Shown: positions 1-64,000 of the stretch, in pieces
How positions within the stretch are numbered: position 1 is the first letter of the stretch
Layout of the letters: each line of letters begins with the position of its first letter
Assembly (NCBI RefSeq): GCF_001443605.1
Contig: NZ_CP013118.1
Location: 124,001-188,000 of the forward strand
DNA: 64,000 nt
Source of the DNA: Salinivirga cyanobacteriivorans
Lineage (GTDB): Bacteria; Bacteroidota; Bacteroidia; Bacteroidales; Salinivirgaceae
Direction of reading: 5' to 3'
Translations under genes and position numbers: made by a program
The notes under the pieces: generated by a model
What the model was told of the DNA's origin: nothing
What the model saw: only the letters and a program-made list of their open reading frames with translations
The model's database searches: none

Positions 1-673
1 GGTTTATCATCTTTTTTATTCTTGGCATGCCACGGCCCAGCCGCTTTTTGTGGAACAAATAAGGGCCTTCGATTTCATCGCTCAACGCTTTTCTTTCGGT
101 CAAAAGATATTCGTGCAACGGTAGTATTTGAAAGGGCTTTAGCGCTAATATCCTTTTGTTGGTCCTTTTGGTGGAAGGTACATAAATTTGGCCTTTGCCC
201 AGTTGCAAATGGTTGATCTCCAGCTTTACCAGTTCACAGGTTTGTAAGCCCTGGTAAATTTTCAACCCTAAAATGATGTGATAGGTTTTCAACGTGTTTT
301 CGTGCGTCCAGTGGTTGCGGCTTTCAGGGAACTTTTGGTATATTTCATCGAGCTGCTTTTGGGTAAATAAATCGTGCGGTACCGTGCGCTGTACGCCTTT
401 TAATCGGACGTTTTCTGCAACGTTGGGCAGGCCTTTAAATTCCAAGTAATAGCCGATTTTTTTTAACTCTAAATTGATGGTTTTTGCCTGTATGCTTTGG
501 CCTTTTCGATAGCGGATGTACTGCATTAACTGCTCATTATCAAAACTTTCAGCTGAAAGAGATAGTTCATGCAAATAAAGTTTAAACTTCTTTTCAATGA
601 AAGAACCATAATCACCGGCCGTGCTTATGGCAAAGCCTTTTTCAACCAGGTATTGTTTAAAATATTGATCCAT
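1..673 (-). CDS. Tyrosine recombinase, second of a pair (3' end outside window)
   Basis: This is a phage-integrase-type recombinase whose C-terminal end lies left of position 1. The start is the ATG at 671-673, which overlaps the end of the upstream recombinase by 17 bases, so the two are probably translationally coupled. The visible part holds the N-terminal SAM-like DNA-binding domain and the first half of the catalytic domain. At the box I position, where active enzymes have Arg, this copy reads QGLQTCEL, so the first catalytic arginine appears to be Gln. It closely matches the complete copy at 54583-55446, which has the same substitution. It may therefore be an accessory subunit to the intact neighbour rather than an independent enzyme; that role is inference. 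Confidence 0.85.
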   Translation of the reverse strand, partial: MDQYFKQYLVEKGFAISTAGDYGSFIEKKFKLYLHELSLSAESFDNEQLMQYIRYRKGQSIQAKTINLELKKIGYYLEFKGLPNVAENVRLKGVQRTVPHDLFTQKQLDEIYQKFPESRNHWTHENTLKTYHIILGLKIYQGLQTCELVKLEINHLQLGKGQIYVPSTKRTNKRILALKPFQILPLHEYLLTERKALSDEIEGPYLFHKKRLGRGMPRIKKMIN

Positions 674-1583
674 TGACCAAATGCGTATATTTCTGTGTTG
701 ACTCTATTGATTTATGACCAAGGAATAAAGCAATGTTTTCTAACCGCATGCCCTCCTGTAAAAGGTGTGTAGCAATAGAGTGCCGTAAAATGTGCAGGCC
801 AAAGGTTTTCTGTTTTAGTTTTTCGTCGCTTGTTTGGTTTTTTAGCAACTGCAACCGGTTGTACATGCCCTGCTGGCTCCACCGGGTCCCGCGACGGCCC
901 AAAAGCAGGGCTTCGTTTTTTTGTCCGTTCAAAAGTTCATCCCGTTGGTTGAAAATGTATTCCTGCAGGCCGGATTTTACCTGCTTGTTCATAGGAACAT
1001 ACCGCTGCCTGTAACCTTTTCCTTGTCGAACATAAAGCAAGTCTTTCTCAAAAAGTAGGTCGCTGATATTCAGGGCTGCACCTTCGCTTGCCCGTAACCC
1101 GCAACCGTAATAAATCCCGAGCATGGCTGTGTCTCTTTGGCTGTATAAATTATCCTGGTCTTTTGCAGCTTTGTACAAGGCTTTTATCTCTGCTTTGCTT
1201 AAATATGTAGCGGTTTCACAGGTTTTAAGCAGTTCGGGTTTAATGGCGATGTTGGCCGTGCCTGTGAGTTGAAGGAACTTGCTCAAAAGTCGCAGCGTGG
1301 TAATGTGTTTGTTGATGTAACCTGCACTCAGGCTGCCCGATCGGTTGCAGTTGGGGCGGTGTTGCAGATACTCCAGGTAGCTTTTTATTTGCCCGGCTTT
1401 AAAGTTTCGTAAATGACGGGTTTGGTTTTGCTCCAAAAACGATAAAAATTCCTTTGTGTTCCAATAACCGAGCTTTACCGTATGTGGGTTGTAGTTCAGT
1501 GTTTCCAACCACCTTCGGAAGTTTTCGGATATAAACACGAACTGTTTACTTTTAATTTCCCTATTAACACTTTTTTGGAACAT
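657..1583 (-). CDS. Tyrosine recombinase/integrase, first of a pair
   Basis: This 308-residue XerC/D-like site-specific recombinase retains every catalytic landmark: Arg in CGLRASEG (about residue 162), the HILRH box (His264, Arg267), His290 in LGHKS and the nucleophile Tyr299 in QKYTHL. The N-terminal half has the core-binding fold typical of phage integrases. It sits 39 bases downstream of the primase on the same strand and overlaps the second recombinase, so the three genes look like one transcription unit. Its near-identical twin is at 55430-56356. Between the primase end and this start lies a set of GGAACGCC/GGCGTTCC repeats that could be a binding or crossover site. Family assignment is firm; the recombination site is not known. 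Confidence 0.9.
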   Translation of the reverse strand: MFQKSVNREIKSKQFVFISENFRRWLETLNYNPHTVKLGYWNTKEFLSFLEQNQTRHLRNFKAGQIKSYLEYLQHRPNCNRSGSLSAGYINKHITTLRLLSKFLQLTGTANIAIKPELLKTCETATYLSKAEIKALYKAAKDQDNLYSQRDTAMLGIYYGCGLRASEGAALNISDLLFEKDLLYVRQGKGYRQRYVPMNKQVKSGLQEYIFNQRDELLNGQKNEALLLGRRGTRWSQQGMYNRLQLLKNQTSDEKLKQKTFGLHILRHSIATHLLQEGMRLENIALFLGHKSIESTQKYTHLVNGSIF

Positions 1584-1622
1584 GGAACGCCAAGGGGTTT
1601 TTAAACTTTAATTTCATGTCAA

Positions 1623-4259
1623 TTAGTTTTTTATATGATTTCCTGGCGTTCCATCTGGTGTTCCAATGCTTTGGGACGCCAGGTTATCAATTTGGCCGAA
1701 CAGGTACGTTTTGATTTCATTCCGAAGCTTTGTAACGTTGTCCCAATAGATTATTTTGTACTTAAACCCACGGTTGGCATAACCGCCCGATTGATGCAGG
1801 TATTCCAGTTCCATTAATTCGCTGAGGTAACGGTACAGCTGTGTTTTGCTTAAATGCAGGGCATGCCTGACCTCCCGCTGGGTAAATTCGTACTGCTGAG
1901 GGTTGTCTTTTTCTAAAGCATAAGCCTTCAGTTTTTCAAAAAACTGCCGCAATGAGCCGTCCAGCTCGTCGACCTTCAAAAAAATACTCTCGAACATGAT
2001 TTCCACGGCCGTTTGCAGGTCTTCGGGTTCGGTAATAATGCGCCCGTGTGCATCTCGCTTGCGCTGATACTGATTAATTAAGGTGACTTGCTTTACAAAG
2101 CTTAAAAACAGTTCGTGTAAACGCCTTATTTTATGGGCTTGCGGTGGTAGTGTTATCTTGGCGGCGTAAGGGTTGACCACTTTCAACGGCTTTAACATAC
2201 GGATGCAGTTCTGCAAAAATTCCTTGGCTTTTATTTCTTGTTCTTTTTCGATGGTTCCGCCGGCAGTTTTGCTTTGGTACTTCATTATCTTTTGGGTTTG
2301 CTCGCTGCTTTCATCAACGGCCACAATAAACATTCGGCTCATATTGTCCTCGTAAATTTGCCCGTGGGTGGTGGCGCAGATGCTGGCCATTGGCCCGCGG
2401 ACAATACGCTGGGCACTGCGGATGTTCCCGTTTTCGTCTTTCTGGCTGGTGCTGCTGCTCAGCTGTTCGTTGCTGATCAGCTCGCGCCAGGCAAAAAGCG
2501 CTTCTTCTTTCAGCCCGTCGATGTCTTCCAAACAGACCAGCTTATTCTTGAAAAAATATTCGTCGTAGTTGTAAAAGCTGTTTTCCGTAACGCGGGTAAA
2601 TTTAACCACCCGTTCCGGTGGCATTAGTGCCGCTATCTTGCTCAAAAGGTGCGTTTTGCCGCTCCCCGAGCTGCCTTGTATCAAGGCGTGCAACGTGCCG
2701 GGCATTTTGTGGCTCGTGGCTATGATGAACAAAAACAAACGGTTGTTTTCTTCGCCTACGATGCCGCTTTGGCCGATCAGTTTATTGATCCTGGTGATTA
2801 ATTCGGGTTTGCTTAAAAATGCTTTGCATTTCGCTTGTGCTGCTATGCTTAGAGCTTTGTCGTTTGAGTTTTCTTCGGTGGTTTGTTGCAGTTGGTTGTC
2901 CCGGTATTCTTCCAGTAAATCAGTTAATTGTGATAAATCGCTTTCCACCAAATCGCTGCGCATATCCAGTTTTTCCGATGCTTCACGGGCTTCTTTCCGG
3001 GATTGTTTTTCTTCGTACAGATCTAAGCGGCAGCGGTATTTGGTGCCTGTTTCCAAGTGCTGCACGTCTAAGCTCACCAGCATGCGGTCGAAGGTTTTCG
3101 GCAGGCTGCCTTTGATAATGTAACGGGCGGTGGGGGTTTCGAAAATTATTTTATTTGGGGTATTAGTGTTTAATGGTGACAGGCCGTTGGTTTCTTGTAC
3201 TTCTTCGGGTGTAATGGCCTTATTGTTAAATTGTTGTATTGTTATATTGTTAGGTGATTTGGGAGTTTTGAGGTTTACAGGTTGCCGTTCTTCGATTAAT
3301 TGCAGTATTGCTTCCTTGCCATAAGTCACGAACATACTATTTACATCCTCGCCATCAGGTGTTGGCACGCTTGTTACTTCAACTCTGCTCAGTAACCTTT
3401 GAACGTTTTCTGTATTTTTTATTACGCCTTCACGTCCAGCATTGTCTCCATCAAAGAAAAAGATTACTTCTTGCTTCTCGACTCCGCTCGAAGACCATTC
3501 TGCAATGGCTGCTTTGTGTTCGGCGGTTAGGCCGTTGGTGCCGTAGGCGCTTAGGATTGAGACGCTCTGTAGAGCGTCTTTACATTGCAGCAGCGTTGCT
3601 GCATCGATGATGGCTTCGGTGATGATTAAAGTTTCTGTATTTGTGTCTGGATAGCCCGGATAAAGCCCTTTGCGGTTTTCGGTGTAGTAGTGTTTGCCAA
3701 ATTCTACGTTATGGCCATTGCTCTCCGCTATTCTTCTGCCGTACAGGCTTACAATGTTTCCGTTTTTGTCTTTCAATGGGAACGTAATGCACTGTTTGAG
3801 CTTTTTCCAGTTTACTCCTGAGTTATAGCCAACTTCTTGTAATTGTTCTAAGCAGCGGTTTTTGAGATACTCCTGCGCTTTGGGGCTGCGTGGGAGGCAG
3901 TCTTTTTGCCTGTTAAATAGTTCGGCAAAGTTTTCGGCCTCCGCAGCCCGCTTGGATGCAATCCCCATTACATCGGTATTTTGGATATTTTTTGTTGCGT
4001 TGCCATTGGCCAGTTCTGTGGCCTTTTTTAAAGCTGTGTGCTTATCGCAATTTTCTTTGTCCTGGATAAATTGTATTACATCGCCTGTTTTGCCACAGCC
4101 AAAGCAGTTGTAGGTGTTGGTTTCTGTATAAATCTTGCAGCTGGGCTTGTCGTCCTTGTGGAACGGGCACTTTATATGACTGTTCTTATCGATTTTAATG
4201 CCATAATGCGCCAAAACACCCGCTATGGGCAGCCGTTTTTTGATGTCGGGGATTTGCAT
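1623..4259 (-). CDS. CHC2/Toprim/AAA+ primase-helicase, copy 1
   Basis: This 878-residue mobile-element replication protein opens with a CHC2 zinc finger (Cys31, His34, Cys52, Cys55). A Toprim domain follows, with the TEAIIDA glutamate near residue 210 and the FFFDGD aspartates near 268. A charged linker leads to a P-loop ATPase with Walker A GSSGSGKT near 555 and Walker B LVCLEDID near 600. The C-terminus is a winged-helix domain (QREVRHALHLSKTQLYRYL). The order matches primase-helicases of mobile elements that make their own primers and unwind DNA. The gene is divergent from XRE1 and heads the recombinase operon. Within the Toprim region the palindrome at 3561-3578 is translated as part of DALQSVS, which looks like an in-frame small-repeat insertion. 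The C-terminal tail differs from the inner copies. Confidence 0.88.
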   Translation of the reverse strand: MQIPDIKKRLPIAGVLAHYGIKIDKNSHIKCPFHKDDKPSCKIYTETNTYNCFGCGKTGDVIQFIQDKENCDKHTALKKATELANGNATKNIQNTDVMGIASKRAAEAENFAELFNRQKDCLPRSPKAQEYLKNRCLEQLQEVGYNSGVNWKKLKQCITFPLKDKNGNIVSLYGRRIAESNGHNVEFGKHYYTENRKGLYPGYPDTNTETLIITEAIIDAATLLQCKDALQSVSILSAYGTNGLTAEHKAAIAEWSSSGVEKQEVIFFFDGDNAGREGVIKNTENVQRLLSRVEVTSVPTPDGEDVNSMFVTYGKEAILQLIEERQPVNLKTPKSPNNITIQQFNNKAITPEEVQETNGLSPLNTNTPNKIIFETPTARYIIKGSLPKTFDRMLVSLDVQHLETGTKYRCRLDLYEEKQSRKEAREASEKLDMRSDLVESDLSQLTDLLEEYRDNQLQQTTEENSNDKALSIAAQAKCKAFLSKPELITRINKLIGQSGIVGEENNRLFLFIIATSHKMPGTLHALIQGSSGSGKTHLLSKIAALMPPERVVKFTRVTENSFYNYDEYFFKNKLVCLEDIDGLKEEALFAWRELISNEQLSSSTSQKDENGNIRSAQRIVRGPMASICATTHGQIYEDNMSRMFIVAVDESSEQTQKIMKYQSKTAGGTIEKEQEIKAKEFLQNCIRMLKPLKVVNPYAAKITLPPQAHKIRRLHELFLSFVKQVTLINQYQRKRDAHGRIITEPEDLQTAVEIMFESIFLKVDELDGSLRQFFEKLKAYALEKDNPQQYEFTQREVRHALHLSKTQLYRYLSELMELEYLHQSGGYANRGFKYKIIYWDNVTKLRNEIKTYLFGQIDNLASQSIGTPDGTPGNHIKN
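1644..1683. repeat. GGCGTTCC-type dyad at primase/recombinase joint
   Basis: TGGCGTTCC and GGGACGCCA form an imperfect inverted repeat with an internal GGTGTTCC half-site. It lies inside the last codons of the primase (the GTPDGTPG residues). A further GGAACGCC stands at about 1580-1590 next to the recombinase start. The second recombinase-bearing copy has a perfect 9-bp version at 56417-56454, and the inner copies keep a variant at 14333-14359 and equivalents. Conservation where the flanking genes switch suggests a protein-binding or crossover site. Confidence 0.55.
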
Positions 4260-4414
4260 GGGAAAAAAAGTTTAAAATTATTTTTTAGTACCAATTGGTG
4301 ACAAATATAATATATTAGTTCTAAACAAACAAAACTTTTATGATTTGATTAATACAGATAAGTGCCGTATTTTTGTGCCTTACTGACTTTTATGGGTATT
4401 TAAAGCACTTATTT
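4260..4414. promoter_or_regulatory. Divergent control region of primase copy 1 and XRE1
   Basis: A perfect palindrome ACCAATTGGT lies at 4290-4299, about 30 bases upstream of the primase start. For XRE1 a Bacteroidota-type promoter is visible: TTTG at 4344-4347, 20 bases of spacing and TATTTTTG at 4368-4375, about 40 bases before the ATG at 4415. The palindrome is absent from the other XRE classes, so it is the likely operator of XRE1 (inference). Confidence 0.6.
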
Positions 4415-4750
4415 ATGACATTTGGAGAGCGTATTATATCATTAAGAAAAAAGTTAAAATGGTCTCAAGACGAACTAGCGAAAAAGATTGGTACTTCTGC
4501 TCCTATTATTGGAAGGTACGAACGCAACGAGATAAAGCCATCTATTGAGACGGCCAAAAACATTGCTGATTCGCTTAATGTTACTTTAGATTATTTGCTA
4601 GGAGGGTCTAATAGTGCCGTTTTAGACAAAGAGCTTTTAAAACGGCTTGAAGATATTGAAAGCCTTTCGCAAGAGGACAAGGACAAGATTTACTACTTCA
4701 TCGACATGGCTATCAGGGATGCAAAAGCAAGACAGGCTTATAAAGAATAA
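4415..4750 (+). CDS. XRE-family regulator 1
   Basis: This 111-residue repressor-like protein has an N-terminal helix-turn-helix of Cro/C1 type, from about residue 5 to 60 (SQDELAKKIGTSAPIIGRYE). A C-terminal helical tail ends in IRDAKARQAYKE. The frame is open further upstream to 4373, but the ATG at 4415 aligns with the starts of the five other copies and lies at a proper distance from the promoter, so it is preferred. It faces the primase and probably controls it and itself. The 3' end is a recurring joint: sequence after the CAGGCTTAT of the last codons differs completely from copy to copy. Confidence 0.88.
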   Translation: MTFGERIISLRKKLKWSQDELAKKIGTSAPIIGRYERNEIKPSIETAKNIADSLNVTLDYLLGGSNSAVLDKELLKRLEDIESLSQEDKDKIYYFIDMAIRDAKARQAYKE

Positions 4751-4793
4751 AGTTTTATCAATCAGGAAAGTCAGACTATCACCTGAATACAGC

Positions 4794-5339
4794 CTATTCT
4801 GACCCTTTATTCTTTCCCGACAAAAATTTACGCAAAAATCCCTTCTCCTGAGCTATATCCGCAGAATATTTCCTCAGATAAAGTATCGCTCCTACGGTCA
4901 CAAGTATGCCCATAATCAGAAAAGTCCAAGCCATCCAATAAGGTGGTTTGTATTTCAGTATAACCTTACCATTAACCGAAAGCTGTTCAATATACATTTC
5001 ATTCTTTTCAGTCCATACTGTTACTGAATTTTCAATTAAATCCTTCCCATTAAAGTATTTAACAAGTAAGTCTTTATGCTTACCTAAATCTGAATAAAAT
5101 TCTTTATCAGTTTGAATTTCAACATAAAAAAGTTCTCTTTTTGTATCTGGATAAGCCTCTGATTTTTCTATCACTTCTTTAACACCATAATTTTTAATCA
5201 CCCCGCCAAACCTCTCAAGACCAACAGGATTAGGAGATATGGTAATAAAAAGATAAATTCCAGCAATAAAAGACCCTATTCCAAAAGGAAAGCCTGAGAA
5301 GATAGTCCAATAATAAGTATACTTTTCAGGTACTCCCAT
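4794..5339 (-). CDS. Presumed immunity protein, two membrane segments (cassette 1)
   Basis: This 181-residue protein has a hydrophobic segment near residues 8-32 and another near 133-153, with a soluble domain of about 100 residues between them. The layout suggests an inner-membrane protein with a periplasmic domain. It lies directly after the toxin tip at 5351-7237 and is a homologue of 36359-36868, which follows a homologous tip. Tip and membrane protein therefore travel together, the expected pattern for toxin and immunity. A membrane immunity protein would fit a membrane-acting toxin. No named family is recognised. Confidence 0.65.
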   Translation of the reverse strand: MGVPEKYTYYWTIFSGFPFGIGSFIAGIYLFITISPNPVGLERFGGVIKNYGVKEVIEKSEAYPDTKRELFYVEIQTDKEFYSDLGKHKDLLVKYFNGKDLIENSVTVWTEKNEMYIEQLSVNGKVILKYKPPYWMAWTFLIMGILVTVGAILYLRKYSADIAQEKGFLRKFLSGKNKGSE

Positions 5340-5350
5340 AATAACACGAT

Positions 5351-7237
5351 TTATCTGAATGAATTGATTTTATTTTGCAGTAATTGAAATTCTTCCGGAT
5401 ATGCTGATTCAAAGCTGTCTTTATCGTTTTCATCAACATTGTCCCATGCCTGCACTAAATTAGTTATCGCTGATAAATACTCATCGTGAGCAAAATCACT
5501 ATAAATAACTCCAACATCTATCACTTTGCTTACAGTGCCATATATATCCATAAATTCTACTCCGAGCTTATTTTTTGCAAATGCCCTAATGTCATCATCT
5601 TTTAGAAATCGGTCTGTCACTGTTTTTGTCAACAGGAATCCATTCCACAGCATCCGCATATAGCTCCCCGCATTTATTGCCCTAGACAATGATGCTGCCG
5701 GAAAATAAAATGTTGCAATAGTGAGCGCAAACTCAACAAATGCTTCTTCTGCTTCTTCTTCTGCGGTTTCAATCAACCATGCAAGATAAACTCCGGGCAT
5801 TGCCACAGTATGGTCTTCAATTCCGATATGCTCATTCTTTACCTCAAAATATACACTTACGGTTTCAAACGGATCTAACTCAAATGAGTTAAATTGGGGG
5901 CCAAGTAAGGTGCTTCTTTGAACATTAACAATAAAATCACCATTATCTTCAAATAAAACCCTATAAGTGGCAATATAAGCATTGCTCCTAAAATCCATCA
6001 TGGCTTCCCAGTTGTCTATCTCGTTTAAATTATAATCCGTTATATTGCCTAATGGATTCCAAACAAAAAAGTTTTCCTTTTCAACATCTTTTCCTTCTGC
6101 TATAATATTTTCACTATTTTGTAAGCAATAAAGGTGCGTAACGCCTATTGCAATATTTTTAAAATTATCGGAAGATATATCATTAAGTGACCCAAATAAC
6201 TCCTGGTGAAGTGAGCTTTCATCTTTTAGCCATGAATATAGAGATGTTGCGGTTTCTTGGCTGGTCACGCTACGCATTAATTTACGTAGTGCGTTATATT
6301 TTTTAGTATTCAAACCGCTATTTGTTATAACTAACACCCGATTTTGTATATTATCTGAACTTAAAGCGTTTTCTAACCAGGCTTCAGGAATATACTTTAT
6401 AAAACTTACTAACTTGTCAATATTATTTGTTTGCTCTATTTTTTCTATATACCATTCCTTCATTGCAACTTCATCTTGTGTAGTATTTATTACATTCTTT
6501 AGCAACATATCTACACTTGGCACAATTGATTCACTTACAATTTCATCTATTGCCTCTTGTCGCAGATTGATTTCCAAATTTCTAAGTTCGCATAAACTCA
6601 AACCTTTTAATGCTTCAATGGAGAGTTCGCTAACATTAGCATACTCAATATTATCATTAAAAAGAGATTTACAATATTCATAGGCATCTGTGGCGGTAGG
6701 AGAATTATAATTCAAGGGTTCTATAATTATAGTAGAAGAATTACCTGTTAACTTTATTTGTTTTTCAGAATCACTACTTTCAATATCAGTACTGAAATAA
6801 TCGCTTGCATATCCACTCAAAGGCATTTCTCCATTAAAATCAATCGTTAATATTTCATAACCGTAATCTACATTAGGTTTATTAAGGCTATCCAATAATG
6901 TATTAAGACGAATGACATATTGAGACTTTCCCCAATAAAGGAATACTTGTTCTTCATCCTCATTACGTGCACATTGTACATTTTTAATGGCTCGTGCTAA
7001 TACAACTGCTTTATCTTCTATGACAACCTCCCCCTCTTCCACATCCTCAAAAATATGCCACCCACCTTCGGGGTTGTGGATCAGGTCCCATTGGTATTTC
7101 CAAAGTTCGGTGCCGGTTGAATAATCCATAAGATTATCTGTTTCTCCCTGAGGCAAAGTAAAGGAATTTTCTTCGGAAAACGTGTGGCGTAAATTAAAAA
7201 CTCCGTGGCCAAGTTTCCCGATTCTCGGGACAGGCAA
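5351..7237 (-). CDS. Polymorphic-toxin C-terminal tip, cassette 1 (5' end frameshifted)
   Basis: The frame begins with the tail of a zinc metallopeptidase domain (GVFNLRHTF, then the Met-turn-like NLMDYS, then the FEDVEEGE boundary near residue 70). A long variable region of about 550 residues follows. Its C-terminal third has a hydrophobic helical stretch (VEFALTIATFYFPAASL) and is homologous to the tip at 36865-38865. Upstream, a 20-base palindromic insertion at 7216-7235 shifts the frame inside the HExxH motif, so the first codons here (MPVPRIGK) are translated repeat. I see no native start, and the piece is probably a silent donor cassette. A membrane-directed toxin is suggested only by the partner protein. 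Confidence 0.6.
   Translation of the reverse strand: MPVPRIGKLGHGVFNLRHTFSEENSFTLPQGETDNLMDYSTGTELWKYQWDLIHNPEGGWHIFEDVEEGEVVIEDKAVVLARAIKNVQCARNEDEEQVFLYWGKSQYVIRLNTLLDSLNKPNVDYGYEILTIDFNGEMPLSGYASDYFSTDIESSDSEKQIKLTGNSSTIIIEPLNYNSPTATDAYEYCKSLFNDNIEYANVSELSIEALKGLSLCELRNLEINLRQEAIDEIVSESIVPSVDMLLKNVINTTQDEVAMKEWYIEKIEQTNNIDKLVSFIKYIPEAWLENALSSDNIQNRVLVITNSGLNTKKYNALRKLMRSVTSQETATSLYSWLKDESSLHQELFGSLNDISSDNFKNIAIGVTHLYCLQNSENIIAEGKDVEKENFFVWNPLGNITDYNLNEIDNWEAMMDFRSNAYIATYRVLFEDNGDFIVNVQRSTLLGPQFNSFELDPFETVSVYFEVKNEHIGIEDHTVAMPGVYLAWLIETAEEEAEEAFVEFALTIATFYFPAASLSRAINAGSYMRMLWNGFLLTKTVTDRFLKDDDIRAFAKNKLGVEFMDIYGTVSKVIDVGVIYSDFAHDEYLSAITNLVQAWDNVDENDKDSFESAYPEEFQLLQNKINSFR
7216..7235. repeat. 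Short palindromic insertion in HExxH motif
   Basis: The insertion reads TCCCGATTCTCGGGACAGGC, a small hairpin with a 3' CAGGC tail. Compared with the intact arm (38581-38610) it adds a net 20 bases between the codons of His and Glu in HELGH, shifting the frame. Identical copies sit at the same codon at 25977, 29030 and 48652. A longer-loop relative occurs at 53900 and 63042. Confidence 0.8.
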
Positions 7238-7593
7238 TGCGCTACATCGCGGGTGGTGGCATCGGCGGTTACGAAGCCGTAGCGCGATTTAATGGGCATA
7301 TACCCACGTACGTCGCCGCCTTCGGTGATGCCGGGGATTACGAACAGGTAGGCCTGGCCCTGTTGCACGGGGTCGTACTGCATGCTGGCCAGAAACGATT
7401 CCCACACGGCGCGCATCTCGTTGCTGTAGTCGGTGTTGGGGCGCTCTATGAGGCCGTCGCCGTTTTCGTCCCAGTAGTTGATGTCCAGTGCGGGTAGGTA
7501 CTCCACGTCCCAGCTGACTACGGCCTGGCCGTAAATGTCGTTGAGTGCGTCTTCGAACTGGGCTTCGGTGTAGTTGAGCTCGTAGCCACGGGG
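7236..7593 (-). pseudogene. Metallopeptidase pre-toxin fragment, cassette 1
   Basis: This is the 5' homology arm of the cassette, readable in a different frame from the tip. It starts after a stop codon at 7594-7596 and encodes residues from PRGYELNYTEAQ through DYSNEMRAVWESFLASM to ADATTRDVAH, where the palindromic insertion breaks the HELGH zinc site. The intact version at 36865-38952 shows what is lost. The arm has no ATG near its beginning, so it is a gene fragment and not a truncated gene with its own start. Confidence 0.75.
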
Positions 7594-7847
7594 TCAGTGC
7601 AATAGAGATTTATTGTTCTTTTATATTCTTTGCCTTGATGCAAAGAACCAAAAATCAAGACCAAATTACGCTTCAGCCCGCTCTGTTCAAAGAATTAAAT
7701 GACCAATAAAAGCTGAACAAGCCTCTTTTATGTCATTCATATCCTTTGAACATTCACTCCAACGCTGGCTCGCAAATTTGGTCTGGCCTGCCCGCAAAAA
7801 GTTTTTTAGTGTATTACTAACTTTTTATTGTAGCTTTTTGACCGGCC
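7594..7847. repeat. 254-bp structured repeat S, copy 1
   Basis: The same 254-bp block occurs at 38953-39206 and 49030-49283, each time between a metallopeptidase fragment and an XRE 3' remnant. It contains a small hairpin CTTTGC/GCAAAG at 7628-7647 and a long imperfect dyad: arm 7659-7703 (beginning GACCAAATT) pairs with 7732-7783 (ending AAATTTGGTC), with an inner stem ATAAAAG/CTTTTAT. No convincing ORF is seen. It could be a folded recombination substrate or a structured RNA. Confidence 0.7.
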
Positions 7848-7961
7848 ATGATGCAACGCCTGAACGATATTGCCACCTTCCGGGAAAAAGACCGCGAACA
7901 CATTCTCTACACCCTCGATGCGATGATCCGCGACGTTAAGATAAGGCAGGCTTATTCGTAA
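7848..7961 (+). pseudogene. XRE regulator 3' remnant, copy 1
   Basis: This 37-codon frame encodes MMQRLNDIATFREKDREHIL and ends DAMIRDVKIRQAYS. It matches the last 40 residues of the XRE proteins (for example KRLEDIESLSQEDKDK...IRDAKARQAYKE). A stop codon lies 9 bases upstream of the first ATG and no helix-turn-helix precedes it, so it is a truncated end and not a small gene. The presumed immunity gene of cassette 2 follows in the opposite orientation, repeating the XRE-end/cassette joint seen at complete XRE genes. Confidence 0.75.
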
Positions 7962-7978
7962 AAGGTGCGGGAACTAGT

Positions 7979-8560
7979 TTACTCCTTCTTTTGCGGCCTG
8001 ATTACCTCTGCCTTGTCGATTTGTTTTAGGTATTTCTCATCTTGCGGCAACCCACAATCCCATCCATAGCTATAATAAAACTTTTTATTTTTCAAATCTT
8101 CTTTGAATGTGCCAATAGTTGATGTTACACTTCGGCTAGCATTGCGTAAGCAATTCCCTAAAGTGTCTACATACGTTATTTTCTCATTTGCAAAAGCCAT
8201 GTTTTCATCTCGATACCCTTTACTGAACTGCATATCTTGGTGGTAGTACATGTATTTAACACAAATACTATCAATATAATAGAAATATTTTTCGCTTCTT
8301 GATTTTCCCAAACCGGACTGACCATAATTAAGCAACTTAATCAAAACCAACTCATTATCATAAAAATAATAATAAGTAGAATCGTAACGCAGTGTTTCTT
8401 CATCGTATCCACCAAACCCTCTTAGTTCGTAGTTGCTCAGGTTTTTATCTATTTTCTGTGTTATTTTCTCAATCTGGTCTATTTGTTTTAGTATTTTTTC
8501 ACTTTGACCAAATGCCAAATTGAGGCTAAGCATTAATAAAAAACTTAAAAAGTATTTCAT
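7979..8560 (-). CDS. Presumed periplasmic immunity protein (cassette 2)
   Basis: The 193-residue product starts with a clear Sec leader (MKYFLSFLLMLSLNLAFG, cleavage expected near Gln20). The mature domain is rich in aromatic and charged residues and matches no family I recognise. It begins 12 bases after the stop of the M15-like tip. An exported partner is what a toxin cutting peptidoglycan in the periplasm would require. The immunity assignment rests on position and on the leader. Confidence 0.65.
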   Translation of the reverse strand: MKYFLSFLLMLSLNLAFGQSEKILKQIDQIEKITQKIDKNLSNYELRGFGGYDEETLRYDSTYYYFYDNELVLIKLLNYGQSGLGKSRSEKYFYYIDSICVKYMYYHQDMQFSKGYRDENMAFANEKITYVDTLGNCLRNASRSVTSTIGTFKEDLKNKKFYYSYGWDCGLPQDEKYLKQIDKAEVIRPQKKE

Positions 8561-8572
8561 TTCTTCATTTTT

Positions 8573-10090
8573 TTATGGGTTTGAAAATCCTTTGACAACA
8601 TCTTTATTTATATTGAAGTGCATTGCATCGATTCTATCGCCATACAAACCACCCCATGCTATCTTCTTTGTTTGTTGACCTAATATCTCTTTATGTGCTG
8701 TATTTATTGCTTCATAAACAGCCAAATCAATATCACAAAAACCATCTATAAGCAACTGGTTTCCGAAGGGTGTAGTTAATTCTAAATAATTCTTTAAATC
8801 CATATAGCTTGAAAAAGAGGCTTCTGTTAGAAAGGTATCAAATTTTTGTCTTTCTGCAAAAAAAGCTACCACATCCTGATCGTCTAACATGGGAATGGTA
8901 TCTGTTTGTTGTGTGTTTAAATGGCTTATAAGTTTCGTAATACCGTTTTTTGAGTCTTCATCAAACACGACCGTTGCTCTATGTGTCTCTAAAAACAGGG
9001 TTATGTCGTCTTTTATGGTCTCAAAGTTTGAAATTATTACGGGGCCGGATGTAATTTGCGCCAATGTTTCAACGGAAGGTATATTACTGTTATTGAGGTT
9101 GTTTATTCTTTCGTATTTAGTAAGAATCTCTAATAATTTCGTTTCATCTGCATTTTGTGGGTCATAATTAGGGCCGTGGAACTTCTCAAGAAATTCTTTG
9201 CTTTTATCAATAATTAAACTGGCATTTGCTTTTGGTGAGGTGATATCAAAATCACAGATATATTTTACGAATTTCACGTATTTTCCTGTCTGATAATTAT
9301 CAACTTCACCTCCAGTGATAAAAGGGTTTTGTTGCACTCTCATATCAATTGCAGCGCCTAATGAATGTAAGCTTAATGAGGTAGTGCTTGAAGTTACTTT
9401 ACGCATGCGTAGACCATTAATAGTTCCGCTATATTTGCCATCACACCACGTACTATAATTGGGATTAGATTTTAATATTGTATCGGCACGCGCCAATACT
9501 TGGGCATATTCCTCCATGACCCCTGTAACTGTATATCCTAAAAACTGAACAGAAGTGTTTTCAACATTATGATTTTCCAAAAACTCAATAATTCCACCGT
9601 CATCTTCATCAAAATAACCATTTTCAATTGCTAAATCGCACAATGAACTATAAACTGAAAACCCTCCATCAACATCATCGTGAAAATCCGGGTTATCATT
9701 CCATATTTCAAGGTCAGGATCAATACTTGCTTCAATTATCGCTTCTGCTACAACAGCGGATCCATATGTAACTTTAACTGAAAAAGGACTATTTTCTGCG
9801 GGTAATAATTCATTCTCATATCCTTCCCGGTTCATTACCCCATCCCACGTAAAATCCACATTTATATTTTCACTTTGATCTTCTGGCAGTGGAACATACC
9901 CAAGATAATATTCATTCTCTGGGTTCTCATATTCTGAAACATGTACAACAATATTGGCCCATCCAGGTTCATTTGATAATGAGCGATGTGAAAGATAAAG
10001 CTCAACGTTTAAATCAATATAACCGGGAGCAAAGTTATCGTTCACAGATTCGACAGATAGCTCAGGAGAGGCCATCTCCCCCTCCTCCAC
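8573..10090 (-). CDS. Toxin tip with M15 D-Ala-D-Ala carboxypeptidase-like domain (cassette 2)
   Basis: The C-terminal domain carries the zinc motif of M15/VanY-type peptidases: SLHSLGAAID near residue 242 (His and Asp ligands) and DRIDAMHF near 492 (catalytic Asp and third ligand His). Such enzymes cut peptide crosslinks of peptidoglycan, so the expected target is the cell wall. Residues 1-5 are the VEEGE boundary shared with other tips; residues from about 10 to 220 are linker. The frame runs right to the repeat joint at 10150 (WKYQWDYIHNPEGGW) and meets a stop soon after. The only start available is GTG in the boundary, which is probably not used, so this looks like a silent cassette. Confidence 0.72.
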   Translation of the reverse strand: MEEGEMASPELSVESVNDNFAPGYIDLNVELYLSHRSLSNEPGWANIVVHVSEYENPENEYYLGYVPLPEDQSENINVDFTWDGVMNREGYENELLPAENSPFSVKVTYGSAVVAEAIIEASIDPDLEIWNDNPDFHDDVDGGFSVYSSLCDLAIENGYFDEDDGGIIEFLENHNVENTSVQFLGYTVTGVMEEYAQVLARADTILKSNPNYSTWCDGKYSGTINGLRMRKVTSSTTSLSLHSLGAAIDMRVQQNPFITGGEVDNYQTGKYVKFVKYICDFDITSPKANASLIIDKSKEFLEKFHGPNYDPQNADETKLLEILTKYERINNLNNSNIPSVETLAQITSGPVIISNFETIKDDITLFLETHRATVVFDEDSKNGITKLISHLNTQQTDTIPMLDDQDVVAFFAERQKFDTFLTEASFSSYMDLKNYLELTTPFGNQLLIDGFCDIDLAVYEAINTAHKEILGQQTKKIAWGGLYGDRIDAMHFNINKDVVKGFSNP

Positions 10091-10817
10091 ATCCTCAAAG
10101 ATATGCCAGCCGCCTTCGGGATTATGGATATAGTCCCATTGGTATTTCCAAGTGAACGGAAAAATTGAATGTCAATGATGCTTTTATACAGGCTTTTATC
10201 AAAGAACGTCGTGCTATAAACACACTTTCAAATATATAAAAATCGGCCATGCTTTTTCTTTCAATTGAAAAGTTCAATTGAAGAAAAAAGACCACAGGTT
10301 TATTTTTTAAAAGAAAAACAAAAAAAAGAAAGCCATACCGCAAGGTAAGGCGGAAAGGGCTGTCAAGGCTGACGGCAAAAGAGTTTTACCGGAAAAAATC
10401 CATTTATTAAAACTGTTTTGCCGGAACTTGTCTTGGCCTTTACTGCCCTTGTAGCCGACTTAAATTGGGTTTCCTTTTTTTGCTTTCCGGCAGTCAAAAA
10501 CTGCGTTGTTTCAAGTCGCTAACCTGCTGAACAATGGTAACTTGTGCGTAAGGAAAAAGTGCCTACAGCAAGCGGTGGGAAAGCGGATGCAATAAGTGAA
10601 GTGAGGAACGAACGAAACGGGTTGCAGACGCTGTGCAGCGATAGCGAGCCGCCTGCGAGTGCGGCCGAGGCCTGCCGGGTAAAAGCCGACCTTAGAAGGC
10701 TGAGCGGCAGTGTGTAAATTGCAAATTTAAAATGTACAAATTTTCGCAAAAGTAAATGTACAGTTTTTGATTTATCTTTTTCATTGATTATTTGTGTTTG
10801 TTTTATGTAACAACGGA

Positions 10818-10867
10818 GGGTAATACCTTCGTCCCTGAAGCGTAGCGAAAGGGCGAAGGTATTACCC
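10818..10867. terminator. Strong hairpin after istB
   Basis: GGGTAATACCTTCG and CGAAGGTATTACCC form a perfect 14-bp stem around a loop that itself contains a small CCCTGAAGCGTAGCGAAAGGG-like palindrome. It sits just past the istB stop, inside the insertion sequence, where a transcription terminator is expected. No clear T-tract follows, so it may instead be an inserted repeat. Confidence 0.5.
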
Positions 10868-10872
10868 GGGCG

Positions 10873-11631
10873 TTATGATTTTTCCTCTTTAAATATGGTT
10901 TGCCTGTTCTCCATGCGATAACTACTACCTGATAGCTTGATTACTTCACAGCGGTAAAGTATCCTGTCTAACAAGGCAGATGTTAATACCTCATCATCGA
11001 GGGTTTCCGCCCATTGTTTAGGCGATTTATTGGTGGTAATAATTATGGAGCACTGTTCATGTAGTTGATTGATCAGGTTAAAGAAAGCGACGGCTTCATG
11101 CTTTTTAATGGGCATAAGCATAATATCGTCAATAGCTATCAAATGAGCTTTTAAAAGACGATTGTAAGTGGCCAGTGCAGATGATACCATTTCCTTCATT
11201 TTTATGGTGTTGATAATGTCTTCCATGGTCATAAAATATGCTTTATATCCCGATGTGATTGCTTGATATATAAGTCCAGCGGCCAAAAAAGTTTTGCCTG
11301 TACCTGAGGGACCCATCAAGATGACATTGTAATTTTGCTCCATCCACAATAATTCCCTGAGCTCTTTTAATTGTGGCCTGGTAATGCCATTGGCAAAGTT
11401 AAAGTCATATTGATCAAGGTCGTGAGATTTAGGAAGGCGCGCCATTTTCAACCTTCTTTCGTAATCGTTTTTTCGGCGTTGTAAGATTTCCTGATAAAGG
11501 AGTTCATGGGTATATTCCAGATAAGAAGGGCTGTCGATCTGTGCCTGGTGCACCATTTTATCAGCGTTGTTTCTTAGTTTGGTCAGCCTGAGTTTGTCGG
11601 CGTATTGCTTGATTTGTTTGATTTGTTCCAT
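10873..11631 (-). CDS. istB: IS21-family helper ATPase IstB
   Basis: This 252-residue AAA+ ATPase loads the transposase on target DNA. Walker A is GPSGTGKTFLAAGL near residue 107 and Walker B is LIAIDDIML near 166. Length and domain order match the family. It starts 2 bases downstream of the istA stop, as usual for the pair. The gene looks intact, so the element may be active. Confidence 0.93.
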   Translation of the reverse strand: MEQIKQIKQYADKLRLTKLRNNADKMVHQAQIDSPSYLEYTHELLYQEILQRRKNDYERRLKMARLPKSHDLDQYDFNFANGITRPQLKELRELLWMEQNYNVILMGPSGTGKTFLAAGLIYQAITSGYKAYFMTMEDIINTIKMKEMVSSALATYNRLLKAHLIAIDDIMLMPIKKHEAVAFFNLINQLHEQCSIIITTNKSPKQWAETLDDEVLTSALLDRILYRCEVIKLSGSSYRMENRQTIFKEEKS

Positions 11632-11633
11632 GG

Positions 11634-13208
11634 CTAAAATAGTTTTTCGTAAGTATTAATGTTGCTTGTGTCGGCCTTAATAGTAGCTTTTTCCATAAAT
11701 TTAGTGGTTTGAGGGCGCTCTATGTTTACCTTCGTTTTACTGTTCTTTTCTGCTTGGTTTGCAATATGGATTATGGCCTGATAGAGACTGTTCGCATTGT
11801 AATATTGACATTCCATGCAATAATCAAGGCCTTTATCGATATGCTGTTGCGTAAAGCCTGTGATTTTTTTGGCTATTGCCCGCAGGTTGTCGTGGTAGTA
11901 TCTTGACTTATCGCTTTTGATCAGTTCAAGGTAAAATTTGGCTTTGTCTGTATTGCCCAACCTTTCCAGTGCTTCGGCATAAGTCTGTGGAAGTGTTTTT
12001 GATTTATCGCGCCTAAAGTCCGTGTTGCGCAGGTATTCCCCTTCACCTATGCACAGGTCATAACTTGTGATCAACCCGTTATTCCCGGAGGATCGGTAAA
12101 AGAATACTTTCCCTTCTTTTATGGAATAAAGTACCTTTGAACCAGGCCCTTTGTATGTGCCAAGGGGAAGCTGGTAGCTGTTTTTGTGCAATAAAACAGT
12201 ATTGTTTTTTCTTACGGTATGCGACCGTAATGTTTGTTCATGTGACAATTGCTGTTTTTTGTAAGGTAAAAGATATTGTTTTTCGATTTTCCATTCTTTA
12301 TAAGGCACTTTGTGGGTAGTGGTATGTTTTTTTGCATTTGCTGTTCGTGCAAGCCATGCCAGCCCTTCCTCATTGAGTAAACTGATGCCCCTGAAGGGCC
12401 TTCCCCTTAAAAAATTGTTCTTTATATAACCGACCACATTCTCGATCTTTCCCTTGCTTTGAGGGTCAGCTTTCCGACAAAAAACAGCTTTAAATGGCTG
12501 GTTTTGTACAAAACTGTTGAACTCATGGGTCAGCTTATAATCGCCAAGGTTTTCATCTTTTATGAAAACACAGTCCTGGTCATAAATTATTTTTCGGGGG
12601 ATGCCTCCAAAAAACTCAAATGCAAGAAAATGAGCATAAACCGCATCAGTAGCAGTGAAGGGCCTTTCTTGAAAATAAACAAATTTATGCCGTGAACGGG
12701 AAAGTAATATTGCAAAGAAATAAACCTTTCGTCGATTGCCTTCGACAGTGCGCATGTAAGTCTCGCCAAAATCGACCTGAGCCTCTTGTCCGTAAGGCGT
12801 CTGTGGTAATTGGCCGAAGTCCCGTTGACTCTCCGATCTTGGTTTGGGAATATTGTACTTTTCACGGATCATTTGCACAAAATTATACACTGTTTTACTG
12901 TGTACTTCAGGCAGGTCATCTGCGTATTTTTCTTTCAAGTGATCTTCAATTTGCGCTGCCGACAAATCTGCATGCTCATTTAGTTCATCTTTAACGAAAT
13001 CTGCATAAGCTGCAAGTTTTCGGGGCAGGTTTTTTCCCTGGCGTATCCAATCATGGAAATCTTCTTCACCCATGCTTAAATAGCGTTTTACGGTTCGGCG
13101 GTCAATGCCAATTTCTCTTGAAATCTGGCTTTTATTGAAACCATTTTCTGATAATTCTTTAACTTTGTACCACATACAAAATTTTTCTTTTTTTTCATAA
13201 GTCCTCAT
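11634..13208 (-). CDS. istA: IS21-family transposase IstA
   Basis: The 524-residue transposase begins with a helix-turn-helix (SQISREIGIDRRTVKRYL, residues 22-39). It carries an rve-type DDE core: Asp in AQVDFGET, Asp in IIYDQD and Glu in KGKIENVVGY. The C-terminal region has the beta-barrel typical of the family. Start and stop fit the insertion-sequence ends closely. No frameshift or stop is seen. Confidence 0.93.
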   Translation of the reverse strand: MRTYEKKEKFCMWYKVKELSENGFNKSQISREIGIDRRTVKRYLSMGEEDFHDWIRQGKNLPRKLAAYADFVKDELNEHADLSAAQIEDHLKEKYADDLPEVHSKTVYNFVQMIREKYNIPKPRSESQRDFGQLPQTPYGQEAQVDFGETYMRTVEGNRRKVYFFAILLSRSRHKFVYFQERPFTATDAVYAHFLAFEFFGGIPRKIIYDQDCVFIKDENLGDYKLTHEFNSFVQNQPFKAVFCRKADPQSKGKIENVVGYIKNNFLRGRPFRGISLLNEEGLAWLARTANAKKHTTTHKVPYKEWKIEKQYLLPYKKQQLSHEQTLRSHTVRKNNTVLLHKNSYQLPLGTYKGPGSKVLYSIKEGKVFFYRSSGNNGLITSYDLCIGEGEYLRNTDFRRDKSKTLPQTYAEALERLGNTDKAKFYLELIKSDKSRYYHDNLRAIAKKITGFTQQHIDKGLDYCMECQYYNANSLYQAIIHIANQAEKNSKTKVNIERPQTTKFMEKATIKADTSNINTYEKLF

Positions 13209-13675
13209 ATTATCAAAATGATAAGATGGGGACTTTTTTTATTAACCTAAAATGTACATTTTAGATTGCGAAAATTTGTACATGTAAAGTTGCGTATTAC
13301 ACAGTGCTGTTTACAGTGAGCTTTGGCGCAGGTTTTTGATCGTGTCGTCGGATGGAGCGATGGCTCAAAAACTGTGACAAAGGCGAACCGAGGACGCTAG
13401 CAGGCTCGCTTAACTCGGGCAGCGGTTGGCTGTGACTGCGATGTGGAGTTTACGGAACATGGCAGGCGCAGACAAAGGAGCTGCCAATGAGGAAGATTGA
13501 GGAACGCAAAAAACATGACAAGCTGGAGCGAAGCGGAACTTTAGCGGCACAGCGCTTTTTTATTCAATTGAAAAAAATAAAATGTCATAAAAATGTGCTG
13601 TGACGGCTTGGCCATGGGTTTTTGCTGACGAGTGATGACGAATACCGCTTTTCCGGGTCGTGCGGTGGGGGTTAT

Positions 13676-14347
13676 TTACAACTCCTGCCATCCTTTAAAA
13701 TCTTTAAATTCTTCAAAGGCCGATTCCCATATCTCAGAGGCTTCCTGTGCCCGGGTTTGTGGTATGAGTTCGTAGTTCTGCAGTTGACGGTAGCCTTTGC
13801 CGTTTTTCCGGATTAGATTTAATTCCCGTAAGCCTTGTAAAATGCGATTGCAACTGGTTTTTGATTTTCCGGTAAGTGCTTGTAAATCCCTCCAATTGAA
13901 AGAAGAAGATAAACCGATTTCATCAAACAAGATTTGATAATAATTTCTTATATTGCCCGATATATCAAGCTTTTGGGCTGTAAACAATGGACTGATCAAC
14001 ATTAAAGCTGTTGCATAATCTTCTCTTTGGCTGATGTAATTTCCCTCGCTGTCTTTTTGCCTGTAGAGCTTATTGATTACCGTTAATGAGTGTACCAGTG
14101 ATTCATAAAGTATGCGTACATCGTTCTGTAAAATGGTGCTGCTTTCTATTTCTGTGGTTGGGTCGTGTACTGTTGTTGCCCTTGGGAACAGGTTCTTTAA
14201 GGCGATTACTAAGCTTGTTATTTTTAGGTATCTGCATTCCATTGTTTTTTCAATATCTCTATTAACACTTTTCGTGGGACGCGGGACGCAAAGGGTTTTT
14301 TCCAGTAATGACGCAGGTTCTATCGTCCCATTTGGCGTTCCACCCAC
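13676..14347 (-). CDS. Winged-helix protein resembling the primase C-terminus, copy 1
   Basis: The 223-codon frame opens at a GTG inside the GGCGTTCC dyad. A better start is the ATG at 14240-14242, giving about 188 residues (MECRYLKITSL...). Residues 100-205 align by eye with the primase C-terminal region: INKLYRQKDSEGNYISQREDYATAL parallels its IHQYQRKRDDRGRI...EDLKTAV stretch, and DLQALTGKSKTSCNRILQGL is the same type of winged helix. It takes the place that the recombinases occupy in the outer elements. It may be a primase fragment captured by recombination or a small accessory replication protein. Copies at 20391, 32586 and 43020 encode the identical sequence. Confidence 0.65.
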   Translation of the reverse strand: MGGTPNGTIEPASLLEKTLCVPRPTKSVNRDIEKTMECRYLKITSLVIALKNLFPRATTVHDPTTEIESSTILQNDVRILYESLVHSLTVINKLYRQKDSEGNYISQREDYATALMLISPLFTAQKLDISGNIRNYYQILFDEIGLSSSFNWRDLQALTGKSKTSCNRILQGLRELNLIRKNGKGYRQLQNYELIPQTRAQEASEIWESAFEEFKDFKGWQEL

Positions 14348-14359
14348 TTTGGGACGCTA
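14333..14359. repeat. GGCGTTCC-type dyad, inner-element variant
   Basis: TGGCGTTCC and GGGACGCTA flank a 9-base spacer, and a tandem GGGACGC GGGACGC lies at about 14276-14290. The same arrangement recurs beside each 223-codon ORF. Sequence on one side is primase in all copies, while on the other it is either recombinase or winged-helix ORF. Confidence 0.5.
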
Positions 14360-14378
14360 GATATTTACCGGCTTAATT

Positions 14379-16940
14379 TTAGAGCTTATCTAATTGATTG
14401 TTAAGATATTCTTTAATCTGCTCACGCAACTTTACAACATTGTCCCAATACGATACTTTATAACGTAATCCCTTATTTTGATAACCACCTGTAACCGAAA
14501 GATATTCTAACTCTAAAAGATTGTTTAAATATCGGTGTGTAGCCGATTTACTAAGGTTTAGACTATGCCGGATTTCCCGTTGCATGAATTCATAGTTTTG
14601 CGGGTTTTCTTTTGCCAAAACGTAGGCTTTTAGCTGCTCAAAGAACTGCCGCAATGAACCGTCCAACTCGTCGACTTTCAAAAAAATACTGTCGAACATG
14701 ATCTCTACGGCTATTTTCAGGTCTTCGGGGTCGGTGATTATTCTGCCCCGGTCATCTCGCTTTCGTTGGTATTGGTGGATCAATGCCACTTGCTTTACGA
14801 AGCTTAAAAACAGTTCGTGCAAACGCCGTATTTTGTGGGCTTGGGGTGGCAGTTTTATCTTGTCGGCATAGGGGTTGATTACTTTCAACGGTTTTAACAT
14901 GCGGATGCTGTTTTGCAAAAATTCCTTTGCTTCAACTTCCAGCTTTTTTTCTATCGTTCCGCTGGCGGTTTTGCTTTGGTAGTTCATGATCTTTTGGGTT
15001 TGCTCGCTGCTTTCATCAACGGCCACAATAAACATACAGCTCATGTTGTCTTCATAAATTTGTCCGTGCGTGGTGGCGCATATCGAAGCCATCGGGCCAC
15101 GAACAATACGCTGTGCGCTGCGTATGTTTCCGTTTTCGTCCTTTTGACTGGTGGAGCTGCTGAGTTGTTCGTTGCTGATCAGCTCGCGCCAGGCAAACAA
15201 GGCTTCTTCTTTCAGTCCGTCGATGTCTTCCAAACAAACCAGTTTCCCTTGAAAATAATATTCATCGTAGTTGTAAAAGCTGTTTTCCGTAACACGGGTA
15301 AATTTCACCACTCGTTCACTTGGCATCAGTGCGGCTATTTTACTCAAAAGGTGCGTCTTGCCGCTGCCCGAGCTGCCTTGTATTAAAGCATGTAGCGTAT
15401 CTTTCATTTTATGGCTCGTACCGATAATAAACAAAAACAAACGGTTGTTTTCTTCGCCCACGATGCCGCTTTGGCCGATCAATTCGTTTAGGTTTTGTAT
15501 TAAATCTTCTTTCTGCAGAAAGGCTTTGCATTTGGCTTGTTCCGGCAACCTTAAAGCTTTGTCGTTTGAGTTTTCTTCGGTGATTTGTTGCAGTTGATTA
15601 TCTCTGTATTCTTCCAGTAAATCGGTTAGTTCTGATAAGTCGTTTTCTACCAAATCGCTGCGTAAGTCCAGTTTCTCGCTTGCTTCTCTTGCTTCTTTCC
15701 TTGTTTGCTTTTCTTCGTATAAATCTAATCGGCAGCGGTATTTTATGGCGGTTTCCAAATGCTGCACGTCCAAACTCACCAGCATTCTGTCAAAAGTTTT
15801 CGGTAAAGTGCCTTTGATAATGTAACGGGCGGTGGGGGTTTGGTGGATTATCTTGTTGGGAAGATCTGTTTTTAACCGTTGAGACGCAATGCATTGCGTC
15901 TGTACTTCTATAGGGATATTTATTTGATTGCCAGATGATTGATTAGATTCTGGATTGGCAGGCTGCCGTTCTTCGATGAGTTGCAATATGGCTTCTTTGC
16001 CATAAGTTATGAACATACTGTTTACGTCTTCGCCATCGGGCGTTGGCACGGCTGTAATCTTGCATTTTAGGTGCTGTAGTTTTTCGGTGCTTTTAATTAT
16101 ACCTTCTTTTCCGGCTATATCACCATCAAAAAAGAAAATAATTTCTTGTAAGTTTTTTAATTGTTTTATTGCTTCGATATGCTCTGCAGTAAGTCCATTA
16201 GTACCATAGGCGGTTAATACGGAGATGCCTTTCATTGCTAATTGCTCATTATTAATTACTAATTGGAGACTGGCACAGTCGATAATAGCCTCGGTGATGA
16301 TTAACGTTTCTGTATTTGCATCCGGACAACCCGGGTAAAGTCCTTTGCGGTTTTCGGTGTAGTAGTGTTTGCCAAATTCTGCGTTATAACCATTGCTTTC
16401 TGTTATTCTCCTGCCGTACAGGCTTACAATGTTTCCGCTTTTGTCTTTCAATGGGAACGTAATGCACTGTTTGAGCTTTTTCCAGTTTACTCCTGAGTTA
16501 TAGCCAACTTCTTGTAATTGTTCCAGCCCACGGTTTTTGAGATACTCCTGTGCTTTATGGCTGCGTGGGAGGCCGTCTTTTTGCCTGTTAAATAGTTCGG
16601 CAAAGTTTTCGGCCTCCTTCACGCTAGCCTTACCTGAAGAAATCCCCATAACTTCAGTATTTTGGTTGTTTTCTGTTGTGCCGCCATTGGCCAGTTCCGT
16701 GGCTATTTTCAGGGCAGCGTGTTTGTTGCAATTCTCTTTGTCCTGGATAAACTGTATCACATCGCCGGTTTTTCTGCAGCCAAAGCAGTTGTAAGTGTTA
16801 GTGTCTGTATAAATCTTGCAGCTTGGCTTATCGTCCTTATGGAACGGGCATATAATATGATCATTCTTATTCATTTTAATGCCGTAATGCGCCAAAACAC
16901 TCATTATAGGTAGCCGTTTTTTGATGTCGGGGATTTGCAT
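14379..16940 (-). CDS. CHC2/Toprim/AAA+ primase-helicase, copy 2
   Basis: This 853-residue homologue of copy 1 has the full domain order, but the last zinc-finger loop reads CFGCRKTGD. The C-terminus ends in EYLNNQLDKL without the GTPDGTPG tail, and the winged helix is the inner-type variant (QREIRHSLNLSKSATHRYL). The Toprim insertion differs from copy 1: here it reads VINNEQLAMKG, from an AT-rich small repeat. In the linker the perfect palindrome GACGCAATGCATTGCGTC (15883-15900) is translated within TQCIASQ. It is divergent from XRE2 and lies 31 bases upstream of the winged-helix ORF. Confidence 0.87.
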   Translation of the reverse strand: MQIPDIKKRLPIMSVLAHYGIKMNKNDHIICPFHKDDKPSCKIYTDTNTYNCFGCRKTGDVIQFIQDKENCNKHAALKIATELANGGTTENNQNTEVMGISSGKASVKEAENFAELFNRQKDGLPRSHKAQEYLKNRGLEQLQEVGYNSGVNWKKLKQCITFPLKDKSGNIVSLYGRRITESNGYNAEFGKHYYTENRKGLYPGCPDANTETLIITEAIIDCASLQLVINNEQLAMKGISVLTAYGTNGLTAEHIEAIKQLKNLQEIIFFFDGDIAGKEGIIKSTEKLQHLKCKITAVPTPDGEDVNSMFITYGKEAILQLIEERQPANPESNQSSGNQINIPIEVQTQCIASQRLKTDLPNKIIHQTPTARYIIKGTLPKTFDRMLVSLDVQHLETAIKYRCRLDLYEEKQTRKEAREASEKLDLRSDLVENDLSELTDLLEEYRDNQLQQITEENSNDKALRLPEQAKCKAFLQKEDLIQNLNELIGQSGIVGEENNRLFLFIIGTSHKMKDTLHALIQGSSGSGKTHLLSKIAALMPSERVVKFTRVTENSFYNYDEYYFQGKLVCLEDIDGLKEEALFAWRELISNEQLSSSTSQKDENGNIRSAQRIVRGPMASICATTHGQIYEDNMSCMFIVAVDESSEQTQKIMNYQSKTASGTIEKKLEVEAKEFLQNSIRMLKPLKVINPYADKIKLPPQAHKIRRLHELFLSFVKQVALIHQYQRKRDDRGRIITDPEDLKIAVEIMFDSIFLKVDELDGSLRQFFEQLKAYVLAKENPQNYEFMQREIRHSLNLSKSATHRYLNNLLELEYLSVTGGYQNKGLRYKVSYWDNVVKLREQIKEYLNNQLDKL

Positions 16941-17103
16941 TTAAAAAAAAAGTTTAAAATTATTCCTGTCTCATATTTGTCTCAAAAGTATGATATTTGA
17001 GACTAATACGCAAGACTTATTCGAGTTTTTTATTAAAACTTTTTCTTATTTTTGTTGAATAACGCACAAATAAAGGTTTTAAACACGCAAAACAATCCCG
17101 ATT
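16941..17103. promoter_or_regulatory. Divergent control region, class 2 operator
   Basis: GTCTCAAA at 16979-16986 and TTTGAGAC at 16996-17003 form an inverted repeat with 9-base spacing, preceded by another GTCTCA at 16968. A TATTTTTG -7 element for XRE2 lies near 17054-17061. The layout is repeated at 23698-23860 for XRE3. Confidence 0.6.
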
Positions 17104-17439
17104 ATGACCATCGCAGAGCGCATTAAAATAATCCGACAACAGAAAAACATATCACAAAGTGAACTTGCTAAGGCTGCTGATATTAATGTAAAAAGTCTTT
17201 CACGTTATGAGATTGGAACGAGTATTCCTCCAGCAAATGCATTGAAAGCTATTGCTGATGCACTGGGAGTTTCTGCAGATGTTCTACTGAGTGACGACAA
17301 TACTCAAATTAAGGACAAGGAACTATTAAAAAAATTTGAAATTATTCAGGAAATGAATGGAGAGGCTAAAAAGATGATTATAAACTTTCTTGATTTAGCT
17401 ATCCGAGATTATAAAACCAAACAAACTTATACTTCTTAA
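17104..17439 (+). CDS. XRE-family regulator 2
   Basis: The 111-residue protein has its Cro/C1-type helix-turn-helix at residues 5-60 (SQSELAKAADINVKSLSRYE) and a tail ending IRDYKTKQTYTS. It differs from XRE3 by one residue (AKKM versus AVKM) and has the same operator sequence. After the stop, 34 bases are shared with the XRE3 locus (17440-17473) before the two diverge abruptly, which marks the edge of the exchanged cassette. It probably represses the divergent primase. Confidence 0.88.
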   Translation: MTIAERIKIIRQQKNISQSELAKAADINVKSLSRYEIGTSIPPANALKAIADALGVSADVLLSDDNTQIKDKELLKKFEIIQEMNGEAKKMIINFLDLAIRDYKTKQTYTS

Positions 17440-17567
17440 TTTCAAGCCACGCCATGCAATAGCGCGGTAGCGGCATATTCATTCCATATAGACATGCTTA
17501 TGCGAGAGGCGATCAGATCATTTTTTAATGTCTTACTAGATTAACTAAAGAAGAGTCCATATTTTCC

Positions 17568-18341
17568 TTAATCAACTTTCACTTTCTCCATTTTTAATGA
17601 TGCAAAATGATAAAACACAAGGAATTGATTATTAAATGAAAAGAAAGGTGGAACATCAGTCTGCATGGGAAGAGCAATCAATTGTTTGGACATATCATCT
17701 AAATCAATTATTGCATATTCCTTTCCATTCTCTGCAAATACGTATTTACCCATACGTGATATTTGAAAATCCAATATTAAGGATTGGTCTTCAAAAACTA
17801 GTAATTCCTTCTTAGTATGTATATTTAATCGTATTATTTTAAAAGGCGAGCTCCCTGTTTCTGGATATGTTTCTTTGTATAGAAAAATATTATCACCAAC
17901 TATTCTTTCTACATAGCCATCATACCCGATATATTCTGTTGTTTTATTAACCAAGTCTTTTCGAATTATGCCCTTTGGATGTTTTGAGTCTGTTTTTCTC
18001 AGTGTTGCATACAGTGTCTTGTTGTGAACATCCACAGCAATTGATTCAAATTTGTTTTTTATGGAATAAGTATCTCCCTCAATATTAACTGTGTAAATCT
18101 CATCTTCAAAAGAATAGAGTACTTCAAAATCATCTTCAACTCTTTGAGGAATGATTCCAGCAGGATATTTCTTTTGAAAGTTTCTTACCCTTTGATTAAT
18201 CGTAAAAACACTCTTTTCTTCCAAGCTATAGAATGCCGGCAAAGAATCAATATAGCCTACAAATTTAAATGGTGGGGGATAAACCTGTCCATACGTACAC
18301 AATGACGCATAAAACAACATTGAAACCAATAAATACTTCAT
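17568..18341 (-). CDS. Presumed periplasmic immunity protein, propeller-like (cassette 3)
   Basis: The 257-residue product has a Sec leader (MKYLLVSMLFYASLCTYGQ). The mature part is made of repeated short beta-strand units (FESIAVDVHNKTLYATL, YVFAENGKEYAIIDLDD) like a small beta-propeller. It begins 12 bases after the tip at 18353. Unlike the partners of the related tips at 27687, 30518 and 50646 it lacks a C-terminal YARHG domain. The immunity role is inferred from position and leader. Confidence 0.6.
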   Translation of the reverse strand: MKYLLVSMLFYASLCTYGQVYPPPFKFVGYIDSLPAFYSLEEKSVFTINQRVRNFQKKYPAGIIPQRVEDDFEVLYSFEDEIYTVNIEGDTYSIKNKFESIAVDVHNKTLYATLRKTDSKHPKGIIRKDLVNKTTEYIGYDGYVERIVGDNIFLYKETYPETGSSPFKIIRLNIHTKKELLVFEDQSLILDFQISRMGKYVFAENGKEYAIIDLDDMSKQLIALPMQTDVPPFFSFNNQFLVFYHFASLKMEKVKVD

Positions 18342-18352
18342 TTTATTAATGT

Positions 18353-19330
18353 TTAATTTTCTAAATACATGTAAAACCTTACATCTTTATGGTTTGTTGA
18401 CTCATAGGAATTAGTTATCTTTTGTGATTCAGAATTAATATCTGAATTCGGAAATCGTCTTCCAGCACCTGTATCAAAAACTAAAGACACATTTAATATT
18501 TGATAATCTGGATTTTCAACTCCATTTACATACCAAATCCACTCACCTTCAGAAAGCTGAGGCAACAAAGCATTAACATGCCCAGAACTACTTGAAGTTG
18601 GGTTCTCCCACGCAGTTACTATTAAATAGCCGTTCTGACACAAAGATACAGCCTCTTGAAAAGTGACTTCATGAAACCTTTTAGGGGGTTCATTACCAAG
18701 GCTATTATTCTCCAAAAAGGAAGCAATATCATTTGCTTGCCCTGGATTTGCAACTCTCCCATTCATACTTTGAGGAAAAAGAATACTGTCACCTGAAACT
18801 TCGAGCACATATTTTCTCAAACCAGTGTTACACTCAGAATTTTCGCCAGAAATTGATGCTGCTACAGAATAGGCTTTATTGATCAGAATTGCTTCATCAA
18901 ATTGCTGTCCTGTAACCGATGAAATATAATGGATCAAAGAATCAACATCTTCAGCTTTTACATAAACATGAAAATAAGCATCTTCATAAGTTTCATACAT
19001 AGGAACATACTTTTCAAATTTAATGGGAATAGTTTCAATTTCCTCATTTGTGTAGGGTATATTTTCCGAAATTGCACTTCCAATGGTATACCTATCGGAT
19101 GCTATTTCTTTTTTTCCTTCTTCATGGTTTAAAAGTGGAGCATCAATCATTATGTAATCATATGTTTTACCTCCAAGTTCAACATTTTTGGCAAAAGCAT
19201 ATATCTCCTTATTAAATCGAAGATAATAATTAAGTGCTCCTCCATTAATATTTGATTGTTTTATTTCTTCAATAACGGATAATACTTCATCTAAGTCATT
19301 TTGAGGATAAACGATCTCCGCCTCTTCCAC
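18353..19330 (-). CDS. Toxin tip with CN/LFP/GH cysteine-peptidase-like domain (cassette 3)
   Basis: After the VEEAE boundary comes a linker of about 150 residues, nearly the same as in the tip at 27687-29219 (YPQNDLDEVLSVI, KTYDYIMIDAPLLNHEEGKK). The C-terminal domain has Cys in SECNTGLRKYV near residue 164, ILFPQ near 180, and a histidine in SSSGHVNALLPQ near 250. This spacing suggests an NlpC/P60- or CHAP-like cysteine amidase acting on peptidoglycan, but the family is not certain. The only start is GTG in the shared boundary, and the frame stops just beyond the repeat joint at 19390, so it is probably a silent cassette. Confidence 0.62.
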   Translation of the reverse strand: MEEAEIVYPQNDLDEVLSVIEEIKQSNINGGALNYYLRFNKEIYAFAKNVELGGKTYDYIMIDAPLLNHEEGKKEIASDRYTIGSAISENIPYTNEEIETIPIKFEKYVPMYETYEDAYFHVYVKAEDVDSLIHYISSVTGQQFDEAILINKAYSVAASISGENSECNTGLRKYVLEVSGDSILFPQSMNGRVANPGQANDIASFLENNSLGNEPPKRFHEVTFQEAVSLCQNGYLIVTAWENPTSSSSGHVNALLPQLSEGEWIWYVNGVENPDYQILNVSLVFDTGAGRRFPNSDINSESQKITNSYESTNHKDVRFYMYLEN

Positions 19331-19390
19331 ATCCTCAAAGATATGCCATCCACCTTCTGGGTCATGTATGAAGTCCCATTGGTATTTCCA

Positions 19391-20390
19391 AGTGAGCAGG
19401 AAAACCCATCGTCAATGATGCTTTTATACAGGCTTTTATCAAAGAACGTCGTGCTATAAACACACTTTCAAATATATAAAAATCGGCCATACTTTTTCTT
19501 TCAATTGAAAAGTTCAATTGAAGAAAAAAAAAGACCACAGGTTTATTTTTTAAAAGAAAAACAAAAAAAAGAAAGCCATACCGCAAGGTAAGGCGGAAAG
19601 GGCTGTCAAGGCTGACGGCAAAAGAGTTTTACCATAAAAATCCATTTATTAAAACTGTTTTGCCGGAACTCGCCTTGGCCTTTACTGCCCTTGGAGCCGG
19701 CTTAAATTGGGCTTCCTTTTTTTGCTTTCCGGAAGTCAAAAATTGCTTTGTTTAAAGCCTTTAACCTGCTGAACAATGGTAACTTGTGCGTAAGGAAAAA
19801 GTGCCTACAGCAAGCGGAGGGAAAGCGGATGCAATGAGCGATGCCCTGAGCGTAGTCGAAGGGTGGAGCGGGTTGCAGACGCTGTGCAGCGATAGCGAGC
19901 CGCCTGCGAGTAGAGCAAGGGTGGCGCAAAAGAAAGCCTGACGAAGGAAGGCGGTTTGTGCCATACGAAGGGCAATAAAACAAACGGAGTTACCATTAAA
20001 AAACATGTCCGACTTCTGGCGGATCAATCAATTTAACGAGGCTTGTTTTTTGCCCGTAGTAGGCGCCTACCTGCCGGAGGCAATTTAAAAAAGTCGCCGT
20101 TACCCGCAGCGACCAGCAGGCTCGCTTAACTCGGGCAGCGGTTGGCTGTGTCTGCGATGTGGAGTTTACGGAACATGGCAGGCGCAGACAAAGGAGCTGC
20201 CAATGAGGAAGATTGAGGAACGCAAAAAACATGACAAGCTGGAGCGAAGCGGAACTTTAGCGGCACAGCGCTTTTTTATTCAATTGAAAAAAATAAAATG
20301 TCATAAAAATGTGCTGTGACGGCTTGGCGTGTTTTTTTGCTGACGAGTGATGACGAATACCGCTTTTCCGGATCGTGCGGTGGGGGTTAT
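19391..20390. repeat. Long mosaic repeat R, copy 2
   Basis: This non-coding block of 1.0 kb starts at the metallopeptidase homology edge and ends at the winged-helix ORF stop. It has the GAGCGTAGTCGAAGG block (about 19848), the GAGTAGAGCAAGG block (about 19907) and the GGAGCGAAGCGG block (about 20241). No protein-coding gene is supported in it. Confidence 0.75.
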
Positions 20391-21062
20391 TTACAACTCC
20401 TGCCATCCTTTAAAATCTTTAAATTCTTCAAAGGCCGATTCCCATATCTCAGAGGCTTCCTGTGCCCGGGTTTGTGGTATGAGTTCGTAGTTCTGCAGTT
20501 GACGGTAGCCTTTGCCGTTTTTCCGGATTAGATTTAATTCCCGTAAGCCTTGTAAAATGCGATTGCAACTGGTTTTTGATTTTCCGGTAAGTGCTTGTAA
20601 ATCCCTCCAATTGAAAGAAGAAGATAAACCGATTTCATCAAACAAGATTTGATAATAATTTCTTATATTGCCCGATATATCAAGCTTTTGGGCTGTAAAC
20701 AATGGACTGATCAACATTAAAGCTGTTGCATAATCTTCTCTTTGGCTGATGTAATTTCCCTCGCTGTCTTTTTGCCTGTAGAGCTTATTGATTACCGTTA
20801 ATGAGTGTACCAGTGATTCATAAAGTATGCGTACATCGTTCTGTAAAATGGTGCTGCTTTCTATTTCTGTGGTTGGGTCGTGTACTGTTGTTGCCCTTGG
20901 GAACAGGTTCTTTAAGGCGATTACTAAGCTTGTTATTTTTAGGTATCTGCATTCCATTGTTTTTTCAATATCTCTATTAACACTTTTCGTGGGACGCGGG
21001 ACGCAAAGGGTTTTTTCCAGTAATGACGCAGGTTCTATCGTCCCATTTGGCGTTCCACCCAC
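20391..21062 (-). CDS. Winged-helix protein resembling the primase C-terminus, copy 2
   Basis: The translation is identical to the copy at 13676-14347, with the same alternative ATG start 105 bases inside the frame. Complete identity between copies about 6.7 kb apart points to recent duplication or gene conversion. It is followed by repeat R and preceded by a primase in the same orientation. Confidence 0.65.
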   Translation of the reverse strand: MGGTPNGTIEPASLLEKTLCVPRPTKSVNRDIEKTMECRYLKITSLVIALKNLFPRATTVHDPTTEIESSTILQNDVRILYESLVHSLTVINKLYRQKDSEGNYISQREDYATALMLISPLFTAQKLDISGNIRNYYQILFDEIGLSSSFNWRDLQALTGKSKTSCNRILQGLRELNLIRKNGKGYRQLQNYELIPQTRAQEASEIWESAFEEFKDFKGWQEL

Positions 21063-21093
21063 TTTGGGACGCTAGATATTTACCGGCTTAATT

Positions 21094-23697
21094 TTAGAGC
21101 TTATCTAATTGATTGTTAAGATATTCTTTAATCTGCTCACGCAACTTTACAACATTGTCCCAATACGATACTTTATAACGTAATCCCTTATTTTGATAAC
21201 CACCTGTAACCGAAAGATATTCTAACTCTAAAAGATTGTTTAAATATCGGTGTGTAGCCGATTTACTAAGGTTTAGACTATGCCGGATTTCCCGTTGCAT
21301 GAATTCATAGTTTTGCGGGTTTTCTTTTGCCAAAACATACGCCTTCAGCTGCTCAAAGAACTGCCGCAATGAGCCGTCCAACTCGTCCACTTTCAAAAAA
21401 ATACTGTCGAACATGATCTCTACGGCTGTTTTCAGGTCTTCGGGTTCGGTGATAATTCTGCCCCGGTCATCTCGCTTGCGCTGGTATTGGTGGATTAAGG
21501 TCACTTGTTTTACAAAACTCAAAAACAGTTCGTGTAAACGCCTTATTTTATGGGCTTGCGGTGGTAGTTTTATCTTGTCGGCATAGGGGTTGATTACTTT
21601 CAGCGGCTTTAACATGCGGATGCTGTTTTGCAAAAATTCCTTTGCTTCAACTTCCAGCTTTTTTTCTATCGTTCCGCTGGCGGTTTTGCTTTGGTAGTTC
21701 ATGATCTTTTGGGTTTGCTCGCTGCTTTCATCAACGGCCACAATAAACATACGGCTCATGTTGTCTTCATAAATTTGTCCGTGCGTGGTGGCGCATATCG
21801 AAGCCATCGGGCCGCGAACAATACGCTGTGCGCTGCGGATGTTGCCGTTCTCGTCCTTTTGACTGGTAGAGCTGCTGAGCTGTTCGTTGCTGATCAGCTC
21901 GCGCCAGGCAAACAAGGCTTCTTCTTTCAGCCCGTCGATGTCTTCCAAACAAACCAGTTTCCCTTGAAAATAATATTCATCGTAGTTGTAAAAACTGTTT
22001 TCCGTAACACGGGTAAATTTCACTACTCGTTCATCGGGCATTAAAGCGGCTATTTTGCTCAAAAGGTGCGTTTTTCCGCTGCCCGAACTGCCTTGTATCA
22101 GCGCATGCAGCGTGCCGGGCATTTTGTGGCTCGTGCCAATAATGAACAAAAACAATCGGTTGTTCTCTTCGCCTACGATGCCCGATTGGCCGATCAAATC
22201 GTTAAGATGTTCTATCAAGTTTTGTTTTTTCAGGAACGCTTTACACTTCGCTTGTTCCGGTAAGCTTAAAGCTTTGTCGTTTGAGTTTTCTTCGGTGGTT
22301 TGTTGCAGTTGATTATCTCTGTATTCTTCCAGTAAATCGGTTAGTTCTGATAAGTCGCTTTCCACCAAATCGCTGCGCAAATCCAGTTTCTCGCTTGCTT
22401 CTCTTGCTTCTTTCCTTGTTTGCTTTTCTTCGTATAAATCTAATCGGCAGCGGTATTTTATGGCGGTTTCCAAATGCTGCACGTCCAAACTCACCAGCAT
22501 TCTATCAAAAGTTTTCGGTAGGCTGCCTTTGATGATGTAACGGGCGGTGGGGGTTTCGAAAATTATTTTATTTGGGGTATTAGTGTTTAATGGTGACAGG
22601 CCGTTGGTTTCTTGTACTTCTTCGGGTGTAATGGCCTTATTGTTAAATTGTTGTATTGTTATATTGTTAGGTGATTTGGGAGTTTTGAGGTTTACAGGTT
22701 GCCGTTCTTCGATTAATTGCAGTATTGCTTCCTTGCCATAAGTCACGAACATACTATTTACATCCTCGCCATCAGGTGTTGGCACGCTTGTTACTTCAAC
22801 TCTGCTCAGTAACCTTTGAACGTTTTCTGTATTTTTTATTACGCCTTCACGTCCAGCATTGTCTCCATCAAAGAAAAAGATTACTTCTTGCTTCTCGACT
22901 CCGCTCGAAGACCATTCTGCAATGGCTGCTTTGTGTTCGGCGGTTAGGCCGTTGGTGCCGTAGGCGCTTAGTATGGAGACGCTCTGTAGAGCGTCTTTAC
23001 ATTGCAGCAGTGAAGCTGCATCTATGATGGCCTCGGTGATGATCAGGGTTTCGGTTTTTTGTACTGGACCGTGTCCGCCTACTGGCGGATAGCCCGGATA
23101 AAGCCCTTTGCGGTTTTCGGTATAGTAGTGTTTGCCAAATTCTACGTTATAACCATTGCTCTCGATGATTCTTCTACCGTACAGACTTACGATGTTTCCG
23201 TTTTTGTCTTTCAATGGGAACGTAATGCACTGTTTGAGATTTTTCCAGTTTACTCCTGAGTTATAGCCAACTTCTTGTAATTCTTCTAAGCAGCGGTTTC
23301 TCAAATATTCTTGTGCTTTGGGGCTGCGTGGGAGGCCTTCTTTTTGCCTGTTAAATAGTTCGGCAAAGTTTTCGGCCTCCGCAGCCCGCTTGGATGCAAT
23401 CCCCATTACATCGGTATTTTGGGTATTTTTTGTTGCGTTGCCATTGGCCAGTTCTGTGGCCTTTTTTAAAGCTGTGTGCTTATCGCAATTTTCTTTGTCC
23501 TGGATAAATTGTATTACATCGCCGGTTTTACCACAGCCAAAGCAGTTGTAAGTGTTAGTGTCTGTATAAATCTTGCAGCTGGGCTTGTCGTCCTTGTGGA
23601 ACGGGCATATAATATGATCATTCTTATTCATTTTAATGCCGTAATGCGCCAAAACACTCATTATAGGCAGCCGTTTTTTGATGTCGGGGATTTGCAT
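21094..23697 (-). CDS. CHC2/Toprim/AAA+ primase-helicase, copy 3
   Basis: The 867-residue protein is a chimera. Its linker and Toprim part (KDALQSVSILSAYG, LKTPKSPNNITIQQF) follow copy 1, while the C-terminal half, winged helix and short tail follow the inner type. It has a unique in-frame insertion YPPVGGHGPVQK before the Toprim strand, encoded by the palindrome at 23074-23089. CHC2 ligands (CPFH and CFGC), the TEAIIDA glutamate, Walker A and Walker B are all present. The mosaic suggests recombination between copies within the gene. Confidence 0.87.
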   Translation of the reverse strand: MQIPDIKKRLPIMSVLAHYGIKMNKNDHIICPFHKDDKPSCKIYTDTNTYNCFGCGKTGDVIQFIQDKENCDKHTALKKATELANGNATKNTQNTDVMGIASKRAAEAENFAELFNRQKEGLPRSPKAQEYLRNRCLEELQEVGYNSGVNWKNLKQCITFPLKDKNGNIVSLYGRRIIESNGYNVEFGKHYYTENRKGLYPGYPPVGGHGPVQKTETLIITEAIIDAASLLQCKDALQSVSILSAYGTNGLTAEHKAAIAEWSSSGVEKQEVIFFFDGDNAGREGVIKNTENVQRLLSRVEVTSVPTPDGEDVNSMFVTYGKEAILQLIEERQPVNLKTPKSPNNITIQQFNNKAITPEEVQETNGLSPLNTNTPNKIIFETPTARYIIKGSLPKTFDRMLVSLDVQHLETAIKYRCRLDLYEEKQTRKEAREASEKLDLRSDLVESDLSELTDLLEEYRDNQLQQTTEENSNDKALSLPEQAKCKAFLKKQNLIEHLNDLIGQSGIVGEENNRLFLFIIGTSHKMPGTLHALIQGSSGSGKTHLLSKIAALMPDERVVKFTRVTENSFYNYDEYYFQGKLVCLEDIDGLKEEALFAWRELISNEQLSSSTSQKDENGNIRSAQRIVRGPMASICATTHGQIYEDNMSRMFIVAVDESSEQTQKIMNYQSKTASGTIEKKLEVEAKEFLQNSIRMLKPLKVINPYADKIKLPPQAHKIRRLHELFLSFVKQVTLIHQYQRKRDDRGRIITEPEDLKTAVEIMFDSIFLKVDELDGSLRQFFEQLKAYVLAKENPQNYEFMQREIRHSLNLSKSATHRYLNNLLELEYLSVTGGYQNKGLRYKVSYWDNVVKLREQIKEYLNNQLDKL
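23074..23089. repeat. In-frame palindromic insertion in primase copy 3
   Basis: TCCGCCTACTGGCGGA is a hairpin element related to the TCCGCCAGCTGGCGGA found in repeat R (about 32427, 42858, 53758, 62899). With its flanks it adds about 8 residues compared with the other primases, without breaking the frame. Confidence 0.65.
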
Positions 23698-23860
23698 TTA
23701 AAAAAAAAGTTTAAAATTATTCCTGTCTCATATTTGTCTCAAAAGTATGATATTTGAGACTAATACGCAAGACTTATTCGAGTTTTTTATTAAAACTTTT
23801 TCTTATTTTTGTTGAATAACGCACAAATAAAGGTTTTAAACACGCAAAACAATCCCGATT
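23698..23860. promoter_or_regulatory. Divergent control region, class 2 operator (second copy)
   Basis: GTCTCAAA at 23736-23743 and TTTGAGAC at 23753-23760 repeat the arrangement upstream of XRE2 base for base. The TATTTTTG element for XRE3 is near 23811. Confidence 0.6.
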
Positions 23861-24196
23861 ATGACCATCGCAGAGCGCATTAAAATAATCCGACAACAGA
23901 AAAACATATCACAAAGTGAACTTGCTAAGGCTGCTGATATTAATGTAAAAAGTCTTTCACGTTATGAGATTGGAACGAGTATTCCTCCAGCAAATGCATT
24001 GAAAGCTATTGCTGATGCACTGGGAGTTTCTGCAGATGTTCTACTGAGTGACGACAATACTCAAATTAAGGACAAGGAACTATTAAAAAAATTTGAAATT
24101 ATTCAGGAAATGAATGGAGAGGCTGTAAAGATGATTATAAACTTTCTTGATTTAGCTATCCGAGATTATAAAACCAAACAAACTTATACTTCTTAA
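23861..24196 (+). CDS. XRE-family regulator 3
   Basis: This 111-residue protein is a near-duplicate of XRE2 with a single Lys-to-Val difference near residue 90. The helix-turn-helix is intact. Because XRE2 and XRE3 share operators, each should be able to act on both primase promoters, unlike the other classes. The sequence shared after the stop ends at 24230, where the immunity gene region of the tandem cassettes begins. Confidence 0.88.
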   Translation: MTIAERIKIIRQQKNISQSELAKAADINVKSLSRYEIGTSIPPANALKAIADALGVSADVLLSDDNTQIKDKELLKKFEIIQEMNGEAVKMIINFLDLAIRDYKTKQTYTS

Positions 24197-24252
24197 TTTC
24201 AAGCCACGCCATGCAATAGCGCGGTAGCGGGGAGTATCTTTGTATTAATCAC

Positions 24253-24885
24253 CTAATCTTCAGGCTTAAAATATTTGCTTTCTTCTTTAAGTTTAACAAA
24301 TTCACCTTTTTCTGTATTAATTTTGTAGATTTTTGTCACTAAAGTATATGAAAGCTTAAACACACCGTTTTTCCCTTTATCATAAATCTTGCGTTTTATT
24401 TTTATGTTAAAGTTGGGTGTAACTACACCTGACTGTTCTTGTAAATTCCCCGTATCATCAAATACATAAAACTGCATTTCATCACACAACTTCCCTTCTT
24501 TAAAAAGCCCGATTTTAACAATCGTTGTAAACTCATGAGAGCCATCCTCTGTATATTCATCATAAACCAATAAATAATAATTATCAACTAGAACCTTATT
24601 AAAAGCTCGGTACTTAAAAGGTACTGTATCACGATAAACAACTTCTAAGGTTTCTTGATTTACCCCTACTCGCTCATAGTAAAGCTTTGAACTGTCCTCT
24701 TTACAAACGTACTCATATGCTAGTTCGGAGGGAATTATTGCATAGTCATCAGAAGAAAAATTATCTTTAGTATATGGGAGTTCTTTCTTTGGGAAAACCC
24801 TTATAAACTCCTGAAAAGAATTCTCTTGACAAAAACCACCTAAAAAATTGAAGACAAGACTAATAAGCAAAAGTAAATGTTTCAT
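24253..24885 (-). CDS. Presumed periplasmic immunity protein (tandem cassette, C39-type partner)
   Basis: The 210-residue product starts with a Sec leader (MKHLLLLISLVFNFLGGFCQ; the Cys is not in a good lipobox). The mature protein is beta-rich with no recognised family. It begins 9 bases after the cysteine-peptidase tip at 24895 and is the last gene of a three-pair minus-strand array, directly facing XRE3. Confidence 0.62.
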   Translation of the reverse strand: MKHLLLLISLVFNFLGGFCQENSFQEFIRVFPKKELPYTKDNFSSDDYAIIPSELAYEYVCKEDSSKLYYERVGVNQETLEVVYRDTVPFKYRAFNKVLVDNYYLLVYDEYTEDGSHEFTTIVKIGLFKEGKLCDEMQFYVFDDTGNLQEQSGVVTPNFNIKIKRKIYDKGKNGVFKLSYTLVTKIYKINTEKGEFVKLKEESKYFKPED

Positions 24886-24894
24886 AATTTCATT

Positions 24895-26166
24895 TTATTC
24901 ATTTTTCCTAATTTCTGTTATTGTATAATAACGGTTATCATAAAAACGATAACCAGAAATAAATTTATTTTCTTGATCAAGATATAACTTATTAAGCTCA
25001 TTCTTACCTCGCGACAACTCATATTGCGGATTTGTGCCTACTTCATAATATCTAAAATAGTTTTGCCGATTAGTTTCATCATACCCCATTCCTACAATAA
25101 CCAAAAAATGACGGGTAGCTGAATTTGCATTATATGGAGGATCAGTCCTCGCATAATGAACACCAACCACCACTGGGTTTCCTTGGTTCAATTGCTCAAC
25201 GAGATACGCTAATTTAGAGGTGAATTTAACTGTTGGAAGCAATTGTGTGTAATCATTCTCAAATTTCAATACTGCAACATTGTTATCAGTGTTTTGTGGC
25301 GCGTTATATCCAGAATATTGAGATAAAATATATTTGCAAGCAATACAACAACAGGCACTTCCGTTGCATCCAATTATTGTATCAAACTGACTGTACCATT
25401 GAACATCTGACAAAAAAACATGATCAAATCTTTCTTCTCCATACAAAAACTGGTGCAACATATCATACTTATCCTCCTCCACAATAATTTCAACCACATT
25501 CGTACCGCCACTACCAATTCCTTCGAAGCTCAATGCTGTATAATTGCCGGATTGTTGGTAAATATAGTCTTTGGGGTACGGTTCACCATTCGCCGGGTTT
25601 ATCCGGGTCTCCTGTTGGTAGTGATCTAAATTTATCTGCATTTTAATGGGTTCATCTCCGCCGATGTCTACTGATGAGTTGTACAAGTATTCGGTTCCAT
25701 AATTAAATGAGACTTCATCTTCACCGTTTTCGTAGCCTTCTTTTATCTCATCCAATATCTCCAGTATTTCTGATTCATCGGTAATCAAGGCCCCCTCCTC
25801 CACATCTTCAAATATGTGCCAGCCGCCTTCGGGGTTGTGGATGAAGTCCCATTGGTATTTCCAAAGTTCGGTGCCGGTTGAATAATCCATAAGATTATCT
25901 GTTTCTCTCTGAGGCAAAGTAAAGGAATTTTCTTCGGAAAACGTGTGGCGTAAGTTGAAAACTCCGTGCCCAAGCTTCCCGATTCTCGGGACAGGCAATG
26001 CGCTACATCGCGGGTGGTGGCATCGGCGGTTACGAAGCCGTAGCGTGATTTGATGGGCATATAGCCTCGTACCTCGCCGCCTTCGGTGATGCCGGGGATG
26101 ACGAAAATATAGGCTTCGCCGGTTTGTACGGGGTCGTACTGCATGCTGGCCAAATAGGATCGCCAC
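24895..26166 (-). CDS. Toxin tip with C39-like cysteine peptidase domain (tandem cassette)
   Basis: The C-terminal domain has the hallmarks of a papain-fold C39-type peptidase: DVQWYSQFD, then the nucleophile region GCNGSACCCIACKYIL near residue 266, the catalytic His in TRHFLVIVG near 352 and a following strand YYEVGTNP. The N-terminal 60 codons are metallopeptidase read out of frame; true homology resumes at GKLGHGVF, after the palindromic insertion at 25977-25996. The boundary FEDVEEG comes before a variable linker of about 130 residues. The peptidase target is unknown, but its exported partner argues for a periplasmic or wall substrate. Confidence 0.62.
   Translation of the reverse strand: MAILFGQHAVRPRTNRRSLYFRHPRHHRRRRGTRLYAHQITLRLRNRRCHHPRCSALPVPRIGKLGHGVFNLRHTFSEENSFTLPQRETDNLMDYSTGTELWKYQWDFIHNPEGGWHIFEDVEEGALITDESEILEILDEIKEGYENGEDEVSFNYGTEYLYNSSVDIGGDEPIKMQINLDHYQQETRINPANGEPYPKDYIYQQSGNYTALSFEGIGSGGTNVVEIIVEEDKYDMLHQFLYGEERFDHVFLSDVQWYSQFDTIIGCNGSACCCIACKYILSQYSGYNAPQNTDNNVAVLKFENDYTQLLPTVKFTSKLAYLVEQLNQGNPVVVGVHYARTDPPYNANSATRHFLVIVGMGYDETNRQNYFRYYEVGTNPQYELSRGKNELNKLYLDQENKFISGYRFYDNRYYTITEIRKNE
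25977..25996. repeat. Short palindromic insertion in HExxH motif
   Basis: The sequence and codon position are the same as at 7216-7235. The flanking bases differ here (AAGCT instead of AAGTT, GTGCCC instead of GTGGCC), so this arm has diverged around a shared insertion. Confidence 0.78.
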
Positions 26167-26282
26167 ACGTCGCGCATCTCATTGCTGTAATCGGTGGTGG
26201 GGCGCTCTACAAGTCCATCGCCATTGGTGTCCCACTGGTTAAAATCGAGCGCGGGCAGGTACTCTACGTCCCAACTGACCAC
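25997..26282 (-). pseudogene. Metallopeptidase pre-toxin fragment (tandem cassette, C39 tip)
   Basis: This arm begins directly after the stop codon of the upstream immunity gene (TAG followed by codons for AVVSWDVEYLPALD). It runs to ADATTRDVAH, where the insertion breaks the zinc motif. It is a different allele from the arm at 7236-7593 (DFNQWDTNGDGLVERPTTD versus DINYWDENGDGLIERPNTD) and almost identical to the one at 29050-29335. Confidence 0.72.
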
Positions 26283-26285
26283 GGC

Positions 26286-27680
26286 CTATTTCCCCTGCTC
26301 CACCCCCATAATCAATTCAACGCGTTTTTTGTCTTGGGGAGGTACAATTATTTCATTATTGGTTAATTTCTTTCGATCAAGTGAGTTTTCATACCAGTTA
26401 AATTGCATAAAAAATTCTTGTAAATCCTCACTTTCAAAACTATAGCCCAGTCTGGCAAAAAAAGCATTCCGTAGTAGCCTGAGCGTCGTTGATGATAATT
26501 TTCCTAGCTCTTCTTTTGTTGCATTATACATCAATTCATCGGTAATGAAAGTACCAGTAAATGGTTTAGGCGGGCGGGGAAAATTATACATCTTTTCCCT
26601 CTCATCAATTGGTAGTCTTAAATCCACTTTTTGGGGCAAATCATCAAATGATTCATAACCCTGATAATGTATGCCATTTGTGCCATCTTCAAGTACACCC
26701 CTAACTTCCCTGAATTTATGCGGATATTTATCAGGTAATTTTGTAATATAATGCAATCGGGTTTTCCCCTTCCAAAAAGCTGCATCATATTTTTCTGAAT
26801 AAAAGGATGCTCCTGCTGTGGATGATGTGTTTTCTATTTTATGACCAGTGTTGTAAATATCATTTTCATCTAACCGCGCATAGCTATGAGTTTCTGTATT
26901 ATAGATGATATTTACGCCTTTATGATTTAGAATAATCCTTGCAAATAATAATTCTTGATCAGGATAAATATATCCTTTGCTATAGGTTTGACGGAATACC
27001 ATTTCTGCGTTTTCCCATTCTCCTATTTTCACCCGGTAAAGATTATATTTACTATCATAAGCTACCTTATTGTAATAATCATAAAAATAAAGGTAGTCGT
27101 CTATAATTTCCATACCAAAACCTCGAATTGGTAATTGTTTAGGTTTAGGATTGGCTTCATTTAAATCAACATACCATATTTTTTGGGCAATATAATCTCC
27201 ATCGGTATATTTAGGGTGCTCTGAATCAATATCACTTTTTTTAAAAAATAGATAGTTAGTTTTTGTATCAATGCAATAATCAAACAACTGATAAGGAGCT
27301 AAAAAAACTTCTCCTCCCGGATATTCAAGGTAAACTTCGTTCTTATACGTGTAGGGTTTGCTGGAAGAACGAATAGCAATAAAAGAAACAATGTAGTCAT
27401 CAAAAATATATTGGGTCGACTTACTAATATTACTCTCATTAAAGCCTCTTTTCCCTTTTTGAAATAATTTATAATAATAGGTTCCACTTATTTCATTCGG
27501 GTTTTCTATAAGTTTATATAAATCACCAGTTTCACTATTTTGATAAATAGGAGTATTATTTACTGTCCCTACAAAACGAGTTCTGTTAATTTCTGTCGGG
27601 TTAATTAGTTCATCCAATTTGTTTTGTGCCTGATTACACCCAACCAGTGTCATTAAAAAAATAAAAACAATTGTTCTCAT
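26286..27680 (-). CDS. Presumed immunity lipoprotein with YARHG domain
   Basis: The 464-residue product starts MRTIVFIFLMTLVGCNQ, a lipoprotein leader with lipobox LVGC. A propeller-like beta region fills residues 30-330. The C-terminus has a YARHG domain (LLRNAFFARLGYSFESEDLQ, near 415). YARHG domains are known as extracytoplasmic and have been linked to cell-wall contexts. It begins 6 bases after the cysteine-peptidase-like tip at 27687, and its stop codon abuts the next cassette arm. Its closest relative here is 29339-30508. Confidence 0.66.
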   Translation of the reverse strand: MRTIVFIFLMTLVGCNQAQNKLDELINPTEINRTRFVGTVNNTPIYQNSETGDLYKLIENPNEISGTYYYKLFQKGKRGFNESNISKSTQYIFDDYIVSFIAIRSSSKPYTYKNEVYLEYPGGEVFLAPYQLFDYCIDTKTNYLFFKKSDIDSEHPKYTDGDYIAQKIWYVDLNEANPKPKQLPIRGFGMEIIDDYLYFYDYYNKVAYDSKYNLYRVKIGEWENAEMVFRQTYSKGYIYPDQELLFARIILNHKGVNIIYNTETHSYARLDENDIYNTGHKIENTSSTAGASFYSEKYDAAFWKGKTRLHYITKLPDKYPHKFREVRGVLEDGTNGIHYQGYESFDDLPQKVDLRLPIDEREKMYNFPRPPKPFTGTFITDELMYNATKEELGKLSSTTLRLLRNAFFARLGYSFESEDLQEFFMQFNWYENSLDRKKLTNNEIIVPPQDKKRVELIMGVEQGK

Positions 27681-27686
27681 AGCATT

Positions 27687-29219
27687 TTATTTATATCTAT
27701 ACCACTCCATATCTTTTGCAAAGTCTTTTAATAACCATCCAAGTTCTTTAATATCTCCTCCACATTCCACGGTTCTCGGGAAAAATATTTCTGTATCAGA
27801 TGTCGACACGTAACTTAGTCTATTATCATCGCTTCCACTTCCTTCTTCATAAGGTGATATCAAGACAATATGTCCTGAATTATAAGAATTATCACTTATT
27901 CCCGTATTTCTTCTTACACCTACAATAATATACCCATTATTAGCCTGATTTTGTAAATCATTGAAGTTTGGAATATTGCAATCCTCTCCATCCATGTTTA
28001 TAGTAACATTTTTAGGTATATATTCAAATTCTGTTATTGGCTCTGCACTGTTAATTAGCGTATCGCTGGCAGCAGATTGGCGGTTATTAAGGCAGGTCTG
28101 GTTTTCTTCACAATATCCAATCCATTCTTGGTAATCGTAGTTATTCAGTGTGCTTTCATAATTCGCCAGATCAGAATAAATACCTGAGTTTACCCATTTA
28201 GCCATCTCAATATAAATATTATTTGCTCTTCCTACACCACTGATTTTTCCATTGTAAGATTGTGTTCCTTGAGCTCCTATTTCAGATCCAATAGCATAAG
28301 GAAATAAAACATTATCGTTAGCTATATGATGCAATGAAGCACGTATACATATATTACAAGCTGCTCCAGTAGCATTGAATCCTTCTCCATCATTAATCGC
28401 ATCTGTTATCCCAGTATTTATTTCTTCTATTGAAAATGTTTGATAAAACAAAAAATTAATTAAATCGTCTACATCTTCAGCTGTAACATAAACATGAAAA
28501 TAAGCATCTTCATATGTGTCATTTAAGTAATTATATTTGTCAAATTTAATAGGAATTACTTCATATTCCACATTTGAATGGGGTATGTTTTTCGTAGTTA
28601 CATTTCCTAAATTATACCTATCAGAAACAAGCTCTTTTTTACCTTCTTCGTGGTTTAAAAGAGGTGCATCTATCATAATATAATCATATGTTTTATTACC
28701 AAGTTCAACATTTTCAGCAAAAGCGTATATCTCTTTATTAAATCTAAGGTAATAATTTATTGCTCCTCCATTAATATTTGATTGTTTTATTTCTTGAATA
28801 ACTGATAACACTTCATCTAAATCATTTTGAGGGTATAACATCTCCCCCTCTTCCACCTCCTCAAAGATATGCCAGCCTCCTTCGGGGTTGTGGATGAAGT
28901 CCCATTGGTATTTCCAAAGTTCGGTGCCGGTTGAATAATCCATAAGATTATCTGTTTCTCCCTGAGGCAAAGTAAAGGAATTTTCTTCGGAAAACGTGTG
29001 GCGTAAATTAAAAACTCCGTGGCCAAGTTTCCCGATTCTCGGGACAGGCAATGCGCTACATCGCGGGTGGTGGCATCGGCGGTTACGAAGCCGTAGCGTG
29101 ATTTGATGGGCATATAGCCTCGTACCTCGCCGCCTTCGGTGATGCCGGGGATGACGAAAATATAGGCTTCGCCGGTTTGTACGGGGTCGTACTGCATGCT
29201 GGCCAAATAGGATCGCCAC
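27687..29219 (-). CDS. Toxin tip with CN/LFP/GH cysteine-peptidase-like domain (tandem cassette)
   Basis: The first 60 codons are metallopeptidase out of frame; homology resumes with GKLGHGVFNLRHTF. After the VEEGE boundary the linker is nearly that of the tip at 18353-19330. The C-terminal domain then diverges: Cys in AACNICIRASLHH near residue 290, VLFPYAIG near 303 and His in YNSGHIVLISP near 449. The pattern is that of an NlpC/P60- or CHAP-like amidase with a long insertion. The same linker carrying two different catalytic heads shows that exchange also happens inside the variable region. Confidence 0.6.
   Translation of the reverse strand: MAILFGQHAVRPRTNRRSLYFRHPRHHRRRRGTRLYAHQITLRLRNRRCHHPRCSALPVPRIGKLGHGVFNLRHTFSEENSFTLPQGETDNLMDYSTGTELWKYQWDFIHNPEGGWHIFEEVEEGEMLYPQNDLDEVLSVIQEIKQSNINGGAINYYLRFNKEIYAFAENVELGNKTYDYIMIDAPLLNHEEGKKELVSDRYNLGNVTTKNIPHSNVEYEVIPIKFDKYNYLNDTYEDAYFHVYVTAEDVDDLINFLFYQTFSIEEINTGITDAINDGEGFNATGAACNICIRASLHHIANDNVLFPYAIGSEIGAQGTQSYNGKISGVGRANNIYIEMAKWVNSGIYSDLANYESTLNNYDYQEWIGYCEENQTCLNNRQSAASDTLINSAEPITEFEYIPKNVTINMDGEDCNIPNFNDLQNQANNGYIIVGVRRNTGISDNSYNSGHIVLISPYEEGSGSDDNRLSYVSTSDTEIFFPRTVECGGDIKELGWLLKDFAKDMEWYRYK
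29030..29049. repeat. Short palindromic insertion in HExxH motif
   Basis: This is the same 20-base element at the same codon as at 7216-7235. Here it shifts the frame of the arm belonging to the tip at 27687. Confidence 0.78.
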
Positions 29220-29335
29220 ACGTCGCGCATCTCATTGCTGTAATCGGTGGTGGGGCGCTCTACAAGTCCATCGCCATTGGTGTCCCACTGGTTAAAATCG
29301 AGCGCGGGCAGGTACTCTACGTCCCAACTGACCAC
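29050..29335 (-). pseudogene. Metallopeptidase pre-toxin fragment (second tandem arm)
   Basis: It begins right after the TAG of the immunity gene at 29339 and encodes AVVSWDVEYLPALDFNQWD through ADATTRDVAH. The nucleotide sequence repeats that of 25997-26282 almost exactly, which fits duplication of the joint when the tandem array formed. Confidence 0.72.
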
Positions 29336-29338
29336 GGC

Positions 29339-30508
29339 CTATTTCCCCTGCTCTACCTCCATAATCAATTCTACACGTTTTTTGTCTTGCGGGGAAATTA
29401 CAACCTGGTCATTGCTGAGTTCATAAAACTGATTGCGCTCCACCATTTCGTGGTACCAATCAAACTGCCCGAAAAATTCCTGTAAATCTTCACTGCTAAA
29501 TTGATAGCCTTGTCGTGCAAAAAATGCGTTCCGCAGTTTTCGCAATTGGCCTTTAGTCAGTTTTTGCAATTCGGACGAAGGGGCTTCATAAAGAAGGTCT
29601 TCGGTGATAAAGGAGTTTTCAAATCTCTTTTGGCTGTTGGGCAGGTTAACCAATATCCTTTTTTCTTTTGGACATAAATTTCTGGTATCTGCTATAGGGT
29701 ATTCTTCATCATATTTTATTACTTTTAAGAATATAGGTTTACCAAATTGCTTCATTTGATAATAAAAATCTCCCTGATACTTAACAATAGTTGGACTACC
29801 AAAATAACTTGTAGTTGCGTAAGTTTTTGTTTCAGAGTCAAATAGCACTCTATTGTTCTTATCTTCCAGAATATCTGCATAAATGATATTGCTATTTGGT
29901 AAAACACTCCAGTTTTTATCTGCATTTTGTATTATTAACTCTGGATTATTCCAATCATCAATTTTAACTCTATATATATCATCAATATAGCTTGAATACC
30001 TTTTACATATATGTTCAGCTGAAAAGTAAACGTAACCATTCCTAATCGTTGGCTTTTGTCCAATTATAGGTAAAAAATATAAAGAGTCTTCAGTAATATT
30101 ATATACTGTCAATATGGAGCTTTCAGCAACCTTACATGACATTACCATGAGGTTTTCATCTTCAGCAAATCCAATTGAATTCCCTATTCGATATCCTTTT
30201 AAAACTTCTCTTTTATTATTATTAATTTCTATTGTAGTAATTTGACTTTTCAATGAATGGTCTAACCTAATAGAGTCATATATAAACCAGATGGTCTCGG
30301 GGTTTTCTAGTTCATTAATCTTAAACTCTCTAATTACAAAGCTATCATCTAAAACTGCTGTATATAAGTGTTTTTGATCATCCCAATTAAGATAAATCAA
30401 GCGATTATTTGAATATCCAGCAAAGCTAAAATCATCAATATCATAACTAGTTTGGGCAAAAACCTCAAAAAAAGGAAGCAATAGCAGCAAAAAAAATAGT
30501 TTTTTCAT
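29339..30508 (-). CDS. Presumed periplasmic immunity protein with YARHG domain
   Basis: The ATG at 30508 (MKKLFFLLLLLPFFEVFAQ) gives a clean Sec leader; the frame is open three codons further to a TTG at 30517, which is less likely. Residues 25-290 are propeller-like. The C-terminal 70 residues form a YARHG domain (LRNAFFARQGYQFSSEDLQ). The last 12 residues match those of 26286-27680, so the two are paralogues. It follows the tip at 30518 with no gap. Confidence 0.66.
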   Translation of the reverse strand: MKKLFFLLLLLPFFEVFAQTSYDIDDFSFAGYSNNRLIYLNWDDQKHLYTAVLDDSFVIREFKINELENPETIWFIYDSIRLDHSLKSQITTIEINNNKREVLKGYRIGNSIGFAEDENLMVMSCKVAESSILTVYNITEDSLYFLPIIGQKPTIRNGYVYFSAEHICKRYSSYIDDIYRVKIDDWNNPELIIQNADKNWSVLPNSNIIYADILEDKNNRVLFDSETKTYATTSYFGSPTIVKYQGDFYYQMKQFGKPIFLKVIKYDEEYPIADTRNLCPKEKRILVNLPNSQKRFENSFITEDLLYEAPSSELQKLTKGQLRKLRNAFFARQGYQFSSEDLQEFFGQFDWYHEMVERNQFYELSNDQVVISPQDKKRVELIMEVEQGK

Positions 30509-30517
30509 AAGAATCAA

Positions 30518-31513
30518 TCATTTATATTTATAATACCTGTATTGATTTGTAGTTCTCGTAATATCATTTTCTTCTCCTATAAACGGTTTAATCTCTTTAA
30601 CGTCATTTCCTGCTTCTAATGCAATAGGTTTAATAACTCCTCTTTCTTCACCAATTATGATAGCTTCATTTGTTCCATTATACAAAGATTCAGGCATAAA
30701 AACAACAACATGGCCATGATCTGGTTCCTTTTTTACACCTACAATAATTTCTCCACTATTTGCGGAGCTTTGAATTTCTTCGAAAAAGACCTTCCAAGTT
30801 TGCGTTGAATTTTTAACAATCTCTTCAAAAGAATTGGCTAAATTTCCGGTTCCTAGATCATCATATATCATATTTGCTTTACCATCCCAACTGATTTCAC
30901 CTTTAAGTATCGTTGGCCCCGCTACTGACTCTAGACCAGACCCATAAATACTATTTGGGTATTCTGGATGAGTAACGGGAAACAAAATTGCGTCATTTTT
31001 TTGATAATACAAAAATGCTCTAACTGCATTATTACAAGCATAATCGTCTGGATTCCAAGACTCCCCTGCATTTAAGGCACTATCTGCATTTACAGATATT
31101 TGTGCAATAAGTCCACCTAGCAAATAATCTTTAAATTTTTCCTTTTGAGCCAATGGCACTGCCATTTCCAAGCCAACACCTCCTCTATTTTTATAATCAA
31201 AAGATACCGTGTAGCAAATCTCATCTATTGTAAGATAGTTTCGGTGGTATTCGTCTTCCTCAAAAGTTGTTATATCAATGAAATTGGCTTCTTCGTCTTC
31301 CCTAACGCTATGAAGTGTAAGCGAAACATCAAATACATTATCATTGCCGAAATCCAAAGTTCTCCAATCCCGAATAGTAACACCTCCCATTGCATCAATT
31401 TCACAGTAATCCAGTAAATCAATTTCTGTAAGACCCCCTAAATTACCGTCTCTTAAATCCGTAATTATATTTTCAATCAAATTATTAATTACTGTACTTT
31501 CCCCCTCTTCCAC
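30518..31513 (-). CDS. Toxin tip with CN/LFP/GH cysteine-peptidase-like domain (first tandem cassette)
   Basis: The 331-residue frame starts at a GTG in the shared boundary and is open to the repeat joint at 31573. The linker of about 150 residues is unique. The C-terminal domain shows Cys in DDYACNNAVRAFLYY near 159, AILFPVTHPE near 175, GKANMIYDD near 225 and His in PDHGHVVVFMPE near 266. These residues line up with the tips at 18353, 27687 and 50646. A peptidoglycan amidase is the leading guess. The next gene is its presumed YARHG immunity protein. Confidence 0.6.
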   Translation of the reverse strand: MEEGESTVINNLIENIITDLRDGNLGGLTEIDLLDYCEIDAMGGVTIRDWRTLDFGNDNVFDVSLTLHSVREDEEANFIDITTFEEDEYHRNYLTIDEICYTVSFDYKNRGGVGLEMAVPLAQKEKFKDYLLGGLIAQISVNADSALNAGESWNPDDYACNNAVRAFLYYQKNDAILFPVTHPEYPNSIYGSGLESVAGPTILKGEISWDGKANMIYDDLGTGNLANSFEEIVKNSTQTWKVFFEEIQSSANSGEIIVGVKKEPDHGHVVVFMPESLYNGTNEAIIIGEERGVIKPIALEAGNDVKEIKPFIGEENDITRTTNQYRYYKYK

Positions 31514-31573
31514 ATCTTCAAAGATGTGCCATCCACCTTCTGGGTCATGTATGAAGTCCCATTGGTATTTCCA

Positions 31574-32585
31574 AGTGAGCAGGAAAACCCATCGTCAATG
31601 ATGTTTTTATACAGGCTTTTATCAAAGAACGTCGTGCTATAAACACACTTTCAAATATATAAAAATCGGCCATACTTTTTCTTTCAATTGAAAAGTTCAA
31701 TTGAAGAAAAAAAAGACCACAGGTTATTTTTTAAAAGAAAAACAAAAAAAGAAAGCCATACCACAAGGTAAGGCGGAAAGGGCTGTCAAGGCTGACGGCA
31801 AAAGAGTTTTACCATAAAAATCAATCTCTTAAAACTGTTTTGCCGGAACTCGCCTTGGCCTTTACTGCCCTTGGAGCCGGCTTAAATTGGGCTTCCTTTT
31901 TTTGCTTTCCGGAAGTCAAAAATTGCTTTGTTTAAAGCCTTTAACCTGCTGAACAATGGTAACTTGTGCGTAAGGAAAAAGTGCCTACAGCAAGCGGAGG
32001 GAAAGCGGATGCAATGAGCGATGCCCTGAGCGTAGTCGAAGGGTGGAGCGGGTTGCAGACGCTGTGCAGCGATAGCGAGCCGCCTGCGAGTAGAGCAAGG
32101 GTGGCGCAAAAGAAAGCCTGACGAAGGAAGGCGGTTTGTGCCATACGAAGGGCAATAAAACAAACGGAGTTACCATTAAAAAACATGTCCGACTTCTGGC
32201 GGATCAATCAATTTAACGAGGCTTGTTTTTTGCCCGTAGTAGGCGCCTACCTGCCGGAGGCAATTTAAAAAAGTCGCCGTTACCCGCAGCGACCAGCAGG
32301 CTCGCTTAACTCGGGCAGCGGTTGGCTGTGTCTGCGATGTGGAGTTTACGGAACATGGCAGGCGCAGACAAAGGAGCTGCCAATGAGGAAGATTGAGGAA
32401 CGCAAAAAACATGACAAGCTCGTATCCGCCAGCTGGCGGAGGAGACCCGCAGGGCGGCACAGCGCTTTTTTATTCAATTGAAAAAAATAAAATGTCATAA
32501 AAATGTGCTGTGACGGCTTGGCCATGGGTTTTTGCTGACGAGTGATGACGAATACCGCTTTTCCGGGTCGTGCGGTGGGGGTTAT
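31574..32585. repeat. Long mosaic repeat R, copy 3
   Basis: This non-coding block of about 1.0 kb carries the GAGCGTAGTCGAAGG block, the GAGTAGAGCAAGG block and the palindromic TCCGCCAGCTGGCGGA block near 32427. It is near-identical to copy 2 except in the last block. Confidence 0.75.
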
Positions 32586-33257
32586 TTACAACTCCTGCCA
32601 TCCTTTAAAATCTTTAAATTCTTCAAAGGCCGATTCCCATATCTCAGAGGCTTCCTGTGCCCGGGTTTGTGGTATGAGTTCGTAGTTCTGCAGTTGACGG
32701 TAGCCTTTGCCGTTTTTCCGGATTAGATTTAATTCCCGTAAGCCTTGTAAAATGCGATTGCAACTGGTTTTTGATTTTCCGGTAAGTGCTTGTAAATCCC
32801 TCCAATTGAAAGAAGAAGATAAACCGATTTCATCAAACAAGATTTGATAATAATTTCTTATATTGCCCGATATATCAAGCTTTTGGGCTGTAAACAATGG
32901 ACTGATCAACATTAAAGCTGTTGCATAATCTTCTCTTTGGCTGATGTAATTTCCCTCGCTGTCTTTTTGCCTGTAGAGCTTATTGATTACCGTTAATGAG
33001 TGTACCAGTGATTCATAAAGTATGCGTACATCGTTCTGTAAAATGGTGCTGCTTTCTATTTCTGTGGTTGGGTCGTGTACTGTTGTTGCCCTTGGGAACA
33101 GGTTCTTTAAGGCGATTACTAAGCTTGTTATTTTTAGGTATCTGCATTCCATTGTTTTTTCAATATCTCTATTAACACTTTTCGTGGGACGCGGGACGCA
33201 AAGGGTTTTTTCCAGTAATGACGCAGGTTCTATCGTCCCATTTGGCGTTCCACCCAC
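32586..33257 (-). CDS. Winged-helix protein resembling the primase C-terminus, copy 3
   Basis: The protein is identical to the copies at 13676 and 20391. The primase that precedes it is again the inner type. The frame start in the dyad is doubtful; the ATG 105 bases in is preferred. Confidence 0.65.
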   Translation of the reverse strand: MGGTPNGTIEPASLLEKTLCVPRPTKSVNRDIEKTMECRYLKITSLVIALKNLFPRATTVHDPTTEIESSTILQNDVRILYESLVHSLTVINKLYRQKDSEGNYISQREDYATALMLISPLFTAQKLDISGNIRNYYQILFDEIGLSSSFNWRDLQALTGKSKTSCNRILQGLRELNLIRKNGKGYRQLQNYELIPQTRAQEASEIWESAFEEFKDFKGWQEL

Positions 33258-33288
33258 TTTGGGACGCTAGATATTTACCGGCTTAATT

Positions 33289-35850
33289 TTAGAGCTTATC
33301 TAATTGATTGTTAAGATATTCTTTAATCTGCTCACGCAACTTTACAACATTGTCCCAATACGATACTTTATAACGTAATCCCTTATTTTGATAACCACCT
33401 GTAACCGAAAGATATTCTAACTCTAAAAGATTGTTTAAATATCGGTGTGTAGCCGATTTACTAAGGTTTAGACTATGCCGGATTTCCCGTTGCATGAATT
33501 CATAGTTTTGCGGGTTTTCTTTTGCCAAAACATACGCCTTCAGCTGCTCAAAGAACTGCCGCAATGAGCCGTCCAACTCGTCCACTTTCAAAAAAATACT
33601 GTCGAACATGATCTCTACGGCTGTTTTCAGGTCTTCGGGTTCGGTGATAATTCTGCCCCGGTCATCTCGCTTGCGCTGGTATTGGTGGATTAAGGTCACT
33701 TGTTTTACAAAACTCAAAAACAGTTCGTGTAAACGCCTTATTTTATGGGCTTGGGGTGGGAGTTTTATCTTGTCGGCATAGGGGTTTATTACTTTTAAAG
33801 GCTTTAATATGCGGATGCAGTTTTGCAAAAATTCCTTTGCTTCAACTTCCTGCTTTTTTTCTATCGTTCCGCTGGCGGTTTTGCTTTGGTAGTTCATAAT
33901 CTTTTGTGTTTGCCCGCTGCTTTCATCCACGGCCACAATAAACATACGGCTCATGTTGTCCTCGTAAATTTGTCCGTGCGTAGTGGCGCAGATGCTGGCC
34001 ATTGGACCTCTAACAATTCGTTGAGCACTTCTAATGTTTCCGTTTTCATCCTTTTGACTGGTGGAGCTGCTGAGTTGTTCGTTGCTGATCAGCTCGCGCC
34101 AGGCAAACAAGGCTTCTTCTTTCAGTCCGTCGATGTCTTCCAAACAAACCAGTTTCCCTTGAAAATAATATTCATCGTAGTTGTAAAAACTGTTTTCCGT
34201 AACGCGGGTAAATTTAACCACCCGTTCCGGTGGCATTAGTGCCGCTATCTTGCTCAAAAGGTGCGTCTTTCCGCTGCCCGAACTGCCTTGTATCAGCGCA
34301 TGCAGCGTGCCGGGCATTTTGTGGCTCGTGCCAATAATGAACAAAAACAATCGGTTGTTCTCTTCGCCTACGATGCCCGATTGGCCGATCAAATCGTTAA
34401 GATGTTCTATCAAGTTTTGTTTTTTCAGGAACGCTTTACACTTCGCTTGTTCCGGTAAGCTTAAAGCTTTGTCGTTTGAGTTTTCTTCGGTGGTTTGTTG
34501 CAGTTGATTATCTCTGTATTCTTCCAGTAAATCGGTTAGTTCTGATAAGTCGCTTTCCACCAAATCGCTGCGCAAATCCAGTTTCTCGCTTGCTTCTCTT
34601 GCTTCTTTCCTTGTTTGCTTTTCTTCGTATAAATCTAATCGGCAGCGGTATTTTATGGCGGTTTCCAAATGCTGCACGTCCAAACTCACCAGCATTCTGT
34701 CAAAAGTTTTCGGTAAAGTGCCTTTGATAATGTAACGGGCGGTGGGGGTTTGGTGGATTATCTTGTTGGGAAGATCTGTTTTTAACCGTTGAGACGCAAT
34801 GCATTGCGTCTGTACTTCTATAGGGATATTTATTTGATTGCCAGATGATTGATTAGATTCTGGATTGGCAGGCTGCCGTTCTTCGATGAGTTGCAATATG
34901 GCTTCTTTGCCATAAGTTATGAACATACTGTTTACGTCTTCGCCATCGGGCGTTGGCACGGCTGTAATCTTGCATTTTAGGTGCTGTAGTTTTTCGGTGC
35001 TTTTAATTATACCTTCTTTTCCGGCTATATCACCATCAAAAAAGAAAATAATTTCTTGTAAGTTTTTTAATTGTTTTATTGCTTCGATATGCTCTGCAGT
35101 AAGTCCATTAGTACCATAGGCGGTTAATACGGAGATGCCTTTCATTGCTAATTGCTCATTATTAATTACTAATTGGAGACTGGCACAGTCGATAATAGCC
35201 TCGGTGATGATTAACGTTTCTGTATTTGCATCCGGACAACCCGGGTAAAGTCCTTTGCGGTTTTCGGTGTAGTAGTGTTTGCCAAATTCTGCGTTATAAC
35301 CATTGCTTTCTGTTATTCTCCTGCCGTACAGGCTTACAATGTTTCCGCTTTTGTCTTTCAATGGGAACGTAATGCACTGTTTGAGCTTTTTCCAGTTTAC
35401 TCCTGAGTTATAGCCAACTTCTTGTAATTGTTCCAGCCCACGGTTTTTGAGATACTCCTGTGCTTTATGGCTGCGTGGGAGGCCGTCTTTTTGCCTGTTA
35501 AATAGTTCGGCAAAGTTTTCGGCCTCCTTCACGCTAGCCTTACCTGAAGAAATCCCCATAACTTCAGTATTTTGGTTGTTTTCTGTTGTGCCGCCATTGG
35601 CCAGTTCCGTGGCTATTTTCAGGGCAGCGTGTTTGTTGCAATTCTCTTTGTCCTGGATAAACTGTATCACATCGCCGGTTTTTCTGCAGCCAAAGCAGTT
35701 GTAAGTGTTAGTGTCTGTATAAATCTTGCAGCTGGGTTTGTCGTCCTTATGGAACGGGCATTTGATATGGTCGTTCTTATCGATTTTAATGCCATAATGC
35801 GCCAAAACACTCATTATAGGTAGCCGTTTTTTGATGTCGGGGATTTGCAT
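33289..35850 (-). CDS. CHC2/Toprim/AAA+ primase-helicase, copy 4
   Basis: The 853-residue protein is closest to copy 2 over its first half (CFGCRKTGD finger variant, VINNEQLAMKG Toprim insertion, GACGCAATGCATTGCGTC palindrome at 34793-34810) and to copy 3 around residues 430-500. The first 30 residues switch to KIDKNDHIKCPFH, as expected if the control region and start were exchanged along with the XRE class. All catalytic motifs are present, and it should be functional. Confidence 0.87.
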   Translation of the reverse strand: MQIPDIKKRLPIMSVLAHYGIKIDKNDHIKCPFHKDDKPSCKIYTDTNTYNCFGCRKTGDVIQFIQDKENCNKHAALKIATELANGGTTENNQNTEVMGISSGKASVKEAENFAELFNRQKDGLPRSHKAQEYLKNRGLEQLQEVGYNSGVNWKKLKQCITFPLKDKSGNIVSLYGRRITESNGYNAEFGKHYYTENRKGLYPGCPDANTETLIITEAIIDCASLQLVINNEQLAMKGISVLTAYGTNGLTAEHIEAIKQLKNLQEIIFFFDGDIAGKEGIIKSTEKLQHLKCKITAVPTPDGEDVNSMFITYGKEAILQLIEERQPANPESNQSSGNQINIPIEVQTQCIASQRLKTDLPNKIIHQTPTARYIIKGTLPKTFDRMLVSLDVQHLETAIKYRCRLDLYEEKQTRKEAREASEKLDLRSDLVESDLSELTDLLEEYRDNQLQQTTEENSNDKALSLPEQAKCKAFLKKQNLIEHLNDLIGQSGIVGEENNRLFLFIIGTSHKMPGTLHALIQGSSGSGKTHLLSKIAALMPPERVVKFTRVTENSFYNYDEYYFQGKLVCLEDIDGLKEEALFAWRELISNEQLSSSTSQKDENGNIRSAQRIVRGPMASICATTHGQIYEDNMSRMFIVAVDESSGQTQKIMNYQSKTASGTIEKKQEVEAKEFLQNCIRILKPLKVINPYADKIKLPPQAHKIRRLHELFLSFVKQVTLIHQYQRKRDDRGRIITEPEDLKTAVEIMFDSIFLKVDELDGSLRQFFEQLKAYVLAKENPQNYEFMQREIRHSLNLSKSATHRYLNNLLELEYLSVTGGYQNKGLRYKVSYWDNVVKLREQIKEYLNNQLDKL

Positions 35851-36006
35851 GGAAAAAAAGTTTAAGTTTTATCCTACTGATATATTTATCACAAAACTAT
35901 AATATTTATCAGATAAAAGCAAAGAAAAAATAACTTGTTTGTGATAATTATATCAGTTACTTTTGCAAATACCTTAGTATTTGTATCATTTTACTGATAA
36001 ATAAGC
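35851..36006. promoter_or_regulatory. Divergent control region, class 3 operators
   Basis: Two copies of TGATA-N4-TATCA lie at 35878-35891 and 35942-35955; further TGATAA half-sites are at 35907-35914 and near 35994. The second operator sits directly before a TACTTTTG -7 element (35958-35965) of the XRE4 promoter, an arrangement suited to autorepression. The same set recurs upstream of XRE5. Confidence 0.65.
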
Positions 36007-36339
36007 ATGACCTTAGGACAACATATAACTGCTTTAAGGAAAGAAAAGAAACTTTCACAAAGCGAACTTGGAAAGCAAGCAGGGACATCGGGAGATTTGA
36101 TTGGCAGATATGAAAGAGATGAAGTAAAACCTTCTATTGATGTAATTATCCGCATTGCCGATGCCCTGAACGTTTCAATTGACTATTTGGTGGGCAAAAC
36201 TACACTTGAACTAAATCAGGATATGTTAAAACGTTTCCAAGAAGTTTCTACGCTGCCAGAAAATGCAAAAAAACAAATCTATATGGTTATGGATGCCTTA
36301 ATCCGCGACTTTAAAACCGGACAGGCATATGCTAAATGA
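36007..36339 (+). CDS. XRE-family regulator 4
   Basis: This 110-residue protein has a Cro/C1-type helix-turn-helix at residues 5-60 (SQSELGKQAGTSGDLIGRYE) and a tail ending IRDFKTGQAYAK. It is nearly identical to XRE5 and clearly distinct from the other classes. It is divergent from primase copy 4. The coding end CAGGCATATGC is followed within 20 bases by a different cassette than at XRE5. Confidence 0.88.
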   Translation: MTLGQHITALRKEKKLSQSELGKQAGTSGDLIGRYERDEVKPSIDVIIRIADALNVSIDYLVGKTTLELNQDMLKRFQEVSTLPENAKKQIYMVMDALIRDFKTGQAYAK

Positions 36340-36358
36340 TTGATATATAACAAAACTC

Positions 36359-36868
36359 TTACTTGCCCTCTCCTTTAGGCTTTTCCTTTTTCTTGCCTGT
36401 TAAGTCTTCTGGGTGCTTTATTACATATATAATGGATGAAATCAGAGTTATCAACCCAAACCACAAAAACACATGACCTATCCAATATCGAGGTGTAAAT
36501 TTAATAATATTTTGATTATCAAATTGTAATTGACGGATGATATCATCATTATGAGACACCCATAGATCTACATCTTTATTAAAAAAACTATCTCGAGGTA
36601 TATTGACCAATTTTTCTATATGCTTACCGTAAACAGACTTATAAACACCATACTTATCAAGTTCAACAAGAAAATGGGAATATTTTTGATTGTTTTCATA
36701 GTATGTCTTTAAGCCTGCGCTTATAATCACACCTTCAATTTTTTTTAAATCATTTACATCCATAGGCGCTTTATAAAAGTAGACTATCCCTCCTATTAGA
36801 AAAGCTAAACCTGTTGGTATTCCTATGAAAGCGGTATGTAGGTAACTATATTTCTTTATGTATTTCAT
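36359..36868 (-). CDS. Presumed immunity protein, two membrane segments (cassette 7)
   Basis: This 169-residue homologue of 4794-5339 has hydrophobic segments near residues 12-30 and 128-148 around a soluble middle, and a basic, Lys-rich C-terminus. Its ATG overlaps the stop of the tip (ATGA at 36865-36868), which implies coupled translation. Since its relative also follows a related tip, toxin and partner appear to have co-evolved. It is probably an inner-membrane protector. Confidence 0.66.
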   Translation of the reverse strand: MKYIKKYSYLHTAFIGIPTGLAFLIGGIVYFYKAPMDVNDLKKIEGVIISAGLKTYYENNQKYSHFLVELDKYGVYKSVYGKHIEKLVNIPRDSFFNKDVDLWVSHNDDIIRQLQFDNQNIIKFTPRYWIGHVFLWFGLITLISSIIYVIKHPEDLTGKKKEKPKGEGK

Positions 36869-38865
36869 TGATCATCCATATTATTAAACTGATCTTCAAT
36901 ATATTCAAATAAACCTGGATAATTAGCTTGCAATTCAGCCTTATTTGATTGATCCATATTGTTCCATATCGTTATTATTGATGAAATATTTTCTTCTATG
37001 GCATTATTTGTTAGCCCTTTAAAAACTACGGAACAATCAACCAGAATACTGATTATTTTATAGTAATCAACAAAATCTTCCGATAAAAGATTCACAACCT
37101 GATTTTCTTGGTACTGTACTAATAAATCTGAGAAGCCTTTGACAAATAACATAAACCGAACAGATTTTGCGGCTGCCCCTGTTGCAAAAGCTACTGCCGA
37201 GGCATTTAATGAAAAAGAAGCTGCTGTTACTCCTAATTCAACTAGAGCCTCTATGTTCTCTCGGTTTTCCATTTCAATTAACCAAGCCAACAACACACCT
37301 GGCATACTAATAATTTCATTTTCGATATTAATGTATTTATTCCTTGATGCAAAAAAAACATTAACTGGCTCTAATGGATCAATATAAAAATCATCCACAT
37401 AGTTCTCTAATGGAAAGCCACTTGTATTTACATTTACCCTAAACTTCCCATCATCTTCTAGAAACACTCTATATGTTACAATAAATGAGTTGTTTGTCCA
37501 ATCAAACATAGCCCCGATGCTTGGGTCATTGGCATATGCGGCATAGTTTTCACGAGCATTTCCCAAAGGCTCCCAAATAAAAAATTTATCATCACTGGCA
37601 TTCATGCCATCATCTGTTACTTCGTCTTGCTGCCTTGTGTAGTATAAAACCGTTAAGCCTTCGGCCAAGTAGGTAAAACTGCTTGCTGTTAAGTTATCTA
37701 TGGAACTCAGTAGGTTCTGTTGAATATCCTGATGGTCAGAAAACCAGTTAATAACCTGAGATGCTTTTTGTGAAGAGGTAACACTTTTTAGTATTTTGTT
37801 CAAGGCATAATAATCATCTTCACTTAAATCTCCTTCGTTGATTTTTACAATCACCTCCTCCACTTGTGTTGCTTCAAATTCACTTTCTATCCAGCTTAAC
37901 GGAACATATTCTAATAGTGAAGTTAACAAGTTTACATCGTCCGTTTCTGGAATTTGATCCAAAAACCACTGCTTTACTTCTGTTTTGTAATCATCTTTTG
38001 AAAGCCCTATGGATTCAACCAAAGCTAATAAATCCTCTACGGTCTTTAGTTCAACGCTCAACCCATTGGTTTCATAATTGATATTATCTCCTTCGTACGC
38101 GAAAAAATTCAGATAGAAACTTAAGCGGTAGTCATTGTCCCAGCTGATCTCAAATCCGGGTTCATTTGTATTTATTATGTTGTCACCATTAAAATTTATG
38201 CTGCTTAAAAACAAACGAATATACGGGGCATTATCATACCCCCCGGTCAAATAAGGATATGCCGGCGATGCCAAATTAGCGGTATTTTGGATATTATGCT
38301 GATCAAGCAACCCAGTAAGATTTAAACTATAAACTGAGGTTGAATTTTCATCATAAATCGCACTAAGGATTAATGAAATACGGTCATTAACAATTTGATC
38401 GTCAATCTCTCCCTCTTCCACATCCTCAAAAATATGCCAACCTCCTTCGGGGTTGTGGATCAGGTCCCATTGGTATTTCCAAAGTTCGGTGCCGGTTGAA
38501 TAATCCATAAGATTATCTGTTTCTCCCTGAGGCAAAGTAAAGGAATTTTCTTCGGAAAACGTGTGGCGTAAATTAAAAACTCCGTGGCCAAGTTCATGCG
38601 CTACATCGCGGGTGGTGGCATCGGCGGTTACGAAGCCGCAGCGCGATTTAATGGGCATATACCCACGTACGTCGCCGCCTTCGGTGATGCCGGGGATTAC
38701 GAACAGGTAGGCCTGGCCCTGTTGCACGGGGTCGTACTGCATGCTGGCCAGAAACGATTCCCACACGGCGCGCATCTCGTTGCTGTAGTCGGTGTTGGGG
38801 CGCTCTATGAGGCCGTCGCCGTTTTCGTCCCAGTAGTTGATGTCCAGTGCGGGTAGGTACTCCAC
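36865..38865 (-). CDS. Toxin tip with intact metallopeptidase pre-toxin arm (cassette 7)
   Basis: This is the only arm in the window with an uninterrupted zinc motif: VAHELGHGVFNLRHTF near residue 90, then NLMDYSTGTELWKYQW, a Met-turn-like segment. The frame is open without a break from a stop at 38953 to 36865. There is no ATG near its 5' end (the GTG at 38865 lies inside the domain), so even this copy looks promoterless. After the VEEGE boundary the variable part of about 510 residues is homologous to the tip at 5351-7237, including the hydrophobic C-terminal region. In complete polymorphic toxins such peptidase domains are thought to release the toxin by self-cleavage. Confidence 0.68.
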   Translation of the reverse strand: MEYLPALDINYWDENGDGLIERPNTDYSNEMRAVWESFLASMQYDPVQQGQAYLFVIPGITEGGDVRGYMPIKSRCGFVTADATTRDVAHELGHGVFNLRHTFSEENSFTLPQGETDNLMDYSTGTELWKYQWDLIHNPEGGWHIFEDVEEGEIDDQIVNDRISLILSAIYDENSTSVYSLNLTGLLDQHNIQNTANLASPAYPYLTGGYDNAPYIRLFLSSINFNGDNIINTNEPGFEISWDNDYRLSFYLNFFAYEGDNINYETNGLSVELKTVEDLLALVESIGLSKDDYKTEVKQWFLDQIPETDDVNLLTSLLEYVPLSWIESEFEATQVEEVIVKINEGDLSEDDYYALNKILKSVTSSQKASQVINWFSDHQDIQQNLLSSIDNLTASSFTYLAEGLTVLYYTRQQDEVTDDGMNASDDKFFIWEPLGNARENYAAYANDPSIGAMFDWTNNSFIVTYRVFLEDDGKFRVNVNTSGFPLENYVDDFYIDPLEPVNVFFASRNKYINIENEIISMPGVLLAWLIEMENRENIEALVELGVTAASFSLNASAVAFATGAAAKSVRFMLFVKGFSDLLVQYQENQVVNLLSEDFVDYYKIISILVDCSVVFKGLTNNAIEENISSIITIWNNMDQSNKAELQANYPGLFEYIEDQFNNMDDQ

Positions 38866-38952
38866 GTCCCAGCTGACTACGGCCTGCCCGTAAATGTCGT
38901 TGAGTGCGTCTTCGAACTGGGCTTCGGTGTAGTTGAGCTCGTAGCCACGGGG

Positions 38953-39206
38953 TCAGTGCAATAGAGATTTATTGTTCTTTTATATTCTTTGCCTTGATGC
39001 AAAGAACCAAAAATCAAGACCAAATTACGCTTCAGCCCGCTCTGTTCAAAGAATTAAATGACCAATAAAAGCTGAACAAGCCTCTTTTATGTCATTCATA
39101 TCCTTTGAACATTCACTCCAACGCTGGCTCGCAAATTTGGTCTGGCCTGCCCGCAAAAAGTTTTTTAGTGTATTACTAACTTTTTATTGTAGCTTTTTGA
39201 CCGGCC
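38953..39206. repeat. 254-bp structured repeat S, copy 2
   Basis: The sequence is the same as 7594-7847, including the dyad arms. It lies between the intact peptidase arm and the interrupted XRE remnant. Confidence 0.7.
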
Positions 39207-39372
39207 ATGATGCAACGCCTGAACGATATTGCCACCTTCCGGGAAAAAGACCGCGAACACATTCTCTACACCCTCGATGCGATGATCCGCGACGTTAATG
39301 GTTTAGCCCCCTATAAATCGGACAATTTATTTTCAGGTTTCAAAAGTAACCATTTTATTCCATAATATTGCA

Positions 39373-40236
39373 TTAGCAAGGGACGACCGAAGGTGACCTT
39401 TTTACCGATGGTTGTTTTGGTGTAACGGGCCCGTTCACCTTTCTATGTAAATCTGACGGCTCATCGAGAGCCGCCCGATTTAAGCAAGGGACTTCCCTCA
39501 GGCTCTCATTCCCCGATAGCTGGTAGTAGGGGATTTTGGAGTAAAACCTGACTTTTCGGTTTTTGTATTCTTTACGAATTATTAATCCTTTATCCCACAT
39601 TTCCCAAAATAAACGAGGTGGAAGGTTTGCAATAGAGCCGTGTAGTCGGACGTTGTTGTATTTTTCATAAAATATTGTAAGTCGTTGTGTTAATTGCCCA
39701 ATATCCCAAAAGTTATTATTGCCAAGCGATTTTGATAAAATGTTGTGAAAACTCTCCACATGACCATTTTCCTGTGGGGTATACGGGTGTGTAAAAACTT
39801 GATTAAGATAATTTTCCTTAAAAAATGATTGGATGATTTTTGAGCCAAATTGTGGCCCATTATCATTACGGATCTCCACATGTACACCCTTAGTTAATAT
39901 ATCAGCCGGCTGCAAATGATCAATAATTACTTGCTCCCATGCCTTTTTAACATCGCCTGATTTCATAGAAAATCCCACCCTCCAATGTAAAACAGCTCGT
40001 GTAAATGTGTCTATAATAGTCAAAATAAAAGCATACCTGCGTGCTTGGGTAATCCAAATATATTTGATGTCCATTTCGATTACTTCCAGGGGGCCTTTCG
40101 GGGTGACTATTCGATATCTGGCATATGTTTTTGGCTGTCGATTATACTTTGTTTTTAATAATTGAGACTCTTTCATCAGCCGATATACTTTTTTGTGGTT
40201 AATTAAATATCCCAGCAACACTAAAGCTGTTGCCAT
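39373..40236 (-). CDS. IS3-family transposase OrfB (frame extends further 5')
   Basis: The catalytic part has an rve DDE core: Asp in IEMDIKYIW, Asp in RNDNGPQFGS and Glu in QENGHVESFHN. The frame is open well upstream of the ATG at 40236, to about 40480, and encodes an HTH_21-like region (DTDYGYRKMATALVLLGY). The real product is therefore probably an OrfAB fusion made by -1 frameshifting. No internal stop is seen. Confidence 0.88.
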   Translation of the reverse strand: MATALVLLGYLINHKKVYRLMKESQLLKTKYNRQPKTYARYRIVTPKGPLEVIEMDIKYIWITQARRYAFILTIIDTFTRAVLHWRVGFSMKSGDVKKAWEQVIIDHLQPADILTKGVHVEIRNDNGPQFGSKIIQSFFKENYLNQVFTHPYTPQENGHVESFHNILSKSLGNNNFWDIGQLTQRLTIFYEKYNNVRLHGSIANLPPRLFWEMWDKGLIIRKEYKNRKVRFYSKIPYYQLSGNESLREVPCLNRAALDEPSDLHRKVNGPVTPKQPSVKRSPSVVPC

Positions 40237-40466
40237 CTTTCTGTAGCCATAATCTGTATCCGGATCAGACTGTATGTTTTTTATTTTTTTGATAACAAAA
40301 GAGTTGTTTTTAATAATTTTTTGGCCATCCTCCAGTTTTTCTGTTGTACTGGTGGGTTTTCTGCCTGGCCGTTTGCCAAGAGATTTATAATAATATTGGT
40401 GCTTGGTAACTCCGGCAATGGAAAGTGCAATATCTCTGCGAAGTCCAAACCCAATATATTTACAAA

Positions 40467-40790
40467 CTATTTCTTTTTTCTCGCCCAGGCATACTTCTTT
40501 TTTAGCATATCATCTTTGAGCCGCCCTTCAAGTTCTTTTTCGGCTAAAAGCTTTTTCAGCGTTTCGTTTTCTTTTTCTAAACGCTTAATCTCTTTTAACT
40601 GAGCAGGGGTCATCCCATGGCGAAAGCCAGCTTCTCCCATGGTTTCGAATTTTTTCTTCCAACCATAATATGTGGCCGGATAAATTCCGTGTTTCTCAAG
40701 GGTTACGTTAACTCCTTGTTCTGTAGCTTCTTTTATAATCTGAAGCTTTTCCTCTTTGGTGAATTTTCTTTTTTTCATGTCTGTGTGCAT
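40467..40790 (-). CDS. IS3-family OrfA
   Basis: This 107-residue DNA-binding protein has a helix-turn-helix (FTKEEKLQIIKEATEQG, then TYYGWKKKFE) and a leucine-rich coiled coil (IKRLEKENETLKKLLAEKE). The last codons lie in an AAAAAAG run, a good slippery site for a -1 shift into the OrfB frame. Confidence 0.9.
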   Translation of the reverse strand: MHTDMKKRKFTKEEKLQIIKEATEQGVNVTLEKHGIYPATYYGWKKKFETMGEAGFRHGMTPAQLKEIKRLEKENETLKKLLAEKELEGRLKDDMLKKKYAWARKKK

Positions 40791-40958
40791 AATTACTAAT
40801 TTTTATTGATAATTATGTCAGACTTATTCGGGGGCTAATTCAGTTAAGACAAGGCAGGCTTATTCGTAAAAAGTTCAGGAACCTGCCACCATCTTATTTG
40901 TAGTTACGTAAGGTCATAATCCTTACTCACAGTACACTCGGCGCGAGCTGGGCAACGC

Positions 40959-41321
40959 TCAATAGTAATGTCTTTTTAGATGTAGAATAATAGCATCCGT
41001 AAGTATTTCTATCTCTTGTATGAAATATAAAAATTTACCTTCTGAATGCCAATTGTCGAAAATAGTATTATCGAATTTTAATGAAGACAAATTAATAAAT
41101 AACCTAGTTAAAAGATTATTTCTGAAATTTATTTTAATGTCTTTTAGCTCTAAAGCTTTTAATTCAAAAAAATCATCATTAGTTTCTTTAAAAAGACTTA
41201 AAATCTCCTGTAGTAAATCTTCTTTTAAAGCAAGCAACTTTTTTTCATCAATATTACTTTTAATCACCTTTAACGAGTGCTTAAATTCATTCAAGGCTAT
41301 CAAATGCTTTATATTATCCAT
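40959..41321 (-). CDS. Presumed cytoplasmic immunity protein (cassette 8)
   Basis: The 120-residue, mostly helical protein has no leader or membrane segment, unlike nearly all other partners in the window. Its start ATGGATAA overlaps the stop of the tip at 41314, so the two genes are coupled. A cytoplasmic partner suggests that the cognate toxin acts on a cytoplasmic target. No family is recognised. Confidence 0.6.
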   Translation of the reverse strand: MDNIKHLIALNEFKHSLKVIKSNIDEKKLLALKEDLLQEILSLFKETNDDFFELKALELKDIKINFRNNLLTRLFINLSSLKFDNTIFDNWHSEGKFLYFIQEIEILTDAIILHLKRHYY

Positions 41322-42006
41322 TAGTTATTGTCATCTCTTTTGTGGAATATTCATAGAATGTATCGATTGCATTATTAATATTTTCAAGGGGAATGAAAAA
41401 TTTTCGACTATCTTCAGTATTTAATGATGGTATAAGTATTGTTCCAGCATCATTACCCGGAGGGTAAGGTAGAACATAATTCTCAATAAAAGTGGATATA
41501 AAGTTGATAAAATCATCAACGATTTGAGTTGTTGTTGATATATTATAAGGTAACTCACCTGAAGTTATCCATTCAGGCTTATTATTTAGTACTTCAAGAT
41601 AAGATTTAATTAATGGTTCAAATTGATCAATATATTCAACAGCCTCTGGTTGATCAAATATTTTTGGTGGTAGTAGTGGATTTGCTTTTTCAAATTCATC
41701 AATATGTGTTCCCTCCACAATGCCATTATTTGTTATTAAATCTCCATTTTCGTATGTAAAGATGTGATAATAAATACGAACTTCATTTACATAATACGGA
41801 ATTCCTAATTCATCAATATAAAAAACAGTTTTTTGTAACACTAGTTTTGCTTCATGCTCATCTTTACTATCAACAATAAAGCTTGTCTTTTTAATCCATG
41901 TTTCTGCTGTATTCTTTTTTGTATATATCTCATAACCAAGATCAATGTTCATCCAATAGAAAAAGGTTTCAATAATATCATCGGAAACCATCTCCCCCTC
42001 CTCCAC
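41314..42006 (-). CDS. Toxin tip, unrecognised domain (cassette 8)
   Basis: The 230-residue frame starts at a GTG in the shared boundary and is open to the repeat joint at 42066. Everything after VEEGE is unique in the window. The first half is rich in aromatic residues and beta-strand-like (FYIDELGIPYYVNEVRIYYH). The second half is helical. I see no Cys/His pair or zinc motif like those in the other tips. Confidence 0.55.
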   Translation of the reverse strand: MEEGEMVSDDIIETFFYWMNIDLGYEIYTKKNTAETWIKKTSFIVDSKDEHEAKLVLQKTVFYIDELGIPYYVNEVRIYYHIFTYENGDLITNNGIVEGTHIDEFEKANPLLPPKIFDQPEAVEYIDQFEPLIKSYLEVLNNKPEWITSGELPYNISTTTQIVDDFINFISTFIENYVLPYPPGNDAGTILIPSLNTEDSRKFFIPLENINNAIDTFYEYSTKEMTITNG

Positions 42007-42066
42007 CTCTTCAAAAATGTGCCAGCCGCCTTCGGGGTTGTGGATAAAGTCCCATTGGTATTTCCA

Positions 42067-43019
42067 AGTGAGCAGGAAAACCCATCGTCAATGATGTTTT
42101 TATACAGGCTTTTATCAAAGAACGTCGTGCTATAAACACACTTTCAAATATATAAAAATCGGCCATACTTTTTCTTTCAATTGAAAAGTTCAATTGAAAA
42201 AAAAAAGACCACAGGTTTATTTTTTAAAAGAAAAACAAAAAAAGAAAGCCATACCACAAGGTAAGGCGGAAAGGGCTGTCAAGGCTGACGGCAAAAGAGT
42301 TTTACCATAAAAATCAATCTCTTAAAACTGTTTTGCCGGAACTTGTCTTGGCCTTTACTGCCCTTGGAGCCGGCTTAAATTGGGCTTCCTTTTTTTGCTT
42401 TCCGGAAGTCAAAAATTCCTTTGTTTAAAGTCTTTAACCTGCTGAACAATGGTAACTTGTGCGTAAGGAAAAAGTGCCTACAGCAAGCGGTGGGAAAGCG
42501 GATGCAATGAGCGATGCCCTGAGCGTAGTCGAAGGGTGAAGCGGATTGCAGACGCTGTGCAGCGATAGCGAGCCGCCTGCGAGTGCGGCCGAGGCCTGCC
42601 GGGTAAAAGCCGACCTTAGAAGGCTGAGCGGCAGTGCTGTTTACAGTGAGCTTTGGCGCAGGTTTTTGATCGTGTCGTCGGATGGAGCGATGGCTCAAAA
42701 ACTGTGACAAAGGCGAACCGAGGACGCCAGCAGGCTCGCTTAACTCGGGCAGCGGTTGGCTGTGACTGCGATGTGGAGTTTACGGAACATGGCAGGCGCA
42801 GACAAAGGAGCTGCCAATGAGGAAGATTGAGGAACGCAAAAAACATGACAAGCTCGTATCCGCCAGCTGGCGGAGGAGACCCGCAGGGCGGCACAGCGCT
42901 TTTTTATTCAATTGAAAAAAATAAAATGTCATAAAAATGTGCTGTGACGGCTTGGCCATGGGTTTTTGCTGACGAGTGATGACGAATACCGCTTTTCCGG
43001 GTCGTGCGGTGGGGGTTAT
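42067..43019. repeat. Long mosaic repeat R, copy 4
   Basis: This 0.95-kb block combines the GAGCGTAGTCGAAGG block with the GCGGCCGAGG block and the palindromic TCCGCCAGCTGGCGGA block. The first two blocks occur in opposite pairings in copies 2 and 1. The target of the IS21-family insertion is uninterrupted here. Confidence 0.75.
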
Positions 43020-43691
43020 TTACAACTCCTGCCATCCTTTAAAATCTTTAAATTCTTCAAAGGCCGATTCCCATATCTCAGAGGCTTCCTGTGCCCGGGT
43101 TTGTGGTATGAGTTCGTAGTTCTGCAGTTGACGGTAGCCTTTGCCGTTTTTCCGGATTAGATTTAATTCCCGTAAGCCTTGTAAAATGCGATTGCAACTG
43201 GTTTTTGATTTTCCGGTAAGTGCTTGTAAATCCCTCCAATTGAAAGAAGAAGATAAACCGATTTCATCAAACAAGATTTGATAATAATTTCTTATATTGC
43301 CCGATATATCAAGCTTTTGGGCTGTAAACAATGGACTGATCAACATTAAAGCTGTTGCATAATCTTCTCTTTGGCTGATGTAATTTCCCTCGCTGTCTTT
43401 TTGCCTGTAGAGCTTATTGATTACCGTTAATGAGTGTACCAGTGATTCATAAAGTATGCGTACATCGTTCTGTAAAATGGTGCTGCTTTCTATTTCTGTG
43501 GTTGGGTCGTGTACTGTTGTTGCCCTTGGGAACAGGTTCTTTAAGGCGATTACTAAGCTTGTTATTTTTAGGTATCTGCATTCCATTGTTTTTTCAATAT
43601 CTCTATTAACACTTTTCGTGGGACGCGGGACGCAAAGGGTTTTTTCCAGTAATGACGCAGGTTCTATCGTCCCATTTGGCGTTCCACCCAC
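43020..43691 (-). CDS. Winged-helix protein resembling the primase C-terminus, copy 4
   Basis: This is again identical in protein sequence to the three other copies, although the neighbouring primase is broken. Conservation independent of the neighbour suggests frequent gene conversion or a very recent expansion. Confidence 0.65.
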   Translation of the reverse strand: MGGTPNGTIEPASLLEKTLCVPRPTKSVNRDIEKTMECRYLKITSLVIALKNLFPRATTVHDPTTEIESSTILQNDVRILYESLVHSLTVINKLYRQKDSEGNYISQREDYATALMLISPLFTAQKLDISGNIRNYYQILFDEIGLSSSFNWRDLQALTGKSKTSCNRILQGLRELNLIRKNGKGYRQLQNYELIPQTRAQEASEIWESAFEEFKDFKGWQEL

Positions 43692-43722
43692 TTTGGGACG
43701 CTAGATATTTACCGGCTTAATT

Positions 43723-46278
43723 TTAGAGCTTATCTAATTGATTGTTAAGATATTCTTTAATCTGCTCACGCAACTTTACAACATTGTCCCAATACGATAC
43801 TTTATAACGTAATCCCTTATTTTGATAACCACCTGTAACCGAAAGATATTCTAACTCTAAAAGATTGTTTAAATATCGGTGTGTAGCCGATTTACTAAGG
43901 TTTAGACTATGCCGGATTTCCCGTTGCATGAATTCATAGTTTTGCGGGTTTTCTTTTGCCAAAACATACGCCTTCAGCTGCTCAAAGAACTGCCGCAATG
44001 AGCCGTCCAACTCGTCCACTTTCAAAAAAATACTGTCGAACATGATCTCTACGGCTGTTTTCAGGTCTTCGGGTTCGGTGATAATTCTGCCCCGGTCATC
44101 TCGCTTGCGCTGGTATTGGTGGATTAAGGTCACTTGTTTTACAAAACTCAAAAACAGTTCGTGTAAACGCCTTATTTTATGGGCTTGGGGTGGGAGTTTT
44201 ATCTTGTCGGCATAGGGGTTTATTACTTTTAAAGGCTTTAATATGCGGATGCAGTTTTGCAAAAATTCCTTTGCTTCAACTTCCTGCTTTTTTTCTATCG
44301 TTCCGCTGGCGGTTTTGCTTTGGTAATTCATGATCTTTTTGGTTTGTTCGCTGCTTTCATCCACGGCCACAATAAACATTCGGCTCATGTTATCTTCATA
44401 AATTTGCCCGTGCGTGGTGGCGCAGATGCTGGCCATTGGGCCGCGGACGATCCGTTGGGCGCTGCGTATGTTTCCGTTTTCATCTTTTTGGCTCGTGGAG
44501 CTGCTGAGTTGTTCGTTGCTGATCAGCTCCCGCCAGGCAAACAAGGCTTCTTCTTTCAGCCCGTCGATGTCTTCCAAACAAATCAGTTTCCCTTGAAAAT
44601 AATATTCATCGTAGTTGTAAAAACTGTTTTCCGTAACACGGGTAAATTTCACTACTCGTTCATCGGGCATTAAAGCGGCTATTTTGCTCAAAAGGTGCGT
44701 TTTTCCGCTGCCCGAACTGCCTTGTATTAAAGCATGCAGGGTTTCCGGCATTTTGTGGCTGGTGGCTATCACAAACAAAAACAAACGGTTATTTTATTCG
44801 CCTACGATGCCGCTTTGGCCGATCAATTCGTTTAGGTTTTGTATTAAATTTTCTTTCTGCAAATAGGCTTTGTATTTAGTTTGTTCTGCTATGTTTAAAG
44901 CTTTGTCGTTTGAGTTTTCTTCGGTGGTTTGTTGCAGTTGGTTGTCCCGGTATTCTTCCAAAAGGTCGGTCAGTTCCGATAAATCGTTTTCCACCAAATC
45001 GCTTCGCAAGTCCAATTTCTCACTCGCTTCCCGGGCTTCTTTTCGGGTTTGTTTTTCTTCGTATAAATCCAAACGGCAACGGTATTTTATGGCGGTTTCC
45101 AGATGCTGCACGTCTAAACTTACCAGCATGCGGTCGAAGGTTTTCGGCAGGCTGCCTTTGATAATGTAACGGGCGGTGGGAGTTTCGTGGATGATTTTGT
45201 TTGGGGTATCGGTTTTTAATGGAGACGCAAGGCATTGCGGCTGTACTTCGGTAGCGGCCTCCTTTGGAGACGCAAGGCACTGTGTCCGGCTTCCGACGGA
45301 TTGCGTCTTTACGGCAGGTTGCCGTTCATCGATTAATTGCAAGATGGCTTCTTTGCCATAAGTTATGAACATACTGTTTACGTCTTCGCCATCGGGCGTT
45401 GGCACGGCTGTAATCTTGCATTTTAGGTGCTGTAGTTTTTCGGTGCTTTTAATTATACCTTCTTTTCCGGCTATATCACCATCAAAAAAGAAAATAATTT
45501 CTTGTAAGTTTTTTAATTGTTTTATTGCCTCGATATGCTCTGCAGTAAGTCCATTAGTACCATAGGCGGTTAATACGGAGATGCCTTTCATTGCTAATTG
45601 CTCATTATTAATTACTAATTGGAGACTGGCACAGTCGATAATAGCCTCGGTGATGATTAACGTTTCGGTTTCTTTGGTTGGGTTATTCGGATACAATCCT
45701 TTGCGGTTTGCGGTGTAGTAGTGTTTGCCAAATTCTACGTTATGGCCGTTGCTTTCTGTGATTCTTCTGCCGTACAGGCTTACAATGTTTCCGTTTTTGT
45801 CTTTCAGTGGGAAGGTGATGCACTGTTTGAGTTTTTTCCAGTTTACACCGCTATTGTAGCCAACTTCTTGTAATTGTTCTAAGCAGCGGTTTCTCAAATA
45901 TTCTTGTGCTTTGGGGCTGCGTGGGAGGCCTTCTTTTTGCCTGTTAAATAGCTCGGCAAAGTTTTCAGCCTCCGCAGCCCGCTTGGATGCAATCCCCATT
46001 ACATCGGTATTATTGGTTTGTTCTCCTGCCAGTTCTGCAGCTTTTTTCAATGCTTCGTGTTTGCTGCAATTTTCTTTGTCCTGGATAAACTGTATCACAT
46101 CGCCGGTTTTGCCGCAACCAAAGCAGTTGTATGTGTTGGTTTCTGTATAAATCTTGCAGCTGGGTTTATCGTCCTTATGGAACGGGCATTTGATATGGTC
46201 GTTCTTATCCGGTTTAATGCCGTAATGCGCCAAAACACTCATTATAGGTAGCCGTTTTTTGATGTCGGGGATTTGCAT
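43723..46278 (-). pseudogene. Primase-helicase, copy 5, with premature stop
   Basis: The frame is interrupted by TAA at 44794-44796, where other copies have GAA (GEENNR). This separates a 494-residue N-terminal part (CHC2 and Toprim) from the ATPase and winged-helix part (43723-44784). Everything else is in frame, so it is a single nonsense change. The linker carries extra palindromic insertions (near 45222-45312, encoding PQCLASP-like repeats). The start region KPDKNDHIKCPFH goes with the class 3 XRE. An ATG ten codons past the stop could allow restart of the ATPase half. Confidence 0.8.
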
Positions 46279-46434
46279 GGGAAAAAAGTTTAAGTTTTAT
46301 CCTACTGATATATTTATCACAAAACTATAATATTTATCAGATAAAAGCAAAGAAAAAATAACTTGTTTGTGATAATTATATCAGTTATTTTTGTAAATAC
46401 CTTAGTATTTGTATCATTTTACTGATAAATAAGC
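46279..46434. promoter_or_regulatory. Divergent control region, class 3 operators (second copy)
   Basis: The TGATA-N4-TATCA pair and the TGATAA half-sites seen upstream of XRE4 are repeated with very few changes. The -7 element is TATTTTTG at 46386-46393. Confidence 0.6.
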
Positions 46435-46770
46435 ATGACTTTAGGACAACATATAACTGCTTTAAGGAAAGAAAAGAAACTTTCACAAAGCGAACTTGGA
46501 AAGCAAGCAGGGACATCGGGAGATTTGATTGGTAGATATGAAAGAGACGAAGTAAAACCTTCTATTGATGTAATTATCCGCATTGCCGATGCTCTGAACG
46601 TTTCAATTGATTATTTGGTGGGCAAAACTACACTTGAACTAAATCAGGATATGTTAAAACGTTTCCAAGAAGTTTCTACGCTGCCAGAAAATGCAAAAAA
46701 ACAAATCTATATGGTAATGGATGCCTTAATCCGCGACTTTAAAACCGGACAGGCATATGCTGATAAATAG
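46435..46770 (+). CDS. XRE-family regulator 5
   Basis: The 111-residue protein is nearly identical to XRE4, ending IRDFKTGQAYADK. Its 3' end (CAGGCATATGCTGATAAATAG) resembles the end of the third XRE remnant (49284-49403), consistent with exchange at this point. It sits upstream of a broken primase, so the regulator has outlived its main target. Confidence 0.88.
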   Translation: MTLGQHITALRKEKKLSQSELGKQAGTSGDLIGRYERDEVKPSIDVIIRIADALNVSIDYLVGKTTLELNQDMLKRFQEVSTLPENAKKQIYMVMDALIRDFKTGQAYADK

Positions 46771-46839
46771 ATAATTGACTAAGAATAACTCCTTTGTTTT
46801 TATTATTTCTACAAATTAGAGCATGCGATACATCTATTT

Positions 46840-47238
46840 TCAAAAAGGACAAGCCACTCTCTCCCAATCTTCTTGTTTATATCCCAAAAAATCAATTTTT
46901 TCAGTATCTAAATGATATTTTCTTATCGAAGGAAACCCATCTCCTCCTGTCCAATAAATATATACATAATCCTTGCACCATTTAATATCTTCAATCTTTG
47001 CAGATTCATCTGGTATCTTTACAACATAATTAACGCCTGGTGAAATAATTGAGTTTATTTTGACTTCTATGCCATAATTACACAAGCGGCTACCCTCCAA
47101 AATGACACAGTTATTAAATGGGCTATTGTAAACATTTTTCTGCTTAAATCCATAAATGAACCTTATGACAAAAATCACAACCAATAGTAATAATAAAAAT
47201 ACAACCAATATTTTAGTTAACCTCATTAATTTCTTCAT
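46840..47238 (-). CDS. Presumed membrane-anchored immunity protein (cassette 9)
   Basis: The 132-residue protein has one N-terminal membrane segment (residues 9-28, ILVVFLLLLLVVIFVIRFIY), a signal anchor, and a small beta-rich domain expected in the periplasm. It overlaps the 3' end of the tip at 47213 by 26 bases. No family is recognised. Confidence 0.6.
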   Translation of the reverse strand: MKKLMRLTKILVVFLLLLLVVIFVIRFIYGFKQKNVYNSPFNNCVILEGSRLCNYGIEVKINSIISPGVNYVVKIPDESAKIEDIKWCKDYVYIYWTGGDGFPSIRKYHLDTEKIDFLGYKQEDWERVACPF

Positions 47239-48673
47239 TAACTAAATCAATTTTAAATGATTCGATCGGATTTCCAACAACCTCATTATAGTTTGTTATT
47301 ATATTATAATAGCTATGGTCTAAATCCTTACTAATCTTTTGAGAAAAGTCTCGAAAAGTACTATTTTGAATTAGCCCACCTGCTGTTGGTTCCTGAGGAT
47401 TAAATAAATTCCAACCCCAATCTCCTAAAGGCTGATCTTCAAACACAGGCATAAAACTATTGTCTTGCGTAAAGTCAAATCTATCATTAATTCGATAGTA
47501 TAAGTTATCTACTTCAACAATAGCTTCTGTTTCACTTATTTTTTGAACCGAGCCTGTAAAATAAAACCTTAATGAAAATCGACCAAAACTTGCTTTCAAA
47601 TCATTATAACTATTTAAAAAACTGGTCATTGAAGTAACACTATATGCAAAATAATTTAGAGAATTTGGGTTAGGTTGAAACTCATTCTCTAAATCTATGG
47701 TATAGACATCTCCTATATTTTTAGGTTCAACAAATTCAATTAATCTTTTTAGAACATTCTTATTAGGAAACAAATTATCAGCAATAGTTACTTTTTCTAA
47801 GCCATCATTAAGACAATTATTAAATAAATCATAACTATTCAAAAATTCGTGAGCATTGGGGAATTGGATATTGTTTTGGCCTGACGAAGTAAACCAATGA
47901 TATAAAAAAACACTTGCATAGTAATAATCAACTTGCCACATGATTACTGGAATATCAAGTATTAACAGTTCAGTTTTAGTTAGGTCGTAATAAGTGCCAT
48001 TCTCCAATAAATCTACTTTTATTTGTTCTAACCCCTGCACAATTTTATCCAGATTGTAGTTTTCCCCATCCAAACTAATAGTAGTATTGTTGTTAAAAAG
48101 GTTGGTGGCGTCAGTATTAAGGAATTCTTTTAAGTGGCTTACATTATTGTCCGACTTTACTAACAATCTGTATTCGCCAATCTGGATACCAGTATACTCA
48201 TCACTAAAGATGTTTTCTTGGATATTATTTTCTAAACCAATTTCGTTAACATTGATGTTTTGCTCATTTTCCAAGCTTCCAATTATGAAAATTTTATCAT
48301 ATGTGTGATTTCCTATCTTTAAGTCCGAAGCATGTACTCTAAATTCATCAATATCAGGAAAATTGATGTAAGGATTCTGAAACTGAATAGGTATTCCATA
48401 AAGATTTGAAAGACGAATTTCATTTAAAATATTGTAAACAAATCTATTATCAATTACACCAATCTCTCCCTCTTCCACATCCTCAAAAATATGCCAACCT
48501 CCTTCGGGGTTGTGGATCAGGTCCCATTGGTATTTCCAAAGTTCGGTGCCGGTTGAATAATCCATAAGATTATCTGTTTCTCCCTGAGGCAAAGTAAAGG
48601 AATTTTCTTCGGAAAACGTGTGGCGTAAATTAAAAACTCCGTGGCCAAGTTTCCCGATTCTCGGGACAGGCAA
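47213..48673 (-). CDS. Toxin tip, unrecognised domain (cassette 9, 5' end frameshifted)
   Basis: The first codons are translated from the palindromic insertion; homology resumes at GKLGHGVFNLRHTF and reaches the VEEGE boundary near residue 70. The variable part of about 415 residues has a linker with the KIGNHTYDKIFIIG motif, similar to KTYDYIMID of two other tips. The C-terminal domain contains YYRINDRFDFTQD and a Gly/Trp-rich stretch (PLGDWGWNLFNPQ). I considered a colicin M-like fold but could not place its catalytic residues. Confidence 0.55.
   Translation of the reverse strand: MPVPRIGKLGHGVFNLRHTFSEENSFTLPQGETDNLMDYSTGTELWKYQWDLIHNPEGGWHIFEDVEEGEIGVIDNRFVYNILNEIRLSNLYGIPIQFQNPYINFPDIDEFRVHASDLKIGNHTYDKIFIIGSLENEQNINVNEIGLENNIQENIFSDEYTGIQIGEYRLLVKSDNNVSHLKEFLNTDATNLFNNNTTISLDGENYNLDKIVQGLEQIKVDLLENGTYYDLTKTELLILDIPVIMWQVDYYYASVFLYHWFTSSGQNNIQFPNAHEFLNSYDLFNNCLNDGLEKVTIADNLFPNKNVLKRLIEFVEPKNIGDVYTIDLENEFQPNPNSLNYFAYSVTSMTSFLNSYNDLKASFGRFSLRFYFTGSVQKISETEAIVEVDNLYYRINDRFDFTQDNSFMPVFEDQPLGDWGWNLFNPQEPTAGGLIQNSTFRDFSQKISKDLDHSYYNIITNYNEVVGNPIESFKIDLVNEEINEVN
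48652..48671. repeat. Short palindromic insertion in HExxH motif
   Basis: This is the fourth copy of the 20-base element at the same codon of the metallopeptidase arm. The flanks match those of the copy at 7216. Confidence 0.78.
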
Positions 48674-49029
48674 TGCGCTACATCGCGGGTGGTGGCATCG
48701 GCGGTTACGAAGCCGTAGCGCGATTTAATGGGCATATACCCACGTACGTCGCCGCCTTCGGTGATGCCGGGGATTACGAACAGGTAGGCCTGGCCCTGTT
48801 GCACGGGGTCGTACTGCATGCTGGCCAGAAACGATTCCCACACGGCGCGCATCTCGTTGCTGTAGTCGGTGTTGGGGCGCTCTATGAGGCCGTCGCCGTT
48901 TTCGTCCCAATAGTTGATGTCCAGCGCGGGCAGGTATTCCACATCCCAGCTTACCACGGCCTGGCCGTAAATGTCGTTGAGTGCGTCTTCGAACTGGGCT
49001 TCGGTGTAGTTGAGCTCGTAGCCACGGGG
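48672..49029 (-). pseudogene. Metallopeptidase pre-toxin fragment, cassette 9
   Basis: This is the same allele as 7236-7593 (DINYWDENGDGLIERPNTD). It begins after the stop at 49030-49032 and is broken at DVAH by the insertion. A short stretch near its 5' end (48907-48960) has several silent differences from the other two long arms. Confidence 0.72.
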
Positions 49030-49283
49030 TCAGTGCAATAGAGATTTATTGTTCTTTTATATTCTTTGCCTTGATGCAAAGAACCAAAAATCAAGACCAA
49101 ATTACGCTTCAGCCCGCTCTGTTCAAAGAATTAAATGACCAATAAAAGCTGAACAAGCCTCTTTTATGTCATTCATATCCTTTGAACATTCACTCCAACG
49201 CTGGCTCGCAAATTTGGTCTGGCCTGCCCGCAAAAAGTTTTTTAGTGTATTACTAACTTTTTATTGTAGCTTTTTGACCGGCC
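49030..49283. repeat. 254-bp structured repeat S, copy 3
   Basis: This is the third copy of the block at 7594-7847, with the same dyad. It joins the peptidase fragment of cassette 9 to the third XRE remnant. Confidence 0.7.
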
Positions 49284-49403
49284 ATGATGCAACGCCTGAA
49301 CGATATTGCCACCTTCCGGGAAAAAGACCGCGAACACATCCTATACACCCTCGATGCAATGATTCGAGACGTTAAAACCAGACAGGCTTATGCAAATAAA
49401 TAG
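49284..49403 (+). pseudogene. XRE regulator 3' remnant, copy 3
   Basis: This 39-codon frame starts MMQRLNDIATFREKD and ends DVKTRQAYANK. The last 30 bases differ from the other two remnants and resemble the XRE5 end, so the exchange point lies within the final codons. Confidence 0.75.
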
Positions 49404-49414
49404 ACCAATCCTGA

Positions 49415-50641
49415 CTACTTACCCAATTCTTTTTCAATATTGGTGATTAGTTTAATGTTGTATTTATCTGTTTCCGTTAACTTGTCATTGATATCTTTCG
49501 TTCTCTTCCCTTTCTTTTCGTAATGATTATAGAAGGCAAACAAATTAAAATAAGCCTGATAAAACTCCGAATTGAAGGCATAATTGTATTTGGCAAAAAT
49601 GCTGTTCCGCAAAATACCCAAAGCATAAAGATCCAAACCCTCTAAGTCTTCCTCTGTTAGTTTATTATTCTTATGCGCCTTATACATGGCCAAATCGAGC
49701 TGGGGTATGAATTTGTAAGGGATAATTACTTTTACTTCATTATTTAGAAATGAACGAAGAAAATGATATTGGAGCTTCCCATTCTGAATATTAACTCCAA
49801 TTAGTACTGGATTGTTTAAAACAAGTAAATCACTGATGTATGTAAAGTTTTCATCAAATAGTCTATTTACACTTTTTCTTGATAAACTGTTTGTGAAAAT
49901 TTCTAAGTTTTCTCGAATAAATTTATTTTTTTCGCAAGTAAAAATTATTTCAGAAAAATATTTCTGACCATCATAATTGGATTTTATTTGATCAGTAACA
50001 TCCAATATTTCACCCTTATTGCCAACAACATACCTATATTTTATACAACCTTCAAAGTTACCACGTAAACAAATGCGGACAAATGCCACTTCATGATTAA
50101 TAAAAAAAACTTTATCTATAGAAAGTAAAGGATAAGTTATTCCCCTATTTGTTTCATGTTCAGCAAAATCAAAAAAATCCATAAATGAAGATTTTTGGCC
50201 GTTCATTGGATTAACCAATTTTAATTTCCAATATGGAGTATCAACAATATAGCATTGCTGATAGTTGATATCAAAATTAAACTTATAATTAAATTCATAA
50301 GTCATACTATCTTTAATATCATAATATATTCTTTTTGTATTGAACTTATCAATTGAAAATGAATTTTCTAATCGATTAGCATTAAAAAATATTTTATTAT
50401 CAATAAAAAATGGATTGCTCCTTGTCTGTATTTGATTACTATCAATAGGTATTTGATTAAAAAATAAATAGCTCTTATTTTTATATTCTTTAGAATAACA
50501 TTTCAACTGATTATTCTCATATTTGTTTAGGTAAAGTAAATGATCTTCCCATTGCAGAATTGTATCTAATCTAAAATCCTGAGCAATAGAATTCAGTATT
50601 GATAGTAATAATATAATTGAAAATCGAAATTTCATCTTCAT
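49415..50641 (-). CDS. Presumed periplasmic immunity protein with YARHG-like domain (cassette 10)
   Basis: The 408-residue protein has a Sec leader (MKMKFRFSIILLLSILNSIAQ). It has a long beta-rich middle and a C-terminal YARHG-like domain (LGILRNSIFAKYNYAFNSEF). It follows the cysteine-peptidase-like protein at 50646. It is the third YARHG protein in the window, and all three are next to toxins of the same CN/LFP/GH group. Confidence 0.62.
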   Translation of the reverse strand: MKMKFRFSIILLLSILNSIAQDFRLDTILQWEDHLLYLNKYENNQLKCYSKEYKNKSYLFFNQIPIDSNQIQTRSNPFFIDNKIFFNANRLENSFSIDKFNTKRIYYDIKDSMTYEFNYKFNFDINYQQCYIVDTPYWKLKLVNPMNGQKSSFMDFFDFAEHETNRGITYPLLSIDKVFFINHEVAFVRICLRGNFEGCIKYRYVVGNKGEILDVTDQIKSNYDGQKYFSEIIFTCEKNKFIRENLEIFTNSLSRKSVNRLFDENFTYISDLLVLNNPVLIGVNIQNGKLQYHFLRSFLNNEVKVIIPYKFIPQLDLAMYKAHKNNKLTEEDLEGLDLYALGILRNSIFAKYNYAFNSEFYQAYFNLFAFYNHYEKKGKRTKDINDKLTETDKYNIKLITNIEKELGK

Positions 50642-50645
50642 GTAT

Positions 50646-52160
50646 TTACAATTTTAATATGTATTCTAAATAAATTCTTGCTTGAACATTATTGATATTC
50701 GTCCAAACTTGATTAAGTTGCGTAATATTTGTTGTCCCTCCTGCTTGGATTATATTTGCATTCAGATAACTACCATTTTCATAATTCTGAGTAGGATAAC
50801 ATGTTGCTATGTGACCTGAGTAATCATATTTTCCAGCTAAGCCAGCGTAATATCGCCAATTATATGCAGTTAAATATACAATGTAACCTGCATTTGTATA
50901 ATTCCATGCTTCACCAAAACCAACAGGACTAAAACCCTCTCCTGTATTTAGCACATCATGAATTTTACTTGCATAATTATGTGGGCCCCAAGGTGCATAA
51001 TTTGAATTCGAGATATTCGAATTGTTACTGCTAAAAAAACCGGGAAATAATATTTGGCGTGTCATATCAGATGCAAAAACATTGCACCAAGTATTGTTAA
51101 ATACTGGACTCAAAATAGGTATTTCGCTTCCTTCATTTTGAGTGGAGCTCTCATCAAACTTTAATATCAACTTATCATTTGAGTTCCTATCAGACATTTC
51201 TGACAAATTTGTAATTCTACGGTTTAATCGATTAACATATTCCCAAGACCAATCTGACACCTTTTGATTTGAATCATGTTTATCTGAATTTTCAATATAA
51301 GTAAGCAAATTGTATATAAACTTATCATAAATAATATATATTGTATCAGATTCCTCAATGGATATTGGCCAATCCTTAACTTTACTTGGATCATAACCAT
51401 CAATATTATTTGAGTTAGAATATATGTACAGATCTGAAAAAAACCAATGATCTTCATCGTTTTCATCTGTATAAATTGAGTTAATTAATTTCATATTTTC
51501 AACAGTATTAGAATCTGCTGGAATTAAATCGAAGAAACCGTATTTAAAGTTTCCATGAAAAAAATTAATATGGTTGTTTTTATATCTATTTTCATGTACT
51601 AGATTAGTCGCTGTATTTTTCCTATCTGATGTCCAAACCGGCATAATCGCATTGGCTAAAAACCGGGTTCCGTCATCTACTACTTCTTCATTCCCGGAGG
51701 GCAAGTGTTCTCGGATAAAATTCATTACTTCCGGAAACAAATGTTTTTGTTTAAGGGGATCGCTTATTTCCAGCTTTTTGAATTCATATCCATCTCCTTC
51801 ATTCATAAATAAAAACAAAATATGGTTGCCAACACTGTAATGTTGTTTCCATTGGGTTACATATGTTTCTTCATTCAATGAAAAGGGAGTATTTAGCTCC
51901 AGGGGACCAAAAGCTTTAACATCAAAAAAGCTCAAATGCACTTTAAGTGTATCTCCAATAATACTGTAGTTACTATCCATAGCCATCTTTAGTTGGTCTA
52001 CATGTACTTTTTCTTTTATGGCCAATAGTTGTGAGTTTTGAATATCGCTACTTTTAGTTACGTGCATTTTAACTTCTATTACCGCATTCTGAGCGTTTAG
52101 CGATATAAATATCGTATTTATTGCAATAAACATCAATATTTTAAGCTTTTTTCTAGTCAT
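50646..52160 (-). CDS. Exported CN/LFP/GH cysteine-peptidase-like protein (cassette 10)
   Basis: The ATG at 52160 (MTRKKLKILMFIAINTIFI) overlaps the stop of the upstream tip as ATGACTAG; a TTG three codons earlier is less likely. A Sec leader occupies residues 1-24. The C-terminal domain has Cys in WCNVFASDMTRQILFPGF near 360 and His in YSGHIATCYP near 450, matching the catalytic heads of the tips at 18353, 27687 and 30518. Here the presumed toxic domain is a separate exported protein and not the end of the tip. Whether it is toxin, decoy or partner is open. Confidence 0.58.
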   Translation of the reverse strand: MTRKKLKILMFIAINTIFISLNAQNAVIEVKMHVTKSSDIQNSQLLAIKEKVHVDQLKMAMDSNYSIIGDTLKVHLSFFDVKAFGPLELNTPFSLNEETYVTQWKQHYSVGNHILFLFMNEGDGYEFKKLEISDPLKQKHLFPEVMNFIREHLPSGNEEVVDDGTRFLANAIMPVWTSDRKNTATNLVHENRYKNNHINFFHGNFKYGFFDLIPADSNTVENMKLINSIYTDENDEDHWFFSDLYIYSNSNNIDGYDPSKVKDWPISIEESDTIYIIYDKFIYNLLTYIENSDKHDSNQKVSDWSWEYVNRLNRRITNLSEMSDRNSNDKLILKFDESSTQNEGSEIPILSPVFNNTWCNVFASDMTRQILFPGFFSSNNSNISNSNYAPWGPHNYASKIHDVLNTGEGFSPVGFGEAWNYTNAGYIVYLTAYNWRYYAGLAGKYDYSGHIATCYPTQNYENGSYLNANIIQAGGTTNITQLNQVWTNINNVQARIYLEYILKL

Positions 52161-52911
52161 TGCTTTCAATATCTAAAATTTCGTAAATCTTATCTATTAT
52201 TTCTTCTGTATATTGATTCTTAAGTGAATCCGCAGGTAATAATGGATCGGCATCAGGTAGTGCATCCACCACATCTACAATAAATGCCTGCCAGCTTGCC
52301 GGTGTTTCCTTTTTCGCGGTAAGGGCATCATATAAAACATCATAATCAGGAACGGAATCCATTGAAACATCTAAATCATGCATTGTAATAAGGGTACTAT
52401 CCATTTTCCATTCCATATCTTCTGTTTTTGTTGTATTTTGCGACATCCCTCTTTCGTAATAGGCTGTTGCATGGTTAAATACTACAGGATCAAATTGCTC
52501 GGGTACAGGTTCTAATGTTTCTGAGAGACTATCAAATTGGCTTTTTAATACTAAAATGCTATCGCAAAAAGTTTCTATAGCCGTTGACAATTCAAACTGA
52601 AGTTTTTTAAGGTAGATTGTTTTTTCAACATTGGAAGCCAATAATCTAAATTGTTGACCTACTAAAATAATACTATCTTCTTGTTCAAAATAGGCTGAAT
52701 CAAGCGTAATGGATAACACAGGCATTTTTTCCGGTTCTTCTATTTTATGAATCCATTTAATATCTTCTTCTACAAATTCACCATTCTCAATTGTACCTGC
52801 AAATAATTCAATGCTTTGGTTTAGTTCAGGTAAAAAATTCATGCATCGATTATCTCCTAACAACTGCTCATTGAAATAGATACCTTCCATACGTATCTCC
52901 CCCTCTTCCAC
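52153..52911 (-). CDS. Toxin tip, unrecognised domain (cassette 10)
   Basis: The 252-residue frame starts at a GTG in the shared boundary and is open to the joint at 52971. The sequence after VEEGE is acidic and mostly helical (ETFCDSILVLKSQFDSLSET, YTEEIIDKIYEILDIESND). No catalytic motif is seen. It may be a carrier or docking segment for the coupled downstream protein, or a short toxin of unknown type. Confidence 0.52.
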   Translation of the reverse strand: MEEGEIRMEGIYFNEQLLGDNRCMNFLPELNQSIELFAGTIENGEFVEEDIKWIHKIEEPEKMPVLSITLDSAYFEQEDSIILVGQQFRLLASNVEKTIYLKKLQFELSTAIETFCDSILVLKSQFDSLSETLEPVPEQFDPVVFNHATAYYERGMSQNTTKTEDMEWKMDSTLITMHDLDVSMDSVPDYDVLYDALTAKKETPASWQAFIVDVVDALPDADPLLPADSLKNQYTEEIIDKIYEILDIESND

Positions 52912-52971
52912 ATCCTCAAAAATATGCCACCCTCCTTCGGGGTTATGGATCAGGTCCCATTGGTATTTCCA

Positions 52972-53940
52972 AGTGAGCAGGAAAACCCATCGTCAATGAT
53001 GTTTTTATACAGGCTTTTATCAAAGAACGTCGTGCTATAAACACACTTTCAAATATATAAAAATCGGCCATACTTTTTCTTTCAATTGAAAAGTTCAATT
53101 GAAGAAAAAAAAGACCACAGGTTTATTTTTTAAAAGAAAAACAAAAAAAAAGAAAGCCATACCACAAGGTAAGGCGAAAAGGGCTGTCAAGGCTGACGGC
53201 AAAAGAGTTTTACCATAAAAATCAATCTCTTAAAACTGTTTTGCCGGAACTTGTCTTGGCCTTTACTGCCCTTGGAGCCGGCTTAAATTGGGCTTCCTTT
53301 TTTTGCTTTCCGGAAGTCAAAAATTGCTTTGTTTAAAGTCTTTAACCTGCTGAACAATGGTAACTTGTGCGTAAGGAAAAAGTGCCTAAAGCAAGCGGAG
53401 GGAAAGCGGATGCAATAAGTGAAGTGAGGAACGAACGAAACGGGTTGCAGACGCTGTGCAGCGATAGCGAGCCGCCTGCGAGTGCGGCCGAGGCCTGCCG
53501 GGTAAAAGCCGACCTTAGAAGGCTGAGCGGCAGTGCTGCCTGCAGTGAGCTTTGGCGCAGGTTTTTGATCGTGTCGTCGGATGGAGCGATGGCTCAAAAA
53601 CTGTGACAAAGGCGAACCGAGGACGCTAGCAGGCTCGCTTAACTCGGGCAGCGGTTGGCTGTGACTGCGATGTGGAGTTTACGGAACATGGCAGGCGCAG
53701 ACAAAGGAGCTGCCAATGAGGAAGATTGAGGAACGCAAAAAACATGACAAGCTCGGATCCGCCAGCTGGCGGAGGAGACCCGCAGGGCGGAACAGCTTAT
53801 TTTTATTCAATTGAAAAATAAAATGTCATAAAAATGTGCTGTGACGGCTTGGCCATGGCTTTTTGCTGACGAGTGATGACGAATACCGCTTTTCCGGATT
53901 CCCGATACGTTGCACTATCGGGACAGGCTGTGCGGTGGGG
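52972..53940. repeat. Long mosaic repeat R, copy 5
   Basis: This block of about 0.97 kb has the AATAAGTGAAG, GCGGCCGAGG and TCCGCCAGCTGGCGGA blocks. Near its end is the palindromic insertion at 53900-53928. It is followed not by the winged-helix ORF but by a small gene pair and the recombinases. Confidence 0.75.
53900..53928. repeat. TCCCGAT-type palindromic element, long-loop form
   Basis: TCCCGAT and ATCGGGACAGGC enclose a short loop. Copies 1-4 of repeat R lack it (GGATCGTGCGG or GGGTCGTGCGG is continuous there). It is related to the insertions in the peptidase arms. Confidence 0.7.
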
Positions 53941-53967
53941 TTATTCATCCTTTAATCTGGAAAGTAT

Positions 53968-54324
53968 TTAAGCTACAATATTATTAAGAGGTTTATTGTC
54001 CTGTAAATCTAATAAAGCACTATTTAGAACTGCAGTCTTAATAAAACCTTTCACAGATAAATCTTCGTTAAGGTTTTCCCAACAAACACCAACACCTCCG
54101 CTAATTAAACGCCATTGATTTAGTTGTTCCTGGGTAGCTTCTTTTAACCTTTGATAATAAGAAATATGAGATTGTAAAACTTTACCATTATTTAATATAA
54201 TAACAATTAAATCTAAGTTTTTATCTAGTAGCATATTGCTTATCCTTAACCCCTTTTCATGTATTAAAATGTCGAATGGGTCTTTTGCCCTCTTTTCATA
54301 TTGTTCGTTATTTGAAGTACTCAT
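53968..54324 (-). CDS. DUF2442 protein
   Basis: The 118-residue protein ends in a DUF2442 domain (YYQRLKEATQEQLNQWRLIS, then ENLNEDLSVKGF). It overlaps the preceding DUF4160 gene by 17 bases. Such pairs are common in mobile DNA and have been considered toxin-antitoxin-like, though their function is not established. It occupies the same slot as the ParE pair at the right end. Confidence 0.8.
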   Translation of the reverse strand: MSTSNNEQYEKRAKDPFDILIHEKGLRISNMLLDKNLDLIVIILNNGKVLQSHISYYQRLKEATQEQLNQWRLISGGVGVCWENLNEDLSVKGFIKTAVLNSALLDLQDNKPLNNIVA

Positions 54325-54544
54325 ACCAAGCTGATTTTAACGTTTCTATATTTTCATCAATAATTTTTCGTATATCTTTAACTTCACCTACTGTAAAGCC
54401 ATAAAGATAATCTTCACGATATTCTGGTTCTAACCAGATTTTACCACGCTTTTCGGCCTTTTCAATGTGTATATGTATAGGTTCAAAACCTTCATCGCTA
54501 TAAAAAAAGAACCGAAAACCTTTTATTCTTAATATTACTGGCAT
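54308..54544 (-). CDS. DUF4160 protein
   Basis: The 78-residue protein matches DUF4160 over its whole length (MPVILRIKGFRFFFYSDEG, HIHIEKAEKRGKIWLEPE). It is translated together with the overlapping DUF2442 gene. The pair sits 39 bases after the recombinases and is likely cargo of that element. Confidence 0.82.
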   Translation of the reverse strand: MPVILRIKGFRFFFYSDEGFEPIHIHIEKAEKRGKIWLEPEYREDYLYGFTVGEVKDIRKIIDENIETLKSAWYEYFK

Positions 54545-54582
54545 ACATTACAAATTTAACGTTTTTAATTTACATATAGTTT

Positions 54583-55446
54583 CTATTTTAACGGATGATA
54601 TTTTTCTAACTCTTTCTGCAGATCTTCTAAATTGTCCGTCCTGTACCTTTCTGTGCTGCTTACGTACTTGTGTCCGGCCATGTGTTGCACTTCTCTCAAA
54701 TTATAATGCTGCAACCAGTTTGTAATGATCGATGCCCTGATTTGTGCCATGTTTTTTAACCGTGGTTCGTACCTGTTTATCATCTTTTTGATTCTTGACA
54801 TTCCCCGGAATAAGCGTTTTTTATGAAACAAATAGCTTCCTTCGATTTCATCTTTTAAAAACTTTCCTTCGGATAAAAGATATTCGTGCAAGGGTAGTAC
54901 TTGAAAGGGTTTTAACTCTAAAATACGTTTATTGGTTCGTCGGGTCGATGGGATATAAATTTTGCCTTTGTCCAATTGTAAATGATTGATTTCCAATTTT
55001 ACCAGTTCGGAGATCTGTAAGCCCTGGTATATTTTTAATCCCAAAACAACATGATAGGTTTTCAACGTATTTTCGTGCGTCCAGTGGTTGCGGCTTTCGG
55101 GGAACTTTTGATATATTTCATCGAGCTGTTTTTGGGTAAACAGATCGTGCGGTACCGTGCGCTGTACGCCTTTTAACCGAACGTTTTCTGCAATATTCGG
55201 CAAGCCTTTAAATTCCAGGTAATAACCGATTTTCTTTAACTCTAAATTGATGGTTTTTGCTTGTATGCTTTGGCCTTTTCGATAGCGGATGTACTGCATT
55301 AATTGCTCATTATCAAAACTTTCAATTGAAAGAGATAGTTCATACAAATAAAGTTTAAACTTCTTTTCAATGAAAGAACCGTAATCACCGGCCGTGCTTA
55401 TGGCAAAGCCTTTTTTAACCAGGTATTGTTTAAAATGCTGATTCAT
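54583..55446 (-). CDS. Tyrosine recombinase, second of a pair (box I Arg and box II His changed)
   Basis: This 287-residue recombinase has the nucleophile Tyr268 (SSTERYRTD), His259 (MAGHKY) and Arg237 (AQIRAS). Two catalytic positions are changed: box I reads QGLQISEL (Gln for Arg), and the HxxR histidine is Ala234. The start ATG at 55446 overlaps the first recombinase by 17 bases. The same Gln is in the copy at the left edge, so it is not a random mutation. The protein may function as a non-catalytic partner in a heteromeric recombinase (inference). Confidence 0.86.
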   Translation of the reverse strand: MNQHFKQYLVKKGFAISTAGDYGSFIEKKFKLYLYELSLSIESFDNEQLMQYIRYRKGQSIQAKTINLELKKIGYYLEFKGLPNIAENVRLKGVQRTVPHDLFTQKQLDEIYQKFPESRNHWTHENTLKTYHVVLGLKIYQGLQISELVKLEINHLQLDKGKIYIPSTRRTNKRILELKPFQVLPLHEYLLSEGKFLKDEIEGSYLFHKKRLFRGMSRIKKMINRYEPRLKNMAQIRASIITNWLQHYNLREVQHMAGHKYVSSTERYRTDNLEDLQKELEKYHPLK

Positions 55447-56356
55447 TGACTAAATGGGTGTATTTCTGCGTTGTTTCAATCGACTTGTGCCCAAGGAACA
55501 AAGCAATGTTTTCTAACCGCATGCCGTCCTGTAAAAGATGCGTGGCAATGGAGTGCCGTAAAATGTGCAGCCCAAAGGTTTTCTGTTTTAGTTTTTCGTC
55601 GTTTGTTTGGTTTTTCAGTAGTTGCAAACGGTTGTACATGCCTTGCCGGCTCCACCGCTTTCCGCGACGGCTCAAAAGCAACGCCTCGTTTTTTTGCCTG
55701 TTTAAAAGTTCATTTCGTTGATGGAAAATGTATTCCTGCAGATCGGCTTTAACCTGCCTGCCCATGGGAATGTAACGCTGCCTGTAGCCTTTTCCTTGTC
55801 TGACGTAGAGTAAATTCTTATCAAAAAGCAGATCGCTGATGTTCAGCGCTGCGCCTTCGCTTGCCCGTAACCCGCAACCGTAATAGATCCCGAGCATGGC
55901 CGTATCTCTTTGGCGGTATAAATTATCCCGGTCTTTTGCAGCTTTGTACAAAGCTTGTATTTCCGGTTTGGTCAGATATGTGGCGGTTTCTGTTGTTTTC
56001 AGCAGTTCGGGTTTAATGGCGATGTTGGCCACTCCTGTGAGTTGTAGATATTTACTCAAAAGCCGCAGCGTGGTAATGTGTTTGTTGATGTAACCTGCAC
56101 TCAGGCTGCCCGATCGGTTGCAGTTGGGGCGGTGCTGCAAATAATCCAGGTAGCTTTTTATTTGCCCGGTTTTAAAGTTTCTAAAATGGTTCGTTTGGTT
56201 TTGCTCCAGAAAAGATAAAAATTCCTTTGTGTTCCAATAGCCGAGTTTTACCGTGTGGGGGTTGTAATTCAGTGTTTCCAACCACTTTCGGAAGTTTTCG
56301 GATAAAAACACGAACTGTTTACTTTTAATTTCCCTATTAACACTTTTTTGAAACAT
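55430..56356 (-). CDS. Tyrosine recombinase/integrase, first of a pair
   Basis: This 308-residue twin of 657-1583 has a complete catalytic set (GLRASE, HILRHSIATHLL, LGHKSIETTQKYTHL). It is encoded 39 bases after the primase. Differences from the left copy are spread over the gene, so the two outer elements are diverged relatives and not a fresh duplication. Confidence 0.9.
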   Translation of the reverse strand: MFQKSVNREIKSKQFVFLSENFRKWLETLNYNPHTVKLGYWNTKEFLSFLEQNQTNHFRNFKTGQIKSYLDYLQHRPNCNRSGSLSAGYINKHITTLRLLSKYLQLTGVANIAIKPELLKTTETATYLTKPEIQALYKAAKDRDNLYRQRDTAMLGIYYGCGLRASEGAALNISDLLFDKNLLYVRQGKGYRQRYIPMGRQVKADLQEYIFHQRNELLNRQKNEALLLSRRGKRWSRQGMYNRLQLLKNQTNDEKLKQKTFGLHILRHSIATHLLQDGMRLENIALFLGHKSIETTQKYTHLVNESAF

Positions 56357-56395
56357 GGAACGCTAAGGGTTGTTTGAGTTTTAATTATCTAAAAA

Positions 56396-59026
56396 TTAGT
56401 TTTTTATGTAATTTTCTGGCGTTCCAACTGGTGTTCCGACACTTTGGAACGCCAACTTTTCAATTTGGCCGAACAGGTACGCTTTGATTTCGCTTCGAAG
56501 CCTGGTGATATTGTCCCAATAGATTATTTTGTACTTAAACCCACGGTTGGCATAACCGCCCGATTGTTGCAGGTATTCTAGTTCCATTAATTCATTGAGG
56601 TAACGGAAAAGCTGTGTTTTGCTTAAATGCAGGGCATGCCTGACCTCCCGCTGGGTAAATTCGTACTGCTGAGGGTTGTCTTTTTCTAAAGCATAAGCCT
56701 TCAGTTTTTCAAAAAACTGCCGCAATGAGCCGTCCAGCTCGTCGACCTTCAAAAAAATACTCTCGAACATGATCTCTACGGCTGTTTTCAGGTCTTCGGG
56801 CTCGGTGATTACCCGGCCTTGTCCATCTCGCTTTCGTTGGTATTGGTGGATCAATGTCACTTGCTTTACAAAGCTTAAAAACAGTTCGTGTAAACGCCTT
56901 ATTTTATGGGCTTGCGGTGGTAGTTTTATTTTATCGGCATAGGGGTTTATTACCTTTAAAGGCTTTAACATGCGGATGCAGTTCTGCAAAAATTCCTTTG
57001 CTTCAACTTCCTGCTTTTTTTCTATCGTTCCGCTGGCGGTTTTGCTTTGGTAATTCATGATCTTTTGGGTTTGTTCGCTGCTTTCATCCACGGCCACAAT
57101 AAACATTCGGCTCATATTGTCCTCGTAAATTTGCCCGTGCGTGGTGGCGCAAAGGCTGGCCATTGGCCCGCGGACAATACGCTGTGCACTGCGGATGTTG
57201 CCGTTTTCGTCTTTCTGGCTGGTGCTGCTGCTGAGTTGTTCGTTGCTGATCAGCTCGCGCCAGGCAAACAAGGCTTCTTCTTTCAGCCCGTCGATGTCTT
57301 CCAAACAAATCAATTTATTCCTAAAAAAATATTCATCGTAGTTGTAAAAGCTATTTTCGGTTACTCTGGTAAACTTCACCACTCTTTCCGATGGCATTAA
57401 TGCAGCTATCTTAGAAAGTAAATGAGTTTTACCACTTCCTGAACTTCCTTGTATTAAAGCGTGCAGGGTATCTTTCATTTTGTGGCTACTGGCGATAACG
57501 AATAAAAATATCCGGTTGTTTTCTTCGCCAACTATGCCACTTTTTCCGATTAGGTCGTTTAGTTCCTGGATTAAATTTTCTTTCTGCAGAAAAGCTTTGG
57601 TTTGTGCTTGCTCTGCAAGTGTTAAAGGCTTGTCGTTATTGCTTTGATCTTCGTAGCCTTGGCGAAGAAGATGTTTCTCTCTGTATTCTTCCAACAGGTC
57701 GGTTAATTGTGATAGGTCGTTTTCTACTAAATCGCTCCTGAGTTCCAGTTTCTCGCTTGCTTCCCTGGCTTCTTTCCTTGTTTGCTTTTCTTCGTATAAA
57801 TCCAAACGGCAGCGGTACTTTGTGCCTGTTTCCAAACATTGTACATCAAGGCTTACCACCATACGGTCGAAGGTTTTCGGGAGACTTCCTTTTATGATGT
57901 ATCGAGCGGTTTGGGTTTCGTAGATTATTTTGTTTTGTTGGCTTGTGTCTAATGGTGTTGCAACTTGTATTTCCTGTTTCTCTTTTTCAATTGAAGAAAA
58001 AGAAGAGTTTGTTTTACTTGCGGAAGCTTCATTTATCAGAGTGCCGGTGCTTAAAATTCGTTCTTCGATTAATTGCAGTATGGCTTCTTTGCCGTAAGTT
58101 ATGAACATACTGTTTACGTCTTCGCCATCGGGCGTTGGCACGGCTGTAATCTTGCATTTTAGGTGCTGTAGTTTTTCGGTGCTTTTAATTATACCTTCTT
58201 TTCCGGCTATATCACCATCAAAAAAGAAAATAATTTCTTGTAAGTTTTTTAATTGTTTTATTGCTTCGATATGCTCTGCAGTAAGTCCATTAGTACCATA
58301 GGCGGTTAATACGGAGATGCCTTTCATTGCTAATTGCTCATTATTAATTACTAATTGGAGACTGGCACAGTCGATAATAGCCTCGGTGATGATTAGCGTT
58401 TCTGTATTTGCATCCGGATAATGCGGGTAAAGCCCTTTCCGGTTTGCGGTGTAGTAGTGTTTGCCAAATTCTACGTTATGCCCGCCGCTTTCTACTATTC
58501 TTCTGCCGTAAAGGCTTACAATGTTTCCGTTTTTATCTTTCAATGGGAAGGTGATGCACTGTTTGAGTTTTTTCCAGTTTACACCGCTATTGTAACCAAC
58601 CTCTTGTAATTGTTCTAGCCCACGGCTTTTGAGATACTGCTGTGCTTTGGGGCTGCGTGGGAGGCCGTCTTTTTGCCTGTTAAATAGTTCGGCAAAGTTT
58701 TCGGCCTCCGCAGCCCGCTTGGATGCAATCCCCATTACATCGGTATTTTGGTTGTTTTCTGTTGTGCTGCCATTGGCCAGTTCCGTGGCTATTTTCAGGG
58801 CAGCGTGTTTGTTGCAATTCTCTTTGTCCTGGATAAACTGGATTACATCGCCTGTTTTTCCGCAGCCAAAGCAGTTGTAAGTGTTAGTGTCTGTATAAAT
58901 CTTGCAGCTGGGCTTGTCGTCCTTATGGAACGGGCATTTGATATGGTCGTTCTTATTCATTTCAATGCCGTAATGCGCCAAAACGCTCATTATGGGCAGC
59001 CGTTTTTTGATGTCGGGGATTTGCAT
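56396..59026 (-). CDS. CHC2/Toprim/AAA+ primase-helicase, copy 6
   Basis: This 876-residue protein has the outer-type winged helix and the GTPVGTPENYIKN tail, as in copy 1. Its Toprim insertion is of the VINNEQLAMKG type otherwise seen in the inner copies 2, 4 and 5. The linker near residues 335-375 is unique (ASASKTNSSFSSIEKEKQE). CHC2 ligands, Walker A and Walker B are intact. It heads the operon with the two recombinases and is divergent from XRE6. Confidence 0.88.
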   Translation of the reverse strand: MQIPDIKKRLPIMSVLAHYGIEMNKNDHIKCPFHKDDKPSCKIYTDTNTYNCFGCGKTGDVIQFIQDKENCNKHAALKIATELANGSTTENNQNTDVMGIASKRAAEAENFAELFNRQKDGLPRSPKAQQYLKSRGLEQLQEVGYNSGVNWKKLKQCITFPLKDKNGNIVSLYGRRIVESGGHNVEFGKHYYTANRKGLYPHYPDANTETLIITEAIIDCASLQLVINNEQLAMKGISVLTAYGTNGLTAEHIEAIKQLKNLQEIIFFFDGDIAGKEGIIKSTEKLQHLKCKITAVPTPDGEDVNSMFITYGKEAILQLIEERILSTGTLINEASASKTNSSFSSIEKEKQEIQVATPLDTSQQNKIIYETQTARYIIKGSLPKTFDRMVVSLDVQCLETGTKYRCRLDLYEEKQTRKEAREASEKLELRSDLVENDLSQLTDLLEEYREKHLLRQGYEDQSNNDKPLTLAEQAQTKAFLQKENLIQELNDLIGKSGIVGEENNRIFLFVIASSHKMKDTLHALIQGSSGSGKTHLLSKIAALMPSERVVKFTRVTENSFYNYDEYFFRNKLICLEDIDGLKEEALFAWRELISNEQLSSSTSQKDENGNIRSAQRIVRGPMASLCATTHGQIYEDNMSRMFIVAVDESSEQTQKIMNYQSKTASGTIEKKQEVEAKEFLQNCIRMLKPLKVINPYADKIKLPPQAHKIRRLHELFLSFVKQVTLIHQYQRKRDGQGRVITEPEDLKTAVEIMFESIFLKVDELDGSLRQFFEKLKAYALEKDNPQQYEFTQREVRHALHLSKTQLFRYLNELMELEYLQQSGGYANRGFKYKIIYWDNITRLRSEIKAYLFGQIEKLAFQSVGTPVGTPENYIKN
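56417..56454. repeat. GGCGTTCC-type dyad, perfect form
   Basis: TGGCGTTCC and GGAACGCCA form a perfect 9-bp inverted repeat with an internal GGTGTTCC site, within the last codons of the primase. A further GGAACGC is at about 56357-56363, next to the recombinase start. Confidence 0.55.
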
Positions 59027-59178
59027 GGGAAAAAAAGTTTAAAAATTTTCGTTTGTCAACTATTATTGACAAAAGTAGAACTTTATTTTCATAATGCAAG
59101 CAAGTATCCATTTCTATTGTCAAGCTATTTTGCCTAAATTTGCCCGAATAGCTCTATAATCATTGATTTTAGCCAACT
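59027..59178. promoter_or_regulatory. Divergent control region, class 4 operator
   Basis: TTTGTCAA at 59052-59059 and TTGACAAA at 59066-59073 form an inverted repeat; another TTGTCAA half-site is at 59117-59123. TAAATTTG near 59136-59143 is a possible -7 element for XRE6. None of these sites occurs in the other control regions. Confidence 0.58.
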
Positions 59179-59514
59179 ATGTTAGACATCGGAAACAAAA
59201 TAATACAACTCAGGAAGCAACACAACCTTTCTCAATCTGACCTGGCCAAGAAAATTGGCGCATCGCGCACGATTGTTGGAAACTACGAACGGAACACCAA
59301 TACCCCGTCTATTGAAATATTGGTGAAAATTGCCAAAGTCTTTAATGTTTCGGTAGATTACCTTGTGGGCGAAGGAAAACTCTCCACCTACGACAAAGAA
59401 GTGCTAAAACGCATCGAAGATATTGAACAACTCGACCCCGAAACTCGCAATAAACTCTTCTTCTTGATCGACAACGTTATTCAAAACTTTAAAACCAAAC
59501 AGGCCTTTAGGTAA
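59179..59514 (+). CDS. XRE-family regulator 6
   Basis: This 111-residue Cro/C1-type regulator (SQSDLAKKIGASRTIVGNYE) has a tail ending IQNFKTKQAFR. It is the most diverged of the six, with a GC-richer, different codon pattern in its second half. It faces primase copy 6 and probably represses it through the TTTGTCAA operator. Confidence 0.88.
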   Translation: MLDIGNKIIQLRKQHNLSQSDLAKKIGASRTIVGNYERNTNTPSIEILVKIAKVFNVSVDYLVGEGKLSTYDKEVLKRIEDIEQLDPETRNKLFFLIDNVIQNFKTKQAFR

Positions 59515-59647
59515 AACTCTCAGCCTATTTTTTCTGCTGCTCAAGTAGTTAAAATAAAAGGCCCAAGCGGTACTTCGACCATGCTCAGCAACCAACGCTT
59601 GAACCATGCAGTATTTTAATGCTTACAACCTTGGACTAGTGGGGGCC
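59515..59647. other. XRE6-cassette 11 intergenic joint
   Basis: The stretch holds no gene. It includes ACTTCGACCATGCTCAGC near 59573-59590, a relative of the CTTCGACTACGCTCAGG palindromic repeat found in repeat R copies 2-4. Confidence 0.5.
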
Positions 59648-60694
59648 TTATTCGACCTCAATATATTCCATATTTTCTTTCCAGTAGCGGTCTTTTTTTT
59701 CAAGAAATCTTGAATATAGCTCAAGTGCTTTATAAAAATCATTAATATTACTTATTATTAAATCACTACGTGTCATTGCTTGACTCATACTTTTAGGCAA
59801 ATCAAAAATTGTCGCATTCTTTAACTCTTCGATTGTTTTACTTTCTGAAAATCGATAAAAATTCATTGTTCGTATAAATAGTGCCAAATTTATTGGAAGT
59901 GATTCTAATGATGCAGAGGAAATATGTCTAGGATTACAAGTTTTATACTGATATTTAAGAAGTTCTTTAATTAACTTAATACCATAGTCACCATATTTGT
60001 GTGAATTAGATGCGACTCCAAAAACTTTATCGTGACAGCTTACAGAATTTACACTTATTACGCTATCGGCATATTTCCGGTGAATTTTTTGAGCTTTTGG
60101 GTCATGCATAGCCAACATGATATAAAAATAACGACTTTTACGGCTATACCCACCTTTTTCCCAAAAGCCATGAATCGTCTTGTAAGATTGGGGATGTTTC
60201 AATTTTCTATGAAATTCCAAAGCTCCGTATGGAAGTTTTGCTCCGTTTTTATAATATTGCTGCTTTTCACGATTATAACTCTCTTGCCAAATGGTATCCC
60301 AGTATTGATATAACAAAACAGAATCATCAAGCACGCTATCAATTTTAACCTTCCTGTTATTATCTTCAATCCAATTACCTACCCTACTTTTTACATATTT
60401 CTTGTTATTTGTAAAGCTTTCGTATGCACCTTTATTTCGATAATTAAAATACATCTCCTTATCCAGCCATTTCATTACATGGGGTATAAGTTCCTCATTA
60501 AAATAACAGTCCTTAATATCTACTGAAGCATGCCTTATCTCGTGAAGTACATCAAAGGGATGCTGATCCTGAAACAATTGGAGCAGACTATCAGAGTCCA
60601 TATCATAAGTAGGTTTCCACTGTGCATGGCTTAAACCTGTCACCAATAAACTAAAAGCTAGTAATAATATTCTATTTTTATTCATCATCATCAT
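59648..60694 (-). CDS. Presumed periplasmic immunity protein (cassette 11)
   Basis: The 348-residue protein has a Sec leader (NRILLLAFSLLVTGLSHAQ) followed by a helical, aromatic-rich domain with no recognised family. The run of four ATG codons at its start overlaps the end of the tip (NHDDDE and stop), so the exact initiator cannot be chosen. An exported helical partner would fit protection against an extracytoplasmic protease. Confidence 0.6.
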   Translation of the reverse strand: MMMMNKNRILLLAFSLLVTGLSHAQWKPTYDMDSDSLLQLFQDQHPFDVLHEIRHASVDIKDCYFNEELIPHVMKWLDKEMYFNYRNKGAYESFTNNKKYVKSRVGNWIEDNNRKVKIDSVLDDSVLLYQYWDTIWQESYNREKQQYYKNGAKLPYGALEFHRKLKHPQSYKTIHGFWEKGGYSRKSRYFYIMLAMHDPKAQKIHRKYADSVISVNSVSCHDKVFGVASNSHKYGDYGIKLIKELLKYQYKTCNPRHISSASLESLPINLALFIRTMNFYRFSESKTIEELKNATIFDLPKSMSQAMTRSDLIISNINDFYKALELYSRFLEKKDRYWKENMEYIEVE

Positions 60695-62018
60695 GATTTA
60701 ATTTCATATTCAGTAATTGAATTTTATACCAAGAATTTCTGACAGTAACATCATAATCCATAAAATTATAATCTGATTGGCCTTGTGATTCATGTATTTT
60801 AAATGTGAAAGGAGAATCACCATCGTCATTAAATATTTCTGGAAATCCTAACCAATGGCCCAATTCATGTGCTACCACCTCATATTTACTTAGTATTGTA
60901 TTAGGAGATAATTTCAACTGAATTCCTCCTTTCTGACCTCGTAGGTGTCCTGCTGGATCTGTACCCCCTTGAATATTACTTACGAAGTATACATCATCAC
61001 TAGATTCAGTTGTGGGAATAGGAAAGGCTTGATCATATTTTTCATGAATAAAAACAGATAGTATAAATTCTTTGTCCTTTCCCTCAAAAAAACTCTTATT
61101 ATAGTTACTTGTTAATTGTGATATAATGACTGAAATATTTAGAAATAATTGATTCAAAGAGTTAGTGTTTAAATAAGTTTCAAGCTCACTCAACGGCAAT
61201 TCAGGATAATCAGTTTCATCAGCACATTTAACATAAACCAATTTAATTTCCTTAGAAACCTTCTCTTTGCAGTAATACTCTATTGCTCCCACTGTTTGGT
61301 CAATTGAAGGAATGTAAGCGTTTATAAGTAAACTTTCATCGCCTATAATTTTTTCTGCTCGTATGTCTATTTCATTTAAATCAGCAAGTTGCTCAGCATT
61401 ATATTCGAGCTCATCATCAGTATTATTAAAAAAGATTTTTTCCAGTTGATTGGGGACTATTTGAAGTTTAAAGTTACGGTCATCTTTTGCATAGTTAGGA
61501 AAGTTTTCGATACTAACTTTGATATTTGCAGATTGATTTTTGTTTAACCCTAAAACAGGTATGTAATATTCTTCATCTGTCCATGGAAATTGTAGTGTTT
61601 CATAACTACCGTAATCCTGTAAACTTGGCACCTCACCCCTGTCAAAAAAGAACCTGCCTGCATATTGGGTGTTATTTGGCCTATCAAATTTTACAATAGG
61701 CGGATCATAGAAGCGTAAGACAAGTTTTCCAATTTTTTTATCATCTTCATCATAAATGAATATTTTGTGTTTTGTTTCTGGGAACTGTTGTTTATTAAGT
61801 GTAATGCTTATGGTATTGTTTTCCGCATTTCCTGTTCCTATATCTTCGTCATCCAATTTCCATGTAAAGTTTGGTATTTCATATTCTTCGTCTGTACTTA
61901 TCAGTTCAACAGTCACTTCTTCATTTGTCCACATGGAAACAAATCGATCCCGGTTTTCATATTCATCATCCTTGATTATAAAACTGATAGGGGCATTTGC
62001 TATCTCCGCCTCCTCCAC
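60678..62018 (-). CDS. Toxin tip with HExxH metallopeptidase domain (cassette 11)
   Basis: The C-terminal domain has VVAHELGHWLGFPEIF near residue 384 and a Met-turn-like NFMDYD 40 residues later, the signature of a metzincin-like zinc peptidase (HExxHxxGxxE, with Glu in the usual third-ligand place). Before it lies a linker of about 250 beta-rich residues. The domain differs from the shared pre-toxin peptidase, which is absent here apart from the short boundary. The frame starts at GTG in the VEEAE boundary and stops beyond the joint at 62078. It is a protease toxin candidate. Confidence 0.64.
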   Translation of the reverse strand: MEEAEIANAPISFIIKDDEYENRDRFVSMWTNEEVTVELISTDEEYEIPNFTWKLDDEDIGTGNAENNTISITLNKQQFPETKHKIFIYDEDDKKIGKLVLRFYDPPIVKFDRPNNTQYAGRFFFDRGEVPSLQDYGSYETLQFPWTDEEYYIPVLGLNKNQSANIKVSIENFPNYAKDDRNFKLQIVPNQLEKIFFNNTDDELEYNAEQLADLNEIDIRAEKIIGDESLLINAYIPSIDQTVGAIEYYCKEKVSKEIKLVYVKCADETDYPELPLSELETYLNTNSLNQLFLNISVIISQLTSNYNKSFFEGKDKEFILSVFIHEKYDQAFPIPTTESSDDVYFVSNIQGGTDPAGHLRGQKGGIQLKLSPNTILSKYEVVAHELGHWLGFPEIFNDDGDSPFTFKIHESQGQSDYNFMDYDVTVRNSWYKIQLLNMKLNHDDDE

Positions 62019-62078
62019 CTCTTCAAAAATATGCCACCCACCTTCGGGGTTGTGGATCAGGTCCCATTGGTATTTCCA

Positions 62079-63085
62079 AGTGAGCAGGAAAACCCATCGT
62101 CAATGATGCTTTTATACAGGCTTTTATCAAAGAACGTCGTGCGTTAAACACACTTTCAAATATATAAAAATCGGCCATACTTTTTCTTTCAATTGAAAAG
62201 TTCAATTGAAAAAAAAAGACCACAGGTTTATTTTTTAAAAGAAAAACAAAAAAAAAGAAAGCCATACCACAAGGTAAGGCGGAAAGGGCTGTCAAGGCTG
62301 ACGGCAAAAGAGTTTTACCATAAAAATCAATTTCTTAAAACTGTTTTGCCGGAACTTGTCTTGGCCTTTACTGCCCTTGAAGCCGGCTTAAATTGGGCTT
62401 CCTTTTTTTGCTTTCCGGAAGTCAAAAACTGCTTTGTTTCAAGTCGCTAACCTGCTGAACAATGGTAACTTGTGCGTAAGGAAAAAGTGCCTACAGCAAG
62501 CGGTGGGAAAGCGGATGCAATAAGTGAAGTGAGGAACGAACGAAACGGGTTGCAGACGCTGTGCAGCGATAGCGAGCCGCCTGCGAGTAGAGCAAGGGTG
62601 GCGCAAAAGAAAGCCTGACGAAGGAAGGCGGTTTGTGCCATACGAAGGGCAATAAAACAAACGGAGTTACCAATAAAATCAATTATGTCACGAGGCTTGT
62701 TTTTTGCCCGTAGTAGGCGCCTACCTGCCGGAGGCATTTAAAAAAGTCGCCGTTACCCGCAGCGACCAGCAGGCTCGCTTAACTCGGGCAGCGGTTGGCT
62801 GTGACTGCGATGTGGAGTTTACGGAACATGGCAGGCGCAGACAAAGGAGCTGCCAATGAGGAAGATTGAGGAACGCAAAAAACATGACAAGCTCGGATCC
62901 GCCAGCTGGCGGAGGAGACCCGCAGGGCGGCACAGCGCTTTTTTATTCAATTGAAAAAAATAAAATGTCATAAAAATGTGCTGTGACGGCTTGGCCATGG
63001 CTTTTTGCTGACGAGTGATGACGAATACCGCTTTTCCGGATTCCCGATACGTTGCACTATCGGGACAGGCTGTGCGGTGGGGTTT
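62079..63085. repeat. Long mosaic repeat R, copy 6
   Basis: This 1.0-kb block combines AATAAGTGAAG with GAGTAGAGCAAGG and TCCGCCAGCTGGCGGA, the fourth possible pairing of the first two blocks. It is followed by a toxin-antitoxin pair and the recombinase, as expected for an outer-type element continuing beyond the window. Confidence 0.75.
63042..63070. repeat. TCCCGAT-type palindromic element, long-loop form
   Basis: The sequence and place are the same as at 53900-53928. Both copies of repeat R that precede recombinase-type elements have it. Confidence 0.7.
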
Positions 63086-63394
63086 CTAATATTCCAAAGG
63101 TTCTCGTTTTACATGACGAACTCTTAAAATCTGGATATTTTCATCAGTAATTTTATATGCAACCCTGTAATTATACAATTCAAAAGCTCTATAGTTACCT
63201 TTATTGTTAGTTTTGAACTTATCTGCCGGATATCTATGTGGTTGTTCCTGTATTTTATCAACTGTATCTAAAATACCATCTCTTACAGTGATTGCGCCTT
63301 GGTAAGATTCTTTTAATATTTTATTATAGGCTTTCTTTAATTGGGTTTTTGCCTCTTTGTCCCATATAACAGGCAATTGTTTATTTGTTACCAT
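63086..63394 (-). CDS. ParE/RelE-type toxin
   Basis: The 102-residue protein fits the RelE/ParE fold: an N-terminal helix with WDKEAKTQLKKAYNKILKES, a central QEQPHRYPADKF segment and a C-terminal NYRVAYKITDENIQILRVRH strand pair. It overlaps the upstream antitoxin by 7 bases. It probably poisons gyrase or ribosomes when the antitoxin is lost, which would stabilise the element. Confidence 0.86.
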   Translation of the reverse strand: MVTNKQLPVIWDKEAKTQLKKAYNKILKESYQGAITVRDGILDTVDKIQEQPHRYPADKFKTNNKGNYRAFELYNYRVAYKITDENIQILRVRHVKREPLEY

Positions 63395-63636
63395 CCCTTT
63401 GCTTCTTCTCTTAACGATTCTTGTGTGATGAATTGCCCTTTATTTATCCTCTCTTCTGCTTCTTCCAGTTCTTTGTTGTACTGAGCCACAGAAATTCGGT
63501 TTGACTTTTCTGCTGCTTTATCCAAAAAAGATTTCATCATTGACAACATTGATTCTTTTTGTGCTTGAGAAAGCATGCTATAATAAAATTTAAACTCCTG
63601 ATTTAATGTTTGTTCTTTCATCGCTCCTAATTTCAT
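63388..63636 (-). CDS. Antitoxin of the ParE-type pair
   Basis: The 82-residue protein ends in the toxin-binding tail common to these antitoxins (NKELEEAEERINKGQFITQE). A second ATG six codons in (MKEQTLNQ) could be the start. It is transcribed first, directly downstream of the recombinase. Confidence 0.82.
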   Translation of the reverse strand: MKLGAMKEQTLNQEFKFYYSMLSQAQKESMLSMMKSFLDKAAEKSNRISVAQYNKELEEAEERINKGQFITQESLREEAKGW

Positions 63637-63676
63637 AGTTCTTTACAAATTTAACGATTAATAGTTACTTTCTGTT

Positions 63677-64000
63677 TCATTTCAACGGATGATATTTTTC
63701 TAACTCTTTCTGCAGATCTTCTAAATTGTCCGTTCTGTAACGCTCTGTGCTGCTTACGTACTTGTGTCCGGCCATGTATTGCACTTCCCGTAAATTGTAA
63801 TGTTGCAACCAATTTGTAATGACCGATGCCCTGATTTGTGCTATGTTTTTTAACCGTGGTTCGTAGCGGTTTATCATTGCTTTTATTCTCGACATTCCCC
63901 GGATCAATCGTTTTTTGTGGAACAAATAGTTTCCTTCAATATCTTCATTTAAAGACTTTCTTTCTGTTAAAAGATATTCGTGCAAGGGCAGTATTTGAAA
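63677..64000 (-). CDS. Tyrosine recombinase, second of a pair (5' end outside window)
   Basis: This is the C-terminal part of a third copy of the 287-residue recombinase, with MAGHKYVSSTERY and the AQIRAS variant in place of HxxR. It shows that another recombinase-type element follows on the right. The gene stops at 63677, 41 bases before the antitoxin start. Confidence 0.85.
   Translation of the reverse strand, partial: FQILPLHEYLLTERKSLNEDIEGNYLFHKKRLIRGMSRIKAMINRYEPRLKNIAQIRASVITNWLQHYNLREVQYMAGHKYVSSTERYRTDNLEDLQKELEKYHPLK

What the first reader, a model, noticed from the sequence alone, without database searches (positions are those of the whole stretch)
7594..7961. XRE 3' ends act as recurrent cassette joints, leaving C-terminal remnants
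Three 37-39 codon remnants (7848-7961, 39207-40869, 49284-49403) keep only the last helix of an XRE protein. At all nine XRE ends (six complete, three remnants) an unrelated immunity gene starts within 11-135 bases of the stop. The remnants differ from each other only in the final codons. That marks an exchange point at or near the CAGGCTTAT-like end.
Basis: seen in the sequence. Interest (0 to 1): 0.66.

Follow-up and report, generated by a model that had tools for sequence, protein, structure and literature searches.

The report
Mobile elements that swap toxin tails
The short XRE leftovers are copies of one old deletion inside a 215-kb stack of mobile elements that appear to insert at one exact spot in a bacterial toxin gene, giving it a new toxin end plus immunity gene and pushing the old end downstream; the same kind of element sits in Rhs toxin genes across the Bacteroidota.

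Summary
The XRE remnants are real, but they are copies of one deletion event: six copies in the array share one start codon and an identical 254-bp spacer.

The window lies in a ~215-kb array of 18 elements, each XRE(divergent)–primase/helicase, followed by two tyrosine recombinases (11 units) or a derivative lacking them (7). Elements alternate with 32 toxin tails downstream of one full-length secreted TANFOR-like toxin gene.

The base-exact joint is at the toxin side. All 32 tails start with the same 19 bp, TTGGAAATACCAATGGGAC (codons WKYQWD). Upstream is either toxin-gene sequence (14) or an element arm (18), and the 18 arms match the 18 backbones one to one.

Alkaliflexus has the same locus with the joint in the same codons. 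In 25 further Bacteroidota loci the module usually lies between an Rhs gene and a displaced second Rhs core, with several joints at the conserved YYPFG codons.

Best explanation: integrative elements that insert by site-specific recombination into pre-toxin codons, replacing the tail, supplying immunity and displacing the old tail. XRE 3' ends are the backbone/cargo boundary; breakpoints there scatter (0 to about +415 nt). Recombination itself was not tested. The open-access papers searched describe no such elements.

The parts
7848..7961 (+). XRE C-terminal remnant 1 (37 codons)
   Evidence: same joint in six array copies
7594..7847 (.). 254-bp spacer between remnant and toxin-gene fragment, 100% identical in all six remnant copies; holds a dispersed genome repeat (~7650-7795)
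39207..40874 (+). XRE remnant 2, split by an IS3-family insertion (transposase 39373-40236, minus)
49284..49403 (+). XRE C-terminal remnant 3 (39 codons)
7085..7103 (-). 19-bp core TTGGAAATACCAATGGGAC with toxin-gene (MPT) sequence upstream; further MPT-type cores in the window start at 25846, 28899, 38464, 48521
10133..10151 (-). 19-bp core with element arm upstream (ARM type); further ARM-type cores start at 19373, 31556, 42049, 52954, 62061
657..1583 (-). tyrosine recombinase INT (XerC-like), all catalytic residues present
1..673 (-). second recombinase-like protein INT2, cut by the window end (C1:123813-124673)
1623..4259 (-). CHC2/Toprim primase with AAA and HTH regions (PRIM)
   Evidence: paralogue at 14379-16940
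4373..4750 (+). XRE repressor, divergent from PRIM (its paralogue at 17104 matches the RstR repressor family)
4794..7103 (-). cargo of this unit: toxin tail after the core plus predicted immunity gene 4794-5339
   Evidence: function inferred from position
13676..17439 (.). recombinase-less unit: P223 (13676-14347 -), PRIM (14379-16940 -), XRE (17104-17439 +)
20391..24196 (.). recombinase-less unit: P223, PRIM (21094-23697 -), XRE (23861-24196 +)
32586..36339 (.). recombinase-less unit: P223, PRIM (33289-35850 -), XRE (36007-36339 +)
43020..46770 (.). recombinase-less unit: P223, PRIM (frame broken near 44790), XRE (46435-46770 +)
54583..59514 (.). complete backbone: INT2 (54583-55446 -), INT (55430-56356 -), PRIM (56396-59026 -), XRE (59179-59514 +)

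Best explanation
The window is part of a tandem array of integrative elements whose target is the coding sequence of a polymorphic toxin. In its proposed circular form an element reads: core - toxin tail - immunity - XRE (reversed) - primase/helicase - INT - INT2 - arm - core. INT, probably with INT2, recombines the element's core with the same short sequence in the last pre-toxin codons of the resident toxin gene (WKYQWD here, often YYPFG in Rhs genes). The resident gene then continues in frame into the element's tail, followed by the matching immunity gene; the element backbone follows, and the old tail and immunity gene end up behind the element arm as an orphan. Repeated insertion at the main gene builds the stack. 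XRE probably represses the primase/recombinase operon. XRE 3' ends are simply where backbone meets cargo; cargo can also be replaced there by ordinary recombination. The remnants come from one deletion that joined an XRE stub to a toxin-gene fragment next to a dispersed repeat, then was copied with the toxin fragment. Shown: architecture, exact joints, one-to-one link of arms and backbones, recurrence in other genomes. Inferred: circular form, enzyme action, toxin and immunity function.
For: (1) The core occurs 32 times in the 4.81-Mb genome, all in the array, all on one strand, all exact, with none at 1-2 mismatches. (2) Its four degenerate codons K, Y, Q, D show no synonymous change in 32 copies, whereas codons just downstream vary (26 distinct 60-nt haplotypes); upstream, similarity ends abruptly. 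The codon contrast alone is modest (P about 0.018). (3) 18 of 32 cores follow an element arm, and exactly those 18 adjoin a backbone; none of the 14 toxin-type cores does. (4) A full-length gene with fn3, HELGHG region, core and tail lies at the array end, C1:306764-311590. (5) Alkaliflexus imshenetskii has the same locus; its five orphans join different arms at the same WKPQWD codons. (6) In 25 further Bacteroidota loci with the module, an Rhs core lies upstream in the same orientation in 22 of 24 where upstream sequence is held, and a second Rhs core often follows INT2; several loci hold two elements in tandem. Joints in several fall on YYPFG codons, e.g. TTATTATCCTTTTGG, CGACTATTACCCGTTTGG. 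(7) INT keeps the R-K-H-R-H-Y set, invariant in 20 homologues.
Against: No excised circle, empty site in a near-identical strain, or recombination assay is available; the nearest genomes lack the locus. All 18 arms in this array could descend from one founding insertion spread by homologous recombination. INT2 lacks the box-I arginine and reads QIR in box II, so it may not be catalytic. Rhs joints are not all at one codon (G163 and G119 differ). Two loci (G215, G326) show no Rhs core upstream.
Confidence: 0.78

Rival explanations
1. RecA-type C-terminal displacement only (Jackson et al. 2009 model): tails are exchanged by homologous recombination in the conserved pre-toxin region, and the XRE/primase/integrase modules are passengers.
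For: Tandem near-identical units and REM-type units with ~370 bp of toxin homology show that homologous recombination also operates here. One tail start (M15 type) occurs behind both an arm-type and a toxin-type joint.
Against: Arm joints share only ~14-20 bp with the toxin gene, at one position in 18 of 18 cases, and recur in Alkaliflexus and in Rhs genes with unrelated arms; every arm is linked to a backbone.
Confidence: 0.14
2. The XRE 3' end itself is a site-specific exchange point: cassettes join at the CAGGCTTAT-like end.
For: In four XRE types of this array similarity between alike XREs ends 0-9 nt past the QA[YF] codon, and different XRE types can share the following nucleotides (TCGTAAAA), as if those belonged to the cargo.
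Against: Breakpoints at about +43 to +134 in three other types and about +40, +67 and +415 in other genomes; synonymous variation in the motif; XRE families in other elements end quite differently (LKAIQ, KQLS) with the same architecture. Clustering at the first dispensable codon is expected if truncating breakpoints are lost by selection.
Confidence: 0.06
3. The array is storage for local switching: recombinases shuffle local orphan tails into the main gene within a lineage, rather than importing new ones.
For: The start of the main tail recurs in the array (C1:195120) and 32 tails are stored with cores.
Against: Elements carry primase and repressor genes, their primases differ by 0-22% from each other, and the module recurs in distant families, which suggests horizontal spread. 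Not mutually exclusive with the best explanation.
Confidence: 0.12

Closest known systems
rhs C-terminal displacement arrays (Jackson et al. 2009, PMC2935791)
   Same: Full-length toxin gene followed by a string of displaced tips; circular intermediate proposed.
   Different: [quoted passage not shown] here a recombinase-bearing element sits between main gene and displaced tail with a 14-20 bp joint.
Integrative elements that insert at gene 3' ends (tyrosine recombinase, att core, restored gene end; own knowledge)
   Same: Tyrosine recombinase, short core, gene continues in frame after insertion, tandem accretion.
   Different: The replaced 3' part is long and functional: it changes the toxin domain and brings immunity.
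rAID orphan-immunity clusters of Bacteroidales (PMC12247911)
   Same: Tyrosine recombinase next to an array of interbacterial immunity genes in Bacteroidota.
   Different: rAID holds orphan immunity genes; here whole tail-immunity cargo with primase, XRE and a joint in a toxin gene.
Rhs-associated integrases of bee gut symbionts (PMC5727410)
   Same: Integrase-like genes beside Rhs genes, suggested to help capture Rhs sequences.
   Different: Only proximity was reported; no joint or element structure in the passages read.
TANFOR polymorphic toxins of Bacteroidetes (PMC7073777)
   Same: The likely target gene class: Alkaliflexus main toxin has a weak TANFOR match (E 2e-05, below cut-off).
   Different: That paper's text holds no mention of recombination, integrase, mobile elements or arrays.

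Membership tests
Integrative element with tyrosine recombinase | Tyrosine recombinase with complete catalytic set | tested here: met
   INT: PF00589 E 8e-36; R164, K189, H264, R267, H290, Y299 invariant in 20 homologues
Integrative element with tyrosine recombinase | Direct repeats of a short core bound the element | tested here: met
   19-bp core at both ends of all 18 units; 14-20 bp cores in several Rhs loci
Integrative element with tyrosine recombinase | Excised circle and empty site | not tested
   No reads and no close strain; G683 congeners lack a close ortholog
Rhs C-terminal displacement | Displaced core-plus-tail fragments downstream of an intact toxin gene | tested here: met
   TIGR03696 in main and displaced ORFs of G683; architecture
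Rhs C-terminal displacement | Crossovers in long homologous core of variable length | tested here: not met
   Arm joints all at one 19-bp core in this genome
Gamma-mobile-trio island | GmtY recombinase | tested here: not met
   NF040693 18.8 bits against cut-off 340
Integron | Integron integrase | tested here: not met
   TIGR02249 88 bits against cut-off 265
Phage or phage satellite | Occurs in viral or phage collections | tested here: not met
   Only distant XerC-like hits, up to 36% identity, in IMG/VR and phages
TANFOR toxin (target gene) | TANFOR N-terminal domain | tested here: inconclusive
   Alkaliflexus 24.5 bits against cut-off 67; host protein no match

The most novel reading that the evidence does not exclude
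A phylum-wide, previously undescribed family of integrative elements uses a tyrosine recombinase to insert into the last pre-toxin codons of Rhs and TANFOR-like toxin genes, so that each insertion rearms the resident delivery protein with a new toxin domain and delivers its immunity gene.
Probability: 0.65. Interest if true: 0.87.

Novelty: new variant of a known kind. Interest (0 to 1): 0.8.

Why it matters
How polymorphic toxins change their C-terminal domains has been explained mainly by homologous recombination through a hypothetical circle, with no integrase known. These elements offer a concrete enzyme, a site and a carrier, and make toxin-tail exchange directly testable. Tail swapping with simultaneous immunity delivery would let a mobile element rearm a host in one step.

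Tried and rejected
A DNA attachment site at the XRE end (rejected: synonymous variation and scattered breakpoints). Remnants as independent scars (rejected: one identical joint). Phage or plasmid origin (no close family members in viral, phage or plasmid collections; one search found two plasmid records with 26-29% matches to INT2). Empty-site search in the host genus and family and in the genus of G683 (no usable ortholog). Simple exact-repeat search around single-element Rhs loci gave only 14-21 bp matches until protein-guided alignment located the joints. Defence-system library gave nothing specific.

Full report
Observation. The remnants at 7848-7961 and 49284-49403 are the last 37-39 codons of an XRE-type regulator, and the one at 39207 is the same sequence cut by an IS3-family insertion. 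All nine XRE or remnant ends in the window face the 3' end of a minus-strand gene at about 11-133 bp. The remnants are not independent, however: six copies in the array begin at the same base, beside a 254-bp spacer that is identical in all six, and a full-length XRE of that type lies at C1:280361-280702. Part of the spacer is a dispersed repeat with some 22 other diverged copies in the genome. One deletion next to a repeat, later copied, explains them.

Setting. The window is C1:124001-188000 of a closed 4.81-Mb genome, in the class of Alkaliflexus-like Bacteroidia by its relatives. Reading C1:60001-340000 shows an array from about 95 to 312 kb. Its unit, on the minus strand, is toxin tail, predicted immunity gene, XRE (opposite strand), CHC2/Toprim primase with AAA region, then two tyrosine recombinases (11 units) or a 223-aa protein in their place (7 units), and an arm of several hundred bases. 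At the high end lies one full-length gene, C1:306764-311590, 1608 aa, with fn3 and a HELGHG region before its tail, downstream of a large SprB-repeat protein with a type IX sorting domain.

The joint. Aligning all tail starts revealed a 19-bp sequence, TTGGAAATACCAATGGGAC, present 32 times in the genome, exact each time, all in the array and on one strand, with no 1-2 mismatch variants. Upstream it is preceded either by toxin-gene sequence (14) or by an element arm (18), with similarity between the two ending at the core. Downstream the reading frame continues, but codons vary synonymously (26 haplotypes), whereas K, Y, Q and D inside the core never do. The codon contrast alone is modest evidence (P about 0.018); the abrupt two-sided joint is the stronger part. 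Each of the 18 arm-type cores adjoins an element backbone and none of the toxin-type cores does. The 32 tails form 28 groups at 90% identity.

Elsewhere. A scan for INT found Alkaliflexus imshenetskii DSM 15055. It has the same locus: SprB-like protein, full-length toxin reading '...GGTELWKPQWDLIHNPEKILFSWAQDEEEG' before its tail, a following small gene, XRE and elements. Its orphan joints use unrelated arms but meet the toxin gene in the same codons (AACCTCAATGGGA). INT homologues at about 40% identity occur in 20 of 395 sampled Bacteroidia genomes, nearly always in an XRE-primase-INT-INT2 module where sequence allows a check. In 25 such loci the order is Rhs core, tail, XRE, primase, INT, INT2, then again Rhs core in most loci with enough downstream sequence; G683, G450, G459, G277, G034 and G036 hold more than one element. 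Joints in several fall on the YYPFG codons; G079 and G145 share arm end and core. NCBIfam confirms the Rhs core in a main and a displaced gene.

The XRE end. Comparison of near-identical XREs with different cargo puts the boundary 0-9 nt past the QA[YF] codon in four types, about +43 to +134 in three, and about +40, +67 and +415 past the stop in G450, G459 and G683. The C-terminal motif is conserved as protein and varies synonymously, and other XRE clades in the same position end differently. The XRE end is thus the edge of the element backbone, where cargo replacement is tolerated, rather than a defined site.

Mechanism. The simplest reading is insertion of a circular element into pre-toxin codons by INT, with tail replacement and displacement of the old tail. 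INT has the full catalytic set; INT2 keeps the tyrosine but lacks the box-I arginine and may be an accessory partner. Excision, transfer, and toxin and immunity functions are inferred. Homologous recombination clearly also reshapes the array (tandem copies, tails alike only in part, the copied remnant block).

Literature. Jackson et al. (PMC2935791) proposed rhs tip displacement through circles by homologous recombination and noted that no integrase was known with Rhs. The bee-gut study PMC5727410 noted integrase-like genes near Rhs loci as a possible help to transfer. The rAID study describes recombinase plus immunity genes with unknown biogenesis. Seven searches of the open-access library found no description of these elements; subscription papers could not be searched, so novelty is provisional.

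Noticed in passing
10873-13208: IS21-family pair (IstB plus transposase) inserted in the arm of one element; other IstB copies at C1:98993, 286358 and 299369.
   Followed up: partly
7081-7506 and C1:116252, 149798, 152851, 172473: Five toxin-type orphan fragments carry a frame break in the HELGHG region upstream of the core but keep homology.
   Followed up: no
13676-14347, 20391-21062, 32586-33257, 43020-43691: The 223-aa protein is identical in seven units and weakly resembles the primase C-terminus; it stands in place of both recombinases, suggesting non-autonomous derivatives.
   Followed up: partly
about 7650-7795: Dispersed ~146-bp repeat with about 22 further copies, mostly 81-89% identical, around the genome.
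   Followed up: partly
C1:269521-269586 (outside the window): Chimeric remnant: preceded by MMQRLNDIAT-like sequence, then continues as the end of a different XRE.
   Followed up: no
downstream of XRE ends, e.g. C1:96358, 222231, 306412: Hairpin-like GTCCAAGCG...CGCTTGGACC sequences just past several XRE stops, perhaps terminators or REP-like repeats.
   Followed up: no
P0002 (C1:301476-302339) and homologues: INT2 lacks the box-I arginine (GLQT) and has QIR in box II but keeps the tyrosine in all 11 homologues aligned.
   Followed up: partly
L107 (G326), L089 (G215): Module without a recognisable Rhs core upstream; other pre-toxin targets may exist.
   Followed up: no
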